DNA of 64,000 nucleotides from Phytomonas francai (Eukaryota > Euglenozoa > Kinetoplastea > Trypanosomatida > Trypanosomatidae), in assembly GCA_001766655.1 (NCBI GenBank), contig MJCC01000014.1:115143-179142 (forward strand), given 5' to 3'. Under the pieces are notes generated by a model that had not been told where the DNA came from, did no database searches, and saw only the letters and a program-made list of their open reading frames with translations. This document shows, piece after piece, positions 1 through 64,000 of the stretch. The position numbers and the translations under genes are program-made. The number at the start of each line of letters is the position of its first letter. Position 1 is the first letter of the stretch.

Positions 1-812
1 GCGCTAAAGAAAATGTAGTCTCATCTTTTCGAATTTTGGGTATTGTTTCCGGTTATAGACATGCTATTTTTCTCTAAGATTAGACCTCTTCTATAGTTCA
101 GTTACTATCTAGAAAACTCTCGGATAAATGCGACTTCTCAACCCAATAAATTAGGCCAAAGAGATTCAAATTAAAAGCACCAATGCCATACTTTCAACAT
201 CATGCAACTTTAATTTCTTCTAAACTTGATGCTTAAAACCAATGGTCAGGAATACTACGTGAGCTGGAATTTTTTACCCATAAATGGCTGATGATAGGTT
301 ACATTTTCTTAGAAATGCATATATATGTATATAACCTTTTTTCCCGTCCATGCTCTGCATGGAAGTTGGAATGCAAACAGGTTCGGTACAAGGACATCAC
401 CAACAGATTCATTATCTGTGTCAAATAAGACATAAATAAATAATAGTTCCGCTTGAATCATCTCTATCGATTATTATCTAATGCCTATTCACATTTAGAC
501 CATTTTCAGTTATTCGTTTATGCACCTCTTCTTTGTATATTACACAAAGAATGAATTGTATTTCACTTCTTGAGAAGCTAAAGTTTGAATAACTTTTAAA
601 AAAAAGTCTATTTCAGTCAATTGCTCTTAAAATTTAGTGAAATTTCTTTTTGCTTCCCTGTCACAATCTGAAGTCTCATTCATTACGTATATATATATAT
701 ATATATATATGGTAAAGTGGGGAGGTGTTTAGCGAAGGACAAGATCTCTAGTATTTAGTTGTTCCTTGCCTTCCATTTTGTTGATATAGTCACTTGAACT
801 GATTCCCTGAGC
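1..812. other. AT-rich spacer, no gene seen
   Basis: No reading frame here looks like a protein. The stretch is AT-rich, with an uninterrupted TA run at 688-710, and leads into the first gene at 813. It is probably the 3' end of an upstream transcript plus the 5' leader region of the next gene. Confidence 0.5.
688..710. repeat. TA dinucleotide microsatellite
   Basis: About 11 TA units without interruption, roughly 100 bases before the first start codon. Similar runs occur at 16340-16360 and 35326-35346, always in spacers. Confidence 0.9.
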
Positions 813-1934
813 ATGCGCGGTTTCTTAGGGCGCAACAATGCAGACAAGCTGCAGCCTGGTTCAAACATCACTACCTACGAAGAGGCGCTCTATCCTCCGC
901 GACCTTTCCGCTACCACCTCCAACAGGATCCAATTGCTCCTTCAACGACACCAACAGCTTCGCTATCCTCAAATGCCTTGTATTCCGAATCCCTGCCTCC
1001 GCCGTTGATCGTATTACCAAGCATTGACGCGGATTCTATTTGTGAGCCCCACTCGCAGCAACCACAATCACAACAGCTCCTCCAGACTCGACGGCCCGCA
1101 GGTATGACATCCGGACTATCGGCTCCACCGAGTTCTGCCGTCAGCAAGCGACCACCTCCCTATCTGAGCAAGTTCTTCGACTGCTTCGTTCCATCCCCCT
1201 TCGCAATGAATGAGCGAGGCCTATTTGATGTGCTAGGGGGCCCCCAGTCCGACTGGTGCGAGCCGTTGAACATCTTTCACTACCCGGATCTCCTATTCGA
1301 CCCACCGCACTCGCCCAATGTCGAGGTCAAGCCTCCTGTAGGGAACGCTGTGGGCTGTAGAGGGGCAGAAAGCGCGACAGACCTGTCGCTGACGATGGAG
1401 CGGCGGCAAAGGGGGCTGTTGGAGCTGGCCGAAATCGCGCGTGCGCCGCTGGAGCTGCGCTCCTTCGTGATGGCCCTTGGCGTGGGCGGGGTGCTGGAGC
1501 TGCGGCCGGCGGCTGGCAAGAGTCGTAGTAAGCAGGAGGCTATCAATGTACTGCGTATTCGCGCCGTTCGCCGGCCCCTACCGCCGCGCCCGATTCGCCG
1601 TGGGGCGAAGGTGGTGCTGGATACGGTGCATGCCGCCCCATCAACCGGGGCGCGGGCGGTGTTGGATGGCAGGCTCAAGCAGTTGACCACCGACGCCGGG
1701 GTCGTTGGAAAGAAGAGACCTCGTAGTGGGGAGGAGGGAGCGGATGCAGATAATTTAGTGAACATGGAACACGATAACGAAAGTGACGATAGTAAACACA
1801 GTGCCAATATAGAGGAGGACGATGATGATGATGCGAACAACCTTTCGGATGGCTTTTTCGAAGCAGATGATGATGATTACGGTGATAATGCTAGGGGTGG
1901 TTTCAACGATGATAATGGAAATGATTTCTTTTAA
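813..1934 (+). CDS. Unknown protein with acidic C-terminal tail, possibly Pol III Rpc31/RPC7-like
   Basis: A 373-residue protein starting at an ATG. Residues 1-130 are rich in Pro, Ser and Gln, with a short N-terminal RGFLGR and an LYPP motif near 27. Residues 190-300 are basic and likely helical. The last 60 residues are strongly acidic, with Asp/Glu runs broken by aromatic residues (DGFFEADDDDYGDN near 347-359). RNA polymerase III subunit Rpc31/RPC7 has this layout: a Gly/Arg start, a proline motif, and a long Asp/Glu tail with Tyr/Phe and Asn. Only the layout agrees and I see no diagnostic catalytic motif, so the assignment is tentative. It could equally be a chromatin or nucleolar protein with an acidic tail. 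GC content rises sharply in the middle of the gene. Confidence 0.8.
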   Translation: MRGFLGRNNADKLQPGSNITTYEEALYPPRPFRYHLQQDPIAPSTTPTASLSSNALYSESLPPPLIVLPSIDADSICEPHSQQPQSQQLLQTRRPAGMTSGLSAPPSSAVSKRPPPYLSKFFDCFVPSPFAMNERGLFDVLGGPQSDWCEPLNIFHYPDLLFDPPHSPNVEVKPPVGNAVGCRGAESATDLSLTMERRQRGLLELAEIARAPLELRSFVMALGVGGVLELRPAAGKSRSKQEAINVLRIRAVRRPLPPRPIRRGAKVVLDTVHAAPSTGARAVLDGRLKQLTTDAGVVGKKRPRSGEEGADADNLVNMEHDNESDDSKHSANIEEDDDDDANNLSDGFFEADDDDYGDNARGGFNDDNGNDFF

Positions 1935-2219
1935 ATTTACAATGAATTTTTAACCTGTCGGAGTCTTATTTAGACTCGTGAATAACTTCTCCTATATGGA
2001 ATTTAGTTGACTTCATGAAGTTATTGTCTTGCCTTTAACATGATTCAGGGTATGCTATTATAAAAACATCAACCGTGCGACTTAATTCAAAGCTGTACAA
2101 ATGTTAATTTAAGAATATTTACACAAACATCTATTTGTGTGTATATTATCTTTCTCCTTGCATTTTATTGTTATGAAATACAAACATATTTGACTTTTAC
2201 ACCCAAAAGAATCCTTGTA

Positions 2220-2792
2220 ATGTCAGCCAAGGTTCCGAAGCTTTTCAACAAGTGGTCCTACGAGGGCATCACGTGCTCCGAGATCGCGCTACGCGACCAC
2301 ATCTCGATGACCGCGACCTATGTCCCGCACTCCGCGGGTCGCTGGCAGCGGAAGCGCTTCCGCAAGGCGCGCATGCCCATCATCGAGCGTCTGGCGAACG
2401 GTCTCATGTTCAAGGGCCGCAGCAACGGCCGCAAGCTGCAGGCCGCGCGCCTGCTGCGCCACACCCTCGATATCATCCACCTCCTGACGGACGAGAACCC
2501 CATTCGCGTGGTGGTCGACGCCGTGTCGAAGGGCGCCCCGCGCGAGGACTCGACCCGCGTCGGCTCCGGCGGCGTCGTGCGCCGCCAGGCCGTCGACGTG
2601 TCCCCGATGCGCCGCGTGGACGAGGCCATCTACCAGATGTGCAAGGGCGCCCGCATCGCGGCCTTCCGCAACCTCAAGACCCTCCCCGAGTGCCTCGCGG
2701 ATGAGATCGTGAACGCCTCGAAGGGTAGCTCGAACTCGTACGCCATCAAGAAGAAGGATGAGGTCGAGCGTGTGGCCAAGGGTAACCGATAA
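2220..2792 (+). CDS. RPS5: 40S ribosomal protein S5 (uS7), copy 1
   Basis: A 190-residue uS7-family protein of the small ribosomal subunit, which sits in the head near the mRNA exit and the E site. The frame is open upstream to 2139 without an ATG, so I chose the ATG at 2220 ([12 protein letters not shown]), identical to the start of copy 2. The uS7 core is clear: the [15 protein letters not shown] segment, the central [10 protein letters not shown] stretch, the basic [16 protein letters not shown] loop, and the C-terminal [14 protein letters not shown] end typical of eukaryotic RPS5. The protein is identical to copy 2 at 3090. Codons 2 and 3 use different synonymous codons in the two copies, while the rest of the coding sequence appears identical. 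Confidence 0.97.
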
Positions 2793-2815
2793 GCACCAGG
2801 AACAGAGATCAAACC
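2229..2815 (+). repeat. RPS5 homogenised tract, copy 1
   Basis: This tract pairs with 3099-3685. I see only one difference over about 587 bases (G at 2807 against A at 3677). Identity begins at codon 4 and ends about 23 bases after the stop. The flanks are unrelated. Confidence 0.9.
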
Positions 2816-3084
2816 GTAAGTTTGGTAGGGTCGTTATCCTTTTCCTTATTGGGTATCCCTTACTAAATGTGGCCGTAAGGATTCAAATATGTGTCACCCT
2901 AATAGGTGCACTTGTTTTCCGTTTATTTTCTTCATAAAAAAAAAATGGTAGAACTATTTGGTTTATTCGCATTTTTGTCAAATATTTTAATGCACGTTGA
3001 GGACAAAATATTATTTATTACTTGCTCACTTTTTTTCGCTTTTCATTTACTCCTTTAAATCACACACGATTTCACCCCCAAAGC

Positions 3085-3086
3085 AG
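3085..3086 (+). promoter_or_regulatory. Predicted spliced-leader acceptor AG for RPS5 copy 2
   Basis: A pyrimidine-rich stretch at about 3024-3080 is followed by AG three bases before the ATG at 3090. If used, the 5' UTR would be only three bases plus the spliced leader. Prediction from sequence pattern only. Confidence 0.35.
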
Positions 3087-3089
3087 GTC

Positions 3090-3662
3090 ATGAGCGCAAA
3101 GGTTCCGAAGCTTTTCAACAAGTGGTCCTACGAGGGCATCACGTGCTCCGAGATCGCGCTACGCGACCACATCTCGATGACCGCGACCTATGTCCCGCAC
3201 TCCGCGGGTCGCTGGCAGCGGAAGCGCTTCCGCAAGGCGCGCATGCCCATCATCGAGCGTCTGGCGAACGGTCTCATGTTCAAGGGCCGCAGCAACGGCC
3301 GCAAGCTGCAGGCCGCGCGCCTGCTGCGCCACACCCTCGATATCATCCACCTCCTGACGGACGAGAACCCCATTCGCGTGGTGGTCGACGCCGTGTCGAA
3401 GGGCGCCCCGCGCGAGGACTCGACCCGCGTCGGCTCCGGCGGCGTCGTGCGCCGCCAGGCCGTCGACGTGTCCCCGATGCGCCGCGTGGACGAGGCCATC
3501 TACCAGATGTGCAAGGGCGCCCGCATCGCGGCCTTCCGCAACCTCAAGACCCTCCCCGAGTGCCTCGCGGATGAGATCGTGAACGCCTCGAAGGGTAGCT
3601 CGAACTCGTACGCCATCAAGAAGAAGGATGAGGTCGAGCGTGTGGCCAAGGGTAACCGATAA
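3090..3662 (+). CDS. RPS5: 40S ribosomal protein S5 (uS7), copy 2
   Basis: A 190-residue protein identical to copy 1. The upstream frame is open to 2997 but lacks an ATG, so the start is the ATG at 3090. Codons 2-3 read AGC GCA here and TCA GCC in copy 1, giving the same Ser-Ala, while the following 560 or so bases match. The 5' and 3' flanks differ from those of copy 1, so each copy has its own UTRs and could be regulated separately after transcription, which is the main level of control in kinetoplastids. Leishmania also carries paired RPS5 genes. Confidence 0.97.
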
Positions 3663-3685
3663 GCACCAGGAACAGAAATCAAACC
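3099..3685 (+). repeat. RPS5 homogenised tract, copy 2
   Basis: Partner of 2229-2815 at an offset of 870 bases. The abrupt loss of identity at both ends close to the coding limits suggests gene conversion limited to the coding region. Confidence 0.9.
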
Positions 3686-3944
3686 AAACGAAAAGTTTCA
3701 TTTAGACCGCAGCTTTTGTTATTTTCTTTAATAATCCCAGTAATGGGCATAAAAAAAATACTGACTCTATCTTCCTGAGTGTTAGTAGAGTCTCCGAGAA
3801 CTTAAATCAAAAAACAACCTTTACTGGCTATAAATATTTTACTCACTACTCTCTGTTTCTATTCATTACCTTAACAAAGCAAAGTATGCTTTTTTATCCG
3901 TATTAGTAAGAGGAACGTAAAAGCCGTCTACTGTCGTATACGTA

Positions 3945-5126
3945 ATGTTTTCTTGGGATAATTTCGTACAGCAAGCTCAGGAACGCCGCCTTGTGCAGCT
4001 TTCAAGCGACAATGCGTTTGTTGACGTCAAGTCAGTTCTCTCTTCTTCCTCAGCTGCAGCCTCTGTTGCCGCAGCTAAAGGTGGCGAAAATGCGCTCAGT
4101 GGTGGTACTAATAAAGTTTCTCATCGTAATCGGGGTGAAGAGACACGGAACATTGAAAGACGTTTCTTTGAGGTTGGGCCAACAGGCGCATCAGGGTCCT
4201 TAAGAAATACCATGGCGGATACCGCATCGGGTGCATTACGGGTGGATCGCCTCAGGGGGGGCGATTTTGGAGCCAATGAACGTTTGAACCTAACTCAGTG
4301 TTTCGCCCAACAGCATAAAGATTACATGGAGATGTTAACCCGGGCCTGGAAAGATGCAAGTGAAAGCGAAGGGGTCAGCGCCGATGAGGCCTGTGAAGAC
4401 GATGATTCTCGAAGCAGAGAAGAAGCACACAATCTGAAAGTGGGCGAATCGTTCGAGGGAGAAGTCAAGACGGTAGGTTTGCGTCAAGCAAAGCGTACAA
4501 GAGCAAGTAAAAAGGGATACGGGAAAAAACGACAACAGGCGTCCGTTCATGATACGACGACAAAGGGGCAGCCACAACGGCGGTACCTGAAGCAGGGTGA
4601 GGTCCGTTGGTGGTGCCCAACGAAGGTCGAAGATGTGGAGACGGAACTTTCGGACGAAATACAACTTTTGCGGGCGTGGTATTCTGAAATGGCACGGGTT
4701 GAGGATAGTGACCACGAGAGTGAGGAAGGGCACGACACGACAGGTGACAACGCCAATATCTCCCCCCAAAGAGACTGCCAACAAGCCAAGAAGCCTAAAA
4801 TCCACGGAACAGGGTTAAAGGATGACAAGGCACACAAAGTTAAAGTCGAGTACGAGCAGCCAAACTTATTGGCTCCGTCCGTGTTGCGTTTCTTGACAAG
4901 TTGTCCTAGCTATATCGCCATGACTTCACCTTCCCCATTGAGCCTGTCTTCCCCTCAGACGAAGGGGCGGGTGAAAGTGGCTCCAGGCTGCCATACACAT
5001 CATTTATGTAGCGTGTGTCTACTCCCAGCGGCGTACCGCTGCGTCAGATGCCGATCTGCACTTTTTTGTTCAATCAAATGCCACGTTGCACACGACGCTA
5101 CTCGATGCTTGAAGTACACTGTGTAG
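3945..5126 (+). CDS. HIT-type zinc-finger protein, probable ZNHIT1/Vps71 homologue (SWR1-type remodeller subunit)
   Basis: A 393-residue protein. Its last 39 residues form a complete HIT zinc finger: C355-x2-C358-x7-C366-x2-C369-x5-C375-x3-C379-x3-H383-x4-C388, ending LKYTV. ZNHIT1/Vps71 proteins also carry the finger at the extreme C-terminus and end with a very similar RCLKWTV. The segment just before it (VLRFLTSCPSYIA) resembles the helix preceding the finger in that family. Vps71/ZNHIT1 is a subunit of the SWR1/SRCAP complex, which loads histone H2A.Z. The long N-terminal half is charged and poorly conserved, with Ala/Ser-rich and Lys/Glu-rich stretches, and makes the protein more than twice the length of human ZNHIT1. 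The zinc finger is certain; the family member is inferred. Confidence 0.85.
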   Translation: MFSWDNFVQQAQERRLVQLSSDNAFVDVKSVLSSSSAAASVAAAKGGENALSGGTNKVSHRNRGEETRNIERRFFEVGPTGASGSLRNTMADTASGALRVDRLRGGDFGANERLNLTQCFAQQHKDYMEMLTRAWKDASESEGVSADEACEDDDSRSREEAHNLKVGESFEGEVKTVGLRQAKRTRASKKGYGKKRQQASVHDTTTKGQPQRRYLKQGEVRWWCPTKVEDVETELSDEIQLLRAWYSEMARVEDSDHESEEGHDTTGDNANISPQRDCQQAKKPKIHGTGLKDDKAHKVKVEYEQPNLLAPSVLRFLTSCPSYIAMTSPSPLSLSSPQTKGRVKVAPGCHTHHLCSVCLLPAAYRCVRCRSALFCSIKCHVAHDATRCLKYTV

Positions 5127-5566
5127 ATGCAATGGATTTTTTACTCAACGGTTGCTACGTGTGTATCTAGGCTGTCTTTGGTAATCCTCCTACCTCATGC
5201 CCCTTTTTGTGTGATACAGCTCTTAGAGGAAGAAAAAAAAGAATATTTATAGCATGAGAGTATATGGGGTCTTATTTATTTATTTTCTCCCCACTTATAC
5301 TTTCATGTCTTTTTCACTTTCGGTTTTCTTCTTTCGAGACCAAAACTCCTCATTCCCTTTGAGTTGACCCTGTGTATTTATACCCACTCTTCTTATTATT
5401 ATCAAAAACAATAAAGTGCAGACTATTCATAAAAAAAAAACTATAAAATTGCAAAAATCTTGGGAAAATAATTATAACATATTAAACGATAAAAAGGAGT
5501 TTGTTCTAAGAGAGCAAAGATTCTAGTTGTTAGTACAATATAGACGAAGAGTGCAAAAAAGAGAGC
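5127..5566. other. Spacer, no gene seen
   Basis: Pyrimidine-rich tracts at about 5270-5400 would suit polyadenylation of the HIT-finger transcript and trans-splicing of the adaptin transcript. No protein-like frame. Confidence 0.5.
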
Positions 5567-8515
5567 ATGGCAAATTACACTTCCGGAGCTGCATTTTTTG
5601 ACCGCGGTATGGATATCATTTCCATATGTGATGATTTGAAGAGCAACAATGAGCCCCGACAGTTTGGCGCTCTTCAACAGGTAATAGCCAATATGACAAT
5701 TGGGAAGGATGTGTCTAGTTTTTTTAACGAAGTCATGGCACTAATCTCTTCGAACAATATTAGTATGAAGCGGTTGGTGTATATTTATTTCGTCCAAAAT
5801 TGTCGAGCGAATCCTGAAAAGGCTGTGCTGCATGTTGGATCCTTGACAAAAGACACTTTACATAACTCGCCCCTCATTCGCAGTGCCGCACTGCGTACCA
5901 TGTCAAGCTTACAAATATCTATTATGGCAGACGCTGCGGTGGCACCGCTACTCCGGTGCTTGGAGGATTCTGATCCCTATGTCCGGAGCGTCGCCGCGAT
6001 GGGGGTGCTGAAGCACTATACCGTCACACACTTGACTTCTTTTAACTATGTGTTGATTGAAGCCCTCAAAAAATTACTTTACGATCCTAACCCTATGGTA
6101 TGTGGAATGTGTGTGCAAGCTATTCTAGAATTACATAACAGGCAGGCTTCTGGCGGTTTGTTGAAGGCCATCTTCGATGCGTGCCCACACCTGTTAAAAA
6201 TGCTGGATGAAGCGACGGAGTGGTCAACATACTATATCCTGAAAGGAATTGCAGCCTCCTACCGATGTGCCCCTTCAACCTTGATACCCTTTGGTGCCAG
6301 TCATCCATGGGGTACTGCGGGTCATAATACATTTATGAAGGAAAGCGAGGAAGCTTTGATGCGAATTTTGCCTTATCTTTATGTTTCTAATAGCGCCACA
6401 GTCATGGCTGCTGTGAAGGTAGTAATGCTTTTTCTGAAGTCCACCAGGGAGCAAGGTGTACAATTGTCGAATGACCAGCGTGAGGCTCTTGATCGACGTT
6501 TCGTCACACCAATCACTAATGCATTGGTTTGTTTAGTTCATACCTCTCGTTATGAACTTCGGTACCTCGCTTTGAAAAATATTCAACTCTTTCTTTATAC
6601 GCATTTTTCGCCCTTTTTCGAGCCCCATCTTGGTATCTTCTTTGTTCAGAATGATGATCCTGTCTATATTAAGCTCGTTAAACTTGATATGTTGGTTGGT
6701 TTAGCCAATGAACCCAATGGGGCGCATGTGCTATCGGAGCTCGAGGTGTATGCGAGGGATACTGACCTTGAGTTTTCTTCTAAGAGCATACGCTCGATTG
6801 GCTTGCTGGCCCTGGCTATTCCATCGCTCGCGCCCGAGTGTGTTAGGAAGCTCGAGGATCTTATTCACTCCCAAGACCCCCACATTATTGAGAATGCTGT
6901 AATAGTAGTGCAAACCGTGCTGCGGCAGTACCCAGGTAGATTTTTGGGTATCATTCTTATTGTGTACGAGTCATTAAGCCTTTTAGACGACGAAAACGCA
7001 CGCGCAGCAGTAGCGTGGATCATTGGCGAGTACGCGGACCATGTACCACAAGCCATGGATTACATTCATATTTTTGTTGATAATTATATGGAAGAACCTC
7101 TTAAGGTTCAGCTTTCAGTTCTTACAGCACTTGTCAAGATGCGAGTGCGCAGTGCAAGCGAGAAATCTACGGAAAAGGTGTTGGAATGCCTCAAAGTTGT
7201 CTTCGCACAGTGCATGGAATGCCAACAGCCAGACCTTCGGGATCGTGCTTTCTACTATCAGAGGATGCTTTCTACCGATATCGTCGTAGCACGGCAGATC
7301 CTTTCCGATGTGCATAACGTGCCGCTGCAGATGCATGGTTTCCCCCACGAAAAAACACGGAAATATATATTTGAGCATCTTGGATCTCTTCAATCACTCA
7401 TACATCAGCCAATCCAGCATGCACTTCGGAAGTCAGCCGACGGTGGTGATTATGTTAGAACTTCGCGCTTTTTCTCTTCGGCTAGCAGCCTTGATGACGA
7501 AGATTTAGATGGCAAGGACTCCGAGGTTAGTTTTATCGAGGGTGAGGCAAGTCCCTCAGCGCAAAGGCTCCACCTCAATGTCACGATCGAAAATGACGAG
7601 AAAGAGAGGAGCACCTCCAACACGATCAAAAAAAACATTGAAACGGACGTGGCTAACAGCATCAACGGGTACGCTGACAACCCTCCCTCCGCGTCCACAG
7701 GCGGTTTCTCAAAACCAGAATACATGCCCATCACGATTTCGTCTAGCCGTTTCATGGATCCAGGGAGTTTGCCCGCCACCACCGCGGCGGCGGCTGGGAA
7801 GATGAACTACCAGGTAGTTTTGCCCGCCGCCGCCGCCGCCGGGGTCGAGGTCGCACTGCGCTGGTCTCAACTCGGGGTGAAGCTCGTGCTGAACTGCCGT
7901 GTGTGTCTCCGCCGCGGCGACGACTTCGTGCGACGCGCGCGGCTCACCGACCTGCAAATTAATCGAAACCTCTTCAGCCTCGGGGTGCAGCAGGTCTTCC
8001 CTCAGACGAGCCTCGAGGCCGGGGACCAGGTGCGGGAGCTCAGCCTGATCGTCTCCGGTAACAACGAGCGGAGGCCGACGCGGGATCTCGAGGTCGCGGT
8101 GGAGATCCAGCCGGTCGGGGTGCGCTACGCCCTCGCCCCACCCGTCCCACCCGTGATGCTGCTGCGCCCCGCCACGGGTTGCGCTCTCGCGGACTTCCTG
8201 CGCTGGTGGCGCGAGATCCCAGAGCCGACCTGGCGCATCCCGTCCTCGGTTGTCTGCGGGAGGTGCGAGGAAAACCGCTTCACGCCTAACACGCTACGGG
8301 TGCACTGTATTAACCTGGTCCACCGCAAGGATCTGGCCCCGCATGGGTTGACGTCGTTCTTTCTTCACGCAGAAACTATTGCGAAGGACCGGCTTTTGTT
8401 CGATGTCACCGTCTTTCAGGAAAAATTGTTGCTTCTTACAGTTCGGTGCCACTACGCACCTGTTGCAGCTTTCTTTGGAGAATACATCAAAAGTTCTATA
8501 TGCAGCCATACGTAA
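5567..8515 (+). CDS. Beta-adaptin, large subunit of an AP clathrin-adaptor complex
   Basis: A 982-residue protein, close to the usual length of AP-1/AP-2 beta subunits (about 940) and longer than most AP-4 beta. Residues 1-600 form the Adaptin_N helical-repeat trunk with clear beta signatures: MTIGKDVSSFF near 42, KRLVYIYF near 67, NDDPVYIKLVKLDMLVGLA near 364 and DDENARAAVAWIIGEYADH near 475. Residues 620-720 are a polar hinge. Residues 725-982 are the appendage, opening with Ala-rich stretches. The protein selects cargo and recruits coats at the Golgi, endosome or plasma membrane. The trunk looks more like AP-1/AP-2 beta than AP-3, but I cannot settle the complex. Composition jumps to very GC-rich at about 7740-8340. 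A decayed copy of codons 405-515 lies at 12040-12410. Confidence 0.93.
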   Translation: MANYTSGAAFFDRGMDIISICDDLKSNNEPRQFGALQQVIANMTIGKDVSSFFNEVMALISSNNISMKRLVYIYFVQNCRANPEKAVLHVGSLTKDTLHNSPLIRSAALRTMSSLQISIMADAAVAPLLRCLEDSDPYVRSVAAMGVLKHYTVTHLTSFNYVLIEALKKLLYDPNPMVCGMCVQAILELHNRQASGGLLKAIFDACPHLLKMLDEATEWSTYYILKGIAASYRCAPSTLIPFGASHPWGTAGHNTFMKESEEALMRILPYLYVSNSATVMAAVKVVMLFLKSTREQGVQLSNDQREALDRRFVTPITNALVCLVHTSRYELRYLALKNIQLFLYTHFSPFFEPHLGIFFVQNDDPVYIKLVKLDMLVGLANEPNGAHVLSELEVYARDTDLEFSSKSIRSIGLLALAIPSLAPECVRKLEDLIHSQDPHIIENAVIVVQTVLRQYPGRFLGIILIVYESLSLLDDENARAAVAWIIGEYADHVPQAMDYIHIFVDNYMEEPLKVQLSVLTALVKMRVRSASEKSTEKVLECLKVVFAQCMECQQPDLRDRAFYYQRMLSTDIVVARQILSDVHNVPLQMHGFPHEKTRKYIFEHLGSLQSLIHQPIQHALRKSADGGDYVRTSRFFSSASSLDDEDLDGKDSEVSFIEGEASPSAQRLHLNVTIENDEKERSTSNTIKKNIETDVANSINGYADNPPSASTGGFSKPEYMPITISSSRFMDPGSLPATTAAAAGKMNYQVVLPAAAAAGVEVALRWSQLGVKLVLNCRVCLRRGDDFVRRARLTDLQINRNLFSLGVQQVFPQTSLEAGDQVRELSLIVSGNNERRPTRDLEVAVEIQPVGVRYALAPPVPPVMLLRPATGCALADFLRWWREIPEPTWRIPSSVVCGRCEENRFTPNTLRVHCINLVHRKDLAPHGLTSFFLHAETIAKDRLLFDVTVFQEKLLLLTVRCHYAPVAAFFGEYIKSSICSHT

Positions 8516-8934
8516 GTCTAAAACAGACTGAACAGAAACAAAACAAAGGGAGATATTGAAATCTAGATAAGAATCACAAAGGAAAAGGACGCGTTCGCAC
8601 TGTTGTAATATTTTCCCAAATTCATGTCAGCCTTGAGTAGATTAATCGGCCGCTATGCGTTTCCTCTACTCTTTTTGTTCCTATACGCCTATCGTCACAA
8701 ATGCGCTTTACTAATATACAATGAGGTTGTTAAATGCTTAATTAGGACGATAAATATGCCCCTCATCAATATCTTTTATCTTTACCTGGATCCAAGGATT
8801 GATTTGAAACTCTCGTGAGGCCTTCGATTCCTTAATTCAAATTAAGGAAAATGAATGATAAAGGTATCAGGAAAACGGTATATCAAAATGACCCCACAAA
8901 GGAAAAGGCACGACTGCTTCGGAATAGTTAAATT
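8516..8934. other. Spacer between beta-adaptin and the PPDK repeat
   Basis: AT-rich with no credible gene. It has no counterpart before the second PPDK gene, so it lies in the stretch lost from the second copy of the duplication. Confidence 0.6.
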
Positions 8935-9033
8935 AATAAAAATGCTGTGTCACGGTGCGCATGTGCCTTGGGCTGGCTTTGGGTATGCACACACTTCCTT
9001 CTTTGCCCCCCCCCCCTCCTTCATCTCACCGAA

Positions 9034-9035
9034 AG
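9034..9035 (+). promoter_or_regulatory. Predicted spliced-leader acceptor AG for PPDK copy 1
   Basis: A strong pyrimidine tract, including 11 C in a row, runs from about 8994 to 9029. The next AG follows immediately, about 90 bases before the ATG. The same arrangement is repeated before copy 2 (AG at 12514-12515). Confidence 0.45.
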
Positions 9036-9124
9036 TGTTTTCCAACGATCCCGCAATTATCTATTAATTAAAAGCTAAAGTTATTAAGGTTTGAGATACA
9101 ATTCCGCGTTAAGGAATAATAACA

Positions 9125-11869
9125 ATGCAAGCGAAAAAGCAGGTGTACTACTTTGGAGGCGGTAAGTCTGATGGCACCCGGGATATGAAGATGCTTCTCG
9201 GCGGCAAGGGTGCCAACCTCGCCGAGATGGTGAACCTTGGTCTGCCCGTCCCGCCGGGCTTCACCATCACCACTGAAGTCTGCGCTGCATTCCAAGTTGA
9301 AAAGAAGGTCCCTGTTGAGGTAACGGAGATGGTAAAGGATATGGTCAAGAGGGTCGAGAAGGAGATGAACAAGGAGTTTGGCAGCCTCGAGAACCCTCTC
9401 CTGTTCTCTGTTCGCTCTGGCGCAGCGGCGTCGATGCCTGGCATGATGGACACCGTGCTGAACCTCGGTCTCAACATGGCGACTGTGGATGCGTGGGTGG
9501 CTCGTTCCCCGAACCTGGCCCGCTTTGTCTATGACTCCTATCGTCGCTTCATTACGATGTACGCTGACATCGTCATGCAGGTTGGTCGCGAGGATTTCGA
9601 GAAGGAGCTGGGCACGATGAAGAAGCAGCGCAACACCAAATTCGACAGCGATCTCACCGCCGCCGACCTCAAGCAGCTCTCGAAGCAGTACCTCGAATTG
9701 TTCGAGAAGAAGACGGGCCGGCCGTTCCCGCAAGACCCGTGGGAGCAGCTGCACGCCGCCATTTGCGCCGTCTTCCGTAGCTGGACCAACCCGCGTGCAG
9801 AGATGTACCGCCGGATGAACCACATCACCGGGCTCATCGGAACCGCCGTAAACGTTCAGGCCATGGTGTTCGGCAACATCAACGACAAGTCCGCCACGGG
9901 TGTTGCCTTCTCACGCAACCCGTCGACCGGTGAGAATTACTTCTACGGTGAGTACCTGATCAATGCTCAGGGTGAGGACGTTGTGGCTGGCATTCGGACT
10001 CCCCAGCAGATCAGCAAGGTGCTCTCGCTGAAGTGGGCCAAGGAGTATGGCGTCAGCGAGGAGGAGCGGCTGCGCCGCTACCCGTCGATGGAGGAGTCCA
10101 TGCCCGGAAACTACCGCATGCTCTGCGAGATCCGCGAGAAGCTGGAGAAGCACTACCGCGACATGCAGGATATTGAGTTCACGGTCGAGAACGGCCGCCT
10201 GTGGATGCTGCAGTGCCGCGTTGGCAAGCGCACGATCCACGCTGCTGTGAAGATCGCGATCGACATGCACGGCGAGGGTATGATCACCAAGGAAGAGGCC
10301 GTGCTGCGCGTGGACCCAGAGCAGGTCAGCCATTTGCTGCACCCCACGATCGACCCTGTCTCCGTGGCCTCCGCCAAGCCCCTCGGCAAAGGTCTCGCCG
10401 CCAGCCCTGGTGCTGCGGTGGGCCAGGTTGTGTTCAACGCCCAGGATGCGAAGGCTTGGGCCAGCAAGGGAAAGAAGGTCATCATGGTGCGCCTCGAGAC
10501 TTCGCCCGAGGACTTGGCTGGCATGCATGCCGCGGAGGGTATTTTGACGGCGCGCGGCGGTATGACCTCGCACGCGGCCGTCGTGGCCCGCGGCATGGGC
10601 AAGTGCTGCGTGTGTGGCTGCGGCGACATGCAGATCAAAGGGAAGAAGTTCACGCTCCACGGGGTTGAGATCAAGGAGGGTGACGTCATCACGCTGGACG
10701 GCAGCCGCGGTCTTGTGTACAAGGGCGCCCTGAAGCTGAAGTCTGTCAGTCTGGGGGGCAACATCAAGGTGCTCCTCAAGTGGTGCAAGGAGATCAAGAG
10801 CCTAGGCGTGCACGCCAACGCGGATACCCCGAACGACGCGACAACGGCTTACAGCTTCGGTGCCGATGGCGTGGGCCTGTGCCGAACTGAGCACATGTTC
10901 TTCGATAAGAAGCGCATCAGTGCGTTCCGCCAGATGATCCTGGCCGATAAGCTATCCGACCGTGAGGTTGCCCTGGACAAGCTGATGCCGATGCAGAAGG
11001 AGGACTTTATGGGTCTTTTCCGCACGATGCAGGGCAAGCCCGTGACGATCCGCCTGCTGGACCCTCCGCTGCACGAGTTCCTGCCCACCAAACCCTCCGC
11101 ACAGAAGGCCCTGGCCAGCGAACTCGGCGTCCCGGTCGAAAAGATCGAGCAGCGCACAAAGAGCCTGCACGAGGTGAACCCGATGCTGGGCCTGCGCGGG
11201 TGCCGCCTGGGTATCGTGTATCCGGAGGTCTACAACATGCAGGTCCGGTCCATCATCGAGGCTGCCTTGGAAGTCTCAAAGGAAGGCGTGAGCGTGCGCC
11301 CCGAGATTATGATTCCCCTTGTTGGTAAGAGGGAAGAGCTCGCCTACACCCGGAAGAACGCGGTCCTGACCGCCGAGAAGGTCATGAAGGACCACAACAT
11401 GCGCGTGGACTACCTCATCGGTACCATGATCGAGGTGCCCCGTGCGGCTGTCACCGCTGACCAGATTGCCCAGGAGGCTGACTTCTTTTCCTTCGGTACG
11501 AACGACCTCACGCAGTTGGGCTCTGGGTTTTCGCGTGACGATGCCGCGTCATTCCTGCGCCGCTACAACGAGCTCGACATCTACACCCGCGACCCCTTCG
11601 AATCGCTGGACCAAGACGGCGTGGGCGTGCTCGTGAGGATCGCCACCGAGAAGGGCCGCCAGGCGAAGCCGAATCTCAAATTGGGCATCTGCGGCGAGCA
11701 CGGCGGAGACCCGCTGACTGTCAAGTTCTGCCACAAGATTGGCCTCAACTACGTGTCCTGTTCACCGTTCCGTGTTCCCGTGGCGATTGTGGCCGCCGCG
11801 CACGCCGCTGCCTTGGAGAGGCTGAACAAAGCGAAGCCCGCGAAGGAAGTCGCTCAGAGCAAGCTCTAA
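9125..11869 (+). CDS. PPDK: Pyruvate phosphate dikinase, glycosomal, copy 1
   Basis: A 914-residue enzyme that interconverts pyruvate, ATP and phosphate with phosphoenolpyruvate, AMP and pyrophosphate. In trypanosomatids it helps balance ATP and pyrophosphate inside glycosomes. The N-terminal ATP-grasp domain covers about 1-340 (YYFGGGKSDGTRDMKMLLGGKGANLAEM start). The swivelling phosphohistidine domain has GGMTSHAAVVARGMGK with the catalytic His at 483. The C-terminal PEP-utilising barrel covers about 535-880, with GTNDLTQLG and LGICGEHGGDP, whose acid/base Cys is 856. Length matches the family. The last three residues, SKL, are a peroxisomal/glycosomal PTS1 signal. It differs from copy 2 only at residue 899 (Arg here, Ser there), outside the catalytic sites. 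Confidence 0.98.
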   Translation: MQAKKQVYYFGGGKSDGTRDMKMLLGGKGANLAEMVNLGLPVPPGFTITTEVCAAFQVEKKVPVEVTEMVKDMVKRVEKEMNKEFGSLENPLLFSVRSGAAASMPGMMDTVLNLGLNMATVDAWVARSPNLARFVYDSYRRFITMYADIVMQVGREDFEKELGTMKKQRNTKFDSDLTAADLKQLSKQYLELFEKKTGRPFPQDPWEQLHAAICAVFRSWTNPRAEMYRRMNHITGLIGTAVNVQAMVFGNINDKSATGVAFSRNPSTGENYFYGEYLINAQGEDVVAGIRTPQQISKVLSLKWAKEYGVSEEERLRRYPSMEESMPGNYRMLCEIREKLEKHYRDMQDIEFTVENGRLWMLQCRVGKRTIHAAVKIAIDMHGEGMITKEEAVLRVDPEQVSHLLHPTIDPVSVASAKPLGKGLAASPGAAVGQVVFNAQDAKAWASKGKKVIMVRLETSPEDLAGMHAAEGILTARGGMTSHAAVVARGMGKCCVCGCGDMQIKGKKFTLHGVEIKEGDVITLDGSRGLVYKGALKLKSVSLGGNIKVLLKWCKEIKSLGVHANADTPNDATTAYSFGADGVGLCRTEHMFFDKKRISAFRQMILADKLSDREVALDKLMPMQKEDFMGLFRTMQGKPVTIRLLDPPLHEFLPTKPSAQKALASELGVPVEKIEQRTKSLHEVNPMLGLRGCRLGIVYPEVYNMQVRSIIEAALEVSKEGVSVRPEIMIPLVGKREELAYTRKNAVLTAEKVMKDHNMRVDYLIGTMIEVPRAAVTADQIAQEADFFSFGTNDLTQLGSGFSRDDAASFLRRYNELDIYTRDPFESLDQDGVGVLVRIATEKGRQAKPNLKLGICGEHGGDPLTVKFCHKIGLNYVSCSPFRVPVAIVAAAHAAALERLNKAKPAKEVAQSKL

Positions 11870-12039
11870 ATTTCTTTTTAAATATTATTGTTATTGGATT
11901 ATGATTGTTACCTAAAAAAAAAAACGATTTTTGTGAACGAAAGTATATAAAATATCGGAAAATACACCTATTGATTATCTTAAACAATAACAGCACTGGG
12001 AGGGGGGAAGTTTATACAAGACTGGGAAAAATATAATAA

Positions 12040-12410
12040 TCTAAGCATCGCCGATGTTAGGCTCTCCTTTAAGTGCTCTCAGACAATTATTTTAATAACA
12101 TAACTATTCCATCACTCATGCCCACGTGTTTCATGCTTAAGAATGTACTCTATTCCAAAGACTCCTATATTGTTGGTAATGCCGTAGTGGTGATGACGCG
12201 GAATGTGCTGCGGCAGAATTCGGGTAGATTTTCCTTTTTGAGGGTGGGGGGGAAGCGAGTTATTCCTACTGGGTGTGAGTTATTACGTTTTTAATTGACT
12301 AGGACGCACACGTGGCTGTAGCGTAGCTCATTGGCGCTACACAGACCACGTACCGTAAGCCATTGATTGCCTTCTTTTTGTCGATAGACTCTAATGGGAA
12401 GTTTCTGTAA
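12040..12410 (+). pseudogene. Decayed beta-adaptin fragment between the PPDK copies
   Basis: This stretch aligns along its length with the beta-adaptin gene at about 6779-7110 (codons 405-515). Shared anchors include GTGCTGCGGCAG, GTAGATTTT, TCATTGGCG and TACC..AAGCCAT.GATT in the same order and with almost the same spacing. It is broken: the tryptophan codon in the VAWIIG segment is TAG, CCA CAA has become CCG TAA, and small insertions and deletions shift the frame. It starts at TCTAAG, where PPDK unit A ends, and stops just before PPDK unit B. It is the remnant of the adaptin part of an ancestral adaptin-PPDK tandem duplication. A short open frame at 12073-12294 is residual and not a gene. 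Confidence 0.88.
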
Positions 12411-12513
12411 CAAAATAAAAATGCTGTGTCACGGTGCGCATGTGCCTTGGGCTGGCTTTGGGTATGCACACACTTCCTTCTTTGCCCCCCCCCCCCTCCT
12501 TCATCTCACCGAA

Positions 12514-12515
12514 AG
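12514..12515 (+). promoter_or_regulatory. Predicted spliced-leader acceptor AG for PPDK copy 2
   Basis: Same pyrimidine tract as for copy 1 but with 12 C in a row. The AG lies about 90 bases before the ATG at 12605. Both genes therefore probably carry the same 5' UTR. Confidence 0.45.
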
Positions 12516-12604
12516 TGTTTTCCAACGATCCCGCAATTATCTATTAATTAAAAGCTAAAGTTATTAAGGTTTGAGATACAATTCCGCGTTAAGGAATAAT
12601 AACA

Positions 12605-15349
12605 ATGCAAGCGAAAAAGCAGGTGTACTACTTTGGAGGCGGTAAGTCTGATGGCACCCGGGATATGAAGATGCTTCTCGGCGGCAAGGGTGCCAACCTC
12701 GCCGAGATGGTGAACCTTGGTCTGCCCGTCCCGCCGGGCTTCACCATCACCACTGAAGTCTGCGCTGCATTCCAAGTTGAAAAGAAGGTCCCTGTTGAGG
12801 TAACGGAGATGGTAAAGGATATGGTCAAGAGGGTCGAGAAGGAGATGAACAAGGAGTTTGGCAGCCTCGAGAACCCTCTCCTGTTCTCTGTTCGCTCTGG
12901 CGCAGCGGCGTCGATGCCTGGCATGATGGACACCGTGCTGAACCTCGGTCTCAACATGGCGACTGTGGATGCGTGGGTGGCTCGTTCCCCGAACCTGGCC
13001 CGCTTTGTCTATGACTCCTATCGTCGCTTCATTACGATGTACGCTGACATCGTCATGCAGGTTGGTCGCGAGGATTTCGAGAAGGAGCTGGGCACGATGA
13101 AGAAGCAGCGCAACACCAAATTCGACAGCGATCTCACCGCCGCCGACCTCAAGCAGCTCTCGAAGCAGTACCTCGAATTGTTCGAGAAGAAGACGGGCCG
13201 GCCGTTCCCGCAAGACCCGTGGGAGCAGCTGCACGCCGCCATTTGCGCCGTCTTCCGTAGCTGGACCAACCCGCGTGCAGAGATGTACCGCCGGATGAAC
13301 CACATCACCGGGCTCATCGGAACCGCCGTAAACGTTCAGGCCATGGTGTTCGGCAACATCAACGACAAGTCCGCCACGGGTGTTGCCTTCTCACGCAACC
13401 CGTCGACCGGTGAGAATTACTTCTACGGTGAGTACCTGATCAATGCTCAGGGTGAGGACGTTGTGGCTGGCATTCGGACTCCCCAGCAGATCAGCAAGGT
13501 GCTCTCGCTGAAGTGGGCCAAGGAGTATGGCGTCAGCGAGGAGGAGCGGCTGCGCCGCTACCCGTCGATGGAGGAGTCCATGCCCGGAAACTACCGCATG
13601 CTCTGCGAGATCCGCGAGAAGCTGGAGAAGCACTACCGCGACATGCAGGATATTGAGTTCACGGTCGAGAACGGCCGCCTGTGGATGCTGCAGTGCCGCG
13701 TTGGCAAGCGCACGATCCACGCTGCTGTGAAGATCGCGATCGACATGCACGGCGAGGGTATGATCACCAAGGAAGAGGCCGTGCTGCGCGTGGACCCAGA
13801 GCAGGTCAGCCATTTGCTGCACCCCACGATCGACCCTGTCTCCGTGGCCTCCGCCAAGCCCCTCGGCAAAGGTCTCGCCGCCAGCCCTGGTGCTGCGGTG
13901 GGCCAGGTTGTGTTCAACGCCCAGGATGCGAAGGCTTGGGCCAGCAAGGGAAAGAAGGTCATCATGGTGCGCCTCGAGACTTCGCCCGAGGACTTGGCTG
14001 GCATGCATGCCGCGGAGGGTATTTTGACGGCGCGCGGCGGTATGACCTCGCACGCGGCCGTCGTGGCCCGCGGCATGGGCAAGTGCTGCGTGTGTGGCTG
14101 CGGCGACATGCAGATCAAAGGGAAGAAGTTCACGCTCCACGGGGTTGAGATCAAGGAGGGTGACGTCATCACGCTGGACGGCAGCCGCGGTCTTGTGTAC
14201 AAGGGCGCCCTGAAGCTGAAGTCTGTCAGTCTGGGGGGCAACATCAAGGTGCTCCTCAAGTGGTGCAAGGAGATCAAGAGCCTAGGCGTGCACGCCAACG
14301 CGGATACCCCGAACGACGCGACAACGGCTTACAGCTTCGGTGCCGATGGCGTGGGCCTGTGCCGAACTGAGCACATGTTCTTCGATAAGAAGCGCATCAG
14401 TGCGTTCCGCCAGATGATCCTGGCCGATAAGCTATCCGACCGTGAGGTTGCCCTGGACAAGCTGATGCCGATGCAGAAGGAGGACTTTATGGGTCTTTTC
14501 CGCACGATGCAGGGCAAGCCCGTGACGATCCGCCTGCTGGACCCTCCGCTGCACGAGTTCCTGCCCACCAAACCCTCCGCACAGAAGGCCCTGGCCAGCG
14601 AACTCGGCGTCCCGGTCGAAAAGATCGAGCAGCGCACAAAGAGCCTGCACGAGGTGAACCCGATGCTGGGCCTGCGCGGGTGCCGCCTGGGTATCGTGTA
14701 TCCGGAGGTCTACAACATGCAGGTCCGGTCCATCATCGAGGCTGCCTTGGAAGTCTCAAAGGAAGGCGTGAGCGTGCGCCCCGAGATTATGATTCCCCTT
14801 GTTGGTAAGAGGGAAGAGCTCGCCTACACCCGGAAGAACGCGGTCCTGACCGCCGAGAAGGTCATGAAGGACCACAACATGCGCGTGGACTACCTCATCG
14901 GTACCATGATCGAGGTGCCCCGTGCGGCTGTCACCGCTGACCAGATTGCCCAGGAGGCTGACTTCTTTTCCTTCGGTACGAACGACCTCACGCAGTTGGG
15001 CTCTGGGTTTTCGCGTGACGATGCCGCGTCATTCCTGCGCCGCTACAACGAGCTCGACATCTACACCCGCGACCCCTTCGAATCGCTGGACCAAGACGGC
15101 GTGGGCGTGCTCGTGAGGATCGCCACCGAGAAGGGCCGCCAGGCGAAGCCGAATCTCAAATTGGGCATCTGCGGCGAGCACGGCGGAGACCCGCTGACTG
15201 TCAAGTTCTGCCACAAGATTGGCCTCAACTACGTGTCCTGTTCACCGTTCCGTGTTCCCGTGGCGATTGTGGCCGCCGCGCACGCCGCTGCCTTGGAGAG
15301 TCTGAACAAAGCGAAGCCCGCGAAGGAAGTCGCTCAGAGCAAGCTCTAA
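12605..15349 (+). CDS. PPDK: Pyruvate phosphate dikinase, glycosomal, copy 2
   Basis: A 914-residue protein identical to copy 1 except Ser at residue 899, from a G-to-T change at 15301. The catalytic His483, Cys856, GTNDLTQLG segment and C-terminal SKL glycosomal signal are all intact, so both copies should encode active, glycosome-imported enzyme. The 5' and 3' flanks match those of copy 1 to within homopolymer lengths, so expression control is probably shared and the duplication chiefly raises dosage. The near-perfect match contrasts with the heavily diverged adaptin remnant just upstream, which belongs to the same duplication event. Confidence 0.98.
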   Translation: MQAKKQVYYFGGGKSDGTRDMKMLLGGKGANLAEMVNLGLPVPPGFTITTEVCAAFQVEKKVPVEVTEMVKDMVKRVEKEMNKEFGSLENPLLFSVRSGAAASMPGMMDTVLNLGLNMATVDAWVARSPNLARFVYDSYRRFITMYADIVMQVGREDFEKELGTMKKQRNTKFDSDLTAADLKQLSKQYLELFEKKTGRPFPQDPWEQLHAAICAVFRSWTNPRAEMYRRMNHITGLIGTAVNVQAMVFGNINDKSATGVAFSRNPSTGENYFYGEYLINAQGEDVVAGIRTPQQISKVLSLKWAKEYGVSEEERLRRYPSMEESMPGNYRMLCEIREKLEKHYRDMQDIEFTVENGRLWMLQCRVGKRTIHAAVKIAIDMHGEGMITKEEAVLRVDPEQVSHLLHPTIDPVSVASAKPLGKGLAASPGAAVGQVVFNAQDAKAWASKGKKVIMVRLETSPEDLAGMHAAEGILTARGGMTSHAAVVARGMGKCCVCGCGDMQIKGKKFTLHGVEIKEGDVITLDGSRGLVYKGALKLKSVSLGGNIKVLLKWCKEIKSLGVHANADTPNDATTAYSFGADGVGLCRTEHMFFDKKRISAFRQMILADKLSDREVALDKLMPMQKEDFMGLFRTMQGKPVTIRLLDPPLHEFLPTKPSAQKALASELGVPVEKIEQRTKSLHEVNPMLGLRGCRLGIVYPEVYNMQVRSIIEAALEVSKEGVSVRPEIMIPLVGKREELAYTRKNAVLTAEKVMKDHNMRVDYLIGTMIEVPRAAVTADQIAQEADFFSFGTNDLTQLGSGFSRDDAASFLRRYNELDIYTRDPFESLDQDGVGVLVRIATEKGRQAKPNLKLGICGEHGGDPLTVKFCHKIGLNYVSCSPFRVPVAIVAAAHAAALESLNKAKPAKEVAQSKL

Positions 15350-15517
15350 ATTTCTTTTTAAATATTATTGTTATTGGATTATGATTGTTACCTAAAAAAA
15401 AACGATTTTTGTGAACGAAAGTATATAAAATATCGGAAAATACACCTATTGATTATCTTAAACAATAACAGCACTGGGAGGGGGGAAGTTTATACAAGAC
15501 TGGGAAAAATATAATAT

Positions 15518-16631
15518 TCTAAGTAGTAGTTGAATTCGAGAAAAACTAGGGCCATACAATTTATAAATTATCGATTTATTTATAAATTCAAAAGTAGCAA
15601 TATATTTGCTGCCTTTTATATAGTATTCGAATATTTCCTTTTATACTTATATGGGTTTATTTATATTTATATTTACCGAAATGAACTACTTTTGTTTAAT
15701 GATTTTAGTATTCATAATCGAAATTTTTTCTTTTAAGTCTAGATAATAATTATTTGTGCTTGTTTTTCCTCTATGATTTCATATTTTGATATCCCAAAAT
15801 ATTTATTGTAATTTATATATCTGAGATTTTGATAATCTTTTTTTTTTAATATTAAACTTTAGGCTTAATGATTTTCCTTTATTTTAATTTGTGCGAATTT
15901 TCGGTTATTTTTCTTTTCCATAGTTCTACAACCGAACTTGAGGTTAAGATAATGGGCTTCAAAAAAACTTCTAATCACTGAAAACTACTATACTTTCTGT
16001 TTCTTGAAGATAATTGGCACAGCATTGGTGTAAAACACAAAGGAAAATACTCTAAATGGGAGTACTATTTAAAAAAATCTAATCCTTCTTTACCATCTAT
16101 TTATGGGTTTCTGTGTTTAGGTGCGATTGTGTCGTTTTTGACTGACATCATTTTATTTATACTTTATGTTTTTCATAATAATAATATAAACATTAAAAAA
16201 ATGTGTTAGATACGAAAATAAAAATATTTCTTTTTTTACATACGTGTGTGTGTGTGCGTTTAGTAACACGTCCAAATCCTCGAGCCTTAACATGGACATA
16301 TGTTTATCGTATTAGCATGATTATGCCTCCTCCTTTTTCTATATATATATATATATATATAATATTTATTTAAGGAATTATTAAATCTGAGATTCTATAG
16401 GAGTCTTTTTCATTGCATTCGGTCGAGAAATATTTACTCCAACCACAAGAAAATCATAATAATAACGGAAACTTTTCCCAAATATAGCCATACAATACAA
16501 ACAATATTAATTGAACAACAATTCTTTCTTAGAACGCAGAGGAAGGAGTATAACTCTAAGAGATCAAAAAAAAATTGAGTGTCTGGGAAAATAAAAGCTA
16601 TACATCTAGCATTAAGACATTGATCCTGAGA
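15518..16631. other. AT-rich spacer, no gene seen
   Basis: Very AT-rich, with long T runs and a TA microsatellite at 16340-16360. No frame has protein-like composition. Confidence 0.55.
16340..16360. repeat. TA dinucleotide microsatellite
   Basis: About 10 uninterrupted TA units following a pyrimidine tract, some 270 bases before the 5-phosphatase start codon. Confidence 0.9.
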
Positions 16632-18650
16632 ATGCAAAGTCTTCTTACTGAGACCGCGGAAAAGCGGGAGGCTCCGCTTCCTCAGGAGCAATCCACCGTG
16701 TTCTGCGCCCGTGCCGCCTCGTTAGCTTTTCAAGCCGCTAATTGCAATGTGAAAAACTCCCAACAAGGGGGAAGTATAGAGCAATACGATATGGACGAGC
16801 AGCCGACGGTGCTGCTGCTTACGCAAAATGTTGGTGCTATGAAACCCTGCAGCGAAGCTCCACCGGCCGAGAACCATTCCTTGGCCAACGAGGAGTCTGG
16901 CGAAGATGGCAAAGGGGTTAACAACGTTTCATCTATAGCAATAGTGGGAGAAACTGTGGATAGCGACGCTACACCATTACCGAGATTTGCAAAAACGGAA
17001 CCAACACTCAACAATGAAGAGGAGGCGATGGCTACGTCGCTACAGGGAGTTGAAGGAAGGGCTGAAGTGCTCACAGAGCGCACCAAAGCGTTAGTTTATG
17101 AGTTTATCGCTGATTTGCGCTCGTGGATTCACCGCGCTGCAGCCTTTGCGGATGCGCGGAGGCAGCGAACGCGGTCCCTTCCTCTTTCCTCACCGCAGCA
17201 CGGCAGTTCCGAGATAGGTGATGATGTCGAAATGAAGACGAAAAAACAACGCGATGCTGACTGGTGGACGAACGCAACGAATCACCCGAACATCGCCGAA
17301 GTTCACCCTCCGCAAATAGACGTCGTTGTGATTCACTTTCAGGAGATTGGTGGTGCCGAACGCAATAAGGCGTTTATCAATTTCTTTTCGGAAGCTATTT
17401 CGACAAGGTTGTTACCGGAGGCTGGGTGGACGAGTGGGTTATTGATGCACCACGGCGATCTTGACGCTGCTCGAGATCTGAAGACCGAGGAGGAAAAATG
17501 TTCTTTTAACGGGGTAGGCAGCATCGTCTTTCTCTCACCGCGGATGTGCCCGATCTCGAGTCTACTCCTTATCCCGCATCGCATCTACATCCCAGTTTCA
17601 GACGACCCCTGCTCCTACGGCGGGAGTATCTTGCGCGTGTTCCACGGCGCGACCTTTACGTCCTCGCCGCGCTCGCGAAAGGGGTTTGTGTTCTTCTCCC
17701 TACGTCTCGGGACGCAGGTGGTGAACTTGTGCAACGTCCACCTCTTCCACGACGCCGACAACACCAAGGCGCTCGCGAGCAGCCCGAGTCGCTACGCCCG
17801 GCGTCGTCTGGAGGCCTGTCTCGAGGCCGTCACCGAGGGCGCCGCGCTGTGGGCCCGCGAGGAGCCCTTCTTCCTCTTCGGCGACCTCAACACGCGGCTG
17901 GACGGGTGCGAGCTCGCGCAGCAGCTCCAGCGCGGGCCCGCCCGGATTGAGCTGCGGACCGGGCCGAAGACACTGCGCTGCCCGGACGCGTTTTGGGCCA
18001 TCTTCGCCGACCCGGACGGCCGCGCGCAGCTCCGCGGGCTCGATCGCGAGCCGCAGCAGCTGCTGGACGCCGTCGCCGCGAGCACCGGGGTGGAGCTGGG
18101 GGAGATGCCGGTCTACTTCGCGCCGACGTACTTGCGGCTGCCGAGCACCTTGGCGGATCGCGCAGCGCCGCAAACAAGCACCCCAGCTCTCAAAGAAGCC
18201 CCCCCAGGTAAATGGGAACACGACGGCGAAAAAGAGCAGGTGGAGGAGGAGCAGGGGCTTGCCACTGCTGCTGCTCTGATAGCGCCTCGTGCGCGCACCA
18301 ACTTTGAGCACCGGCGCATTCCTGCGTGGTGTGATCGCATCATGTTCAATCCAGCCGCGTTGGCGTTCATAACCAGACAGCGAGGGGGTGGCGGAGGTTC
18401 TAGACCCCTTGAGCGAAATCGTGGCTCAGAGGAAGGAGGCGGCAATAGCAAAGGCCATGTCGAAGAGGCTACTGATGCGAGTAATAATCGCTCCGGTGAG
18501 GTGCAGAGTAGTCGTGTGGAGGGAGGAAGCCACGCACGCAATTCCTCAACTCGGGGAGGCGAAACCTCAGGGAGTTCTGATGTCTTGTATTTGTACGACG
18601 CTGTATCCCTACTTCACACCGATCATGACGGCGTTTTTCTATTGTTTTAA
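16632..18650 (+). CDS. Inositol polyphosphate 5-phosphatase (IPPc domain)
   Basis: A 672-residue protein. The frame is open to 16575 but the first ATG is at 16632, so I start there. The IPPc catalytic core is marked by HFQEIGG with the metal-binding Glu at 238, FGDLNTRL at 416-423, RIPAWCDRI at 562-570 and a final HTDHDGVF in place of the family's SDHxPV. These enzymes remove the 5-phosphate from phosphoinositides or inositol phosphates and control membrane identity and signalling. Residues 1-215 are Ser/Glu-rich and probably disordered. Two polar insertions break the catalytic core, before RIPAWCDRI and between it and the last motif. I see no membrane segment, SAC domain or CAAX end. GC content peaks at 17600-18170. 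Confidence 0.93.
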   Translation: MQSLLTETAEKREAPLPQEQSTVFCARAASLAFQAANCNVKNSQQGGSIEQYDMDEQPTVLLLTQNVGAMKPCSEAPPAENHSLANEESGEDGKGVNNVSSIAIVGETVDSDATPLPRFAKTEPTLNNEEEAMATSLQGVEGRAEVLTERTKALVYEFIADLRSWIHRAAAFADARRQRTRSLPLSSPQHGSSEIGDDVEMKTKKQRDADWWTNATNHPNIAEVHPPQIDVVVIHFQEIGGAERNKAFINFFSEAISTRLLPEAGWTSGLLMHHGDLDAARDLKTEEEKCSFNGVGSIVFLSPRMCPISSLLLIPHRIYIPVSDDPCSYGGSILRVFHGATFTSSPRSRKGFVFFSLRLGTQVVNLCNVHLFHDADNTKALASSPSRYARRRLEACLEAVTEGAALWAREEPFFLFGDLNTRLDGCELAQQLQRGPARIELRTGPKTLRCPDAFWAIFADPDGRAQLRGLDREPQQLLDAVAASTGVELGEMPVYFAPTYLRLPSTLADRAAPQTSTPALKEAPPGKWEHDGEKEQVEEEQGLATAAALIAPRARTNFEHRRIPAWCDRIMFNPAALAFITRQRGGGGGSRPLERNRGSEEGGGNSKGHVEEATDASNNRSGEVQSSRVEGGSHARNSSTRGGETSGSSDVLYLYDAVSLLHTDHDGVFLLF

Positions 18651-19850
18651 AACCCGTCAAAGATAGAAAAGACACTCGGCGAGTTTAGATTGCTTTGAAA
18701 ACGTTCTTGAGCAATCGGTGTCGAGAAGAGGGATAGAATTCGCCCAAAATAAATTACTTTGCCCCCGACCTACGTCTATATGGTGTGATTCCCCAGAAAG
18801 TTCGCATACTGGAACGCAGATAAATTCGCGAATGAGCTTTCGAATGAAAGCCTTTGCAAAACTAAAAAAATACCGCAGTGGTGGCAAGAATCCAATTGCC
18901 ACTCAATAAAGCAATGCATACCCACATCACATTGGGGTACTTTTTCTCAAGCTTTATTCTTAACTCTTGCTATAGTCTTGTGGTCTACAGGCATTACATT
19001 TTTCCCCAAAAAACTCGACCTTCTCGACCAATCCTTAACGAGTAAAAAAGGCAAAACGATACGGTTAATATTTGTTTTTGAAGCAAAGATACTCAACTCC
19101 GTTGCCTCTTTGATGCTGAAAAGGTACAGATATCGGTTGTTGTCATTGTTTTCTACTCGGACTCTTTTGTACTACCAAATTCGCAGCCTAAGCTCATCTC
19201 CACGTACCATGAGTGAATTACTAAAAGGAAAAGTTCCAACTGGGTGTATCTTTTTCGACTTTCCTCGAGTAGGATTGTAGGTGTATTTTCTATTTCTTGG
19301 TCTGCTTACTATGGTTTACATCCTCTCCGGATGATATTATCCTTGATTGGCACTATCGATGGCTGGCAAACTCATTTACATAAGGCAAAGGGTTCCCTAT
19401 TTCGAGCTGTCGACAATGGGAAAGCTAAAAGGTATATGACTCCATTACGTCCTTCCAAAACAAGTTACTGTCAAAAAGGATCCAATGGAAAGCTCTGTAA
19501 ACAAGCTACCAAAGAACCACATTCTCCCTATTTCGGGATCCTTCTATAAGACTCTAAGAAATTTTTTCCCTACCAGTGCTTCCAATATATTTCTTTTGCT
19601 TATTTTCACTTCTCCTGCATTCCAGTTTTAGACCATTTCCGCTTCATTTTCCATTAGCTTAGATACCTAATACTGTATTGGGAGTACTGAAGAACTCTCT
19701 TTACGTGTTATTTCCTTCAGTGAACCAGAGAAGAAGTTGAATTCCTTTTTACTGAGGTTATTTCTTTTTGGTATTCAGATTTTCCATCCGCTTGTTAGCC
19801 AGTTACTTATTTGCTTATTGCCACTATCGCCCACGTTTGGTGCGGATACA
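18651..19850. other. Spacer, no gene supported
   Basis: A few open frames up to about 100 codons occur but begin without ATG or have low-complexity composition, and none recalls a known family. Pyrimidine-rich DNA at about 19735-19840 is a suitable trans-splicing region for the next gene. Confidence 0.5.
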
Positions 19851-20654
19851 ATGTCGAAATCGATTTACCTAATCCAGACCGGGGGGGCGTCCGCCGCGCT
19901 TGTGGAGGCTGCTGCCGCGATGATCACCAAAGTCACGAGGGGCTCCATCACACCGGTGATCGCAGAGGCCGCCGAGCAGCACGCCGTCGTGGTCGGTGTC
20001 AACCCCCCTAGCAGCGCCTATGCGAGCGTGATACAGCCCCCTGGCCACCCCAGCCCGGCCTACGTGGGTGTTCGGACGGCTGTCGTGCGTCCGATCCTAC
20101 CCCGGGAGCCCGCCCAGAAGCTCCAGCTCCGAGACGCCCTCGACGTCTACCCCGCCTCGGGCATCAACTGCGCGGAGGAGGAGAAGCGCGCCGGCGTGAC
20201 CTTCGCCAAGGCCGCTCAGCTCGCCGCGGAGCTCGCGCGGGAGCAGCAGGCCTCGCGTCTGACGCTGGTGATCAAGCCCGTCACGAAGTACGAGAACCTC
20301 AACAGCGTCTTTGTGAGGTGTGCCAGCGCGGCGGCGGAGGCGGTGGGCCTTGTGACGGAGCTTCTGCACACGGCGAGGGCCGGGAACGAGCTTGTGGCCT
20401 TCCCGGAGCGATACGCCGTGGTGCTTACCAACGACGATCCCGTCTGCGAAAACGTGCAGCGGGCCTTCGCTGGGGTGATCGGAGGGGCGCCAGAGATTTT
20501 TTACACAGAAAGTGGTGGCCGTATCTTAGGCGGGGCGAGCTACCGCTCGATCGCGCTCGCGGTGGCGCAGGAGCTGGTGAATTTAGGGATGCCGCAGGAG
20601 GCGGAGAGTCTCCGCGCGGTGGTCGCGAAAGACACCCGCAAGGTGGTGCTTTGA
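19851..20654 (+). CDS. Unknown conserved-looking soluble protein, weak resemblance to isocitrate/isopropylmalate dehydrogenases
   Basis: A 267-residue protein that I do not recognise with confidence. The frame extends upstream to 19737 as a hydrophobic stretch, but its first codon is TTG. The ATG at 19851 also marks the jump to high-GC coding composition, so I start there. The sequence is Ala-rich and alternates helices and strands like a Rossmann or dehydrogenase fold. IKPVTKYENLNSVF near 139 and ENVQRAFAGVIGG near 198 faintly recall the KANIxKLSDGLF and DIxSDLxAGLxGG segments of the decarboxylating dehydrogenase family. The metal-binding Asp residues of that family are not evident, so an active dehydrogenase is unlikely. 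No signal peptide or membrane segment is visible from the ATG. Confidence 0.85.
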   Translation: MSKSIYLIQTGGASAALVEAAAAMITKVTRGSITPVIAEAAEQHAVVVGVNPPSSAYASVIQPPGHPSPAYVGVRTAVVRPILPREPAQKLQLRDALDVYPASGINCAEEEKRAGVTFAKAAQLAAELAREQQASRLTLVIKPVTKYENLNSVFVRCASAAAEAVGLVTELLHTARAGNELVAFPERYAVVLTNDDPVCENVQRAFAGVIGGAPEIFYTESGGRILGGASYRSIALAVAQELVNLGMPQEAESLRAVVAKDTRKVVL

Positions 20655-22668
20655 CGGGCCTACCGAAGCTCTCGCTCTCTTCTTTTCTTCTTCCCAACTC
20701 CCTTCTATATCTACCACGAAAAGAAAGGGGTGACAGAAGTTACTCGGCATATAGTATCTGGGCAACGAAATCCAAAGAATTGGACTACGGAATAGCGTGG
20801 CGAGAGGAGGCAGGGAAGGGGAGTACTTTTACTTGCACTTTGAGTTTTTGATGTGTAATTCACTCCCCTTCCCTAGTAAAGAGGTAGTGGACTTATTATC
20901 TTGTAGTAACCAATATCGATCATGCACAAAAAGTACAAGAGTGCTTTGAAGTGTAAAAAAAATATTTTTAGTAGGGTTTTTAAAAAAGATAAGGTCGTTC
21001 TGTGTGGGAGAGAAAACCCCATTAATAGTGTGATGTATCCCTCGAAAATGAAAGACTCTACAAAACGTTTTTTCCCCTTCACCATTCTATACTGATTATT
21101 TATCCTGCAAGGCAATAGAGACTCGTGCTCACACTATTTTCCATGGTTTACGCACTATATTTGTAACTAAAAAGACAAAATACCCAAAACCAAAATAGGA
21201 ACGGTGCCAAGAAATACGAAAATATCACAAACCATACAATATAAACTAAAGCAGCATCTCCCCTCCCCTCCTCAAGAAAAAAAGTGGTAGGCAATATCCT
21301 TTAGTTGTGTGAAACACCTGCTTCAATTTTACTGCGGTGGTTAATTCAATAAGAATTAAGGGAAAAACTAAGCCTCAGGATTCTCTCTAGAGCTCTTAAA
21401 CTTTTTATATCCCTTTTATTTGTATATAATATATCATACTTTCAATAAATACTATCCGAGGGTAAATTCGTATCAAGACTCAATCAAACCGGCACTTTTA
21501 GCAACATATCTCTAGGTCTATATATAAACAATAAAAAATATCGATAGTGATCTTTTCAGGAACTACAAAAATTGTAAGTGGAGCTAATTTCTCAACGAGG
21601 GAGCTATTAATGAAGGAACCCTCAAAATAGGTTCTGCTATTTTTATTTGTCGTTATATTTTTACTTGTTCACAGACTTATTTAAGTGTGTATCGCTTTTT
21701 TTTTTTCGGAGTATTTTATCCCTTAGGCAATCACATCTTTTTCACCTAAAACTACATAACGGAACTTATACTCAAGTGTTTACTGGAGCACGTTTTTCTT
21801 TTTTTTTTGCGTCTAAGGGTGTCCCCAGTTTTTTTTTTATTCCTGATTTCCTCTAGAAGATATTCACCATCGGTTAGTTTGCCATTTCCTTGCAGTGTAC
21901 AGATCACAATATAGCCAAATCAAGTTCGCTTTCTCCTTCCAAAGTTGTTACACTCTGATTGTAGACTCTTTGAAGAGCGTCCATAAAACATTGATTTTTT
22001 TATTATCGATTATTTCCACACCAATCACGACTAGCCTGTTGTATAAATCGTTAGTCGCGCGTATTTTTATCTCTCTTCTGGCGCATGGTCTTGCTAACGC
22101 CTAGAAAGCTATATATTATATATTGTTCTTGGTTTGGTACTCTTACTTTTCACATAATACTGAGTGCCAGAGTTTAAGCGTTGTAGAATTTATTTATTTA
22201 TCACAAATTTTTGAGTTTTAACATACAATTATTCACTAATACATATTGCAGGCATTGAATCTTCGCTTTCTTTCATTCAGAGTAGCTTATAGCACTTCTG
22301 CTGGCTTGTTATCGCATAATAATCTTGACATATTTCCGCTGCATAGTTTCCTCCACACATAACTCTGAGCATTTTTCCCCCTGATCGAACTTATCAATCC
22401 CTTTCTTTGAGGAAAAGGGCCGTGATAACTGAGAAAACTGTTGTTTGAGGTGAATTTTCAGATTAAGTGCAGAAAACTGGGTATAGGGGAAAAAGGGATA
22501 ACAGAGGGAAAGGTCAGTCCCGCTTTGTGATTTACTGCTGGTTTCTTACTTTTTCAGGTATTTCAGGCATTTATACCTTTTCCTTCCTTAGCAATTCACT
22601 TGACCTACTCGTGCATTTTGCAAGGAGTTGGAAGTGCAGATTTTTGACTTGCTGCAGGTTTGACAGCC
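20655..22668. other. Long AT-rich spacer, no gene seen
   Basis: About 2 kb with many stop codons in all frames and only short low-complexity frames. T-rich tracts are frequent. It probably holds the 3' UTR of the preceding gene and a long 5' region of the RRM gene. I found no tRNA-like or snoRNA-like structure by eye. Confidence 0.5.
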
Positions 22669-24252
22669 ATGTTTTCAAGACATAAACAGGGTCGACTTTA
22701 CAATCCTGCAAGTGCACCTAATGAATGTGACAGCAGCAATCCCTCCATATCCGTGCCACCCCAGACATTCTATGCCAACTCCGCACAGCGGGGTTCAGGT
22801 CCACTGCCCACGTCCTCATCTTATACCACGTCCCTTTCGCCACGGAGTCCGACCGCCACAACTGCGATACCCTCGCTCAACTCGAGGCTAAACTCCGACT
22901 CATACAGGAGCTTCCCTCTCCCCCTACGCCGCGTGCCCTGGCAGGGCATAAACCCAGCCCCTGCAGGCCCCCTACGCGTCTTCACACACCAGTCCTACAG
23001 TACGCGTTGCCTCCCCCCCTCTACCTCCCCTCCCTCCCCGATCACGCCCCTTTCCCTCCCTCCTGCGTCCCACCCCCTGCCGGCGAACGCCCTGCTGAAC
23101 GTGCCTACCGCCCTCCCACAACCCTCGTTATCAAGCACGACGCTCTTCCTGACCAATTTTCCGGACTGCATCCAGAATGCGCACCACCTGCGGCTTTACG
23201 TTCCCCCTATCGGGCTTGTCTCGCTGCGCGTGAAGCGTGCCACGGGACGGCGGGACGTGGGGTTCGCCGAGTACTGCTCTTACGAGAAAGCGCATGCCGC
23301 ACTGCAGTGGCTCGTCACTGTGGAATTGCTGCAAAATATACTGTCTAGGGTAGTGGCCCCAGGTACACGCAACGAACACACTCAGCCTCTTCAGACGGCG
23401 AATGGCAACGAATTTAAAATAGACGGAACGGCGAGCGCCAGTGAAGAGCATGGGTCGTTTGAGAGGGGTTCCGAGGGGTGCCTGCTGCCGTATATTGACC
23501 TCGTCTCTTGCATAAGAGAGAACCCCGGAGAATTTGTCTCCGTCCTGTGCTGCTCGTCGTATATTATAGCAAATTGGGCAAGAAACCCTCCAGCGTCCCG
23601 CTCCCTCAACGATCCGACACCAATGGAAACGATGCCGTGTGCTGCCTCACTGAGCAGCGTGGAGGGGCGGTGCACGGCGGTGCCTGGGGATTCGTCTACA
23701 TGCAGCACTGTCTTTGTGAAGCTACGCCACAACTTCACACGTACATCGGGCGGGTGTGCATGGACCGCAGCCGCGATATCGACGCCGGCAAGAGACCCGT
23801 CACACCGCGAGTCTGATTATTTTGCGTATGCGGAGCAGACCTATGGGCGGGATCTTGGTGAGGTATCAGAGGGAAATACCAACGCATGGTATCGAACCCC
23901 TAGAGGATCGAGCGGCAAGAACTGTAACAGGCTATCAGGGAATCAGATGTTTGATATTTCATGTATGGTGATGCGGGAAGAATTCTTTTCCGAGCGCTTC
24001 GCTGGTTTTTGCTCATTTACATCGTTTCTCCACCCCCCGTTCTTCGGCGGCTGCTTCGTGCGTTTCGTATGTAGGCAGGACGCTTTGCGGTGTGTACGGT
24101 GGATGCAAAGCCAGCCAGGGCTTCAGCAAGTAATCTCGGTGGAGATGGCGCGGAAGAACAGTATGAACCTGCTCCCAGCTAATCAACGGGGAGTGCCAGG
24201 TAGCATGGCGGAAGATGAAGTTGATGCTAACGGATGCATTACAAATTTTTGA
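22669..24252 (+). CDS. RNA-binding protein with two divergent RRM domains
   Basis: A 527-residue protein. The frame opens at a TTG at 22660, and the first ATG is at 22669. Residues 1-155 are Pro/Ser/Thr-rich and disordered. RRM1 spans about 157-220, with RNP2 as LFLTNF near 159 and RNP1 as RDVGFAEY near 195. A second RRM is split: a first strand near residue 345 (TVFVKLRHNF), a long polar insertion, then GGCFVRFVCRQDALRCVRWM near 460 as the RNP1 part. Kinetoplastids control most expression after transcription, and RRM proteins of this kind usually act on mRNA stability or translation. The target RNA cannot be read from the sequence. Calling the second RRM is less sure than the first. Confidence 0.85.
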   Translation: MFSRHKQGRLYNPASAPNECDSSNPSISVPPQTFYANSAQRGSGPLPTSSSYTTSLSPRSPTATTAIPSLNSRLNSDSYRSFPLPLRRVPWQGINPAPAGPLRVFTHQSYSTRCLPPSTSPPSPITPLSLPPASHPLPANALLNVPTALPQPSLSSTTLFLTNFPDCIQNAHHLRLYVPPIGLVSLRVKRATGRRDVGFAEYCSYEKAHAALQWLVTVELLQNILSRVVAPGTRNEHTQPLQTANGNEFKIDGTASASEEHGSFERGSEGCLLPYIDLVSCIRENPGEFVSVLCCSSYIIANWARNPPASRSLNDPTPMETMPCAASLSSVEGRCTAVPGDSSTCSTVFVKLRHNFTRTSGGCAWTAAAISTPARDPSHRESDYFAYAEQTYGRDLGEVSEGNTNAWYRTPRGSSGKNCNRLSGNQMFDISCMVMREEFFSERFAGFCSFTSFLHPPFFGGCFVRFVCRQDALRCVRWMQSQPGLQQVISVEMARKNSMNLLPANQRGVPGSMAEDEVDANGCITNF

Positions 24253-26438
24253 GAAACGAAAGAAATGCTTCATAACCTCAAGGACAATGTACATGAGTAG
24301 TAGCCAATAAAAAAATCCGAACATGAGGTTCTAGCGCTGCTATTTTTACAGTACCTCAACCCTTTCTTGTGGGTATAGTATATATTTTTTGTGTGGACGC
24401 ATATTGTTGTTCACATTATATGTTTTACAAAAAGTGGAACTAATGTTTCATATTTTGAGCCCAATTTAGGCTTCTCACGTCTTTTTTTAAGGCAGTATCG
24501 ATACAAATAAAACAAGTGCTGAAATAAATCGCATTAGTTCATTTTAACCCTATTATATTTTAGTTGAAGTAATGAAGTTGTGCTCTCCTCTCAAACACTT
24601 TCAACTCTTCATCTGGATATTTAATATCACGCATAACCATCACTTTATATATTCTTTTTTTCTCACATACCGTTTTGTTTTTTGAGTATTATTATCATTA
24701 TTTAGACATAATCTTCGTATTTTTTATTTTTAGCGCTAGCGCTTCCCTCCCCCCCTGCTTTGTAACACGTATGTACTAGTCGGGGAAATTATCATTCACA
24801 TTCTAGCAATGAGTTTTACTTTGTATTAATCTTAAATAAACCTGTTTTTAAAAATCTAGATCACACCATTTGTGTACCATTTCTGCTTAAATATTAGTGA
24901 TAATACGTTTTGTTTATACTTCGCTCTGGACTTTTACGCATTTTCAAGGGAACGTGTTAGAAGATATTTCTCATGCTGAGGGAATAGAAAATATTCTGGG
25001 GAAAAGATGTTTAGGGCGGTGACTCGAGAAGGATGTGCGAATAGATATGTATATTTCTTAAAGAGGGAGAAAAAATCCATTTTTTCCCAGTTTTCGCATT
25101 CCTTAGTGTATCTATCACTATTGTATATTTAATATTCCTCCCTATTTTTCTGCTTCAGATTTTCCCACTTAACACTTTTCATATACATATGTATATATAC
25201 ATCATAAATTTGAATGCGATATCACCACCGTTGAATATCATTATTTTCACTTTTTTGATTCGACTATGTGATAGATTAAAAGTTGTTATTATTGTTGTTC
25301 ATAATCACTGCAAAAAAAAAAAGGTAAGTAGTTGTTATTATTTTATAAATTATTTTCTTGATTCTGATCCCATTCATCACCATAGCTAGGCTTCCTTTTC
25401 CTAAACCTTTCCTATCAAAATACAGAAATTTATGAGTTTTTTATTATAACCAGACTACCACTATTTCTAAATCTGCTTTGGATATTACGTGTGTGTGTAT
25501 TTCATCGTTGATTACCTGTTTTGGAGGCAATGGTTTTTAATGGAAAAAATACTTCAATAAAGAAAGGGTATGAAGAATCTCTTAAGCCTTTAAAGAGGGT
25601 ATTCAAACCCTCGTTAAAAATAGGATTCCCCTTCGATTCCACTCAAGATAATAAATCCCTGTTCGGCCCTGCATCAAAGCGAGCAAAGAAATAATAACTC
25701 TTAGTCAAAACAATAAGGATTAGAGAGTGGAAAAGGAAAAGCATACGCCGTAAACTTTCTAGAACGGCTGTTTTGTCTCAGATTAACAAATTGGGAGTCT
25801 AAAAATTGGAAAAATGTTCACACTGTGTTTTAGCTAAAATTTTAAAAAAATGAATGAGGAAAAGGAAGAAATACAAGACTTTAAAAAAATCAGCGACATC
25901 CCCCATCCCCCCCTTTTTTTGAGGAAAGATAACGCCAGCAGAATGGATGAACCCCACCGTCTCTTCAAAGATTCAATTTTGACTTTATGGTCCTTGCCTC
26001 AAAAGAAATAAGGGCAACATACAGGTTGTCAAGTTTATGTTCCGTATCATCCACCCACAGATTAGTCGTCTTTTGAGTTTTAAAAAAACGTAAGCGAACA
26101 ATGTCGAATCTGGATGGGATTACGCAATCAGTTGTTAAAATAAGTGTAGCATGGCCTTATGCAACCCAACTTTACTTTTTATTTCCCTACTCATTTAATG
26201 CGCAACTTTGAAATCAATTATTAATACACATCTATTTATGACAAGTACATCGTTAGGTTTGAAAAAGTGAATTCAACTTAGGTGTAGTCACAAAGGACAA
26301 ACATACACAAATCAATAAATAAATATATATATATTTATATTTATATTTATTTATTGATTTATAAACATTTTCGCGATAAAAAATTGATTTATAGCCCCAT
26401 CCTATCGCTCTTTTATAGCATCTTTTTCCCTATTCAAG
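24253..26438. other. Long AT-rich spacer before SEC61, no gene seen
   Basis: About 2.2 kb without a protein-like frame. It contains T-rich tracts, a TATA-rich palindromic patch at about 25181-25203 and a perfect long inverted repeat at 26309-26360. One of the longest gene-free stretches of the window. Confidence 0.5.
26309..26360. repeat. 18-bp perfect inverted repeat (hairpin) upstream of SEC61
   Basis: The left arm AAATCAATAAATAAATAT (26309-26326) is the exact reverse complement of the right arm at 26343-26360, with a 16-base TA-rich loop. It ends 79 bases before the SEC61 ATG. It could fold as an RNA hairpin in the precursor or extrude as a cruciform. With such AT-rich DNA, chance is not excluded. 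Confidence 0.8.
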
Positions 26439-27899
26439 ATGGGTAAAGAAGGGGAATGGTTGCTTTCCCTTCAACCGGTGTTAAGGTTGTTTCCCGAGAT
26501 GTCGAAGCCTTCACGCATGCCGAACATCAAAGAGCGCATTCTCTGGACAGCAATTGTGCTTTTTATTTTCCTTATCAGCTGCCAGGTGCCGGTCTACGGC
26601 GCACGAACGGGAAGCTCCTCGGATCCATTTTACTGGATGAGGGTGGTGCTGGCAAGCAATAAAGGGACGCTGATGGAACTCGGCATCTCACCTATTGTGA
26701 GTGCCTCACTAATTCTCGAACTACTCGCTGGGGTGGGGTTGATTGGCTACGACAGCAACGATCGTAAGCAAGCGGCGGCTTTTCAGGGCCTTCAGAAGAT
26801 CTGTGCGCTTATATTCACAATTATGGAGGCGGTGGCGTACGTTTCTGCCGGAATGTATGGCGATCCGCGTGCGATTGGACTCTTCATGTGCAGTGTGATC
26901 GTTGCGCAACTCACGGTGTCGACGCTAATTTGCATTCTCTTAGATGAGCTTATGCAGAAAGGCTGGGGTATCGGCTCCGGTTCCTCCCTCTTCATCGCCA
27001 CAAACGTCTGCGATACGATCATCTGGAAGAGCTTCTCACCCTCGACGATTACCACTGCCCATGGGGAAGAGTTCGAAGGCGCTATTATTGCCTTCTTCCA
27101 CTTGTTGGTGTCCCGCACCGATAAGGTGAGGGCGCTGCGTGAGGCCTTATATCGTCCGCAGCTGCCGAATCTCACAAACATCATAGCAACTGCTGTGGTT
27201 TTCGTTGTCGTCGTCTTCCTCCAGGGCTTCCGCATTCCACTCATGACAAAGAGCAAGTATAACGGCGCAGACCGGCAGCCCTACCTCATCAAACTCTTCT
27301 ACACAAGCAACATGCCGATCATTCTGCAGACCAGTGTTGTATCGAATATCAACTTCCTCTCGCAGATTCTCTCCCGTCATTTTGGCAATCGCAACATCCT
27401 CGTGAATCTGCTCGGACGCTGGGAGCTGCGGGGCTACCACAGTGGCAGCAGTGGGCAGCTCTTCCCGGTGGGTGGCCTTGCCTACTACCTCACGCCCCCG
27501 GCGAGCTTCATCGACCTGATGCTCGACCCAATCCACATGATCTTCTACATCGTGTTCGTGCTCGGCAGCTGCGCGATCTTCTCACGGCTGTGGATCACCA
27601 TCTCGCACACCGCGCCGCGCGACGTTGCGAAGCAGCTCGCCGCACAAGGTCGCTGGCTTGTACAGGCCCGTGAGAGCGAAGAGGACATGGCGCGGTTGCT
27701 GGAAAAGTACATCCCGGTCGCGGCAGGCTTTGGCGGGCTCTGCGTCGGCCTCCTCACCCTCTTCGCGGACTTCCTCGGGGCGATTGGGAGTGGCACAGGG
27801 ATTTTGCTCTCTGTGACGATGATCAACCAGTACTTCGAGATCCTCCAGCGCGAGGGGCAGGACTTGGGGTTTGGCATGGTCAAACAAAAGATGGCGTGA
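26439..27899 (+). CDS. SEC61A: SEC61 alpha, protein-conducting channel of the ER
   Basis: A 486-residue multispanning membrane protein, matching the usual 475-480. About ten membrane segments are visible, the first at about 34-52 (LWTAIVLFIFLISCQVP). Diagnostic SecY/Sec61 motifs include the VPVYGAR plug region, LGISPIVSASLILELLAG, GWGIGSGSSLFIATNVCDTIIWKSFSP near 173-198, IKLFYTSNMPIILQTSVVSN near 283, and IGSGTGILLSVTMINQYFEI near the end. It forms the core of the translocon for secreted and membrane proteins, together with the beta and gamma subunits. The N-terminal segment up to residue 30 is the cytosolic amphipathic helix typical of the family. An inverted repeat lies just upstream. Confidence 0.97.
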   Translation: MGKEGEWLLSLQPVLRLFPEMSKPSRMPNIKERILWTAIVLFIFLISCQVPVYGARTGSSSDPFYWMRVVLASNKGTLMELGISPIVSASLILELLAGVGLIGYDSNDRKQAAAFQGLQKICALIFTIMEAVAYVSAGMYGDPRAIGLFMCSVIVAQLTVSTLICILLDELMQKGWGIGSGSSLFIATNVCDTIIWKSFSPSTITTAHGEEFEGAIIAFFHLLVSRTDKVRALREALYRPQLPNLTNIIATAVVFVVVVFLQGFRIPLMTKSKYNGADRQPYLIKLFYTSNMPIILQTSVVSNINFLSQILSRHFGNRNILVNLLGRWELRGYHSGSSGQLFPVGGLAYYLTPPASFIDLMLDPIHMIFYIVFVLGSCAIFSRLWITISHTAPRDVAKQLAAQGRWLVQARESEEDMARLLEKYIPVAAGFGGLCVGLLTLFADFLGAIGSGTGILLSVTMINQYFEILQREGQDLGFGMVKQKMA

Positions 27900-29827
27900 G
27901 CTTAGGGAGGTGACGAGTTGTGGAAAAATATGTATAGGGAGGGGTAACGGTGTCCATGCGTGAGAAGGCTTGTTTCCGCGACGGCCTACCAGTCGATGTA
28001 TTCCTGCAAAAACGTGTATTTGGAAATGGTGCTTATTTAGTATATGTAGTGCTTATGTTCGTTCATGGGTGTGTGGACACGTCTTAACTCGACGAAAACG
28101 TCAGAAATTATTTTCCACACAAAACTGAAAGAATGGTTGACCAGCACGATCATATGCAAAGTTAAAAGATTTAATATTCGCTAAAGAGAATATTTAATCC
28201 ACGGAATGGGTTTCTATTTATTTCTTCATTTATGATATAGCGTTCATGAAGAGAAGATTGGCAGCAGTGACGATAAAAGAAGCGGTGTATCGATAAGAGA
28301 TATTCCTTCAGAATACTCCAGATTATAGCCTTTTCTTTTTTATCAAAATGGGGTTCTGTTAACAAGTTGTATTATGGGCTTTAAAAGTAACATTATTCTA
28401 ATTAAGAAGAAAATAATTTCTGTTTAGAATCCTCACTTCAAATCTCTAATCTCATTTTTTATCTTTTGTCTACCTCGGTTGTGCTTGTATACTAAGGATA
28501 ACTTTTTGCCGTATTCCATTCATTTTCGTGGCTAAATCAACCCATTTATGGTCTACATTGATCATGGTACGAGAATGAAGTTGGCTTACATTGATACCTA
28601 AAACGGGAGGGGCGGGAGAGAGAGAGGTTTGTGCTCCGATGAAGAAAATGTTATAAATAGCAATGGCTGATATTTCCATGTTAAATTGTATCAAATGGCA
28701 AAAATAATATAAGATTTGAAATGATATCCTTGAAATAGTAGAGGTGTTCAGCGGAAAGAAACGGCGCCTTTTTATATCTCTGATTAGTACTCTTTGCTTA
28801 TTTTATTTGAGAATGCACTCAACGTTTAGCTATTGTGAAAAAAGTTCTTTTCCCCCTAGCGTTTTCCTTTTTGTGTGTGATGTGGAATTTTCTCATCACA
28901 CTCCTTCTACACAAGTGCACTGGCCATATTTAGAGAGTCGTTCCTCGAAAAACTGGCCGAACTCCCAAGCCTCTAGAGTGCAAAGTAATTCAATCAGGGG
29001 ATATCTACATGTAGTCATGCGCGCTTTGTCTTTTAGGAAAGGACCTTAGATCCAGGAATCGTATCATGAACTCTTATGTAAGAACGTTCAATTCTTTTTT
29101 GCATATTATTTTCTACCTGATGTTTGCGTGATAATAACAGCATCGGTTAATTTACCGAGGATATGGTAAGCTGTCAGTAGTTCCCCACAACCCTTCTCTA
29201 GTCTCCCTTTTTTAAACATTTTGCCAGTGGCAGCATGCAAACGGTGATAAATGCATCGAAAGAGTCCCTGGATCGTCCCGCGCGTTCCCCTCCCCCCGCC
29301 TCCCAGAGCACGACGAGCTGACTGAAAGCAGGTGGTGCAGTTGACTTCTGAACTATTTGATCATAAGACTGATGTAATCCATTTTCATCGGTAAGGGTAG
29401 CATAGTGATTAACTATTGTGAAAAAGGAAAACTACAACAGCAGGCTGCAAATGTTGAAACTTCTGGCTTTATCAATATCTTACATTTCTTGGCGCTTGTG
29501 GTTCACAGGCAACGCTCTCCTTTTCTTGATGTCATTTACAGCACCCCTTCCACAAATAATCTGCTCAAATTCATGTACAGGTAACCTTTACCGAAAAATA
29601 TGAAGTTGATCTATTTTGCCGTACGGGAAGGCACCATCAAACCGGTATATCGGTTTTCGAGTGGCATTCCAATCCTTGTTTTTCTTATGAAAGCCGTATC
29701 TTTTATTTTTTATCTTTCCATTTATTGGCTCAGATGTTGGTTGATGGATTTTTTGGAAACTAAATTCCCCATAATAGTTTTTTTTTCTGTAGATATTTTT
29801 TTTCTCAGACAAATAATCAACATCTGA
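27900..29827. other. Spacer, no gene supported
   Basis: About 1.9 kb with short open frames only (for example 28744-29049), lacking ATG starts or protein-like composition. A GC-rich patch with C runs lies at about 29270-29330. Pyrimidine-rich DNA before 29828 suits trans-splicing. Confidence 0.5.
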
Positions 29828-31672
29828 ATGAATATAGAGCAGGTGACCAATAGAGCGACACACGTCGGGTTGACAAGAAAGGGAACTAACTTGGAGAATA
29901 GTGCTAGCTGTTTCAGTCAACGCATTAACGGCGAAGGTATTCTGGTTTCATCGGCACCCCCTATCCATGGGCATGGTGTTGAAACAATAAGCAGTATCTC
30001 GCGCGCCGCCTTGTCGAGATCGCAAGAGGAGGATCCGTTGTCTCCTCCTAGGCCTCGCCATAGGGGGTCAAAAGCGGACCAAGCAACGCGCAAAAATCAA
30101 TTAGCAAAGATAGACGTACCAAAGCACGAGAGATTTGCCGCTACGGCATCCTCTGAAGCCCTGGACGTGGCTCTTGCCACAAGCAAATTGGACCCCCAGG
30201 AGTCTAGCTCTTCTATTTTTTTGACGATAAAATCGGCAGATCATAGCTCAATCGCCCCTCAAAATCAACCTCCTGCGAGCAGGAGTAGAAGGAGGAGAAG
30301 TCGTGGTGAAAGAGAAAAAGGGTGTGTCGTGTCCACCTCTCCTCACACATCCACTGAAATCAGGGAAGTACGACGAAGCTCTCCGCCGCCTTCAAACGAC
30401 ATTTGCCCAAGCGCATCCGCCAAACCCCATGTGAAGGAATCAGTAAAGAAGGTTAGCCCTGGGAAAGGCGACTCTAACGATCAACCTGGCCCTCGTCTAG
30501 GATATTTTGAAGCCAATTGCAATGTCGAAACCTATTCGTCTGAAACTCATTCGCCCACAGTTCATGAAAAAGAGGATAGATCTCCCCGAGAAAAGGTGAA
30601 TCATTTCCCTGCTAAAAGTCCAAACGCCAACCGCGCAGTGGAATGGGATAAACCTCAGCAGCGAAACGTAAGTGGGGAAGAAGTATACGAAACTCCAGGG
30701 GCCCCTCTGATGTCGAGGAGGCTCTATTTCAAGAATTTACACTCAGAACCCTGCCCACAACGGATCAAGAAGGCACATGACGGCACTGTGGGAAGGCTCG
30801 CCAGCCCGTTCGTACCTCATGGGGGAAGTGAATATTTCACCAGCGTCAGCGATATCTACTCCGAGGCCAGTTCCGTCGCCGTTTCACCCATGCCGCGAGA
30901 GGAGCACACAGGCAGCGAAAGCAGCAGCGAAATCGACTCTATGCCCGGCGAGATCACGCAGCCGTGCATCGCGTTTTGTGTAGACCGTAATGATCCGGAC
31001 GGGTGGCAGCTACGGCTACCGCGAAAGAACGCCTTTGAGAAACCGATTCATCAGTTTCAGCTCCTCGCCGGCGTTTTATTCCTCATCAGTATCGTGCTGT
31101 TCTACACAGGCGTGGTGACGGGGTACGTCCTCCTCTACACGGGAGGTCATCATAGCTGCCTCGTGGAACTTGTGATCTTTGCCACGGTGGAAACCTTATT
31201 AGTTATTATGTATGTAGTCACTTGGCTGTGGATATCGTTCAAGGAGAATGGGGATGTGAAAGGGGTTGGGGAATTTTGTAGTTACTGCTGCCGGGACACC
31301 GAACTGGACTCCAAACACTGCAAGGCCTGCAACAAGTGCATTTGCGGCTTCGATCATCATTGCAAATGGCTTAACATGTGCATCGGCTCAAAGAACTACC
31401 GGCTTTTTATCACTCACCTCGTCTCTGCGATCCTTATGATGAGCAGTGCACTAGTGAGTGACCTCGTGCTGATGGTGCATTGGTGGAAAGAAGTGACGGC
31501 ATACAATATGTACTTCACTGTGGCGCCAATTTTATTGTGTCTACTGATGCCAGTTGGCTTGATCCCGACGATCCATCTCTTGGGGTTTCATGTCATGCTT
31601 AATATTAAGCATACGACGACGTACGAATACATCCTATATAAACGGAAGATGCAACTCAATCAACATGGCTAA
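29828..31672 (+). CDS. DHHC-type protein S-acyltransferase (palmitoyltransferase)
   Basis: A 614-residue membrane enzyme that transfers palmitate to cysteines of substrate proteins. Residues 1-395 are polar, basic and probably disordered, with many Ser/Pro/Arg. Two membrane segments lie at about 416-440 and 447-472. The zinc-binding DHHC cysteine-rich domain spans about 484-527, beginning CSYCC and including KHCKACNKC. The catalytic DHHC is at 509-512 (Cys512), followed by [10 protein letters not shown]. Two further membrane segments follow, and the TTxE motif is TTYE at 597-600. Four membrane segments with the catalytic loop in the cytosol is the standard design. The very long N-terminal extension is unusual for the family and may set location or substrate choice. 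Confidence 0.95.
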
Positions 31673-34853
<3,181 letters not shown>

Positions 34854-35325
34854 TTATCCTACACAGAGAGAAAAAAAAAACAGGGAAATGTTTTGTCGGG
34901 TACAAGTCTTGCAGTGAATCACAAAGAAAGGAGAAGAGTGAATCCTTCAAAATATTTATAAATAGCTAATTTTTAAACGCTTGTGTAGGTCCTTGTGAAG
35001 GGAAAAGAAAGGAAATGGTCATTTTATTCAGCATATTTTATTAACTTTCATTTTTATTTCTTTTCTAGCATTTAGTTTGGAGAGCTCTGTATACTGTGTG
35101 AAAAATTCTAAGAACCAAATGTATTTAAAATAAATGAATCTACTTAAACCCCTATATATATCAAAATAAAAGTTTGATTCAATTTCACTCAAGCAATTTA
35201 CTAAGGGCAAGGGCATTTTTGATAAAAATAATTTCAAAGGAGGGGCATCTATAACCGCAAAAAAAATTAAACCATACCCACAACAACACCAAATATGCAC
35301 GTATCGAATAAATGTCAATGAGATA

Positions 35326-35362
35326 ATATATATATATATATATATAGATAGATAGATAGATA
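35326..35362. repeat. Compound microsatellite (TA)n(GATA)n
   Basis: About 10 TA units are followed by about four GATA units. It lies in the spacer between CYP51 and RPL28. Confidence 0.9.
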
Positions 35363-36304
35363 TTTGGATAGTATGTGTGAGATGTGATGTAAAGGGTAGA
35401 TATTAAAATTTAATTTCCTACTTAGCAAGTTATTATTCTTTTTCCCAATATAGCATATCCATATTAAAAGTGAATCAGCCAAGCAACCATAATGGGAAAC
35501 ATTGAGCTGGATATGATTGCATATATTTTGAATGGGGACAATAGTTATCCGAAATCTTGAATAATGCTTAGCAAAAAAAATGAATTACATCAGATTCAAT
35601 GAAAGGGCTAATTGTATGGCGTTTTCATGCTCACGGGGAGTAATAATAAAACTCAAAAGGGATCTTTTATCGATGTATCACCTATTTGCTATGTTGGTGA
35701 GCTTTTACGAAAAATCGGTTTGATTTTTGATTATACGACTTCCCTTTTGTGTATTTGAAAATAACACCTAATATTTTTTACTATTCACTCCAAATCAGGA
35801 GTTCTTTTAAAAATTGAAGGTAATCTGTGTACTAACTGAGTGAAGCGCATATTTAGACTTCAATATGAAAGATTTGTGGATGGATTTTGCATGATGGTCG
35901 CTGACTCTACAAAACTCTGGGGTGTTATTTTTTATTTATTTATTAATATTCAGTCGAATTGATGTGCTAATATAAGAAGTATTTTTCGCTGCCTTTGGCC
36001 CCGCGCTCCCCTTCACATACGCACAGAATCACCACATCTGCATTTCCACCCCAACATGTAAATTGCGATAAGATATATAAAAAAATGTTCCCTGAAACAA
36101 ATCTGAAGAACTTAGATAAATCAACAGAAATGTTGTCTTTTGCACAGGCTGAAAATCCTTTTCACTTCTGACTCAACTGGAGCAAAAAATCATAGGAGCT
36201 ATCTGTACATATACGTCCATTTCCACTGACCTCGTTCATTGAAAATATCATCTATTCCTCTTTCCTATACGCTTTTTTCTCTTCCCATTGTACCGAACTC
36301 ACAA

Positions 36305-36306
36305 AG
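36305..36306 (+). promoter_or_regulatory. Predicted spliced-leader acceptor AG for RPL28 copy 1
   Basis: The pyrimidine tract at about 36251-36289 is followed by the first AG at 36305-36306, giving a 5' UTR of about 23 bases before the ATG at 36330. Confidence 0.5.
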
Positions 36307-36329
36307 GTGAGTGGTTCTTTTCAACCAAC

Positions 36330-36776
36330 ATGACCCATTCCGCGGACCTTCAGTGGCTGCTGGTGCGCCAGAACAGCAAGTTCCTGCAGAAGCGCAACGG
36401 CATCCGCCTCAGCAACGACCCCTTCAACAACAACGGCAACTGGACGAAGCGCCAGTCCGGCTTCCTGAACGCCAAGGCGGCGGTCGTGAAGCCCGGCAAG
36501 AACGGCGCGATCTGCCTGACGGTGAAGGACGGCAGCAGCAACCACAAGCCAAAGCAGGCGTACCAGAAGAACGTAATGGAGGCAGGGGTGAAGGCGTCTG
36601 TCGTGAGCAAGGCCGCCGCCGCCGTGCGCCCGGACCTTGCGGACGTCACCTTCCGCCGCGCCCGCCGCCTCGCCCGCATCCACCACCGCACGAAGAAGGT
36701 GATGGCCGCGCGCAAGGAGCGCTCGTCGAAAATCACGTTCGCCCGCAAGGCTGAACGCCCGAAGCGCGGCAACTAA
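36330..36776 (+). CDS. RPL28: 60S ribosomal protein L28 (eL28), copy 1
   Basis: A 148-residue eukaryote-specific protein of the large ribosomal subunit. The frame is open upstream from a TTG at 36288, but MTHSADLQWLLVRQNSKFLQ at the ATG at 36330 is the canonical eL28 start, and both copies share it. Family features are the N-terminal L.W.L.R..N.F...R segment, FLNAKAAVV, VKDGSSNHKPKQAYQK and the basic C-terminus rich in Arg/Lys. The coding sequence is identical to copy 2 at 39000, with unrelated flanks. An unrelated membrane-protein gene separates the two copies. Confidence 0.97.
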   Translation: MTHSADLQWLLVRQNSKFLQKRNGIRLSNDPFNNNGNWTKRQSGFLNAKAAVVKPGKNGAICLTVKDGSSNHKPKQAYQKNVMEAGVKASVVSKAAAAVRPDLADVTFRRARRLARIHHRTKKVMAARKERSSKITFARKAERPKRGN

Positions 36777-36796
36777 AGCGGACTGAGCTGGAGCGA
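36330..36796 (+). repeat. RPL28 homogenised tract, copy 1
   Basis: This tract pairs with 39000-39466 at an offset of 2670. Identity starts at the ATG itself and ends 20 bases after the stop codon. Confidence 0.93.
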
Positions 36797-37464
36797 GAGC
36801 GGGAGGTGGAAACCAGCAAACCGAGAAGGAAGAACAGTCAGTTTGCATAGGTATCACTAAAAAAGCCTGCACACGTTTGTGCGTGAAAGCGGGAGGGATG
36901 GTAAATAGTCTGTATGCGTGAATTGCTCTGTTTTTTTCCTTCCCAATCTTGGTAAGCGTCTACTCATCTCGTGATTTTATTTTCGTTTTTTCCCCCTGCG
37001 CCAGTTGCCACTTCTTTGCTGTGAGAACATATCAGGGCAGAATCCAGGGTAGGTTGTGATAATCTGTGCTGTTGGTAGAAAGCCTCTTAGATGAGTTCCA
37101 TAAAATGTTATCGGAAGGTATGACTTTCTAACCCTTTTGTTGCCATTTGTTGTTTATTACTGTTATTATTAGCTAATTTTTAGAAGTACATCGATTAATT
37201 AGACGCATTTGCTTGACTGAAGTTACCATCAATAAATAGCATTGCTCCATTTTGAATTAATGCTTGGACGGTTTAATTGTCTATTGATTCGGGTATAGTG
37301 GTCTTCTCTCTTGCTTGACTTGGAAATTTTATCGCCTGCTATTATTTTCAAAAGACCCTACTGGATCGGTTTATTCTGTTAAGCACGACAAAGAAAAGTC
37401 TTGAAAGTGGAACTTCTATTTTCTTTTCGGAGTGGAAGTGACTGCCTCTCGTTACCGGTGTGTG
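36777..37464. other. Spacer, no gene seen
   Basis: About 690 bases of mixed composition with T-rich patches. No credible frame. Confidence 0.5.
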
Positions 37465-38754
37465 ATGGCCGAAAATAAAACCAGTAGAAATGAAGAGAGA
37501 CTGAGCTGTGTGTTCTTCAGTGCATTGTCATCGGTGGATGGCGGTTGTGTGATTCCGCAACCTCCTTTGCAGCCCTATCCCAATGGGGTAAAGGGAGGCA
37601 GATTTACCGAGTCCAGCCCCCCCTACGCCTTCGTGTGGGGAGCGGTTGATCAAACAAAGGATCCAAAGGGGATGGCTATGCCAGATGATAGTCGGATGCG
37701 TTGCAATCTCGCCCCACTTGACGGTAACACCACCGATGGGAGGGAGGAGAGTGACCACGTGCTCTATTACCGCGTGGTATACTCAGCAGTAGCTCTTCTT
37801 GTGCGGTTTCTAGTGACGATCCTGTTGAGCCCGTCTGTTTCCACGCACTGTTCACTCCAGGGAGCTCAGGAAGAGCAAGAGGAGGAAAGCTGTCGTCCCA
37901 CCGAGGATGATATGTGCGGCAATGGGAGAAGTTTCCAAACCTTGTATGATTCAACGTATGAGGATTTGCTTTCCCTATTGGATGCAGCTACTTTTTGGGA
38001 CTTATTCGGAGGGTGGTCTTCGAACAGCTTGAGGGGGGAGGAAGGCGCTACTGAGGTCGCGTCAGCGCCGAATCCAGACATTTATGCGCTAGAGGAGAGG
38101 CTTGCGTGGGATGTAGCTCGATATCGCGCGGCAGGCGAGACTGATACCATGGCAAAGAATCGCAATGCAAGCAGCATCTGTGCCGCCACGAACTCGAGTG
38201 GCAGTGTCGTTTATCCAGAACGCTCGCAAAATGCACAAGATAGGGGATCGGTGAAACCAGGCATGTTGACTGCTGCCTTTGCGGGTCTATCCCCCTTCTG
38301 TCGTGCAGTTCTGATTTTCTCGGCGCTATGGTTAGCCACAAAATTCTGGGCAGTATCTCTGGCTCGAGTTTCGCTAAACAGCCTGGTGTTTTACGCACTG
38401 GAACGGTGTGAACGCGTCACCCCGTTGGTGAAGCGGGAAGAGAATGAAGTGGGTGGTTGCCACGACCGAGAGGATAGGAACGAAAGGAGTGGTATCGCTT
38501 CGGATTATCCCCATGGTGGGGTTGTCTCCGTGCCGCTAGCGTTACGTTATCCTTGGGATGATATCGAGCCGCAACCAGGAGGTGATGTGTGGCAGGACCT
38601 TGGCCTCTTTGACAGTCTTGGCGTTGATGCTGTAGGAGAAGTAGTCCACAGTGTGACTGAGGCTGAGATAATTCTGCTACGATGCAGTGAATACGCGATA
38701 CCATTAGACCTTTGTGATGGATGCGAAGTTAATAAACTGTCCGGAACGGTATAA
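37465..38754 (+). CDS. Unknown membrane protein lying between the RPL28 copies
   Basis: A 429-residue protein that I do not recognise. The frame is open to 37432 from a GTG, but the first ATG is at 37465. A hydrophobic segment at about 102-122 (YSAVALLVRFLVTILL) and another at about 279-300 (FCRAVLIFSALWLATKFWAV), perhaps followed by a third, indicate two or three membrane passes. Between them lies an acidic, polar region of about 150 residues, and the C-terminal 120 residues are polar. There is no signal peptide and no known domain that I can see. Codon use is less GC-biased than in its neighbours, which suits a modestly expressed gene. In Leishmania, as I recall, a hypothetical gene also separates the two RPL28 genes. 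Confidence 0.8.
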   Translation: MAENKTSRNEERLSCVFFSALSSVDGGCVIPQPPLQPYPNGVKGGRFTESSPPYAFVWGAVDQTKDPKGMAMPDDSRMRCNLAPLDGNTTDGREESDHVLYYRVVYSAVALLVRFLVTILLSPSVSTHCSLQGAQEEQEEESCRPTEDDMCGNGRSFQTLYDSTYEDLLSLLDAATFWDLFGGWSSNSLRGEEGATEVASAPNPDIYALEERLAWDVARYRAAGETDTMAKNRNASSICAATNSSGSVVYPERSQNAQDRGSVKPGMLTAAFAGLSPFCRAVLIFSALWLATKFWAVSLARVSLNSLVFYALERCERVTPLVKREENEVGGCHDREDRNERSGIASDYPHGGVVSVPLALRYPWDDIEPQPGGDVWQDLGLFDSLGVDAVGEVVHSVTEAEIILLRCSEYAIPLDLCDGCEVNKLSGTV

Positions 38755-38985
38755 AATACAAAAAAATGTGGAAAAGAATAAAACCTTTACCTCATTTTGA
38801 GGAGATGCAAGGACTTTAAATGAAAAGATTGCCCACTCATAAAAATAGGTTGAAAGCATAGTTTATTTGTGACCGTTATTCATGCAATTACTTTCCTCCC
38901 TACTTTACTTAAGCCCTATGCCCTTGTCATTGTCATTGTTTCCTTTCTTGTTATCCTTGTCTTTTTTTGTGTGATAATAAAAACC

Positions 38986-38987
38986 AG
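38986..38987 (+). promoter_or_regulatory. Predicted spliced-leader acceptor AG for RPL28 copy 2
   Basis: The pyrimidine tract at about 38930-38970 is followed by AG at 38986-38987, 13 bases before the ATG at 39000. This site differs from that of copy 1. Confidence 0.45.
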
Positions 38988-38999
38988 TGTATCGACCAT

Positions 39000-39446
39000 A
39001 TGACCCATTCCGCGGACCTTCAGTGGCTGCTGGTGCGCCAGAACAGCAAGTTCCTGCAGAAGCGCAACGGCATCCGCCTCAGCAACGACCCCTTCAACAA
39101 CAACGGCAACTGGACGAAGCGCCAGTCCGGCTTCCTGAACGCCAAGGCGGCGGTCGTGAAGCCCGGCAAGAACGGCGCGATCTGCCTGACGGTGAAGGAC
39201 GGCAGCAGCAACCACAAGCCAAAGCAGGCGTACCAGAAGAACGTAATGGAGGCAGGGGTGAAGGCGTCTGTCGTGAGCAAGGCCGCCGCCGCCGTGCGCC
39301 CGGACCTTGCGGACGTCACCTTCCGCCGCGCCCGCCGCCTCGCCCGCATCCACCACCGCACGAAGAAGGTGATGGCCGCGCGCAAGGAGCGCTCGTCGAA
39401 AATCACGTTCGCCCGCAAGGCTGAACGCCCGAAGCGCGGCAACTAA
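39000..39446 (+). CDS. RPL28: 60S ribosomal protein L28 (eL28), copy 2
   Basis: A 148-residue protein identical to copy 1. The ATG at 39000 is the first base of the shared tract. The upstream frame is open to 38967 without an ATG. The 5' leader and almost all of the 3' flank are unrelated to those of copy 1, so the two mRNAs should differ in stability signals while coding the same protein. Confidence 0.97.
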   Translation: MTHSADLQWLLVRQNSKFLQKRNGIRLSNDPFNNNGNWTKRQSGFLNAKAAVVKPGKNGAICLTVKDGSSNHKPKQAYQKNVMEAGVKASVVSKAAAAVRPDLADVTFRRARRLARIHHRTKKVMAARKERSSKITFARKAERPKRGN

Positions 39447-39466
39447 AGCGGACTGAGCTGGAGCGA
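39000..39466 (+). repeat. RPL28 homogenised tract, copy 2
   Basis: Partner of 36330-36796. The 467-base tract appears identical in both copies. Confidence 0.93.
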
Positions 39467-40000
39467 TGTCTTATTTAGAATCTCTAAGAAGGATGGGATC
39501 TTTTCCATGCCTAAGAGGTATATAATCGATGCACTTTCATTTATTATTTGAGATGAAAACTTCTCTTTAGTTTTTAATTATTAGACAATAACAGATCGAT
39601 CAAGCAGGCATGGAATATGGAATCCATTCCCTCGATTTTTTCGTATTATAATATTTTTCTGACTAGGTGCTATAGAGATTTTCTAATTGTCTTTTTCCCG
39701 TTTTCTATTTTCCCACGATACAAACACACGTAGATTTTCATTTATTTACATTATAACGTTTGCGTGTATCATTAGAAGACTTCGTTTTCACTTTAGATAC
39801 TCTTAAGTCTTCCAAATAGAACTTGTGTGCGTGTCGGTATCGTTGAGTAAGCTTGGGCTTGATATCTCCAAGAGTGGTATCAGGAAACGTAGCATCGTGA
39901 GATTGGGAGGGAGAAAGGAAAAAAGGCGTTCACAGGATAACTCTCTTCCGCAAAGTCCTTAGGTTTCGCTTATTGGTGCCCTTTCATTTTTTTTAGTATC
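39447..40000. other. Spacer, no gene seen
   Basis: AT-rich, with pyrimidine tracts at about 39690-39715 and 39961-39995 that suit trans-splicing of SEC31. Confidence 0.5.
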
Positions 40001-43000
40001 ATGCGGTTAAAAAGCAATAATGTATGCTGTGCTTTTGCGTGGTCCCCGGCGAAGCTGGGGACGCCTACTATGATCGCGACAGCTTCGTATACTGGCTCCA
40101 TGAACGACGACTTCGATAATGAAGCATACCTTGAGATTCGTCTTGTGGACGTCACACAGACCGACGAAACCGAAATGCCCGTTATCAGCTCCGTGCTCCT
40201 CTGTGGTATGGCGTACCGGGTTGACTGGTCCTCGCACACCGGCGAACAGGGCATCATCGCCGTGAGCTGCAGCAACAATAAGGTTTACATCTACTCCGCC
40301 GCCGCGATTCTGCGCTCCGGGACGAAGAGGCATGAACAGCAGCCCCAGAGCCAGATGCGATCCGCCCCACCGGGGCTGTTATGGACCATTCACGAACACC
40401 ACAGCCCAGTCCGTTGCTGCCAGTTCAACACCTCAGAACCGCAGTTTTTGGCGACCGGTGATGATAGTGGCCAGTGGTTGTTGTGGTCCTGCCCAGATGC
40501 GGCCTCCGGAGCAGGTGGTGGCCACGCCGTCCCGAAGAATGTGCAAGTGATTAAGAACGCTGCACACAACGCGCCTGTAGTGGATATCCAGTGGCATCCG
40601 AAATACGCCCACATTATCGCAACCGCCTCCGCGAGCGGACAAGTAAATGTATGGAATCTGAAGAATGTATCACTTGTAACTTCACTGAATGTATCGAAGG
40701 TGTCGCACGGAGCGGGAGTGACCTGCATCGCGTGGAATCCGATCGCTGCCACGCAACTCGCTGTCGGCCTCGATGAAAACCACCCTGTAGTGCAGATGTG
40801 GGACCTGAAGCGATCTGTGGCGCCAATTCATGAAATGGTGGGTCACACCAGCAAAATCTCGGGTCTCTCGTGGAATGTGCAGGACACTACCATGCTTGCC
40901 TCCTGCGGCTGCGACGGGCTGACGGTGTGGTGGGATACGGGAAGTGGGCAGAAGCTCGGTCAGCTTATGCCGGAGACGAATTATATGGTCGATGTGAAGT
41001 GGTGTCCGGTGTTGCCTGCGGTACTCGCGACCTCCTCCTTTGAACCCCTTCTTTGCATCTCCACAGCGCAGGATATGTCGGCCTTCAAGGGGGATCTTGA
41101 GGGCTCCGTGGCTGTCCCACCAAAGTGGATGCTGCGCCCGTGCGGGGCCTCGGTAAACCTCGCCATGGACGTGGTCTCGCTCGCTGCGGGGACGACAAAC
41201 TCGCTGTGCGTGACACACGTCGGAAGGCACTCCTTCACCGCCTCAGCCAACGACCGCGAGAGGCAGGAAGTAGCGCAGTGCCCGCCAGGCAGCCCTGAGC
41301 GAGTGAAGTGGTTACAGCAGCACCATCATAACCTCCTCGCTGCCGTCTCGAAGTCCCTCACAGATCGCCAGCCCATCCTTGAGTACCTTAGCCAGTCCGC
41401 GCAGAAGGACAACGGGGCGAAGCGGCATTCTGATCCACACGAGGAAGACGACCCGTTCGCGCAAATCACACAGGAACTTCAGAAGAGCTATGAGGATCGC
41501 GCCTCAGAACATGTGGCAATGGGCCAAATCGAAGAAGCGGTCGACGTCTGCCTGGACAATGGTCAGTACGCAGACGCCTTCGCGCTCGCCTTCTTACGTG
41601 GAGGCAGCCTTATCGCGAAAGTTCACCAGCGCTATGTCGAGTACACTATGGAGCGGCAGACGTCGCGACGGCATGTCCTTCTGGCTGGCGCAGTCGCCTC
41701 AGGTGATTTCAGCTCCCTGCTGTGCGGTGTCATTGAGATGTCATGGCAAGAGGCGCTATCCACAATCATCGCCTACATCGGTGAGGGCTTCTCCGAAGCC
41801 TGCAACCGCCTCGGCGATGCGTTAAAGAAAAAGAAAAACTACGAGGGTGCCTATGCGTGCTATGTATGCGGCCGCAACGTGGATGCTGCCATTGAGTTAT
41901 GGCGGATTCAGAACATACCACCAAGCCAAATCGTGCAGGATACAATCCTGCTTGAGGAGACGACGCAGCGCAGCGCACTCTCTCCATACTTTGCAGAGTG
42001 CCTCTGCCACAAAGGCGTGGAGTTAATCATGGATGGGCGAATCGATGAAGCCTCCGTGTACCTGAAGCGGGCGGCACTTATCGGGAACGAAAACGCAGCG
42101 TTCCTTGTGGATCGCATGAAGTATCTGATTCCATCACAGCAACCCGACAAGGGCGTGCCTTACCGTTTAGATCCCATTCCTGATCAACCCACAGAAGCGT
42201 GTCGGCAGTACTTTGCCTCTTTACAGGAGAATGGCCCAGCCGCTTCACAACAACCTCAGCCACAAAGGCCTGCTAACTTCGCGGGAGCTAGGCCCCAGCC
42301 CTTTGCGTCCCCGTCACATCAGCTTCCAATGGGGGCCGCAACGGCACCTGGGCCACAATACCCAAGCCAGTGGGCAAACCCCAACGTGTCGGTCCCCCCG
42401 CCACCTCCATCACAGCAGCAGCAGCAACCACTGTCCCACCCCACAGGGCTCGGGCCTCAACCTGGCGCAGCACTATCCTCTGCCTCACATGCCCCGTCGT
42501 CCTTTTTGCCCCCCCCGAAACCGCACGGCGCGTCCCAACAGCCCATTAGCGCCTATTCCTCCCTGCGGCCCCCGAGTGGCGGTGACGCCGGCCTTGCACA
42601 AGGCATCACTGAGTCCTCCCAGGGGTTTCCGCTCGGGAGGGCGGGATCCTTGCACGCGCCGCCGCCCCCCCAGGGGATGTCTTATAATGCAAATAAGCCC
42701 AACGTAGCTATGATGACCGGATCCACTTCTCAGGTACCATCCCACGTAATGCCGCCAGCGCCCAGCGGCTCGAGTGCTTCCCTCGGCACGAGGCCTCGAG
42801 CACCTTTCGTCCAAGCCGCCTCATCCATGGAGCGGGCGCCCGTTCCACCACCTGGCGCAGGTTCAGTGCCGCCCTACGCGCAGCAGAATTCAAGGCTCTC
42901 TACATCTCTTCCCCCGCCCGCCACAGCGGCCCAAAATGCCCCTGTTGGCTCGATTTTGGAGGTTAACGTCGGCATGCTCTCTAATCCTGCACACCGGAAG

Positions 43001-43246
43001 CTTATTTTGCACCTGCAGAAGCACATTCCCCATATCCCAGACCCACGGCGGCGCGCTTCTGTTGACCACTCGGCTGTGCAATTGTTCTTCCTACTCCAGG
43101 CCAATCTCCTTTGTGATGATTTGGTGCAGAAACTATCGAATTATGCTGAGTTGGCTGGCACACCCAGCGCGCATACCCTTTGGCGTGAAATATCGGACTC
43201 CTACTACAAACTCATCCAGCCCTTCTTCAACCTACGCTTCTTGTAG
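40001..43246 (+). CDS. SEC31: SEC31, outer COPII coat protein
   Basis: A 1081-residue protein that, with SEC13, builds the outer cage of COPII vesicles leaving the ER. Residues 1-370 are a seven-bladed WD40 propeller starting with the Sec31-type AFAWSPAKLG and including repeats near 190 (VVDIQWHPKYAHIIATASASGQVNVWNL) and 280. Residues about 480-725 form the helical ACE1-type solenoid, with DPFAQITQEL near 487 and the HVLLAGAVASGDF stretch. Residues about 755-955 are Pro/Gln/Ser-rich with QQQQQ and many PPP motifs, the region that in yeast contacts SEC23 and SAR1. Residues about 965-1081 are the helical C-terminal domain found in SRA1 and Sec31. Length and order match the family. Confidence 0.96.
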   Translation: MRLKSNNVCCAFAWSPAKLGTPTMIATASYTGSMNDDFDNEAYLEIRLVDVTQTDETEMPVISSVLLCGMAYRVDWSSHTGEQGIIAVSCSNNKVYIYSAAAILRSGTKRHEQQPQSQMRSAPPGLLWTIHEHHSPVRCCQFNTSEPQFLATGDDSGQWLLWSCPDAASGAGGGHAVPKNVQVIKNAAHNAPVVDIQWHPKYAHIIATASASGQVNVWNLKNVSLVTSLNVSKVSHGAGVTCIAWNPIAATQLAVGLDENHPVVQMWDLKRSVAPIHEMVGHTSKISGLSWNVQDTTMLASCGCDGLTVWWDTGSGQKLGQLMPETNYMVDVKWCPVLPAVLATSSFEPLLCISTAQDMSAFKGDLEGSVAVPPKWMLRPCGASVNLAMDVVSLAAGTTNSLCVTHVGRHSFTASANDRERQEVAQCPPGSPERVKWLQQHHHNLLAAVSKSLTDRQPILEYLSQSAQKDNGAKRHSDPHEEDDPFAQITQELQKSYEDRASEHVAMGQIEEAVDVCLDNGQYADAFALAFLRGGSLIAKVHQRYVEYTMERQTSRRHVLLAGAVASGDFSSLLCGVIEMSWQEALSTIIAYIGEGFSEACNRLGDALKKKKNYEGAYACYVCGRNVDAAIELWRIQNIPPSQIVQDTILLEETTQRSALSPYFAECLCHKGVELIMDGRIDEASVYLKRAALIGNENAAFLVDRMKYLIPSQQPDKGVPYRLDPIPDQPTEACRQYFASLQENGPAASQQPQPQRPANFAGARPQPFASPSHQLPMGAATAPGPQYPSQWANPNVSVPPPPPSQQQQQPLSHPTGLGPQPGAALSSASHAPSSFLPPPKPHGASQQPISAYSSLRPPSGGDAGLAQGITESSQGFPLGRAGSLHAPPPPQGMSYNANKPNVAMMTGSTSQVPSHVMPPAPSGSSASLGTRPRAPFVQAASSMERAPVPPPGAGSVPPYAQQNSRLSTSLPPPATAAQNAPVGSILEVNVGMLSNPAHRKLILHLQKHIPHIPDPRRRASVDHSAVQLFFLLQANLLCDDLVQKLSNYAELAGTPSAHTLWREISDSYYKLIQPFFNLRFL

Positions 43247-44207
43247 GAAAACAGATCGACACTAAAGGATGAAGGGAAATAGATAAATGCACCATAAAAC
43301 GGGTATGTTTATCTTTTGTTCTACACGCTTGATCGTCTTTTTTTTCGAACCCAGTGCACTCCCTTTTCTCCTCCTAAAAACAAACAAATGCGAATGGAAG
43401 TGCAGAAAACAGGAAAAAATAGAAAAGTATGTGCACACACACTATTGGGAAAAAAATGGATACTTTAAAATTCAATTCGGGGGGGAAAGAGGAAGTGAAC
43501 AATACATGGATGGTAAGCACTATACAGCAGGGGAGGAACTAGGGGAGCTCCGAAGAAATAAATAAATCAAGTTCAAGTTACATTACCATTATTATTGTTG
43601 TTCGTTTGTAGTAGCCAAATGTTTTTTTGCCTTGATAAAAGGCTTTTCATTTCCGGGCTAACGAACAACGCTTACAGATGTGGGTTTTTATACCCTCTGC
43701 CTCACCACTACTATTACTGTTATATAACTTTTTTTTTGGATGCCAATGTTTCTTTGATAGCCACGATGTGAGCTTTTATAACCCTAGGAAGATGGTCTAA
43801 ATAAAGGAGAAGAATGTGTTCAATTCTATGGCAACCCTTATCAATATCAGGAAAACGACGATCATACTGAAAAGTAGGGAAAGAAAAGGTGTGAACCGAA
43901 TTGATGTAAAACCATAATTAAGAATTACTGTGCCCAAATAATCTATTTGTAAATAATTTTTATTCTGTCAAAATGACACGGCTCAATTTCTCAATGACTT
44001 GCATCTGTGTAATGTCCTTGGGATGGTATCGATTCTTTTTATCTATACCCACCCTTCTCTTCGTTTCTTGTTGATTTCTCCCTATTCCTACACGACCATT
44101 ATATAAAAGCAGATCGCATTCATCCCTTCTTGTCGTTTTTCCCAAAGTATTAGTAAAATAAATCACAAAATTCAAAATAGCATTGATTGTGTGTGAAAGA
44201 GGGAAAA
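43247..44207. other. Spacer, no gene seen
   Basis: About 960 bases. One open frame near 43287-43565 is low in complexity (Lys/Glu-rich) and not credible. AT-rich DNA with T runs precedes eRF3. Confidence 0.5.
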
Positions 44208-46220
44208 ATGAACCCCAATAATCCTATGAATCATTTCAACCCAAATGCAAACGCCTACGTTCCTCAGCAAGGAGGAAACGTGTTTCACCCGCAGCAATTC
44301 TACCCACAGCAACCACAACCACAATGGGGTTACCAGCCTAACAATAACTACCGTGGTTGGGAACCCCTTCAACCCGGTGCCTATGCCGGAGGTCAGTACC
44401 CCCCTGCTCAGCAACCCTATGCGGGCCATCCTGGATCGTATCCCCCCCAACAGCGCCAACCCCCCAGGGGCACATTTCCAAGCCCCGGGGATGAGGTGCA
44501 GTCCCCCCTCAGTGGCAATGATGCCGGCACGCCGAACTACAACAGCTACAGCCCCCAACCGCCGCCACAACAACATCAGTTCCAAAACAAGGCATCGCAG
44601 CCTATCCCGCCACCGACCGGCCAGCCCGATCTCGCGAAATCCCCCCTGAACAACAGCGACGGTCCACAGCCGGGGGCACCGCGGAAAGGTGGCGCCGTGC
44701 TCTCCATTGGTACAAAGCAGAAGCAGAAAAAGGTGAACGAGGACGCGAAAAGGGCTGAGGGAAACGCCCCGGAGGCCCATGCTGCGCCCTCACAGGCAGA
44801 GAAAAAGCCGCCCACAGCGGAGGAGATGCGGGAGTCCGTGCGTAAGGAGATCGCGAAGCAGCGTGAGCAGAACGCGAAGCAGTTTGTGCGCGACCCACGC
44901 CCGCACTTTAACATTGTCTTCTGTGGCCATGTGGACGCGGGGAAGTCGACCATCTCCGGCCACTTGCTGATGGAAAAGGGGCTGGTTGACCAGCGCGAGA
45001 TGGCGAAGCTCCGCCGCAAGGCCGAGACCCACCACCGCGAGGGCTGGGAATATGCCTACGTGATGGATGTCTCGGATGAGGAGCAGTCGAAGGGTATCAC
45101 TCGCGAAACTGGTGCAGCGTATGTCGAGACGGAGAAGCGCCGCATCACGATTCTGGACGCCCCTGGCCACAAGGCCTTCGTTCCCTCCATGATTGGCGGC
45201 GCGACGCAGGCCGACGTGTGCGTACTGGTCATTTCCAGCCGTACCGGCGAGTTTGAGACCGGCTTCGAACGCGGTGGGCAGACTCGTGAGCACACAACGC
45301 TCGTACGCACGTGTGGTGTGAAGCAGATGATTTGCGTGATCAACAAGATGGATGAGATGAAGTGGAGCAAGGAGCGCTACGACGAGATCGTGGGCAAGAT
45401 GCGCCCCTTCCTTCGCCAGAACGGCTACGAGGAAAAAAACAAGAACCTCATCTTCATTCCGATCGCAGGTTTTACTGGGGATAACCTCATCAAACACACT
45501 GACAGCAGCCTCTGTCCGTGGTATACTGGCCCTACAATGATGGAGGTTGTTGATGAACTGACGCTCCCGGAATCCAAGAGCGAGAATGATGTGCTGTGCA
45601 TCCCACTTGTCGGCGCCTACAAGGACGATGGTAAGACCTTCATTTATGGTAAAGTGGAGGCCGGTTCGATCGCAGTTGGGGAAAAAATTCAGGTTCTTCC
45701 TACCAAGCTTGAAGCCCTCGTTGAAGGCATCTCCATTGAAGCAACAGAATTCGAAAAATGCTACCCGGGCGATAATGTTCACCTGCGCATACGTGGAATC
45801 GATGAGACGGAGGTTCACTCTGGCTATGTGGCCACGTCGGTCCCTACGTCAATGCGTGCGGTGGAGTTCATCCAAGCGCGCATCGTGGTTCTAGAAGTCA
45901 AGAACATCATCAGCGCTGGGTATCGTTTCATGTTTCACATTCATGCCGCCCAAGAAGAGGCCTCATTCCATAAGTTTCTGGCTAAGCTGGATCGGAAAAC
46001 AGGTGAGGTAATTGAGAAAAACCCCGTGTGTGCGAAGGCAGGGGACGTGCTGATGGTGCGCATCGAGTTGGACCGCGCTATCGTCTGCGAAACGCACAAG
46101 GATTTTGATAAGATGGGCCGTTTTATTCTTCGCGAGGACGGAAAGACCTTCGCGATTGGTCTCGTTACGAAACTGTACGAATCCACGCACGAATCCCTTG
46201 GAAAGGATAAATTTAACTGA
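44208..46220 (+). CDS. ERF3: Peptide chain release factor eRF3 (Sup35 family)
   Basis: A 670-residue translational GTPase that works with eRF1 in termination. The frame opens at a TTG at 44187, and the first ATG is at 44208. Residues 1-95 are rich in Pro, Gln, Asn, Tyr and Gly and nearly free of charge, like the prion-forming N domain of yeast Sup35. Residues 160-225 are a Lys/Glu-rich middle domain. The GTPase domain begins near 232: G1 GHVDAGKST at 240-248, GITRETGAAYVE, G3 DAPGH at 317-321 and G4 NKMD at 379-382. The FERGGQTREH and CPWYTGPTMME segments and the C-terminal GRFILREDGKTFAIG favour eRF3 over HBS1 or EF-1 alpha. Confidence 0.96.
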   Translation: MNPNNPMNHFNPNANAYVPQQGGNVFHPQQFYPQQPQPQWGYQPNNNYRGWEPLQPGAYAGGQYPPAQQPYAGHPGSYPPQQRQPPRGTFPSPGDEVQSPLSGNDAGTPNYNSYSPQPPPQQHQFQNKASQPIPPPTGQPDLAKSPLNNSDGPQPGAPRKGGAVLSIGTKQKQKKVNEDAKRAEGNAPEAHAAPSQAEKKPPTAEEMRESVRKEIAKQREQNAKQFVRDPRPHFNIVFCGHVDAGKSTISGHLLMEKGLVDQREMAKLRRKAETHHREGWEYAYVMDVSDEEQSKGITRETGAAYVETEKRRITILDAPGHKAFVPSMIGGATQADVCVLVISSRTGEFETGFERGGQTREHTTLVRTCGVKQMICVINKMDEMKWSKERYDEIVGKMRPFLRQNGYEEKNKNLIFIPIAGFTGDNLIKHTDSSLCPWYTGPTMMEVVDELTLPESKSENDVLCIPLVGAYKDDGKTFIYGKVEAGSIAVGEKIQVLPTKLEALVEGISIEATEFEKCYPGDNVHLRIRGIDETEVHSGYVATSVPTSMRAVEFIQARIVVLEVKNIISAGYRFMFHIHAAQEEASFHKFLAKLDRKTGEVIEKNPVCAKAGDVLMVRIELDRAIVCETHKDFDKMGRFILREDGKTFAIGLVTKLYESTHESLGKDKFN

Positions 46221-47137
46221 AGGAATTCGAATATTTGCAGGAAATACCCAGGCGACGAAAAAGAAGGAAGAAACTAGAAGAAGAAACGGAAGGTGTAAAG
46301 TTTTTGTCGTTGATGCTTTTCTCTTTTAAATGTGTCATTAAGATATTTCTTTGACCCTAGAATTATATTTATGTTCTGAAATATGGGTATGCGAACTCTC
46401 GGGAAGCATCCGCTCATGTATAAACTACCACTAAGTTAATAAGAGCAATATTATGGAAACGCAGACAACAAAAATGGAGCAGGGCTCACCACTCATAGGA
46501 GAGTCCGATGAACAGCTTCAACATTTATAGTTTAAGGGCTTCCATTGTCGTGTGCTATTGTCGTTTTTCGCTTTAGAAGAGAATACGAGGGGAGGAAATT
46601 TTCCTTGAGAACACTTAAAGGTGCTTTCCAATATCCTGATAAACATTGTCTTCATAAGAACAATTGCAACTAATTAACTTCAGGAAAGAAATGCCTTTTG
46701 TATACTTAAGAGCAACGTAATCGACGAAAGAATCATCTAAATTCGAATTGCTTGTCTTTCTTCATTTTTCTTCTTTGGGAATTTCTCCTGTCAGTAAAAT
46801 ATAACTAATCTATCATTTTAAAAAAATGTCGCAATTAGTGAAATCAATGTGGGGGAGGGGGGGGGTGCCCCTATGCCTTTCTTCCCCCCCCTCCCCTCCT
46901 CTTTCTTGCCCTTCTTCCGCATCCTTCAATCCAAATAAACTTATTATGGCTTTTTTGCTTTGTTTTATATCTTTAATTCATTGGGGGTCGATATCGCTTA
47001 AGGCCTGTGAAGAAAAAAGAAAAGGAATAACATAATTTACGACAGGCGACCACATTTTCCTTACCGGGAATATCCGTTTCCCCACACCCATCCCGCTCCT
47101 CTCACGCAAGTCTGTTAAGAAGTGAGGCATTCGCGGG
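46221..47137. other. Spacer, no gene seen
   Basis: About 920 bases. A C-rich and G-rich patch at about 46850-46920 lies within otherwise AT-rich DNA. No credible frame. Confidence 0.5.
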
Positions 47138-48388
47138 ATGCTTTTGAATGCACGTATGCGGCTGATGAACCGGGGCGTTCACGCTCAGCTCGGATGCGCG
47201 CGGCTTGGCAACCTCGCGACCGCGGCGCTGCTCGGCGGGCGACAGACGCGCGAGTTCAGCTGGGATCCTCGCCGGTGGGGGAGCTCCGCGGAGGCCCGTG
47301 GCAGCGTCCCGAAACTCGAGGACGAGCTGCCGGAGATCTTTGCGGACCAGCCGAAGGAGTTTGACGACTACATCAGTCCGGAAAAGAGCACCTTTGAGCG
47401 TATCGAAGACTTTTGGGATTGGGCGGTGGGTTTTATGCAGCCTGTAGAGAAGCAGATCGACATCATGCGGGGCTTGCGCCACGACGGCTTATTTGGCTTC
47501 AATTTTTTTACGAGCTGGGGGTATGTACTTTTGTTTTATGGAGCCATTCTCCGTCTTCTAACGTTGACGACGTCGTTGTATAGCCACCGCAATGTCCTGC
47601 GGTTAAACCAAATTGGTCCCAAACTTTCCGAAATAACGAATCAACAGAGCAAAGCCAAGAACGACCACACCCTATCCACCGCTGAGAAGCGCATTGTTAA
47701 GGAGGGTTATAGCCGTTTGAAGGATGCGTTACTGAAGAAACACAAGTGTGCGCAGTGGAAGACCTTCGCGACGATGTTCACGGCGCCGATCACAATGACC
47801 GCCTTCCTGTCAGCCCGGCGGCTTGCCCTCTACGAGGAGGATCTCAAAGCCGTCCCCTTCCTGTGGGTGAACGACCTCACTCTGCCCGACCCGACCTACG
47901 CACTGCCCGTCATCTGTACTGCTATGTTTTTAGGAAACTTTGAGCTGAACCAGCGCATGCAGCGCGGCGGGCGGAGCTCGTCAAGCATCTATATCCGCTG
48001 GGGAATGCGGGCTGGGGCGACAGTCGGGCTTTACTTTCTCGCTCAGCAGCCAGCGGCTATGTTTGTCTACTGGATCGGATTGTCCACGGTTGGATTATTA
48101 CAGCCCTTCTTGCTGCGGTGGCAGTCCTTCCGCGACTTTTTTGATTTCCCGGACCCACCTCAAGCCGCTCGGCAAGAGATTGCCTCGAAGATAAAAGGAC
48201 CATCGCTCTATGAGCGATTACTAGCCACGAAGGAGGAGAAGTTGCGTCGGGAGAGAGAGCGCAGAGCACAATATGAGCTCCTCTCAAAGAAAAAGTTTGA
48301 AACAATTGACGATTATGAGGTGATTTTTGAGTCAACCTCCGAAGAGTCTTCCACAAAGCCAATCTTTGGGTACAAGCGAAAGGAATGA
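47138..48388 (+). CDS. OXA1: Mitochondrial OXA1/YidC-type membrane protein insertase
   Basis: A 416-residue inner-membrane protein that inserts mitochondrially encoded and some imported proteins. Residues 1-45 are rich in Arg, Leu and Ala without acidic residues, as in a mitochondrial presequence. The first membrane segment is at about 121-143 (FFTSWGYVLLFYGAILRLLTL). It is followed by a basic helical loop (145-205), a segment at about 207-225, WVNDLTLPDPTYALPVI at 243-259, which matches the W..DLT..DP.Y.LP motif of Oxa1, and hydrophobic segments at about 293-325. The charged C-terminal tail (350-416) would face the matrix and could contact mitoribosomes. Length is close to yeast Oxa1 (402). 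Other Oxa1 paralogues (Cox18 type) remain possible. Confidence 0.92.
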   Translation: MLLNARMRLMNRGVHAQLGCARLGNLATAALLGGRQTREFSWDPRRWGSSAEARGSVPKLEDELPEIFADQPKEFDDYISPEKSTFERIEDFWDWAVGFMQPVEKQIDIMRGLRHDGLFGFNFFTSWGYVLLFYGAILRLLTLTTSLYSHRNVLRLNQIGPKLSEITNQQSKAKNDHTLSTAEKRIVKEGYSRLKDALLKKHKCAQWKTFATMFTAPITMTAFLSARRLALYEEDLKAVPFLWVNDLTLPDPTYALPVICTAMFLGNFELNQRMQRGGRSSSSIYIRWGMRAGATVGLYFLAQQPAAMFVYWIGLSTVGLLQPFLLRWQSFRDFFDFPDPPQAARQEIASKIKGPSLYERLLATKEEKLRRERERRAQYELLSKKKFETIDDYEVIFESTSEESSTKPIFGYKRKE

Positions 48389-48903
48389 GAAATTGGCCGT
48401 GAATTTTTAGCATGGTGTTGGTATCTTTTTCTATAATGCTATCGTTTTAGTATCCAAGGTCTTCATTGTATTGCATGAATATGTGCAAGTGCACTTGGGT
48501 TTACGACTGCCTTGCATCGGGGAATGCAGTACATGGAGAGCGCTGAACCTACTCCAAGATACTAATATTTGTATGTCTGCATCGCCTAGGGTTGTGTGAA
48601 CTTTATCAATTCAGACATGCCCCGAAGCCTATACATATGTATATCTATTGCGTTCTTTACTCTTTCTCTCTCTACTTTCTTTTGTATATGTCATTAGTAG
48701 CGTTCACTCTACGGCATCTCAAGAGCCTCAGCACTATCATTATTAGCATTATTTGCGCACCTACAGGTGACTGACACTCCGCGACTAGCGTGTACGGCAT
48801 TCAAATATATAGCTAACAACCCTTTTTCTTCACCAGAAAGGGAAAAGCTCGGAGGCTGGAACGCTGACCGTCCGATTATCTTTGAAATCCGAATCCGCCC
48901 ACG
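48389..48903. other. Spacer, no gene seen
   Basis: About 515 bases. A CT-rich stretch at 48655-48690 could serve in trans-splicing for the next gene. The coding-like composition begins only near 48900. Confidence 0.5.
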
Positions 48904-49935
48904 ATGCCAATGGGTCCCCCAGGCAAACGGCCGAGAAGCCTTGCCGCGGAAGGCCGTAGCAACGGCGGGCCGGCAACCCCAGATCCTGAGCACGCCCCCG
49001 GCGGAGGAGCCCCCCCCACCCTCACCCCCCACCCCTTCGCGGCCAACTTCAACGACCACTTCGAGACCTCGATCGAGGCTCTGCGGGATCTGCTGCCCGT
49101 GGTGCAGGAGCTTCGCGCCCTCACGCGGCCCTCGAGCCCGGAGCAGTTCGTGCTCTACGACCCCTACTACTGTGACGGGACGGTCGTGGGGCTTTGGCGG
49201 GCCCTCGGCCTCCCACACGTGTTACACGCAAACCGGGACTTCTACGCCGACATCGCGCAGGACACGGTGCCGGGCCCGTACGACCTCCTCGTGACGAACC
49301 CCCCCTTCAGTGGCACGCACCTCCCTCGGCTGCTCGCCTTCCTCGCGCAGGCGCGGGGGGAAGCGGGGGGGAACCAGCAGCGACCGTGGGCCTTCTTGGC
49401 CCCAGACTACATCGCAGCGAAGCCATGGTATCGGGCATGGGTGCGGGCCCATTTTGAGGTCGCGGGGGAAGACCGTGGTCCCGGTGACGCCGCTAATGCC
49501 CCCCGAAGGACCCGAATTTCGCAGTTGGAACCTCCAACCTTTCTGAAGGCGCCTCAAGCAGACGTGAGGGTCGATGGGGCACATAAAGATGGCGCTGATG
49601 TTGCCTGTAATACAGTGTTAGGCAGGTCGGCTTTGAGTAAACTAGGCCCAGAGCCTTTTTACATCGTTCCCAAAGTATGCTACGATTTTAGGCATCCAGT
49701 GAATGCCGGACATGAACATTCCCATTTCAAGTCGATGTGGTACGTCTGGATGGGGTCGCGGACATCAGAGATCATACGTGCTTCTAAGATTGCGTTGATT
49801 AAAGTCGCTACATCGGGCTCAACTGCAGCTGTCGTGCATGGACTCCAGGCGCTTGATAAAGGGCAATATGTACCGGCAACTGAAAAGCGTCTAAACCCAA
49901 GACAGCGGCGGCGTATACACTCAAAAAGGGGGTAG
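48904..49935 (+). CDS. Putative SAM-dependent methyltransferase with an adenine-N6-type NPPF motif
   Basis: A 343-residue protein. Residues 1-45 are Pro/Gly-rich and disordered. LYDPYYCDG at 84-92 looks like the nucleotide-binding strand and turn of a class I methyltransferase. LVTNPPFSG at 129-137 carries NPPF at 132-135, the catalytic (D/N)PP(Y/F) motif of enzymes that methylate the exocyclic amino group of adenine or a glutamine side chain. Between them, a DFY at about 112-114 may contact the methyl donor. The region around 225-245 (YIVPKVCYDFRHP) looks like a conserved core element after a variable insert. I do not know the substrate; RNA is the likeliest. The first two thirds are very GC-rich and the last third is not. 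Confidence 0.85.
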   Translation: MPMGPPGKRPRSLAAEGRSNGGPATPDPEHAPGGGAPPTLTPHPFAANFNDHFETSIEALRDLLPVVQELRALTRPSSPEQFVLYDPYYCDGTVVGLWRALGLPHVLHANRDFYADIAQDTVPGPYDLLVTNPPFSGTHLPRLLAFLAQARGEAGGNQQRPWAFLAPDYIAAKPWYRAWVRAHFEVAGEDRGPGDAANAPRRTRISQLEPPTFLKAPQADVRVDGAHKDGADVACNTVLGRSALSKLGPEPFYIVPKVCYDFRHPVNAGHEHSHFKSMWYVWMGSRTSEIIRASKIALIKVATSGSTAAVVHGLQALDKGQYVPATEKRLNPRQRRRIHSKRG

Positions 49936-50448
49936 CTTTATCTATCTTGGTATTGAGATTCTCCCATATCATTAAAATCGTTTCGTCGAGGGACACAGGA
50001 AAAAGAGGATGTAAATAAGTCGAACAAGGGGTATGATTTCAATTTCAATGAACTGTTGGCTTTTCATTGTTATTTCCTTCTATATTACCCCTCTGGTTCG
50101 TTCTTTTTTTCGTCCCGATCGGTGGTTACACGATATGTGAACTCGCTCATTTTGTTTCGAAAGATAAACGTTTAAATTAACACTTCAATTGAATTAGACA
50201 TTTTTCAAAGGTATGAGCCAATGCAGAATTAGCTTGTGGAAGGGAAAAAAATAAAACGACACATTAGATTCCTCTGTACTTTCAACTCGTTCGTGTCCTT
50301 TCTCTCACTATTTCACTTGACGTATACAGTATGCTTTTATATATTGGAAAAAATACTTTGATTCCCTTGTTTTGCGCTTTTTTATTCCTCTTTAATCATT
50401 AGAAGGTTTTCCTTTTCTATATCTGCCCCGTTCTAAACAGCAACCCAA
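49936..50448. other. Spacer, no gene seen
   Basis: About 510 bases, T-rich, with a pyrimidine tract at about 50375-50395 before RPS15A. Confidence 0.5.
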
Positions 50449-50841
50449 ATGACGTTGATGAGCGTTTTGGCTAATGCGCTTCGCACTATTGCGAGCGCGG
50501 AGCGCCGTGGCAAGCGCCAGGTCCTCATTCGCCCCTCCTCCAAGGTTGTAATCAAGTTCCTTCAGGTGATGCAGAAGCACGGCTACATTGGGGAATTCGA
50601 GCTCATCGATGATCACCGCTCCGGAAAGATCGTCGTGAACCTCAATGGCCGTCTGAACAAGTGCGGTGCCATCTGCCCACGCTTTGACTGCAATGCCAAG
50701 GAGTATGAGCGGTGGGTGAAGTTCATCCTGCCCTCTCGTCAGTTCGGCTTTTTGGTTCTGACCACGTCTCTCGGCATCATGGATCACGAAGAAGCACGTT
50801 CCCGCAATACCGGTGGTAAGGTGCTTGGCTTCTTCTACTAA
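50449..50841 (+). CDS. RPS15A: 40S ribosomal protein S15a (uS8)
   Basis: A 130-residue uS8-family protein of the small subunit body, the exact length of eukaryotic RPS15A. The start [20 protein letters not shown] differs slightly from the usual MVRMNVLADAL but aligns throughout. The core [20 protein letters not shown], the [14 protein letters not shown] stretch and the C-terminal [20 protein letters not shown] are diagnostic. The gene is single-copy here, unlike RPS5 and RPL28. Confidence 0.97.
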
Positions 50842-51347
50842 AAAATGAAAGACAAGAAGGACAATTCAGGCTCAGATTTCTAAGGAAAAGTGAAAATCAC
50901 TCTTCTCATTTCGCAATTTATTTCATTAACTAAATAAAAATACGTACAGACTTTCTTCGAGTTATATCTGTTTGAATCTGGGTTAATTTGGTTGTGAGCC
51001 AAAAAAATGTTGTCGTTTTCCTCAAGTTCACTTATTTCCGCTTCTTTTTTGTGTTTAAAGAAGAAAGCTTGTGCAAGGAGGATTATTCTATTTCTTATAT
51101 TGCTTTCCTTCGTATTACGACCATTTGAGTCTTGTAGTAAAAAAAAGAACAAAAAAATCATTTGCATCAATAAGAAAAAAATCGACAAATATATAACCAC
51201 ACTAACTTAATAGGTGGTTTCGAAGATTCTTAGCTAAATTGCGATCGCTTTTTATTTTGAGTGGCATTTTAAAATTTGTGTCACTTACTAAATTTAAGAA
51301 TTTTTTCTTTCCCATAGTACGGGCCCGCACACACGGCGTTCATTAGC
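50842..51347. other. Spacer, no gene seen
   Basis: About 505 bases, AT-rich. A lysine-rich open frame at 51007-51210 is low in complexity and not called. TTTTTTCTTTCCCATAG at 51301-51317 is a good trans-splicing acceptor for the next gene. Confidence 0.5.
51316..51317 (+). promoter_or_regulatory. Predicted spliced-leader acceptor AG for the TMEM184-like gene
   Basis: The pyrimidine tract TTTTTTCTTTCCC ends in CATAG, and the AG lies 30 bases before the ATG at 51348. Confidence 0.5.
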
Positions 51348-53075
51348 ATGGCAGACAACGAAAGTAAGTCCACTGACAGTGGCATTCATTTCCCTGGTTT
51401 GGATCTAACTTTTGTCAGCAATAACACCGTTGCATGTGTAGCTATTTTTTTTTGCACTGCAAGCTGTGTTGTCTCCTTTGTGGATCTGCACACACACCTG
51501 TCCCGGATGGACTATCCCAAGTTACAAGTTCTCGAGATGCGTATTCTTTTGATGATCCCCATCTACGCTATTTTCACTGCCCTTTCCTTGACGTTTGGCA
51601 GCTGGCGCTTCTTTTTTAACACCATCCGCGATACATACGAAAGCTTTGTGTTGTACATATTCTTCATGCTTATGATCGCGTATTGTGGCGGTGAGGGACA
51701 ACTGCTGCGTTCTCTGAGGCGAAAGCGGTATAAGGGCATACATCCGTTTCCTATGTCCTGGCTCCCAACGTTCACCCTTGATAGAGATTTCTACTTGCGG
51801 AGCAAACGATGGGTTCTGCAGTGTGCCTTGATTAAACCAATCTGCTCCTTTATCGCGATGGTGACCGTCCCGATCGGCATCTATGAGGAGGGCCGTTTTA
51901 AGATTGATAATGTCTACACTTACACGTGCATCATCATCAACATTAGCCTCACAATGGCCCTCTACTATCTCGTCTTATTTGAGATCGAATGTGAGAAGGA
52001 GCTGCGCTACGCAAAGACCTTTCTCAAGTTTCTGTGTATTAAATCTATTATTTTCTTTAGTTATTGGCAATCAGTTGCGATCAGTTTGGCGGCATCAGCC
52101 GGCCTTCTGTACCTTGGAAAGGACAGTCATGAAAAAGAAAAGACGAGCAGCGTTATACAAGAAATTTTAATCAGCTTTGAGTTGCTGCCGGTTGCATTTT
52201 TACACCATGCCGCATTCAACCGAAGCAAACTCGATGAGGAAATGGCTGCAGTACCGGTGTACATGAAGGATACAAACTCGGCAAACTTACGCACGAACGT
52301 CGACACTGCACTCAACGTCAATGACATCGTTCACGACACCATTGGTACGATCTTCTACCGCCGCGGAAAGCTTGTTGATCTGGAGAACAATGACGAAACC
52401 AGTGATTCCGATGTGGAAAATGCACGCGGGATGAACGCGGCGGAGGATGGTGGGGCACCGGCGGCGGCGAGACCCCGTGTGGATGGGATGGTCTCAGGAG
52501 ACGCGGCGAATCTCGCGCGGGATCCGACGTTGGAGGAGCTCGTCCGCCATGCCGTCATGACGGACCACGGCGTGCGTGTCGACGGCGTCCTGCACTATGA
52601 CGAGGATAGCGACCGCGAGGCGCGGAACGAAGAGGTGAACTTCACCGATACGAACGTGATCCTGCACCGCAGCCGGTCCGACCGCGCGCAGAGCGACGCC
52701 CGAGTGGATCTTGATCTCCTTCGCTCAAATCAGGCGCAGCAGCAGAACGGGGGACCACCGCAAATCTACTGCGTAGTTTGCGGTCGTTTCGATCGCGAGA
52801 TGGTGCGGCGGCGCCATGGCTACAAGTGTCGCGAGTGCGTCGGGACAAAAAGCCAGAGTCTGCTGCGGCAGCGACAGCTCGAGGCAACAACGGGATCGCC
52901 CATCGACAGGGTTGAAAAGAAAAGCGGAGGGGCATCGCGCGCCGGCGACCCTAAAAAACACCACGCAACCGACATCATCATCATTGAAACTAGCGACAAT
53001 GATCTATACGTTCGGCGACTCAACCAAAAGGAAGATACACAGCCCAAGACGCCCCCATTCCCTTCTGAAAGCTGA
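51348..53075 (+). CDS. TMEM184/OST-alpha family (DUF300) membrane protein with C-terminal CxxC zinc-ribbon-like motif
   Basis: A 575-residue protein. Residues 20-330 contain about seven hydrophobic segments with the family pattern: HLSRMDYPKLQVLEMRILLMIPIYAI near 49, YESFVLYIFFMLMIAYCGGE near 104, KPICSF near 165, YYLVLFEIE near 207, KFLCIKSIIFFSYWQ near 230 and EILISFELLPVAFLHHAAF near 275. Human TMEM184 and plant LAZ1 belong here; the transported or regulated molecule is poorly known. The C-terminal half (330-575) is acidic and disordered. It contains C475-x2-C478-x15-C494-x2-C497, a likely zinc ribbon. I do not recall this in animal TMEM184 proteins. The membrane part is AT-richer than the tail. 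Confidence 0.9.
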   Translation: MADNESKSTDSGIHFPGLDLTFVSNNTVACVAIFFCTASCVVSFVDLHTHLSRMDYPKLQVLEMRILLMIPIYAIFTALSLTFGSWRFFFNTIRDTYESFVLYIFFMLMIAYCGGEGQLLRSLRRKRYKGIHPFPMSWLPTFTLDRDFYLRSKRWVLQCALIKPICSFIAMVTVPIGIYEEGRFKIDNVYTYTCIIINISLTMALYYLVLFEIECEKELRYAKTFLKFLCIKSIIFFSYWQSVAISLAASAGLLYLGKDSHEKEKTSSVIQEILISFELLPVAFLHHAAFNRSKLDEEMAAVPVYMKDTNSANLRTNVDTALNVNDIVHDTIGTIFYRRGKLVDLENNDETSDSDVENARGMNAAEDGGAPAAARPRVDGMVSGDAANLARDPTLEELVRHAVMTDHGVRVDGVLHYDEDSDREARNEEVNFTDTNVILHRSRSDRAQSDARVDLDLLRSNQAQQQNGGPPQIYCVVCGRFDREMVRRRHGYKCRECVGTKSQSLLRQRQLEATTGSPIDRVEKKSGGASRAGDPKKHHATDIIIIETSDNDLYVRRLNQKEDTQPKTPPFPSES

Positions 53076-53884
53076 TGAGAGGATAGATCAGTGCAGAACA
53101 CAAAGAAAAAAAGAGCTGCAAACAATAAGGAAAAGCGGACGGTATCGAAAGATGGGAGGGGTCACATGCAAAGAGAGTGGGTGAACAATCAAGATATTGT
53201 TTCTTTGGCTGCTGCAACACATGATTTGCTTTCGTCCCCCCTCTCCCCTCCCAGAATAGCGCAAAAAGTCGCTAGCTAGTATCATACCATTGTGCTTAAC
53301 CTGAGAATTGGTATTCCTCATTTTCCACTGTTGGCTTGCAATGCGATGAACTTTTCTTGTTTGTATGTGGTTTACTTCCTGTGTCCATTCTAAACAACGA
53401 GGTACGATAGCATGGATCCTTTTATGTACCTGTTGTTTACACATACCACAAACGAAGCGTTAAAACAGTCTGATATACCAGCTCCCTCGCATGCTTTCTT
53501 TTTGCACTCTTCCTGAGGTTTAAGATTAGATACTCATCTCTCTCTTTAAAGCCGCTAGGCGAAAAAGGCGATTCTTTATCATCCTCCTCCGCTTCCCTTC
53601 AGCGTTACTAGCCCTTCCGTAAGGATAAAATTGAGGTATAGAAAGGCTAGCACTTTGGCAATTGATATTGCCGTTGCTGTTACTTTGTTAGCGCAACTGA
53701 GATTGCGGTGGAGCGAAGCAGGCGTACGAGGAATACGCCATTTCCTGCCCCCTCGGGACCCATCAGGGAAAATATCCACGAAACACGCTGTACGGGATCG
53801 ATACAGGCGGCGGTGTAGTGCACAACCTGTCGGCTCCCCCGAACTCGGTGCAGAACGTAGGCGAGGATAAAGTCGGGGGAACCG
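53076..53884. other. Spacer, no gene supported
   Basis: About 810 bases. Short open frames (for example 53631-53870) overlap the probable 5' leader of SKP1 and show no family resemblance. Confidence 0.45.
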
Positions 53885-54436
53885 ATGTCGGAGGAGGTCA
53901 CGTCCCATGACGGGATCGACTTTTCCAAGTACTGTGTTCTTCAGAGCAACGACCACCCACCGGTTGAATTCAAGGTAGCGCGTGAGTCGGCTAAGATGTC
54001 CGGCCTCCTCAAGGATATGCTGGACGACCAGGAGGGGGCCGACGCCATCATCCCAATCCCCAACGTATCCGGGCGCACCCTAAGGTTAGTACTGGACTAC
54101 ATGGACTACCACTGCAACAACCGCGCGGAGCCTATCGAGAAGCCTCTTAAAACGAAGATTGACGATCTTCTTTGTGAGTGGGACTATAATTATTTGTATA
54201 CAAGATTGCTGAAGGATGGAGATGAGCACCAGCACGAGGCCCTCATTGATGTCATCATGGCTGCGAACTTTCTGAACGTGAGGGATCTGCTGGACCTGAC
54301 CTCTGCCTTTGTGGCGAATATGATCCGGGGGAAATCGGCAGAGCAAATTCGAGAGCTGTTTAACATTGAAAATGATTTCACGCCCGAAGAGGAGGCAAAG
54401 ATCCGTGAGGAGAATCGCTGGTGCGAAGAGTCGTGA
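53885..54436 (+). CDS. SKP1: SKP1, SCF ubiquitin-ligase adaptor
   Basis: A 183-residue protein that links F-box proteins to cullin in SCF ubiquitin ligases. The N-terminal BTB/POZ-like fold covers about 14-80 (YCVLQSNDHPPVEFKVARES, then IPIPNVSGRTLRLVLDYMDYH). Residues 115-183 are the Skp1 dimerisation/F-box-binding helices: DVIMAANFLNVRDLLDLT, IRGKSAEQIRELFNI and the ending NDFTPEEEAKIREENRWCEE, a near-perfect match to the family's C-terminal signature. The central linker is somewhat longer than in animals. Together with F-box proteins elsewhere it would direct regulated protein degradation. Confidence 0.97.
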   Translation: MSEEVTSHDGIDFSKYCVLQSNDHPPVEFKVARESAKMSGLLKDMLDDQEGADAIIPIPNVSGRTLRLVLDYMDYHCNNRAEPIEKPLKTKIDDLLCEWDYNYLYTRLLKDGDEHQHEALIDVIMAANFLNVRDLLDLTSAFVANMIRGKSAEQIRELFNIENDFTPEEEAKIREENRWCEES

Positions 54437-55643
54437 CGAGGCGAAGCAGGATGTCAGGGCTCGCCGAGGAGAAGGTCCCCAGCGCGGAAAGGCTCAAGCA
54501 GTTTGCGGGAACTGTGACCGATGTGGAGTATTGACGAATGTTGACGGGACGGGGAATTCCCTCTCCCGACAGGACTACGTCGAGGGAGATGGACACCCCC
54601 CAGCTATTGGACCATCGCGGCTCACAGTATGCATCTGTTCTCATCACCGGTGGCGTCGTTGCCCCTCCCCCGGGACGTCCCCCCCCCCCTTCCCCTTTAA
54701 GAGAACGGGAGCCCTGCCGGGGATGGGAGGGGGTGGGGAGGAACTAGTAGGTGGGAAGCCATATAACCGGTGTCCCATGGGTCTCGCGCAAATTGCTTCT
54801 TTCCTTTTTGTGGCTTATTAAGGGAGAGAGGATGTACCTTCGTAGGCGTGGGAAACCCGGCGTTGGGGGCGAATTCTGGAGACTTCGCCAATAGTGATTT
54901 CTCTTCGTTGTTAGCTTGCTTACCAATTTTCAATAGCCGGTTATAGTACTTTGGTGGCACTCTTCTCTTCAATTCCCACCCGATCCACACGAGGGGAGAG
55001 CGAAGATGTGCCAGGCCACACAAGAGTGCGGGTGCGGGAGAACGTTAATAGAAAAATGGCCACACGCGGGGGGTGAATCCTCCCGTCACGTGGCAAAGGA
55101 TCTTCTCTGCATGGTCATCGCAAGCGTATGCTTCCGGTATTTAGCACCGCGGGGCAAAAAAATCTTTTCCTCCCCCCTTCCTTTCACGGTTTTCCTCAAC
55201 ACCTACACACACTCTCGAATATTTCTCAGGTTTTTACGTTCACATCTTTCTTACTAGGTATTATTTCTTTTTCGTTATATCTTCTGTTTATATATATATA
55301 TTCCACAATAAAAGTGTGTTTTTATTTTTTGCACATAGTTCTAAGTTAAACCGTTTCTTTTTATTTTGACTAATTCATTTAATCCACAGGGTCACACACG
55401 CAAAGGATTAAACATTGATTACGTCACAGCCACTCAGTCTCTCTCACTCGGTTGTGTTCTCTGTCGTACCTCTCATCCGGATTTGCACGTAACAGCGACA
55501 GGAAGCCTGCGTCCTCTTAAGTGTCTTTGACACGCGAGTAAGCTGGGGACGGCGCAGCACTAGTGTTGGCACAAAAAGAAGAAAAGGAAAAAGAAACCTC
55601 CTATATACGGTCAGCTACATTCTCACCTACTGAACGTATTACT
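54437..55643. other. Spacer, no gene supported
   Basis: About 1.2 kb, GC-richer than most spacers up to 55100, then AT-rich with TATATA near 55292. C-rich runs at 54661-54700 are prominent. The reading frame of the ABC transporter is open upstream to 55563 but lacks an ATG there. Confidence 0.5.
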
Positions 55644-58600
55644 ATGATTCCGTCGTCTGCAGACGGATTTGCACCGAGAGACAACGGAGGTCAATATCCT
55701 ATGCCCCGGCAGGACCCTCTTAATCACATTTCCACTTTTGCCAGTCCCCCTGACGTCCGTCCGCAGCATGTAGCTTCAAATAATAATGATGAATTCCAAC
55801 ACAGGGCTTCTATGCCGAGACAGGGGGAGTACCGCGAGCTGTTCACCCACAGCCCACAAAGGGGTGTGCGTCAAGGGTCGCCAGAAGGGGGTCGAGTTAG
55901 GAAATCCGACTCTAACGTGAAGATCGATGTATTTCCGCATGAGCACGCAAATGCGAACGAGTCCCCCCACACCAAATACGCTGTAAGCAGGCACAGCAGG
56001 CACTCAGGAGCGGAGCGAGAAAGGAAATCGGGTTTTCTTTGCCATATGCTTGGTAACATGGTGCGTATAGCGACTCTGCTGATCCGCAACCCCATATCAA
56101 ACCTGTTAGAATTTATCTTTCCCATCTTAATCGCCTTACTTTGTATCCAACTATGGAGAACTGCGTATCGACTTGAGCCCTCTGACTCTTACGCCAGTGC
56201 AGACGTCCACTCGATGCGTGAATTTGGAAGCTTAAGCGTGTCCCCGAATGCGGCCACCGGGGCGCTGGATGGGCAGGGTTTGATGCAGGGGGTGAGCCGC
56301 CCGTACTACGCTCAATTTGGAGGGGAGCAGCTCCGTGAACTCATGGCTGGCGTGGGCATTTCCCCCCCGGGCAAGCTTTGCTTCACCCCGGACACCGCGG
56401 ACACCAAGAGGCTGGTCACCCACCTGATGAAGGTCGCCCCCCAGTTCGAGCACGTGTACGGCGGCACCATCCACCCCAGCGCGGTAGAGGGCATGGAGCG
56501 CGCACGGGCTTCGGGCGGCGCGCCCGCGTGGGGCATCGCACGGGTCACTAGCCTGGGCGCTGGCCATTTCAAGATGTCAATACGCTCGAACACCGCCGCA
56601 AAGCACCGCACGACCCGATCTGTAAGCGGAACGGACAGGTCAGGAGAGCCGGGTTCCTCGACCAGGGAAAGGCACATCTACGTTGATTTCGGTACACCGC
56701 CAGGCATCAGCTACGCCGCCCCCCTGGCACCCCAAACCAAGCATGCTTGGGCACAGAGCTTTGAAAGCGAGAACAGAGTCGTAAAAGTCGATCCTTCCTA
56801 TGAAGATTTAAAATTTCCCATGGCGATGTTGCTACTTTGCGGCTACTTTCTCTTTGTGGTGCATGTCACCAAGCGAATTGTGATGGAGAAGGAGCTACAG
56901 CTGCGCGAGATGATGACCATCATGGGGCTGTCTCATGGGGTCCGGTACACCTGCTGGATCATTGTTTACCTCATCGAGTGTGGGGTTATGTCGCTCGTTA
57001 TCGCATTGGTACTCAAGTTTATGTACCTCTCCGTGCCTAGCTTCTTCTGTATTTTCGCACTTTTCTTCTTATATTCTATGGCATTGGTTACGTTCTTTGG
57101 ATTGATTTCGGCGTTCTTGAACAATGCACGCACCGCATCCGTGATATCCTTCATGATCTACATAATTCTCCTGATATTGCAAAACAGCATAAGGGGAAAG
57201 CTAACGATGGCTTTGTTACCAATATCAAACGCTGGAGAAGCTATTGCCATGCTCTTATCATACCAGATAACGTCGAAGGATGCCTCCGTCCCAACCACGG
57301 ATCTTACCTACATATACCATTTGGTGTTACTCCTGCAATTTCTCGCGTACGGGTTGCTGATGCTGTACTTTGATGCTGTCCTGCCCAAGAAGTGGGGCGT
57401 GAGTAGGAACCCATTTTTCTTCATAGTGGACCTGATCCGCGCTTGCGGCTGCTGGAGGAGACGGGCGGGACTAAACGACAACCCAGAAGACGGTCGCTAT
57501 CCGAACGGGGTGTTTGAGCCTATGCGGGATGCGGGCTCCTATTCGGTCCGCATTGTTGGGTTGACTAAGGCGTTTAATCGCGGTGGAGCAGAGCTGGTTG
57601 CTGTGAACAACCTGCACTGGGCGCTGCATGAGGGGGAGGTCTCCGTGCTTCTGGGGCACAACGGCGCCGGCAAGACCACACTGATGAACATGCTGACGGG
57701 CATGTCGGAAATAAGTGCCGGCGACTGCCACGTTTACGACCACAGCGTGCGGGATCAGCTGTCGTGCGTGCGCCAGGGCCTGGGGTACTGTCCTCAGCAG
57801 AACATCCTGTGGCCGAATCTGACGTGCCGAGAGCACCTACGGTTCTACGCTTCGATCAGGGGTTTGAGCGGGGCCGAGCGCGATGCGACCATTGAGAACA
57901 TGCTTGCGAGTGTCGGGCTGACGGACAAGAAAAACAGTCTGGCAAAGCACCTTTCCGGGGGGCAGAAGCGGAAGCTGTCCGTGCTAAATGCCTTTCTGGC
58001 CGGCACCCGGTTCGTCCTTCTCGATGAACCGACCGCCGGTGTGGACGCTCTCGCGCGGCGACAGATCTGGGACCTCACACGATCGGTGGCGTCGCAACGC
58101 ACTATCCTCCTATCAACGCACTTCATGGATGAGGCGGAAATACTCGGCGATTCGATTGCGATCATAAAAAGAGGCCGACTCCGCTGTGCGGGCAGCAACG
58201 TGTTTCTGAAGTCGCGGCTGGGCGTGGGCTACGCACTCACGGTGCCGATGCACCCGGGGGCGGACACCCAGCGGATCGCGGATTTGGTCTGCTCGCACGA
58301 GCCGTTGGCCAAGCTCGGCGACAGTACTGCAGGGGAATTGATCTTCGAGCTGCCGACGTCAGCCAGGAAGGCCTTTCCCCTGCTGCTAGCTGACATCGAG
58401 AATCACGGGGAGGAGCTAGGCGTGGCTGAGGGCTACGTCGTGGCCGCGACAACGCTGGAGCAAATTTTCATCCTCATTTCGCAGGAATGGGATTCCTCCG
58501 ACGCTCCGGTCGGGCAAGAGGAAGTGCAAGAGGCACAGCGCATGTCTCAGGAGGCGGCCATCGCAGAGGCCTCGTCCAGTGTGTGGGGGGTGAGGCTGCT

Positions 58601-60485
58601 GCGTTCTGGCCCTTCCATCATCGTGAGTCAACTCAAAGTGATGTTCAAAAAGCGTATTTTATTTACATTGCGGTATCGCCGCATATACATTATTCAGACC
58701 ATCCTCCCTATTGCTCTCATGGTGTTTGCGGTGGTATTGGCCTCTCTAACATTTAGTAAAGGTTCCGGAAAAGAATGTGCGTATTCATCTTTTCCGATCT
58801 ATTTTGTGTTTCTACTGATTCTCCTTTTCATACCGTCAACCTTTGTATCCCCGATTGTGAGGGAGCGGACGTGCAAAGCTCGGCACTTGCAGAAAATGTC
58901 CGGTTTGTACTTCTCCATCTACTGGCTCTCGAATTTTATCTTCGACATGCTGTCGTACCTCGTGACCACCGGCTCCATACTTGCGATATTTGCAATTTAC
59001 TCCAGCTTTGTGTGTCATCATTTCCTCCCTGATGGCATGCTTGTGGTATTGGTACTCCTTTACGGCATGTCGAGCGTGGCCATGGTTTATGTCCTCAGCT
59101 TCCTCTTCAAGGACCACTCCACAGCGCAGAATATAGTGCTGGCGCTGTTTCTGTTCACAGGAATCGCACTCTGGGGGGTTTTAACTATAATTAATAATGA
59201 TAATGAAGTCATTTCAAAAATTCTGAATTATGCATTCCAACTCTTCCCTGGCTTTTCCATCAGTGATATCGTTATTATGATTATTAATGACTCTGTGCCA
59301 TCGAAACATAAACCCCATCGGGATACAAAAATTGTCACTGCCCTTATCATGGCCGCTGAGACGGTGTTATTCCTCACCATTGCGCTCATTCTAGATAATC
59401 CCAATCTGCTGCGTCGTTTTTTCCGCAGACGACGTGGGGATGAAGCTGCTCTTGAGAGAATGAATCTGGAGTCTGATGTGCTAAAGGAGCAGAATGAGGT
59501 CATGTTCTCGGCAGACCGCATCAACGACCCGGTGAGAGCGGAGCACCTGTGCAAAGTGTACGGCAGTGACAAAGTGGCGGTCAGGGACTTGACTTTTGGG
59601 GTGAAACACCAAGAGGTGTTCGCGCTTTTGGGCGCCAATGGCGCCGGCAAAACCACCACCATCTCGATACTCTGCCAAGAGCTTTACCCAACGAAAGGGA
59701 GTGCCTCGATCTGCGGGCACGACACCGTAGCGGAAAGCCTGGAGGCCCTCCGGTGCATAGGCTACTGCCCGCAGTTCGACGCCACGTTCGACCTGCTGAC
59801 GGCGGAGGAGCATCTGTGGTTCTACGCCGGCGTGCGTGGGGTCGAGTACGCGATGCGGCGCAAGGCGATAAAGGACCTGCTTGCCCTCTGCCAGCTGACA
59901 GAGTACAAAGATGTCAGGGCGGACAAATTGTCAGGCGGCAACCGGAGGAAGCTGTCGCTGGCGATCTCGCTTGTCGGCGGCCCGCGCGTTGTACTCCTCG
60001 ACGAGCCGTCGGCGGGGCTGGACCCCCTGGCGCGGCACGGGCTTTGGCTGGCGGTCAAGGCGGCGGCCGACAACTGCGCCGTCCTGCTGACGACGCACCA
60101 CATGGAGGAGGTGGAGGCGCTGGCGCATCGCGTGGCGATCATGGCGATGGGCGCCCTGCGCTGCATCGGCACCAAGACCTACCTCACGAACAAGTACGGC
60201 TCTGGCTACCAGGTGAGGGTCCGCGTCGAGGAGGACAGCGACGACGTGCAGGCGGCCATATTCGATTTCTTCACGCAAGCGTTTCCCGCATGCAATCTAA
60301 GCGAGAAACACGAAAGGCACTACACGTATGATCTGAATGCGGACACAAAGCTGTCCTCGGTCTTCAGGCACCTGGAGGGAAATATGGATCGGCTAAACAT
60401 CACGGACTACACCGTGTTGCCGAAAACCATTGAGCAGGTGCTCATGCATGTAAGTGAAAACACAGATGTTTCGGAAGTTGATTAA
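55644..60485 (+). CDS. ABCA-type full ABC transporter, probable lipid transporter
   Basis: A 1613-residue transporter from the ATG at 55644 (a non-ATG in-frame extension reaches 55563). The order is TMD1-NBD1-TMD2-NBD2. A first membrane segment lies near 155-175, then a large extracellular loop (about 180-385), then a cluster of segments at about 390-600. NBD1 has Walker A GHNGAGKTT at 671-679, signature LSGGQ at 770-774 and Walker B FVLLDEP at 790-796. TMD2 covers about 1000-1250. NBD2 has Walker A GANGAGKTT at 1330-1338, signature LSGGN at 1429-1433 and Walker B VVLLDEP at 1450-1456. ABCA proteins move phospholipids and sterols between membrane leaflets. In Leishmania, ABCA members on the corresponding chromosome influence phospholipid traffic and vesicle transport. 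Both ATPase sites look intact, and the Gln-to-Asn signature change in NBD2 is the main oddity. Confidence 0.97.
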   Translation: MIPSSADGFAPRDNGGQYPMPRQDPLNHISTFASPPDVRPQHVASNNNDEFQHRASMPRQGEYRELFTHSPQRGVRQGSPEGGRVRKSDSNVKIDVFPHEHANANESPHTKYAVSRHSRHSGAERERKSGFLCHMLGNMVRIATLLIRNPISNLLEFIFPILIALLCIQLWRTAYRLEPSDSYASADVHSMREFGSLSVSPNAATGALDGQGLMQGVSRPYYAQFGGEQLRELMAGVGISPPGKLCFTPDTADTKRLVTHLMKVAPQFEHVYGGTIHPSAVEGMERARASGGAPAWGIARVTSLGAGHFKMSIRSNTAAKHRTTRSVSGTDRSGEPGSSTRERHIYVDFGTPPGISYAAPLAPQTKHAWAQSFESENRVVKVDPSYEDLKFPMAMLLLCGYFLFVVHVTKRIVMEKELQLREMMTIMGLSHGVRYTCWIIVYLIECGVMSLVIALVLKFMYLSVPSFFCIFALFFLYSMALVTFFGLISAFLNNARTASVISFMIYIILLILQNSIRGKLTMALLPISNAGEAIAMLLSYQITSKDASVPTTDLTYIYHLVLLLQFLAYGLLMLYFDAVLPKKWGVSRNPFFFIVDLIRACGCWRRRAGLNDNPEDGRYPNGVFEPMRDAGSYSVRIVGLTKAFNRGGAELVAVNNLHWALHEGEVSVLLGHNGAGKTTLMNMLTGMSEISAGDCHVYDHSVRDQLSCVRQGLGYCPQQNILWPNLTCREHLRFYASIRGLSGAERDATIENMLASVGLTDKKNSLAKHLSGGQKRKLSVLNAFLAGTRFVLLDEPTAGVDALARRQIWDLTRSVASQRTILLSTHFMDEAEILGDSIAIIKRGRLRCAGSNVFLKSRLGVGYALTVPMHPGADTQRIADLVCSHEPLAKLGDSTAGELIFELPTSARKAFPLLLADIENHGEELGVAEGYVVAATTLEQIFILISQEWDSSDAPVGQEEVQEAQRMSQEAAIAEASSSVWGVRLLRSGPSIIVSQLKVMFKKRILFTLRYRRIYIIQTILPIALMVFAVVLASLTFSKGSGKECAYSSFPIYFVFLLILLFIPSTFVSPIVRERTCKARHLQKMSGLYFSIYWLSNFIFDMLSYLVTTGSILAIFAIYSSFVCHHFLPDGMLVVLVLLYGMSSVAMVYVLSFLFKDHSTAQNIVLALFLFTGIALWGVLTIINNDNEVISKILNYAFQLFPGFSISDIVIMIINDSVPSKHKPHRDTKIVTALIMAAETVLFLTIALILDNPNLLRRFFRRRRGDEAALERMNLESDVLKEQNEVMFSADRINDPVRAEHLCKVYGSDKVAVRDLTFGVKHQEVFALLGANGAGKTTTISILCQELYPTKGSASICGHDTVAESLEALRCIGYCPQFDATFDLLTAEEHLWFYAGVRGVEYAMRRKAIKDLLALCQLTEYKDVRADKLSGGNRRKLSLAISLVGGPRVVLLDEPSAGLDPLARHGLWLAVKAAADNCAVLLTTHHMEEVEALAHRVAIMAMGALRCIGTKTYLTNKYGSGYQVRVRVEEDSDDVQAAIFDFFTQAFPACNLSEKHERHYTYDLNADTKLSSVFRHLEGNMDRLNITDYTVLPKTIEQVLMHVSENTDVSEVD

Positions 60486-61114
60486 CGCCCAAGGGGGCTC
60501 ACAGTCGGAGCAGGAAGCCCCTCCGTCCCCTCCTTGTTTGGCGAAATCCTGGGCTTGAGACACATGAGGTGGAAGTATTTACTGCTGTCCCCCCGCCTAA
60601 CTCCGCTCCTCCACTCTATCTACACTTATCCGGTCTGTAGGTAATTATGTAAACTACAATTTATAATTCATATTGAATCTCTTTTATTATTTAGTTATGA
60701 TGTTAGGAAACATGCTTTTATAGATTTAATATTTTTATTATGAAGTTCGTGTATAGATTCGTCTACTTTAATTACCCGTCCCTAAGCGTACTATATTGGA
60801 TGCCAGATGAGACGTGTGTGTTATCACGTCTTTATGGCCCCCCATAGACGAGCGATCTAAAAAAGATAGCCACGCCATGGGATAGGTAGGGTGAAAGGAG
60901 GAACCAAAATAAATATTTTTCTTTTAGGACTAAAATTATGTTTTAAAAAAATACAAAGTATTTTCTCAAGGGGTGTCTATCCAAAGGATGAGTAATAAAG
61001 CTATATGTAAATTCGATTTTATTTCCCTTATTCACTTCTTATAAAATTTTATTCAAATTGGAAAAGAGTACAAGCAGTATTAAAACATTTGAAGTTAATT
61101 AAGAAAGTAACAGC
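60486..61114. other. Spacer, no gene seen
   Basis: About 630 bases, AT-rich from 60650 on. No credible frame. Confidence 0.5.
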
Positions 61115-62104
61115 ATGTCTCTTCCATTCAGTTATCGATGGTCTCTAATTGACACTTGCGTTAACCTTACCGATGAAATGTTTCAGGGTTTGTATAATGG
61201 CCGGCAACAACATAAAAGTGACATCACAGATGTATTGGGACGTGCGGAGAAGGTCGGTATTCATGGTGTCTTATTGGATGGATCCAGTCTCAACAATAGT
61301 AAAAAAGTTATTCAGATGTGTGAGCAATACTCCACGACTACCTTTAAATGCTTATGCACCGTGGGTTGCCACCCCACACACTGCAGTGAATTTGAAGCGG
61401 ATCCAGATGCCTACTTCAATGCGTTGGATGGGCTTATTGCCAAACACAGCGTCGCTCACAGCGGATGCGTAGCAGCTATCGGCGAAATTGGTTTGGATTA
61501 CGATCGAACTTTTTTCGCCGCGAAAGAGATCCAGTTAAAATACTTTGTAAAACAACTTGAACTAGCTGAGCGCCACGGCTTGCCGTTATTTTTACATGAG
61601 CGAAACACTAGAGGGGATCTTTACAAAATTCTCTTTCATAATCGCTTTCCCACTACTAGAGGTGTTGTGCACAGTTTTACTGGCAGTCAAGAGGATTTAA
61701 CAGCGTATCTTGAGCTCGGTTTTTATATTGGCATCAACGGCTGCAGCCTCAAGACGCACGACAACTTAGAAACGGTAAAGCGGATACCCCTTGAGCGGCT
61801 TCTGATCGAAACTGACGCACCGTGGTGCGGATTAGCCTCCACACATGCCTCCTACACGTTGCTAAAGGAGCGCGGGAAGGGAAAAGTAGGCGGTGATTGC
61901 GTTTCTGATGCGTTGCTTTCTCAGTTTCCTATTTGTCGAAAGGATAAATACACAGCTGGGGCGCTCGTAAAAGGTCGTTCTGAGCCTTGCCATCTTGTGC
62001 GTGTGCTGGAGGTGCTTTATGAGCTACATCATGAAGACGTGGCGTCAATTGAAGCATTAGCAGATATCATCACAAATAACTGCAGGAAATTATTTCCTTT
62101 TTAA
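61115..62104 (+). CDS. TatD-family metal-dependent deoxyribonuclease (TATDN1-like)
   Basis: A 329-residue TIM-barrel nuclease. The start reads LIDTCVNLTDEMFQGLYNG, the eukaryotic TATDN1 form in which the usual first metal motif DxH is replaced (DTCVNLTD). GEIGLDYD carries Glu124, LFLHERN His161, VVHSFTG His186 and LLIETDAPW Asp234, the remaining metal ligands. TatD enzymes are 3'-5' exonucleases. In trypanosomatids and yeast they have been linked to DNA breakdown during cell death and to DNA repair. Residues 245-275 include a kinetoplastid-type insertion (RGKGKVGGDCVSD). Length is close to human TATDN1 (297). Confidence 0.95.
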   Translation: MSLPFSYRWSLIDTCVNLTDEMFQGLYNGRQQHKSDITDVLGRAEKVGIHGVLLDGSSLNNSKKVIQMCEQYSTTTFKCLCTVGCHPTHCSEFEADPDAYFNALDGLIAKHSVAHSGCVAAIGEIGLDYDRTFFAAKEIQLKYFVKQLELAERHGLPLFLHERNTRGDLYKILFHNRFPTTRGVVHSFTGSQEDLTAYLELGFYIGINGCSLKTHDNLETVKRIPLERLLIETDAPWCGLASTHASYTLLKERGKGKVGGDCVSDALLSQFPICRKDKYTAGALVKGRSEPCHLVRVLEVLYELHHEDVASIEALADIITNNCRKLFPF

Positions 62105-62735
62105 CACCCTATACAGAATTTCCTCCGCTTGCAGTTGCCTAATCTTCGTGTGTCGATGGGAGGGGAGCGAGAATACAGAGTAAGGGGGTCATCTTTCCGT
62201 TTTGCAGAGGCTGTCTTATATTGGGGAAAATATATCCATGTTTTAGTGTTGTTTTCTTAAAAAGGTGGGGGTTTCCTTGCTTTAACTGGGGTTCCGGTTA
62301 TTGAAAAGACTAAGTATTTTTTCCCCATTGAGCGAAATGGTATAGCGACCTTTTGCAATGCTGATTTATTGTGTTTGTTTCGCCATTTCATTATCTCTCT
62401 AGATGTGGATGGTATCTTGTATGCCATGGGCGACCCCTCCCTTTAATCCAACAAGAAACCCATTTCTCTGCAAATGCAACTGCCACTCGAGAACATATAG
62501 CCTCTTTATTTGTAGTACCTTCAATGTGCTCAAAATGGCTTGAGGTCTTGGTTCTATTATAGCCCCTAAGCGCATCCTCCTCTTTAATAAAAATATTAAA
62601 CAATGATCCAAAGTGAAAATCTTCCCCCCCCCCCCCCCTTTCGAGCTTATACGTACAGGTGACTGAATTAACATTTTAGCACTTTATATACATTGCATTA
62701 ATTTTAATTAGGGGGGAGGGTATAGAGCAAAAACG
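62105..62735. other. Spacer with C homopolymer, no gene seen
   Basis: About 630 bases. A run of 15 C at 62624-62638 and a G-rich patch (62711-62720) flank the start of the last gene. Confidence 0.5.
62624..62638. repeat. 15-base C homopolymer
   Basis: An uninterrupted C run about 100 bases before the last gene. It may act as the pyrimidine tract for trans-splicing, as the C runs before the two PPDK genes appear to do. Confidence 0.85.
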
Positions 62736-63338
62736 ATGTCCAACACGTCCAATTCCGCATCCTCTTCTCCTTCAGAAAAGATGCTGGATACTTGTAACAT
62801 GCAAGCGATGGAACTCAAAGTCCACATTCAACGCTGTGAGCGCCTGATGCGGCAAGAAGCGTTGCTCGAGCGCCTTCCGGATAAGGGGGCCGGGGTCAGG
62901 CATCGGTACAAGGCGTACCTAACGGAGCTCGAGAGGCGTGAGAGGCAACCGCGGGCGCACGAAGAGGAATTGCAGAACGGTACGAATAACGATGGAAAAG
63001 GGGATCGCGATGGCGCTGTCGGCGCATCGCTTGAAAAGGGGGGGGTAAACTCTGCAACGATGCGGAATGAAGAGGTCCTGTTGCGCACGGAGATGAATTA
63101 CACCACGAACCTTCGCATGATTGAGGATAAATACAAGGAAGCTCGAGTTCCTGTGGAGAAAATTGTACGTCGGATGTATGAAGGTTCCTTGAGTGAGGCG
63201 GAGATTCAGCGTATCTTGAATGAAGTTCCGCCGAAGTATTTCCTAACGCATAAGGAGACTTGTGAGCGGGCGAGAGAGATGGCAAGAAGGGCACGAGAGG
63301 AAGAATTGCAAAAACTTAGAGAGCAGTCATCGTTTTAA
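62736..63338 (+). CDS. Small coiled-coil protein with a Gdown1-like N-terminal motif
   Basis: A 200-residue charged, helical protein. Residues 29-60 read LKVHIQRCERLMRQEALLER followed by LPDKGAGVRHRYKAYLTELE. This recalls the start of Gdown1 (POLR2M/GRINL1A), where an L..ML.RQERLL.NEKFICKLPDKGKKI segment is the family hallmark. The middle (65-105) is polar and low in complexity, and the last 90 residues are a charged helix with SEAEIQRILNEVPPKYF near 152. No membrane segment or catalytic motif. Gdown1 binds RNA polymerase II in animals. Whether this protein does is only a guess from about 25 residues, and a generic coiled coil is the alternative. Confidence 0.85.
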   Translation: MSNTSNSASSSPSEKMLDTCNMQAMELKVHIQRCERLMRQEALLERLPDKGAGVRHRYKAYLTELERRERQPRAHEEELQNGTNNDGKGDRDGAVGASLEKGGVNSATMRNEEVLLRTEMNYTTNLRMIEDKYKEARVPVEKIVRRMYEGSLSEAEIQRILNEVPPKYFLTHKETCERAREMARRAREEELQKLREQSSF

Positions 63339-64000
63339 ACGGTAAAACAATATATCTAACTAGACCTGGCAATGTCTTTTTGGATGAACCACATAAGGCA
63401 TGTATTTTACCATTTCAGTTCACAGGCAGATTGGAGGCGTTTATCAGCTTTTTTGAATAGGTAAACGGGGGCATGATGAACAGGAGATGAGCGCAACACT
63501 TGAATAATTACATCAGAATCTTTGCTTTAATAGCTTTGCCAAGCTTTTTAAAGTGGGGGTTTTAAAAATTGATAAGGAACGAGTCCTTCGATGATTCTAC
63601 ATCTAGTATTTGTAATCCAACATGTGCATTCAGCTGCTGCTATTATGCATAAGAAATCTGATGGCACGTGCACAATTCCACTTCACGTAGGCTTCATGCT
63701 ATTCAAACGTAACCTTAAGTTTAAATGATCGTATTCGATTCTTTTTATATATAATATACCTGCCGTTTTGCTTTAAGACTGAGGATGTTTAAAAAAAAAA
63801 AAAAAGACTCGATAAGCCACCTGCAAGAATTTCCCGTTCGGAAATGAATCTTCTGTAATCACATACAGTTCATTTCCTAACATGCGCTCAGCTAAAAATC
63901 ATCACCCTGATTCTCTTTTTTCCCTTTTCTTTTTTTTTTGTACCCACCTCTTTTGAGTCATTTTCAATAGGGTTAGTATAGAATTGCTGGGAGGTACACC
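63339..64000. other. Terminal spacer, no gene seen
   Basis: About 660 bases of AT-rich DNA with an A run at 63791-63805 and a T-rich pyrimidine tract at about 63913-63940, likely for trans-splicing of the next gene beyond the window. The window ends before any start codon of a credible frame. Confidence 0.5.

Follow-up and report, generated by a model that had tools for sequence, protein, structure and literature searches.

A decayed beta-adaptin fragment between two near-identical PPDK genes of Phytomonas francai and what it suggests about their age

The tandem gene arrays of T. brucei are described as evolving in concert, non-coding parts included, and their tandem duplicates as 'not usually identical' (PMC1855330). 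The two PPDK genes reported here resemble those arrays in their tandem copies, their polycistronic transcription and, most likely, gene conversion that includes non-coding sequence. The locus differs from the arrays in that there are two copies only, which are nearly identical, and in that a pseudogene fragment of another gene lies between them and provides a clock. For Phytomonas an almost complete absence of tandem duplicates has been reported, with most metabolic genes in one haploid copy (PMC3916237), and because of this report a doubled PPDK is mildly unexpected here. Among the listed proteins there is one PPDK record each for Phytomonas EM1 and HART1, compared to two PPDK genes in this genome. 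The literature we searched, with texts accessible in part, contained no description of the adaptin-PPDK locus.

The window is the whole stretch of DNA that was analysed, 64,000 nucleotides at C5:115143-179142 of an assembly of 17,403,260 bases in 37 contigs, and all genome searches were run against this assembly. The locus consists, in this order, of an intact beta-adaptin gene (5567-8515), a spacer (8516-8934), PPDK unit 1 (8935-12045), the adaptin fragment, which we call the relic (12046-12413), and PPDK unit 2 (12414-15523); both genes and the relic are on the forward strand. The beta-adaptin gene, the parent of the relic, is an open frame of 982 aa with a match to Pfam Adaptin_N (E 1.2e-88). 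PPDK unit 1 is made up of 190 nt of 5' flank, a coding sequence (9125-11869, 914 aa with an SKL end) and 176 nt of 3' flank, and unit 2 contains a coding sequence of 914 aa at 12605-15349. The genome search returned two PPDK matches, units 1 and 2, whereas the relic, the spacer and the sequence downstream of unit 2 (15524-16574, which is unlike the relic) each occurred once. In the protein search of the genome we found one beta-adaptin gene of this kind; three other matches showed 27-34% identity. The closest relatives among the matches listed were Phytomonas EM1 and HART1, with protein identities of 76% and 72% for beta-adaptin and 92% in both cases for PPDK. The gene at 5567-8515 is probably AP-2 beta, because its T. 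theileri relative carries that name, no T. brucei protein appears among the 120 matches listed for it and salivarian trypanosomes are described as lacking AP-2 beta (PMC3650584).

Adaptin and PPDK records come from contigs of the same size in EM1, HART1, T. theileri and T. rangeli, which suggests that the two genes are old neighbours, and they are probably adjacent in EM1 and HART1, which by protein identity belong to the same genus. In T. cruzi and T. conorhini the two records are on contigs of different size. For L. infantum, LinJ.11.0960 is named S5 and LinJ.11.1000 is named PPDK in the literature; this numbering agrees with a conserved order, because here too an S5-family pair lies ahead of the adaptin gene.

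The relic is a sense-oriented pseudogene fragment of beta-adaptin. An earlier note, made from the sequence alone, had derived 12040-12410 from the interior of the upstream gene in one direction and had asked for a comparison with shuffled sequences. Position and direction were borne out, with 12051-12410 aligning to 6762-7103 in sense orientation. The local score of 12040-12413 against the adaptin coding sequence was 179, while 1000 dinucleotide-preserving shuffles gave a mean of 29.2 (sd 3.3) and a maximum of 41, and the reverse strand of adaptin scored 30. Under strict scoring we aligned a core of 12104-12401 with 6816-7094 (271 columns, 72 mismatches, 73.4% identity, 10 indels); 50 of the mismatches are transitions and 22 are transversions. 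The permissive alignment spans 12051-12410 and 6762-7103, comprises 333 columns with 31% mismatch and 11 indels, and reached a score of 285 (500 mononucleotide shuffles: mean 140, maximum 165), so that the relic leaves little of the interval between the PPDK units uncovered. The spacing, which had been called conserved, is so overall, apart from three insertions (12, 9 and 3 nt) and some small gaps. Against 1-5566 and 15524-64000 the strict core did no better than chance (93 of 200 and 47 of 60 shuffles as good, respectively), and the longer query 12040-12413 scored 43 against 1-5566. Genome-wide, a search with 6700-8934 returned its self-match alone, and the relic was absent from the matches of the adaptin protein search. 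Both searches miss fragments of such size and decay, and more relics may therefore exist elsewhere.

The two ends of the relic are weaker than its core. For the left piece (12046-12103) taken alone, DNA scores were equalled by 414 of 5000, 936 of 3000 and 35 of 300 shuffles, and we had at one stage treated it as non-homologous. This reading was dropped after two further comparisons: among 2880 ungapped offsets in adaptin the best is the collinear one by a narrow margin (25 of 54 matches, runners-up 24), and the translated piece scored higher against the adaptins of HART1 and EM1 (26 and 24, equalled by 32 and 71 of 5000 shuffles, respectively) than against the adaptin of this genome (19, equalled by 420 of 5000). 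On these grounds we take 12046-12103, with moderate confidence, as homologous to adaptin. The right end (12396-12413) showed no significant match by itself, its score being equalled by 2022 of 3000 shuffles. We considered TTCTAAG, which occurs at both 15517 and 6778, as junction microhomology (0.0006 for a random junction) and set it aside as coincidence, because in the better alignment the relic begins near 6762 of adaptin and TCTAAG of adaptin is paired with TTTAAG inside the relic.

The reading frame of the relic is broken, just as the earlier note had described with its stops and frame shifts: three stops lie in the parent frame (12300-12302, 12324-12326 and 12356-12358, at parent codons 476, 484 and 495) and 7 of the 11 indels are not multiples of three. 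Together with the shuffle control these defects make the original sighting of a molecular fossil correct. The mismatches are spread over the codon positions as expected under mostly free decay (25/90, 18/90 and 29/91; chi-square p 0.19, a weak test with 72 mismatches). Nothing points to a product of the relic: its frame is broken, and Rfam, searched with 5000-17000 at gathering thresholds, gave no match. Trypanosomatid genes are transcribed jointly and then separated by trans-splicing and polyadenylation, and for this reason the relic is probably no more than spacer or a portion of the PPDK 1 3' untranslated region. Upstream of PPDK 2 we found pyrimidine tracts at 12473-12483 and 12485-12502, and the first AG after them (12514-12515) is 89 nt before the ATG; the equivalent in unit 1 is at 8994-9035. 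In each unit this combination, at 12473-12515 in unit 2, is probably the trans-splicing signal.

To place the relic in time we used informative sites at which the EM1 and HART1 adaptins agree and the adaptin of this species differs. The relic carried the EM1/HART1 residue at 5 of 5 sites in four of six alignment scorings, the strict one included, at 6 of 6 in one scoring and at 8 of 8 in the permissive one, and in none of the six did it have the residue of this species. When we simulated neutral decay from the present adaptin, none of 20000 runs reached 5 of 5, and in 5000 runs for the 8 sites the highest count was 4. We also slid the relic along the branch of this species with the other branch lengths fixed. 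Attached at the tip it fell 13.6 (permissive) or 11.1 (strict) log-likelihood units below the best position, and attached at the base 1.7 (permissive) or 2.4 (strict) units below. These residues and likelihoods strongly indicate that the relic had already separated from adaptin when the adaptin of this species gained the tested changes, and the separation probably took place near or before the divergence from HART1 and EM1. A single position in the tree was sought as well; 6 of 10 topologies keep an AU p above 0.05. Only the place along the branch of this species is informative. AU p was 0.23 for the relic as sister to this species, 0.23 for HART1 and 0.06 for EM1. Together with this open topology, two points weigh against the early separation: the relic forms a long branch, and the remaining classes of sites are mixed. 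At 13 sites where this species matches HART1 and not EM1, the relic agrees with this species 6 times and with EM1 3 times; at 10 sites where this species matches EM1 and not HART1, it agrees with this species 3 times and with HART1 once.

The PPDK units by themselves would suggest a different age. Over 3.1 kb they differ by 2 substitutions, at 11821/15301 (R899S) and 12039/15517, and in the lengths of two homopolymers. R899S, near the C-terminus, is the only amino-acid difference between the copies, and both keep the SKL end, the usual glycosomal signal. The divergence between the units amounts to 0.0006 substitutions per site, whereas 27% of the strictly aligned sites are mismatched between relic and adaptin (K2P 0.34). 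The relic is thus far more diverged than the PPDK pair, and this age conflict was absent from the reading in the earlier note. In the non-coding flanks of the units we counted 1 substitution in 366 nt, where ~97 would be expected at the mismatch rate of the relic. Selection on the enzyme therefore does not explain the likeness, and homogenisation, if it took place, reached the non-coding parts. The units are identical from the first base at their left border and to within 6 nt of the right one. The PPDK copies are more alike than the age of the relic allows, provided that the relic and the second PPDK are of the same age. With divergences so different, one simple duplication cannot account for both; either the PPDK copies were homogenised, or a further event took place recently. 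That the relic is diverged and keeps EM1/HART1 residues while the units are near-identical makes the duplication look old and the PPDK copies homogenised.

The history that we regard as probable would run as follows. In an ancestor, probably around or before the split from HART1 and EM1, a segment from inside adaptin through PPDK would have been duplicated in tandem. The second adaptin piece, truncated and useless, would have been free to decay, and only ~365 bp of it would be left, the counterpart of 7104-8934 having been lost or never copied. Both PPDK genes would have stayed functional, and each would have been overwritten by the other repeatedly, through gene conversion that extended as far as their shared sequence; this would give them the look of a new duplication, which the relic between them contradicts. 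The position and orientation of the relic fit a DNA-level origin together with its neighbour, as in tandem duplication; the other route considered is insertion of a copy. The unit itself, from inside adaptin through PPDK, had been proposed in the earlier note; it remains the best fit and the simplest source, because the relic is adaptin-derived, has the same orientation, nearly fills the gap and derives from what looks like an old neighbour of PPDK, but a single duplication of it is insufficient unless homogenisation or a second event is added. Likewise, the loss of about 1.8 kb suggested there agrees in size with the missing part (7104-8934, ~1.83 kb), while 'later lost' has to compete with never copied. 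Tandem duplication as the source and deletion of the missing part are thus what we infer, and gene conversion is the most likely process to have homogenised the PPDK genes. The sharpness of the unit borders speaks against conversion over a long time, as a recent duplication would give such borders and conversion need not. The statement that tandem duplicates of T. brucei are 'not usually identical' (PMC1855330) also counts against it.

The window holds local precedent for sharp-edged homogenisation in two pairs of ribosomal protein genes. Two L28e-family genes (36330-36796 and 39000-39466) are identical over 467 nt from the ATG and have unrelated flanks; the ORF between them (37432-38754) is unrelated and without a Pfam match. 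Two S7/S5e-family genes (2229-2806 and 3099-3676) are identical over 578 nt, again with unrelated flanks. Just upstream of this identity, codons 2 and 3 differ synonymously (TCA GCC versus AGC GCA), which looks like the unconverted edge of an old pair. Both pairs share identical cores and sharp borders with the PPDK units. However, the homogenised stretch extends little beyond the coding region in the ribosomal pairs, whereas the PPDK units have 190 nt and 176 nt of flank in common.

A different account, which we consider unlikely yet the strongest competitor, accepts an old relic but takes the second PPDK to be new. An adaptin fragment would already have been present upstream of a single PPDK, relic and PPDK unit would recently have been duplicated in tandem, and the first copy of the relic would then have been deleted; the likeness of the units from border to border would simply reflect youth. 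The 2 substitutions in 3.1 kb of coding and non-coding sequence, with the units alike to both borders, agree with such a scenario, as do the one PPDK record each listed for EM1 and HART1 and the report that Phytomonas metabolic genes are mostly single (PMC3916237). When the spacer 8516-8934 was compared with adaptin, 11 of 300 shuffles scored as well, a borderline match that could be a trace of a lost upstream fragment or chance; in the comparison with the relic 246 of 300 shuffles did as well, and there is no match. The scenario further requires three events, and it would be a coincidence for the recent deletion to stop close to the end of the old adaptin homology (12401-12410, compared to the border at 12413/12414). 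We give even less credence to the idea that gene conversion has kept the PPDK pair identical since before the split of the three Phytomonas lineages, that EM1 and HART1 then lost the second copy, and that the relic now lies within the 3' untranslated region of PPDK 1 and causes two identical glycosomal enzymes to be expressed differently.

It is very improbable that the assembly or its polishing created the pattern, either from a single PPDK unit or by consensus correction that made two units alike. A near-identical repeat of 3.1 kb is indeed hard to assemble and polish. However, two PPDK units are needed, since the genome search gave a single relic that borders on both of them and since the sequences outside them differ; short-read polishing should not remove differences of several percent. 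Finally, chance similarity of an unrelated spacer, with no duplication of adaptin, has next to no probability in spite of the weak DNA scores of the ends 12046-12103 and 12396-12413, since the shuffle control already refutes it, the match is collinear over ~340 nt and the strict core scores like shuffled sequence against the rest of the window on either side of the locus.

The relic is a genuine molecular fossil of a known kind, of use above all as a clock for the genes beside it. As a rule, near-identical tandem genes are taken as recent; the dead neighbour between the PPDK copies is an independent clock that points in the opposite direction, and it concerns a doubled metabolic gene in a genus described as nearly free of tandem duplicates (PMC3916237). 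In trypanosomatid genomes such trapped fragments could help to separate old, converted arrays from young ones and to measure how near to their borders gene conversion acts.
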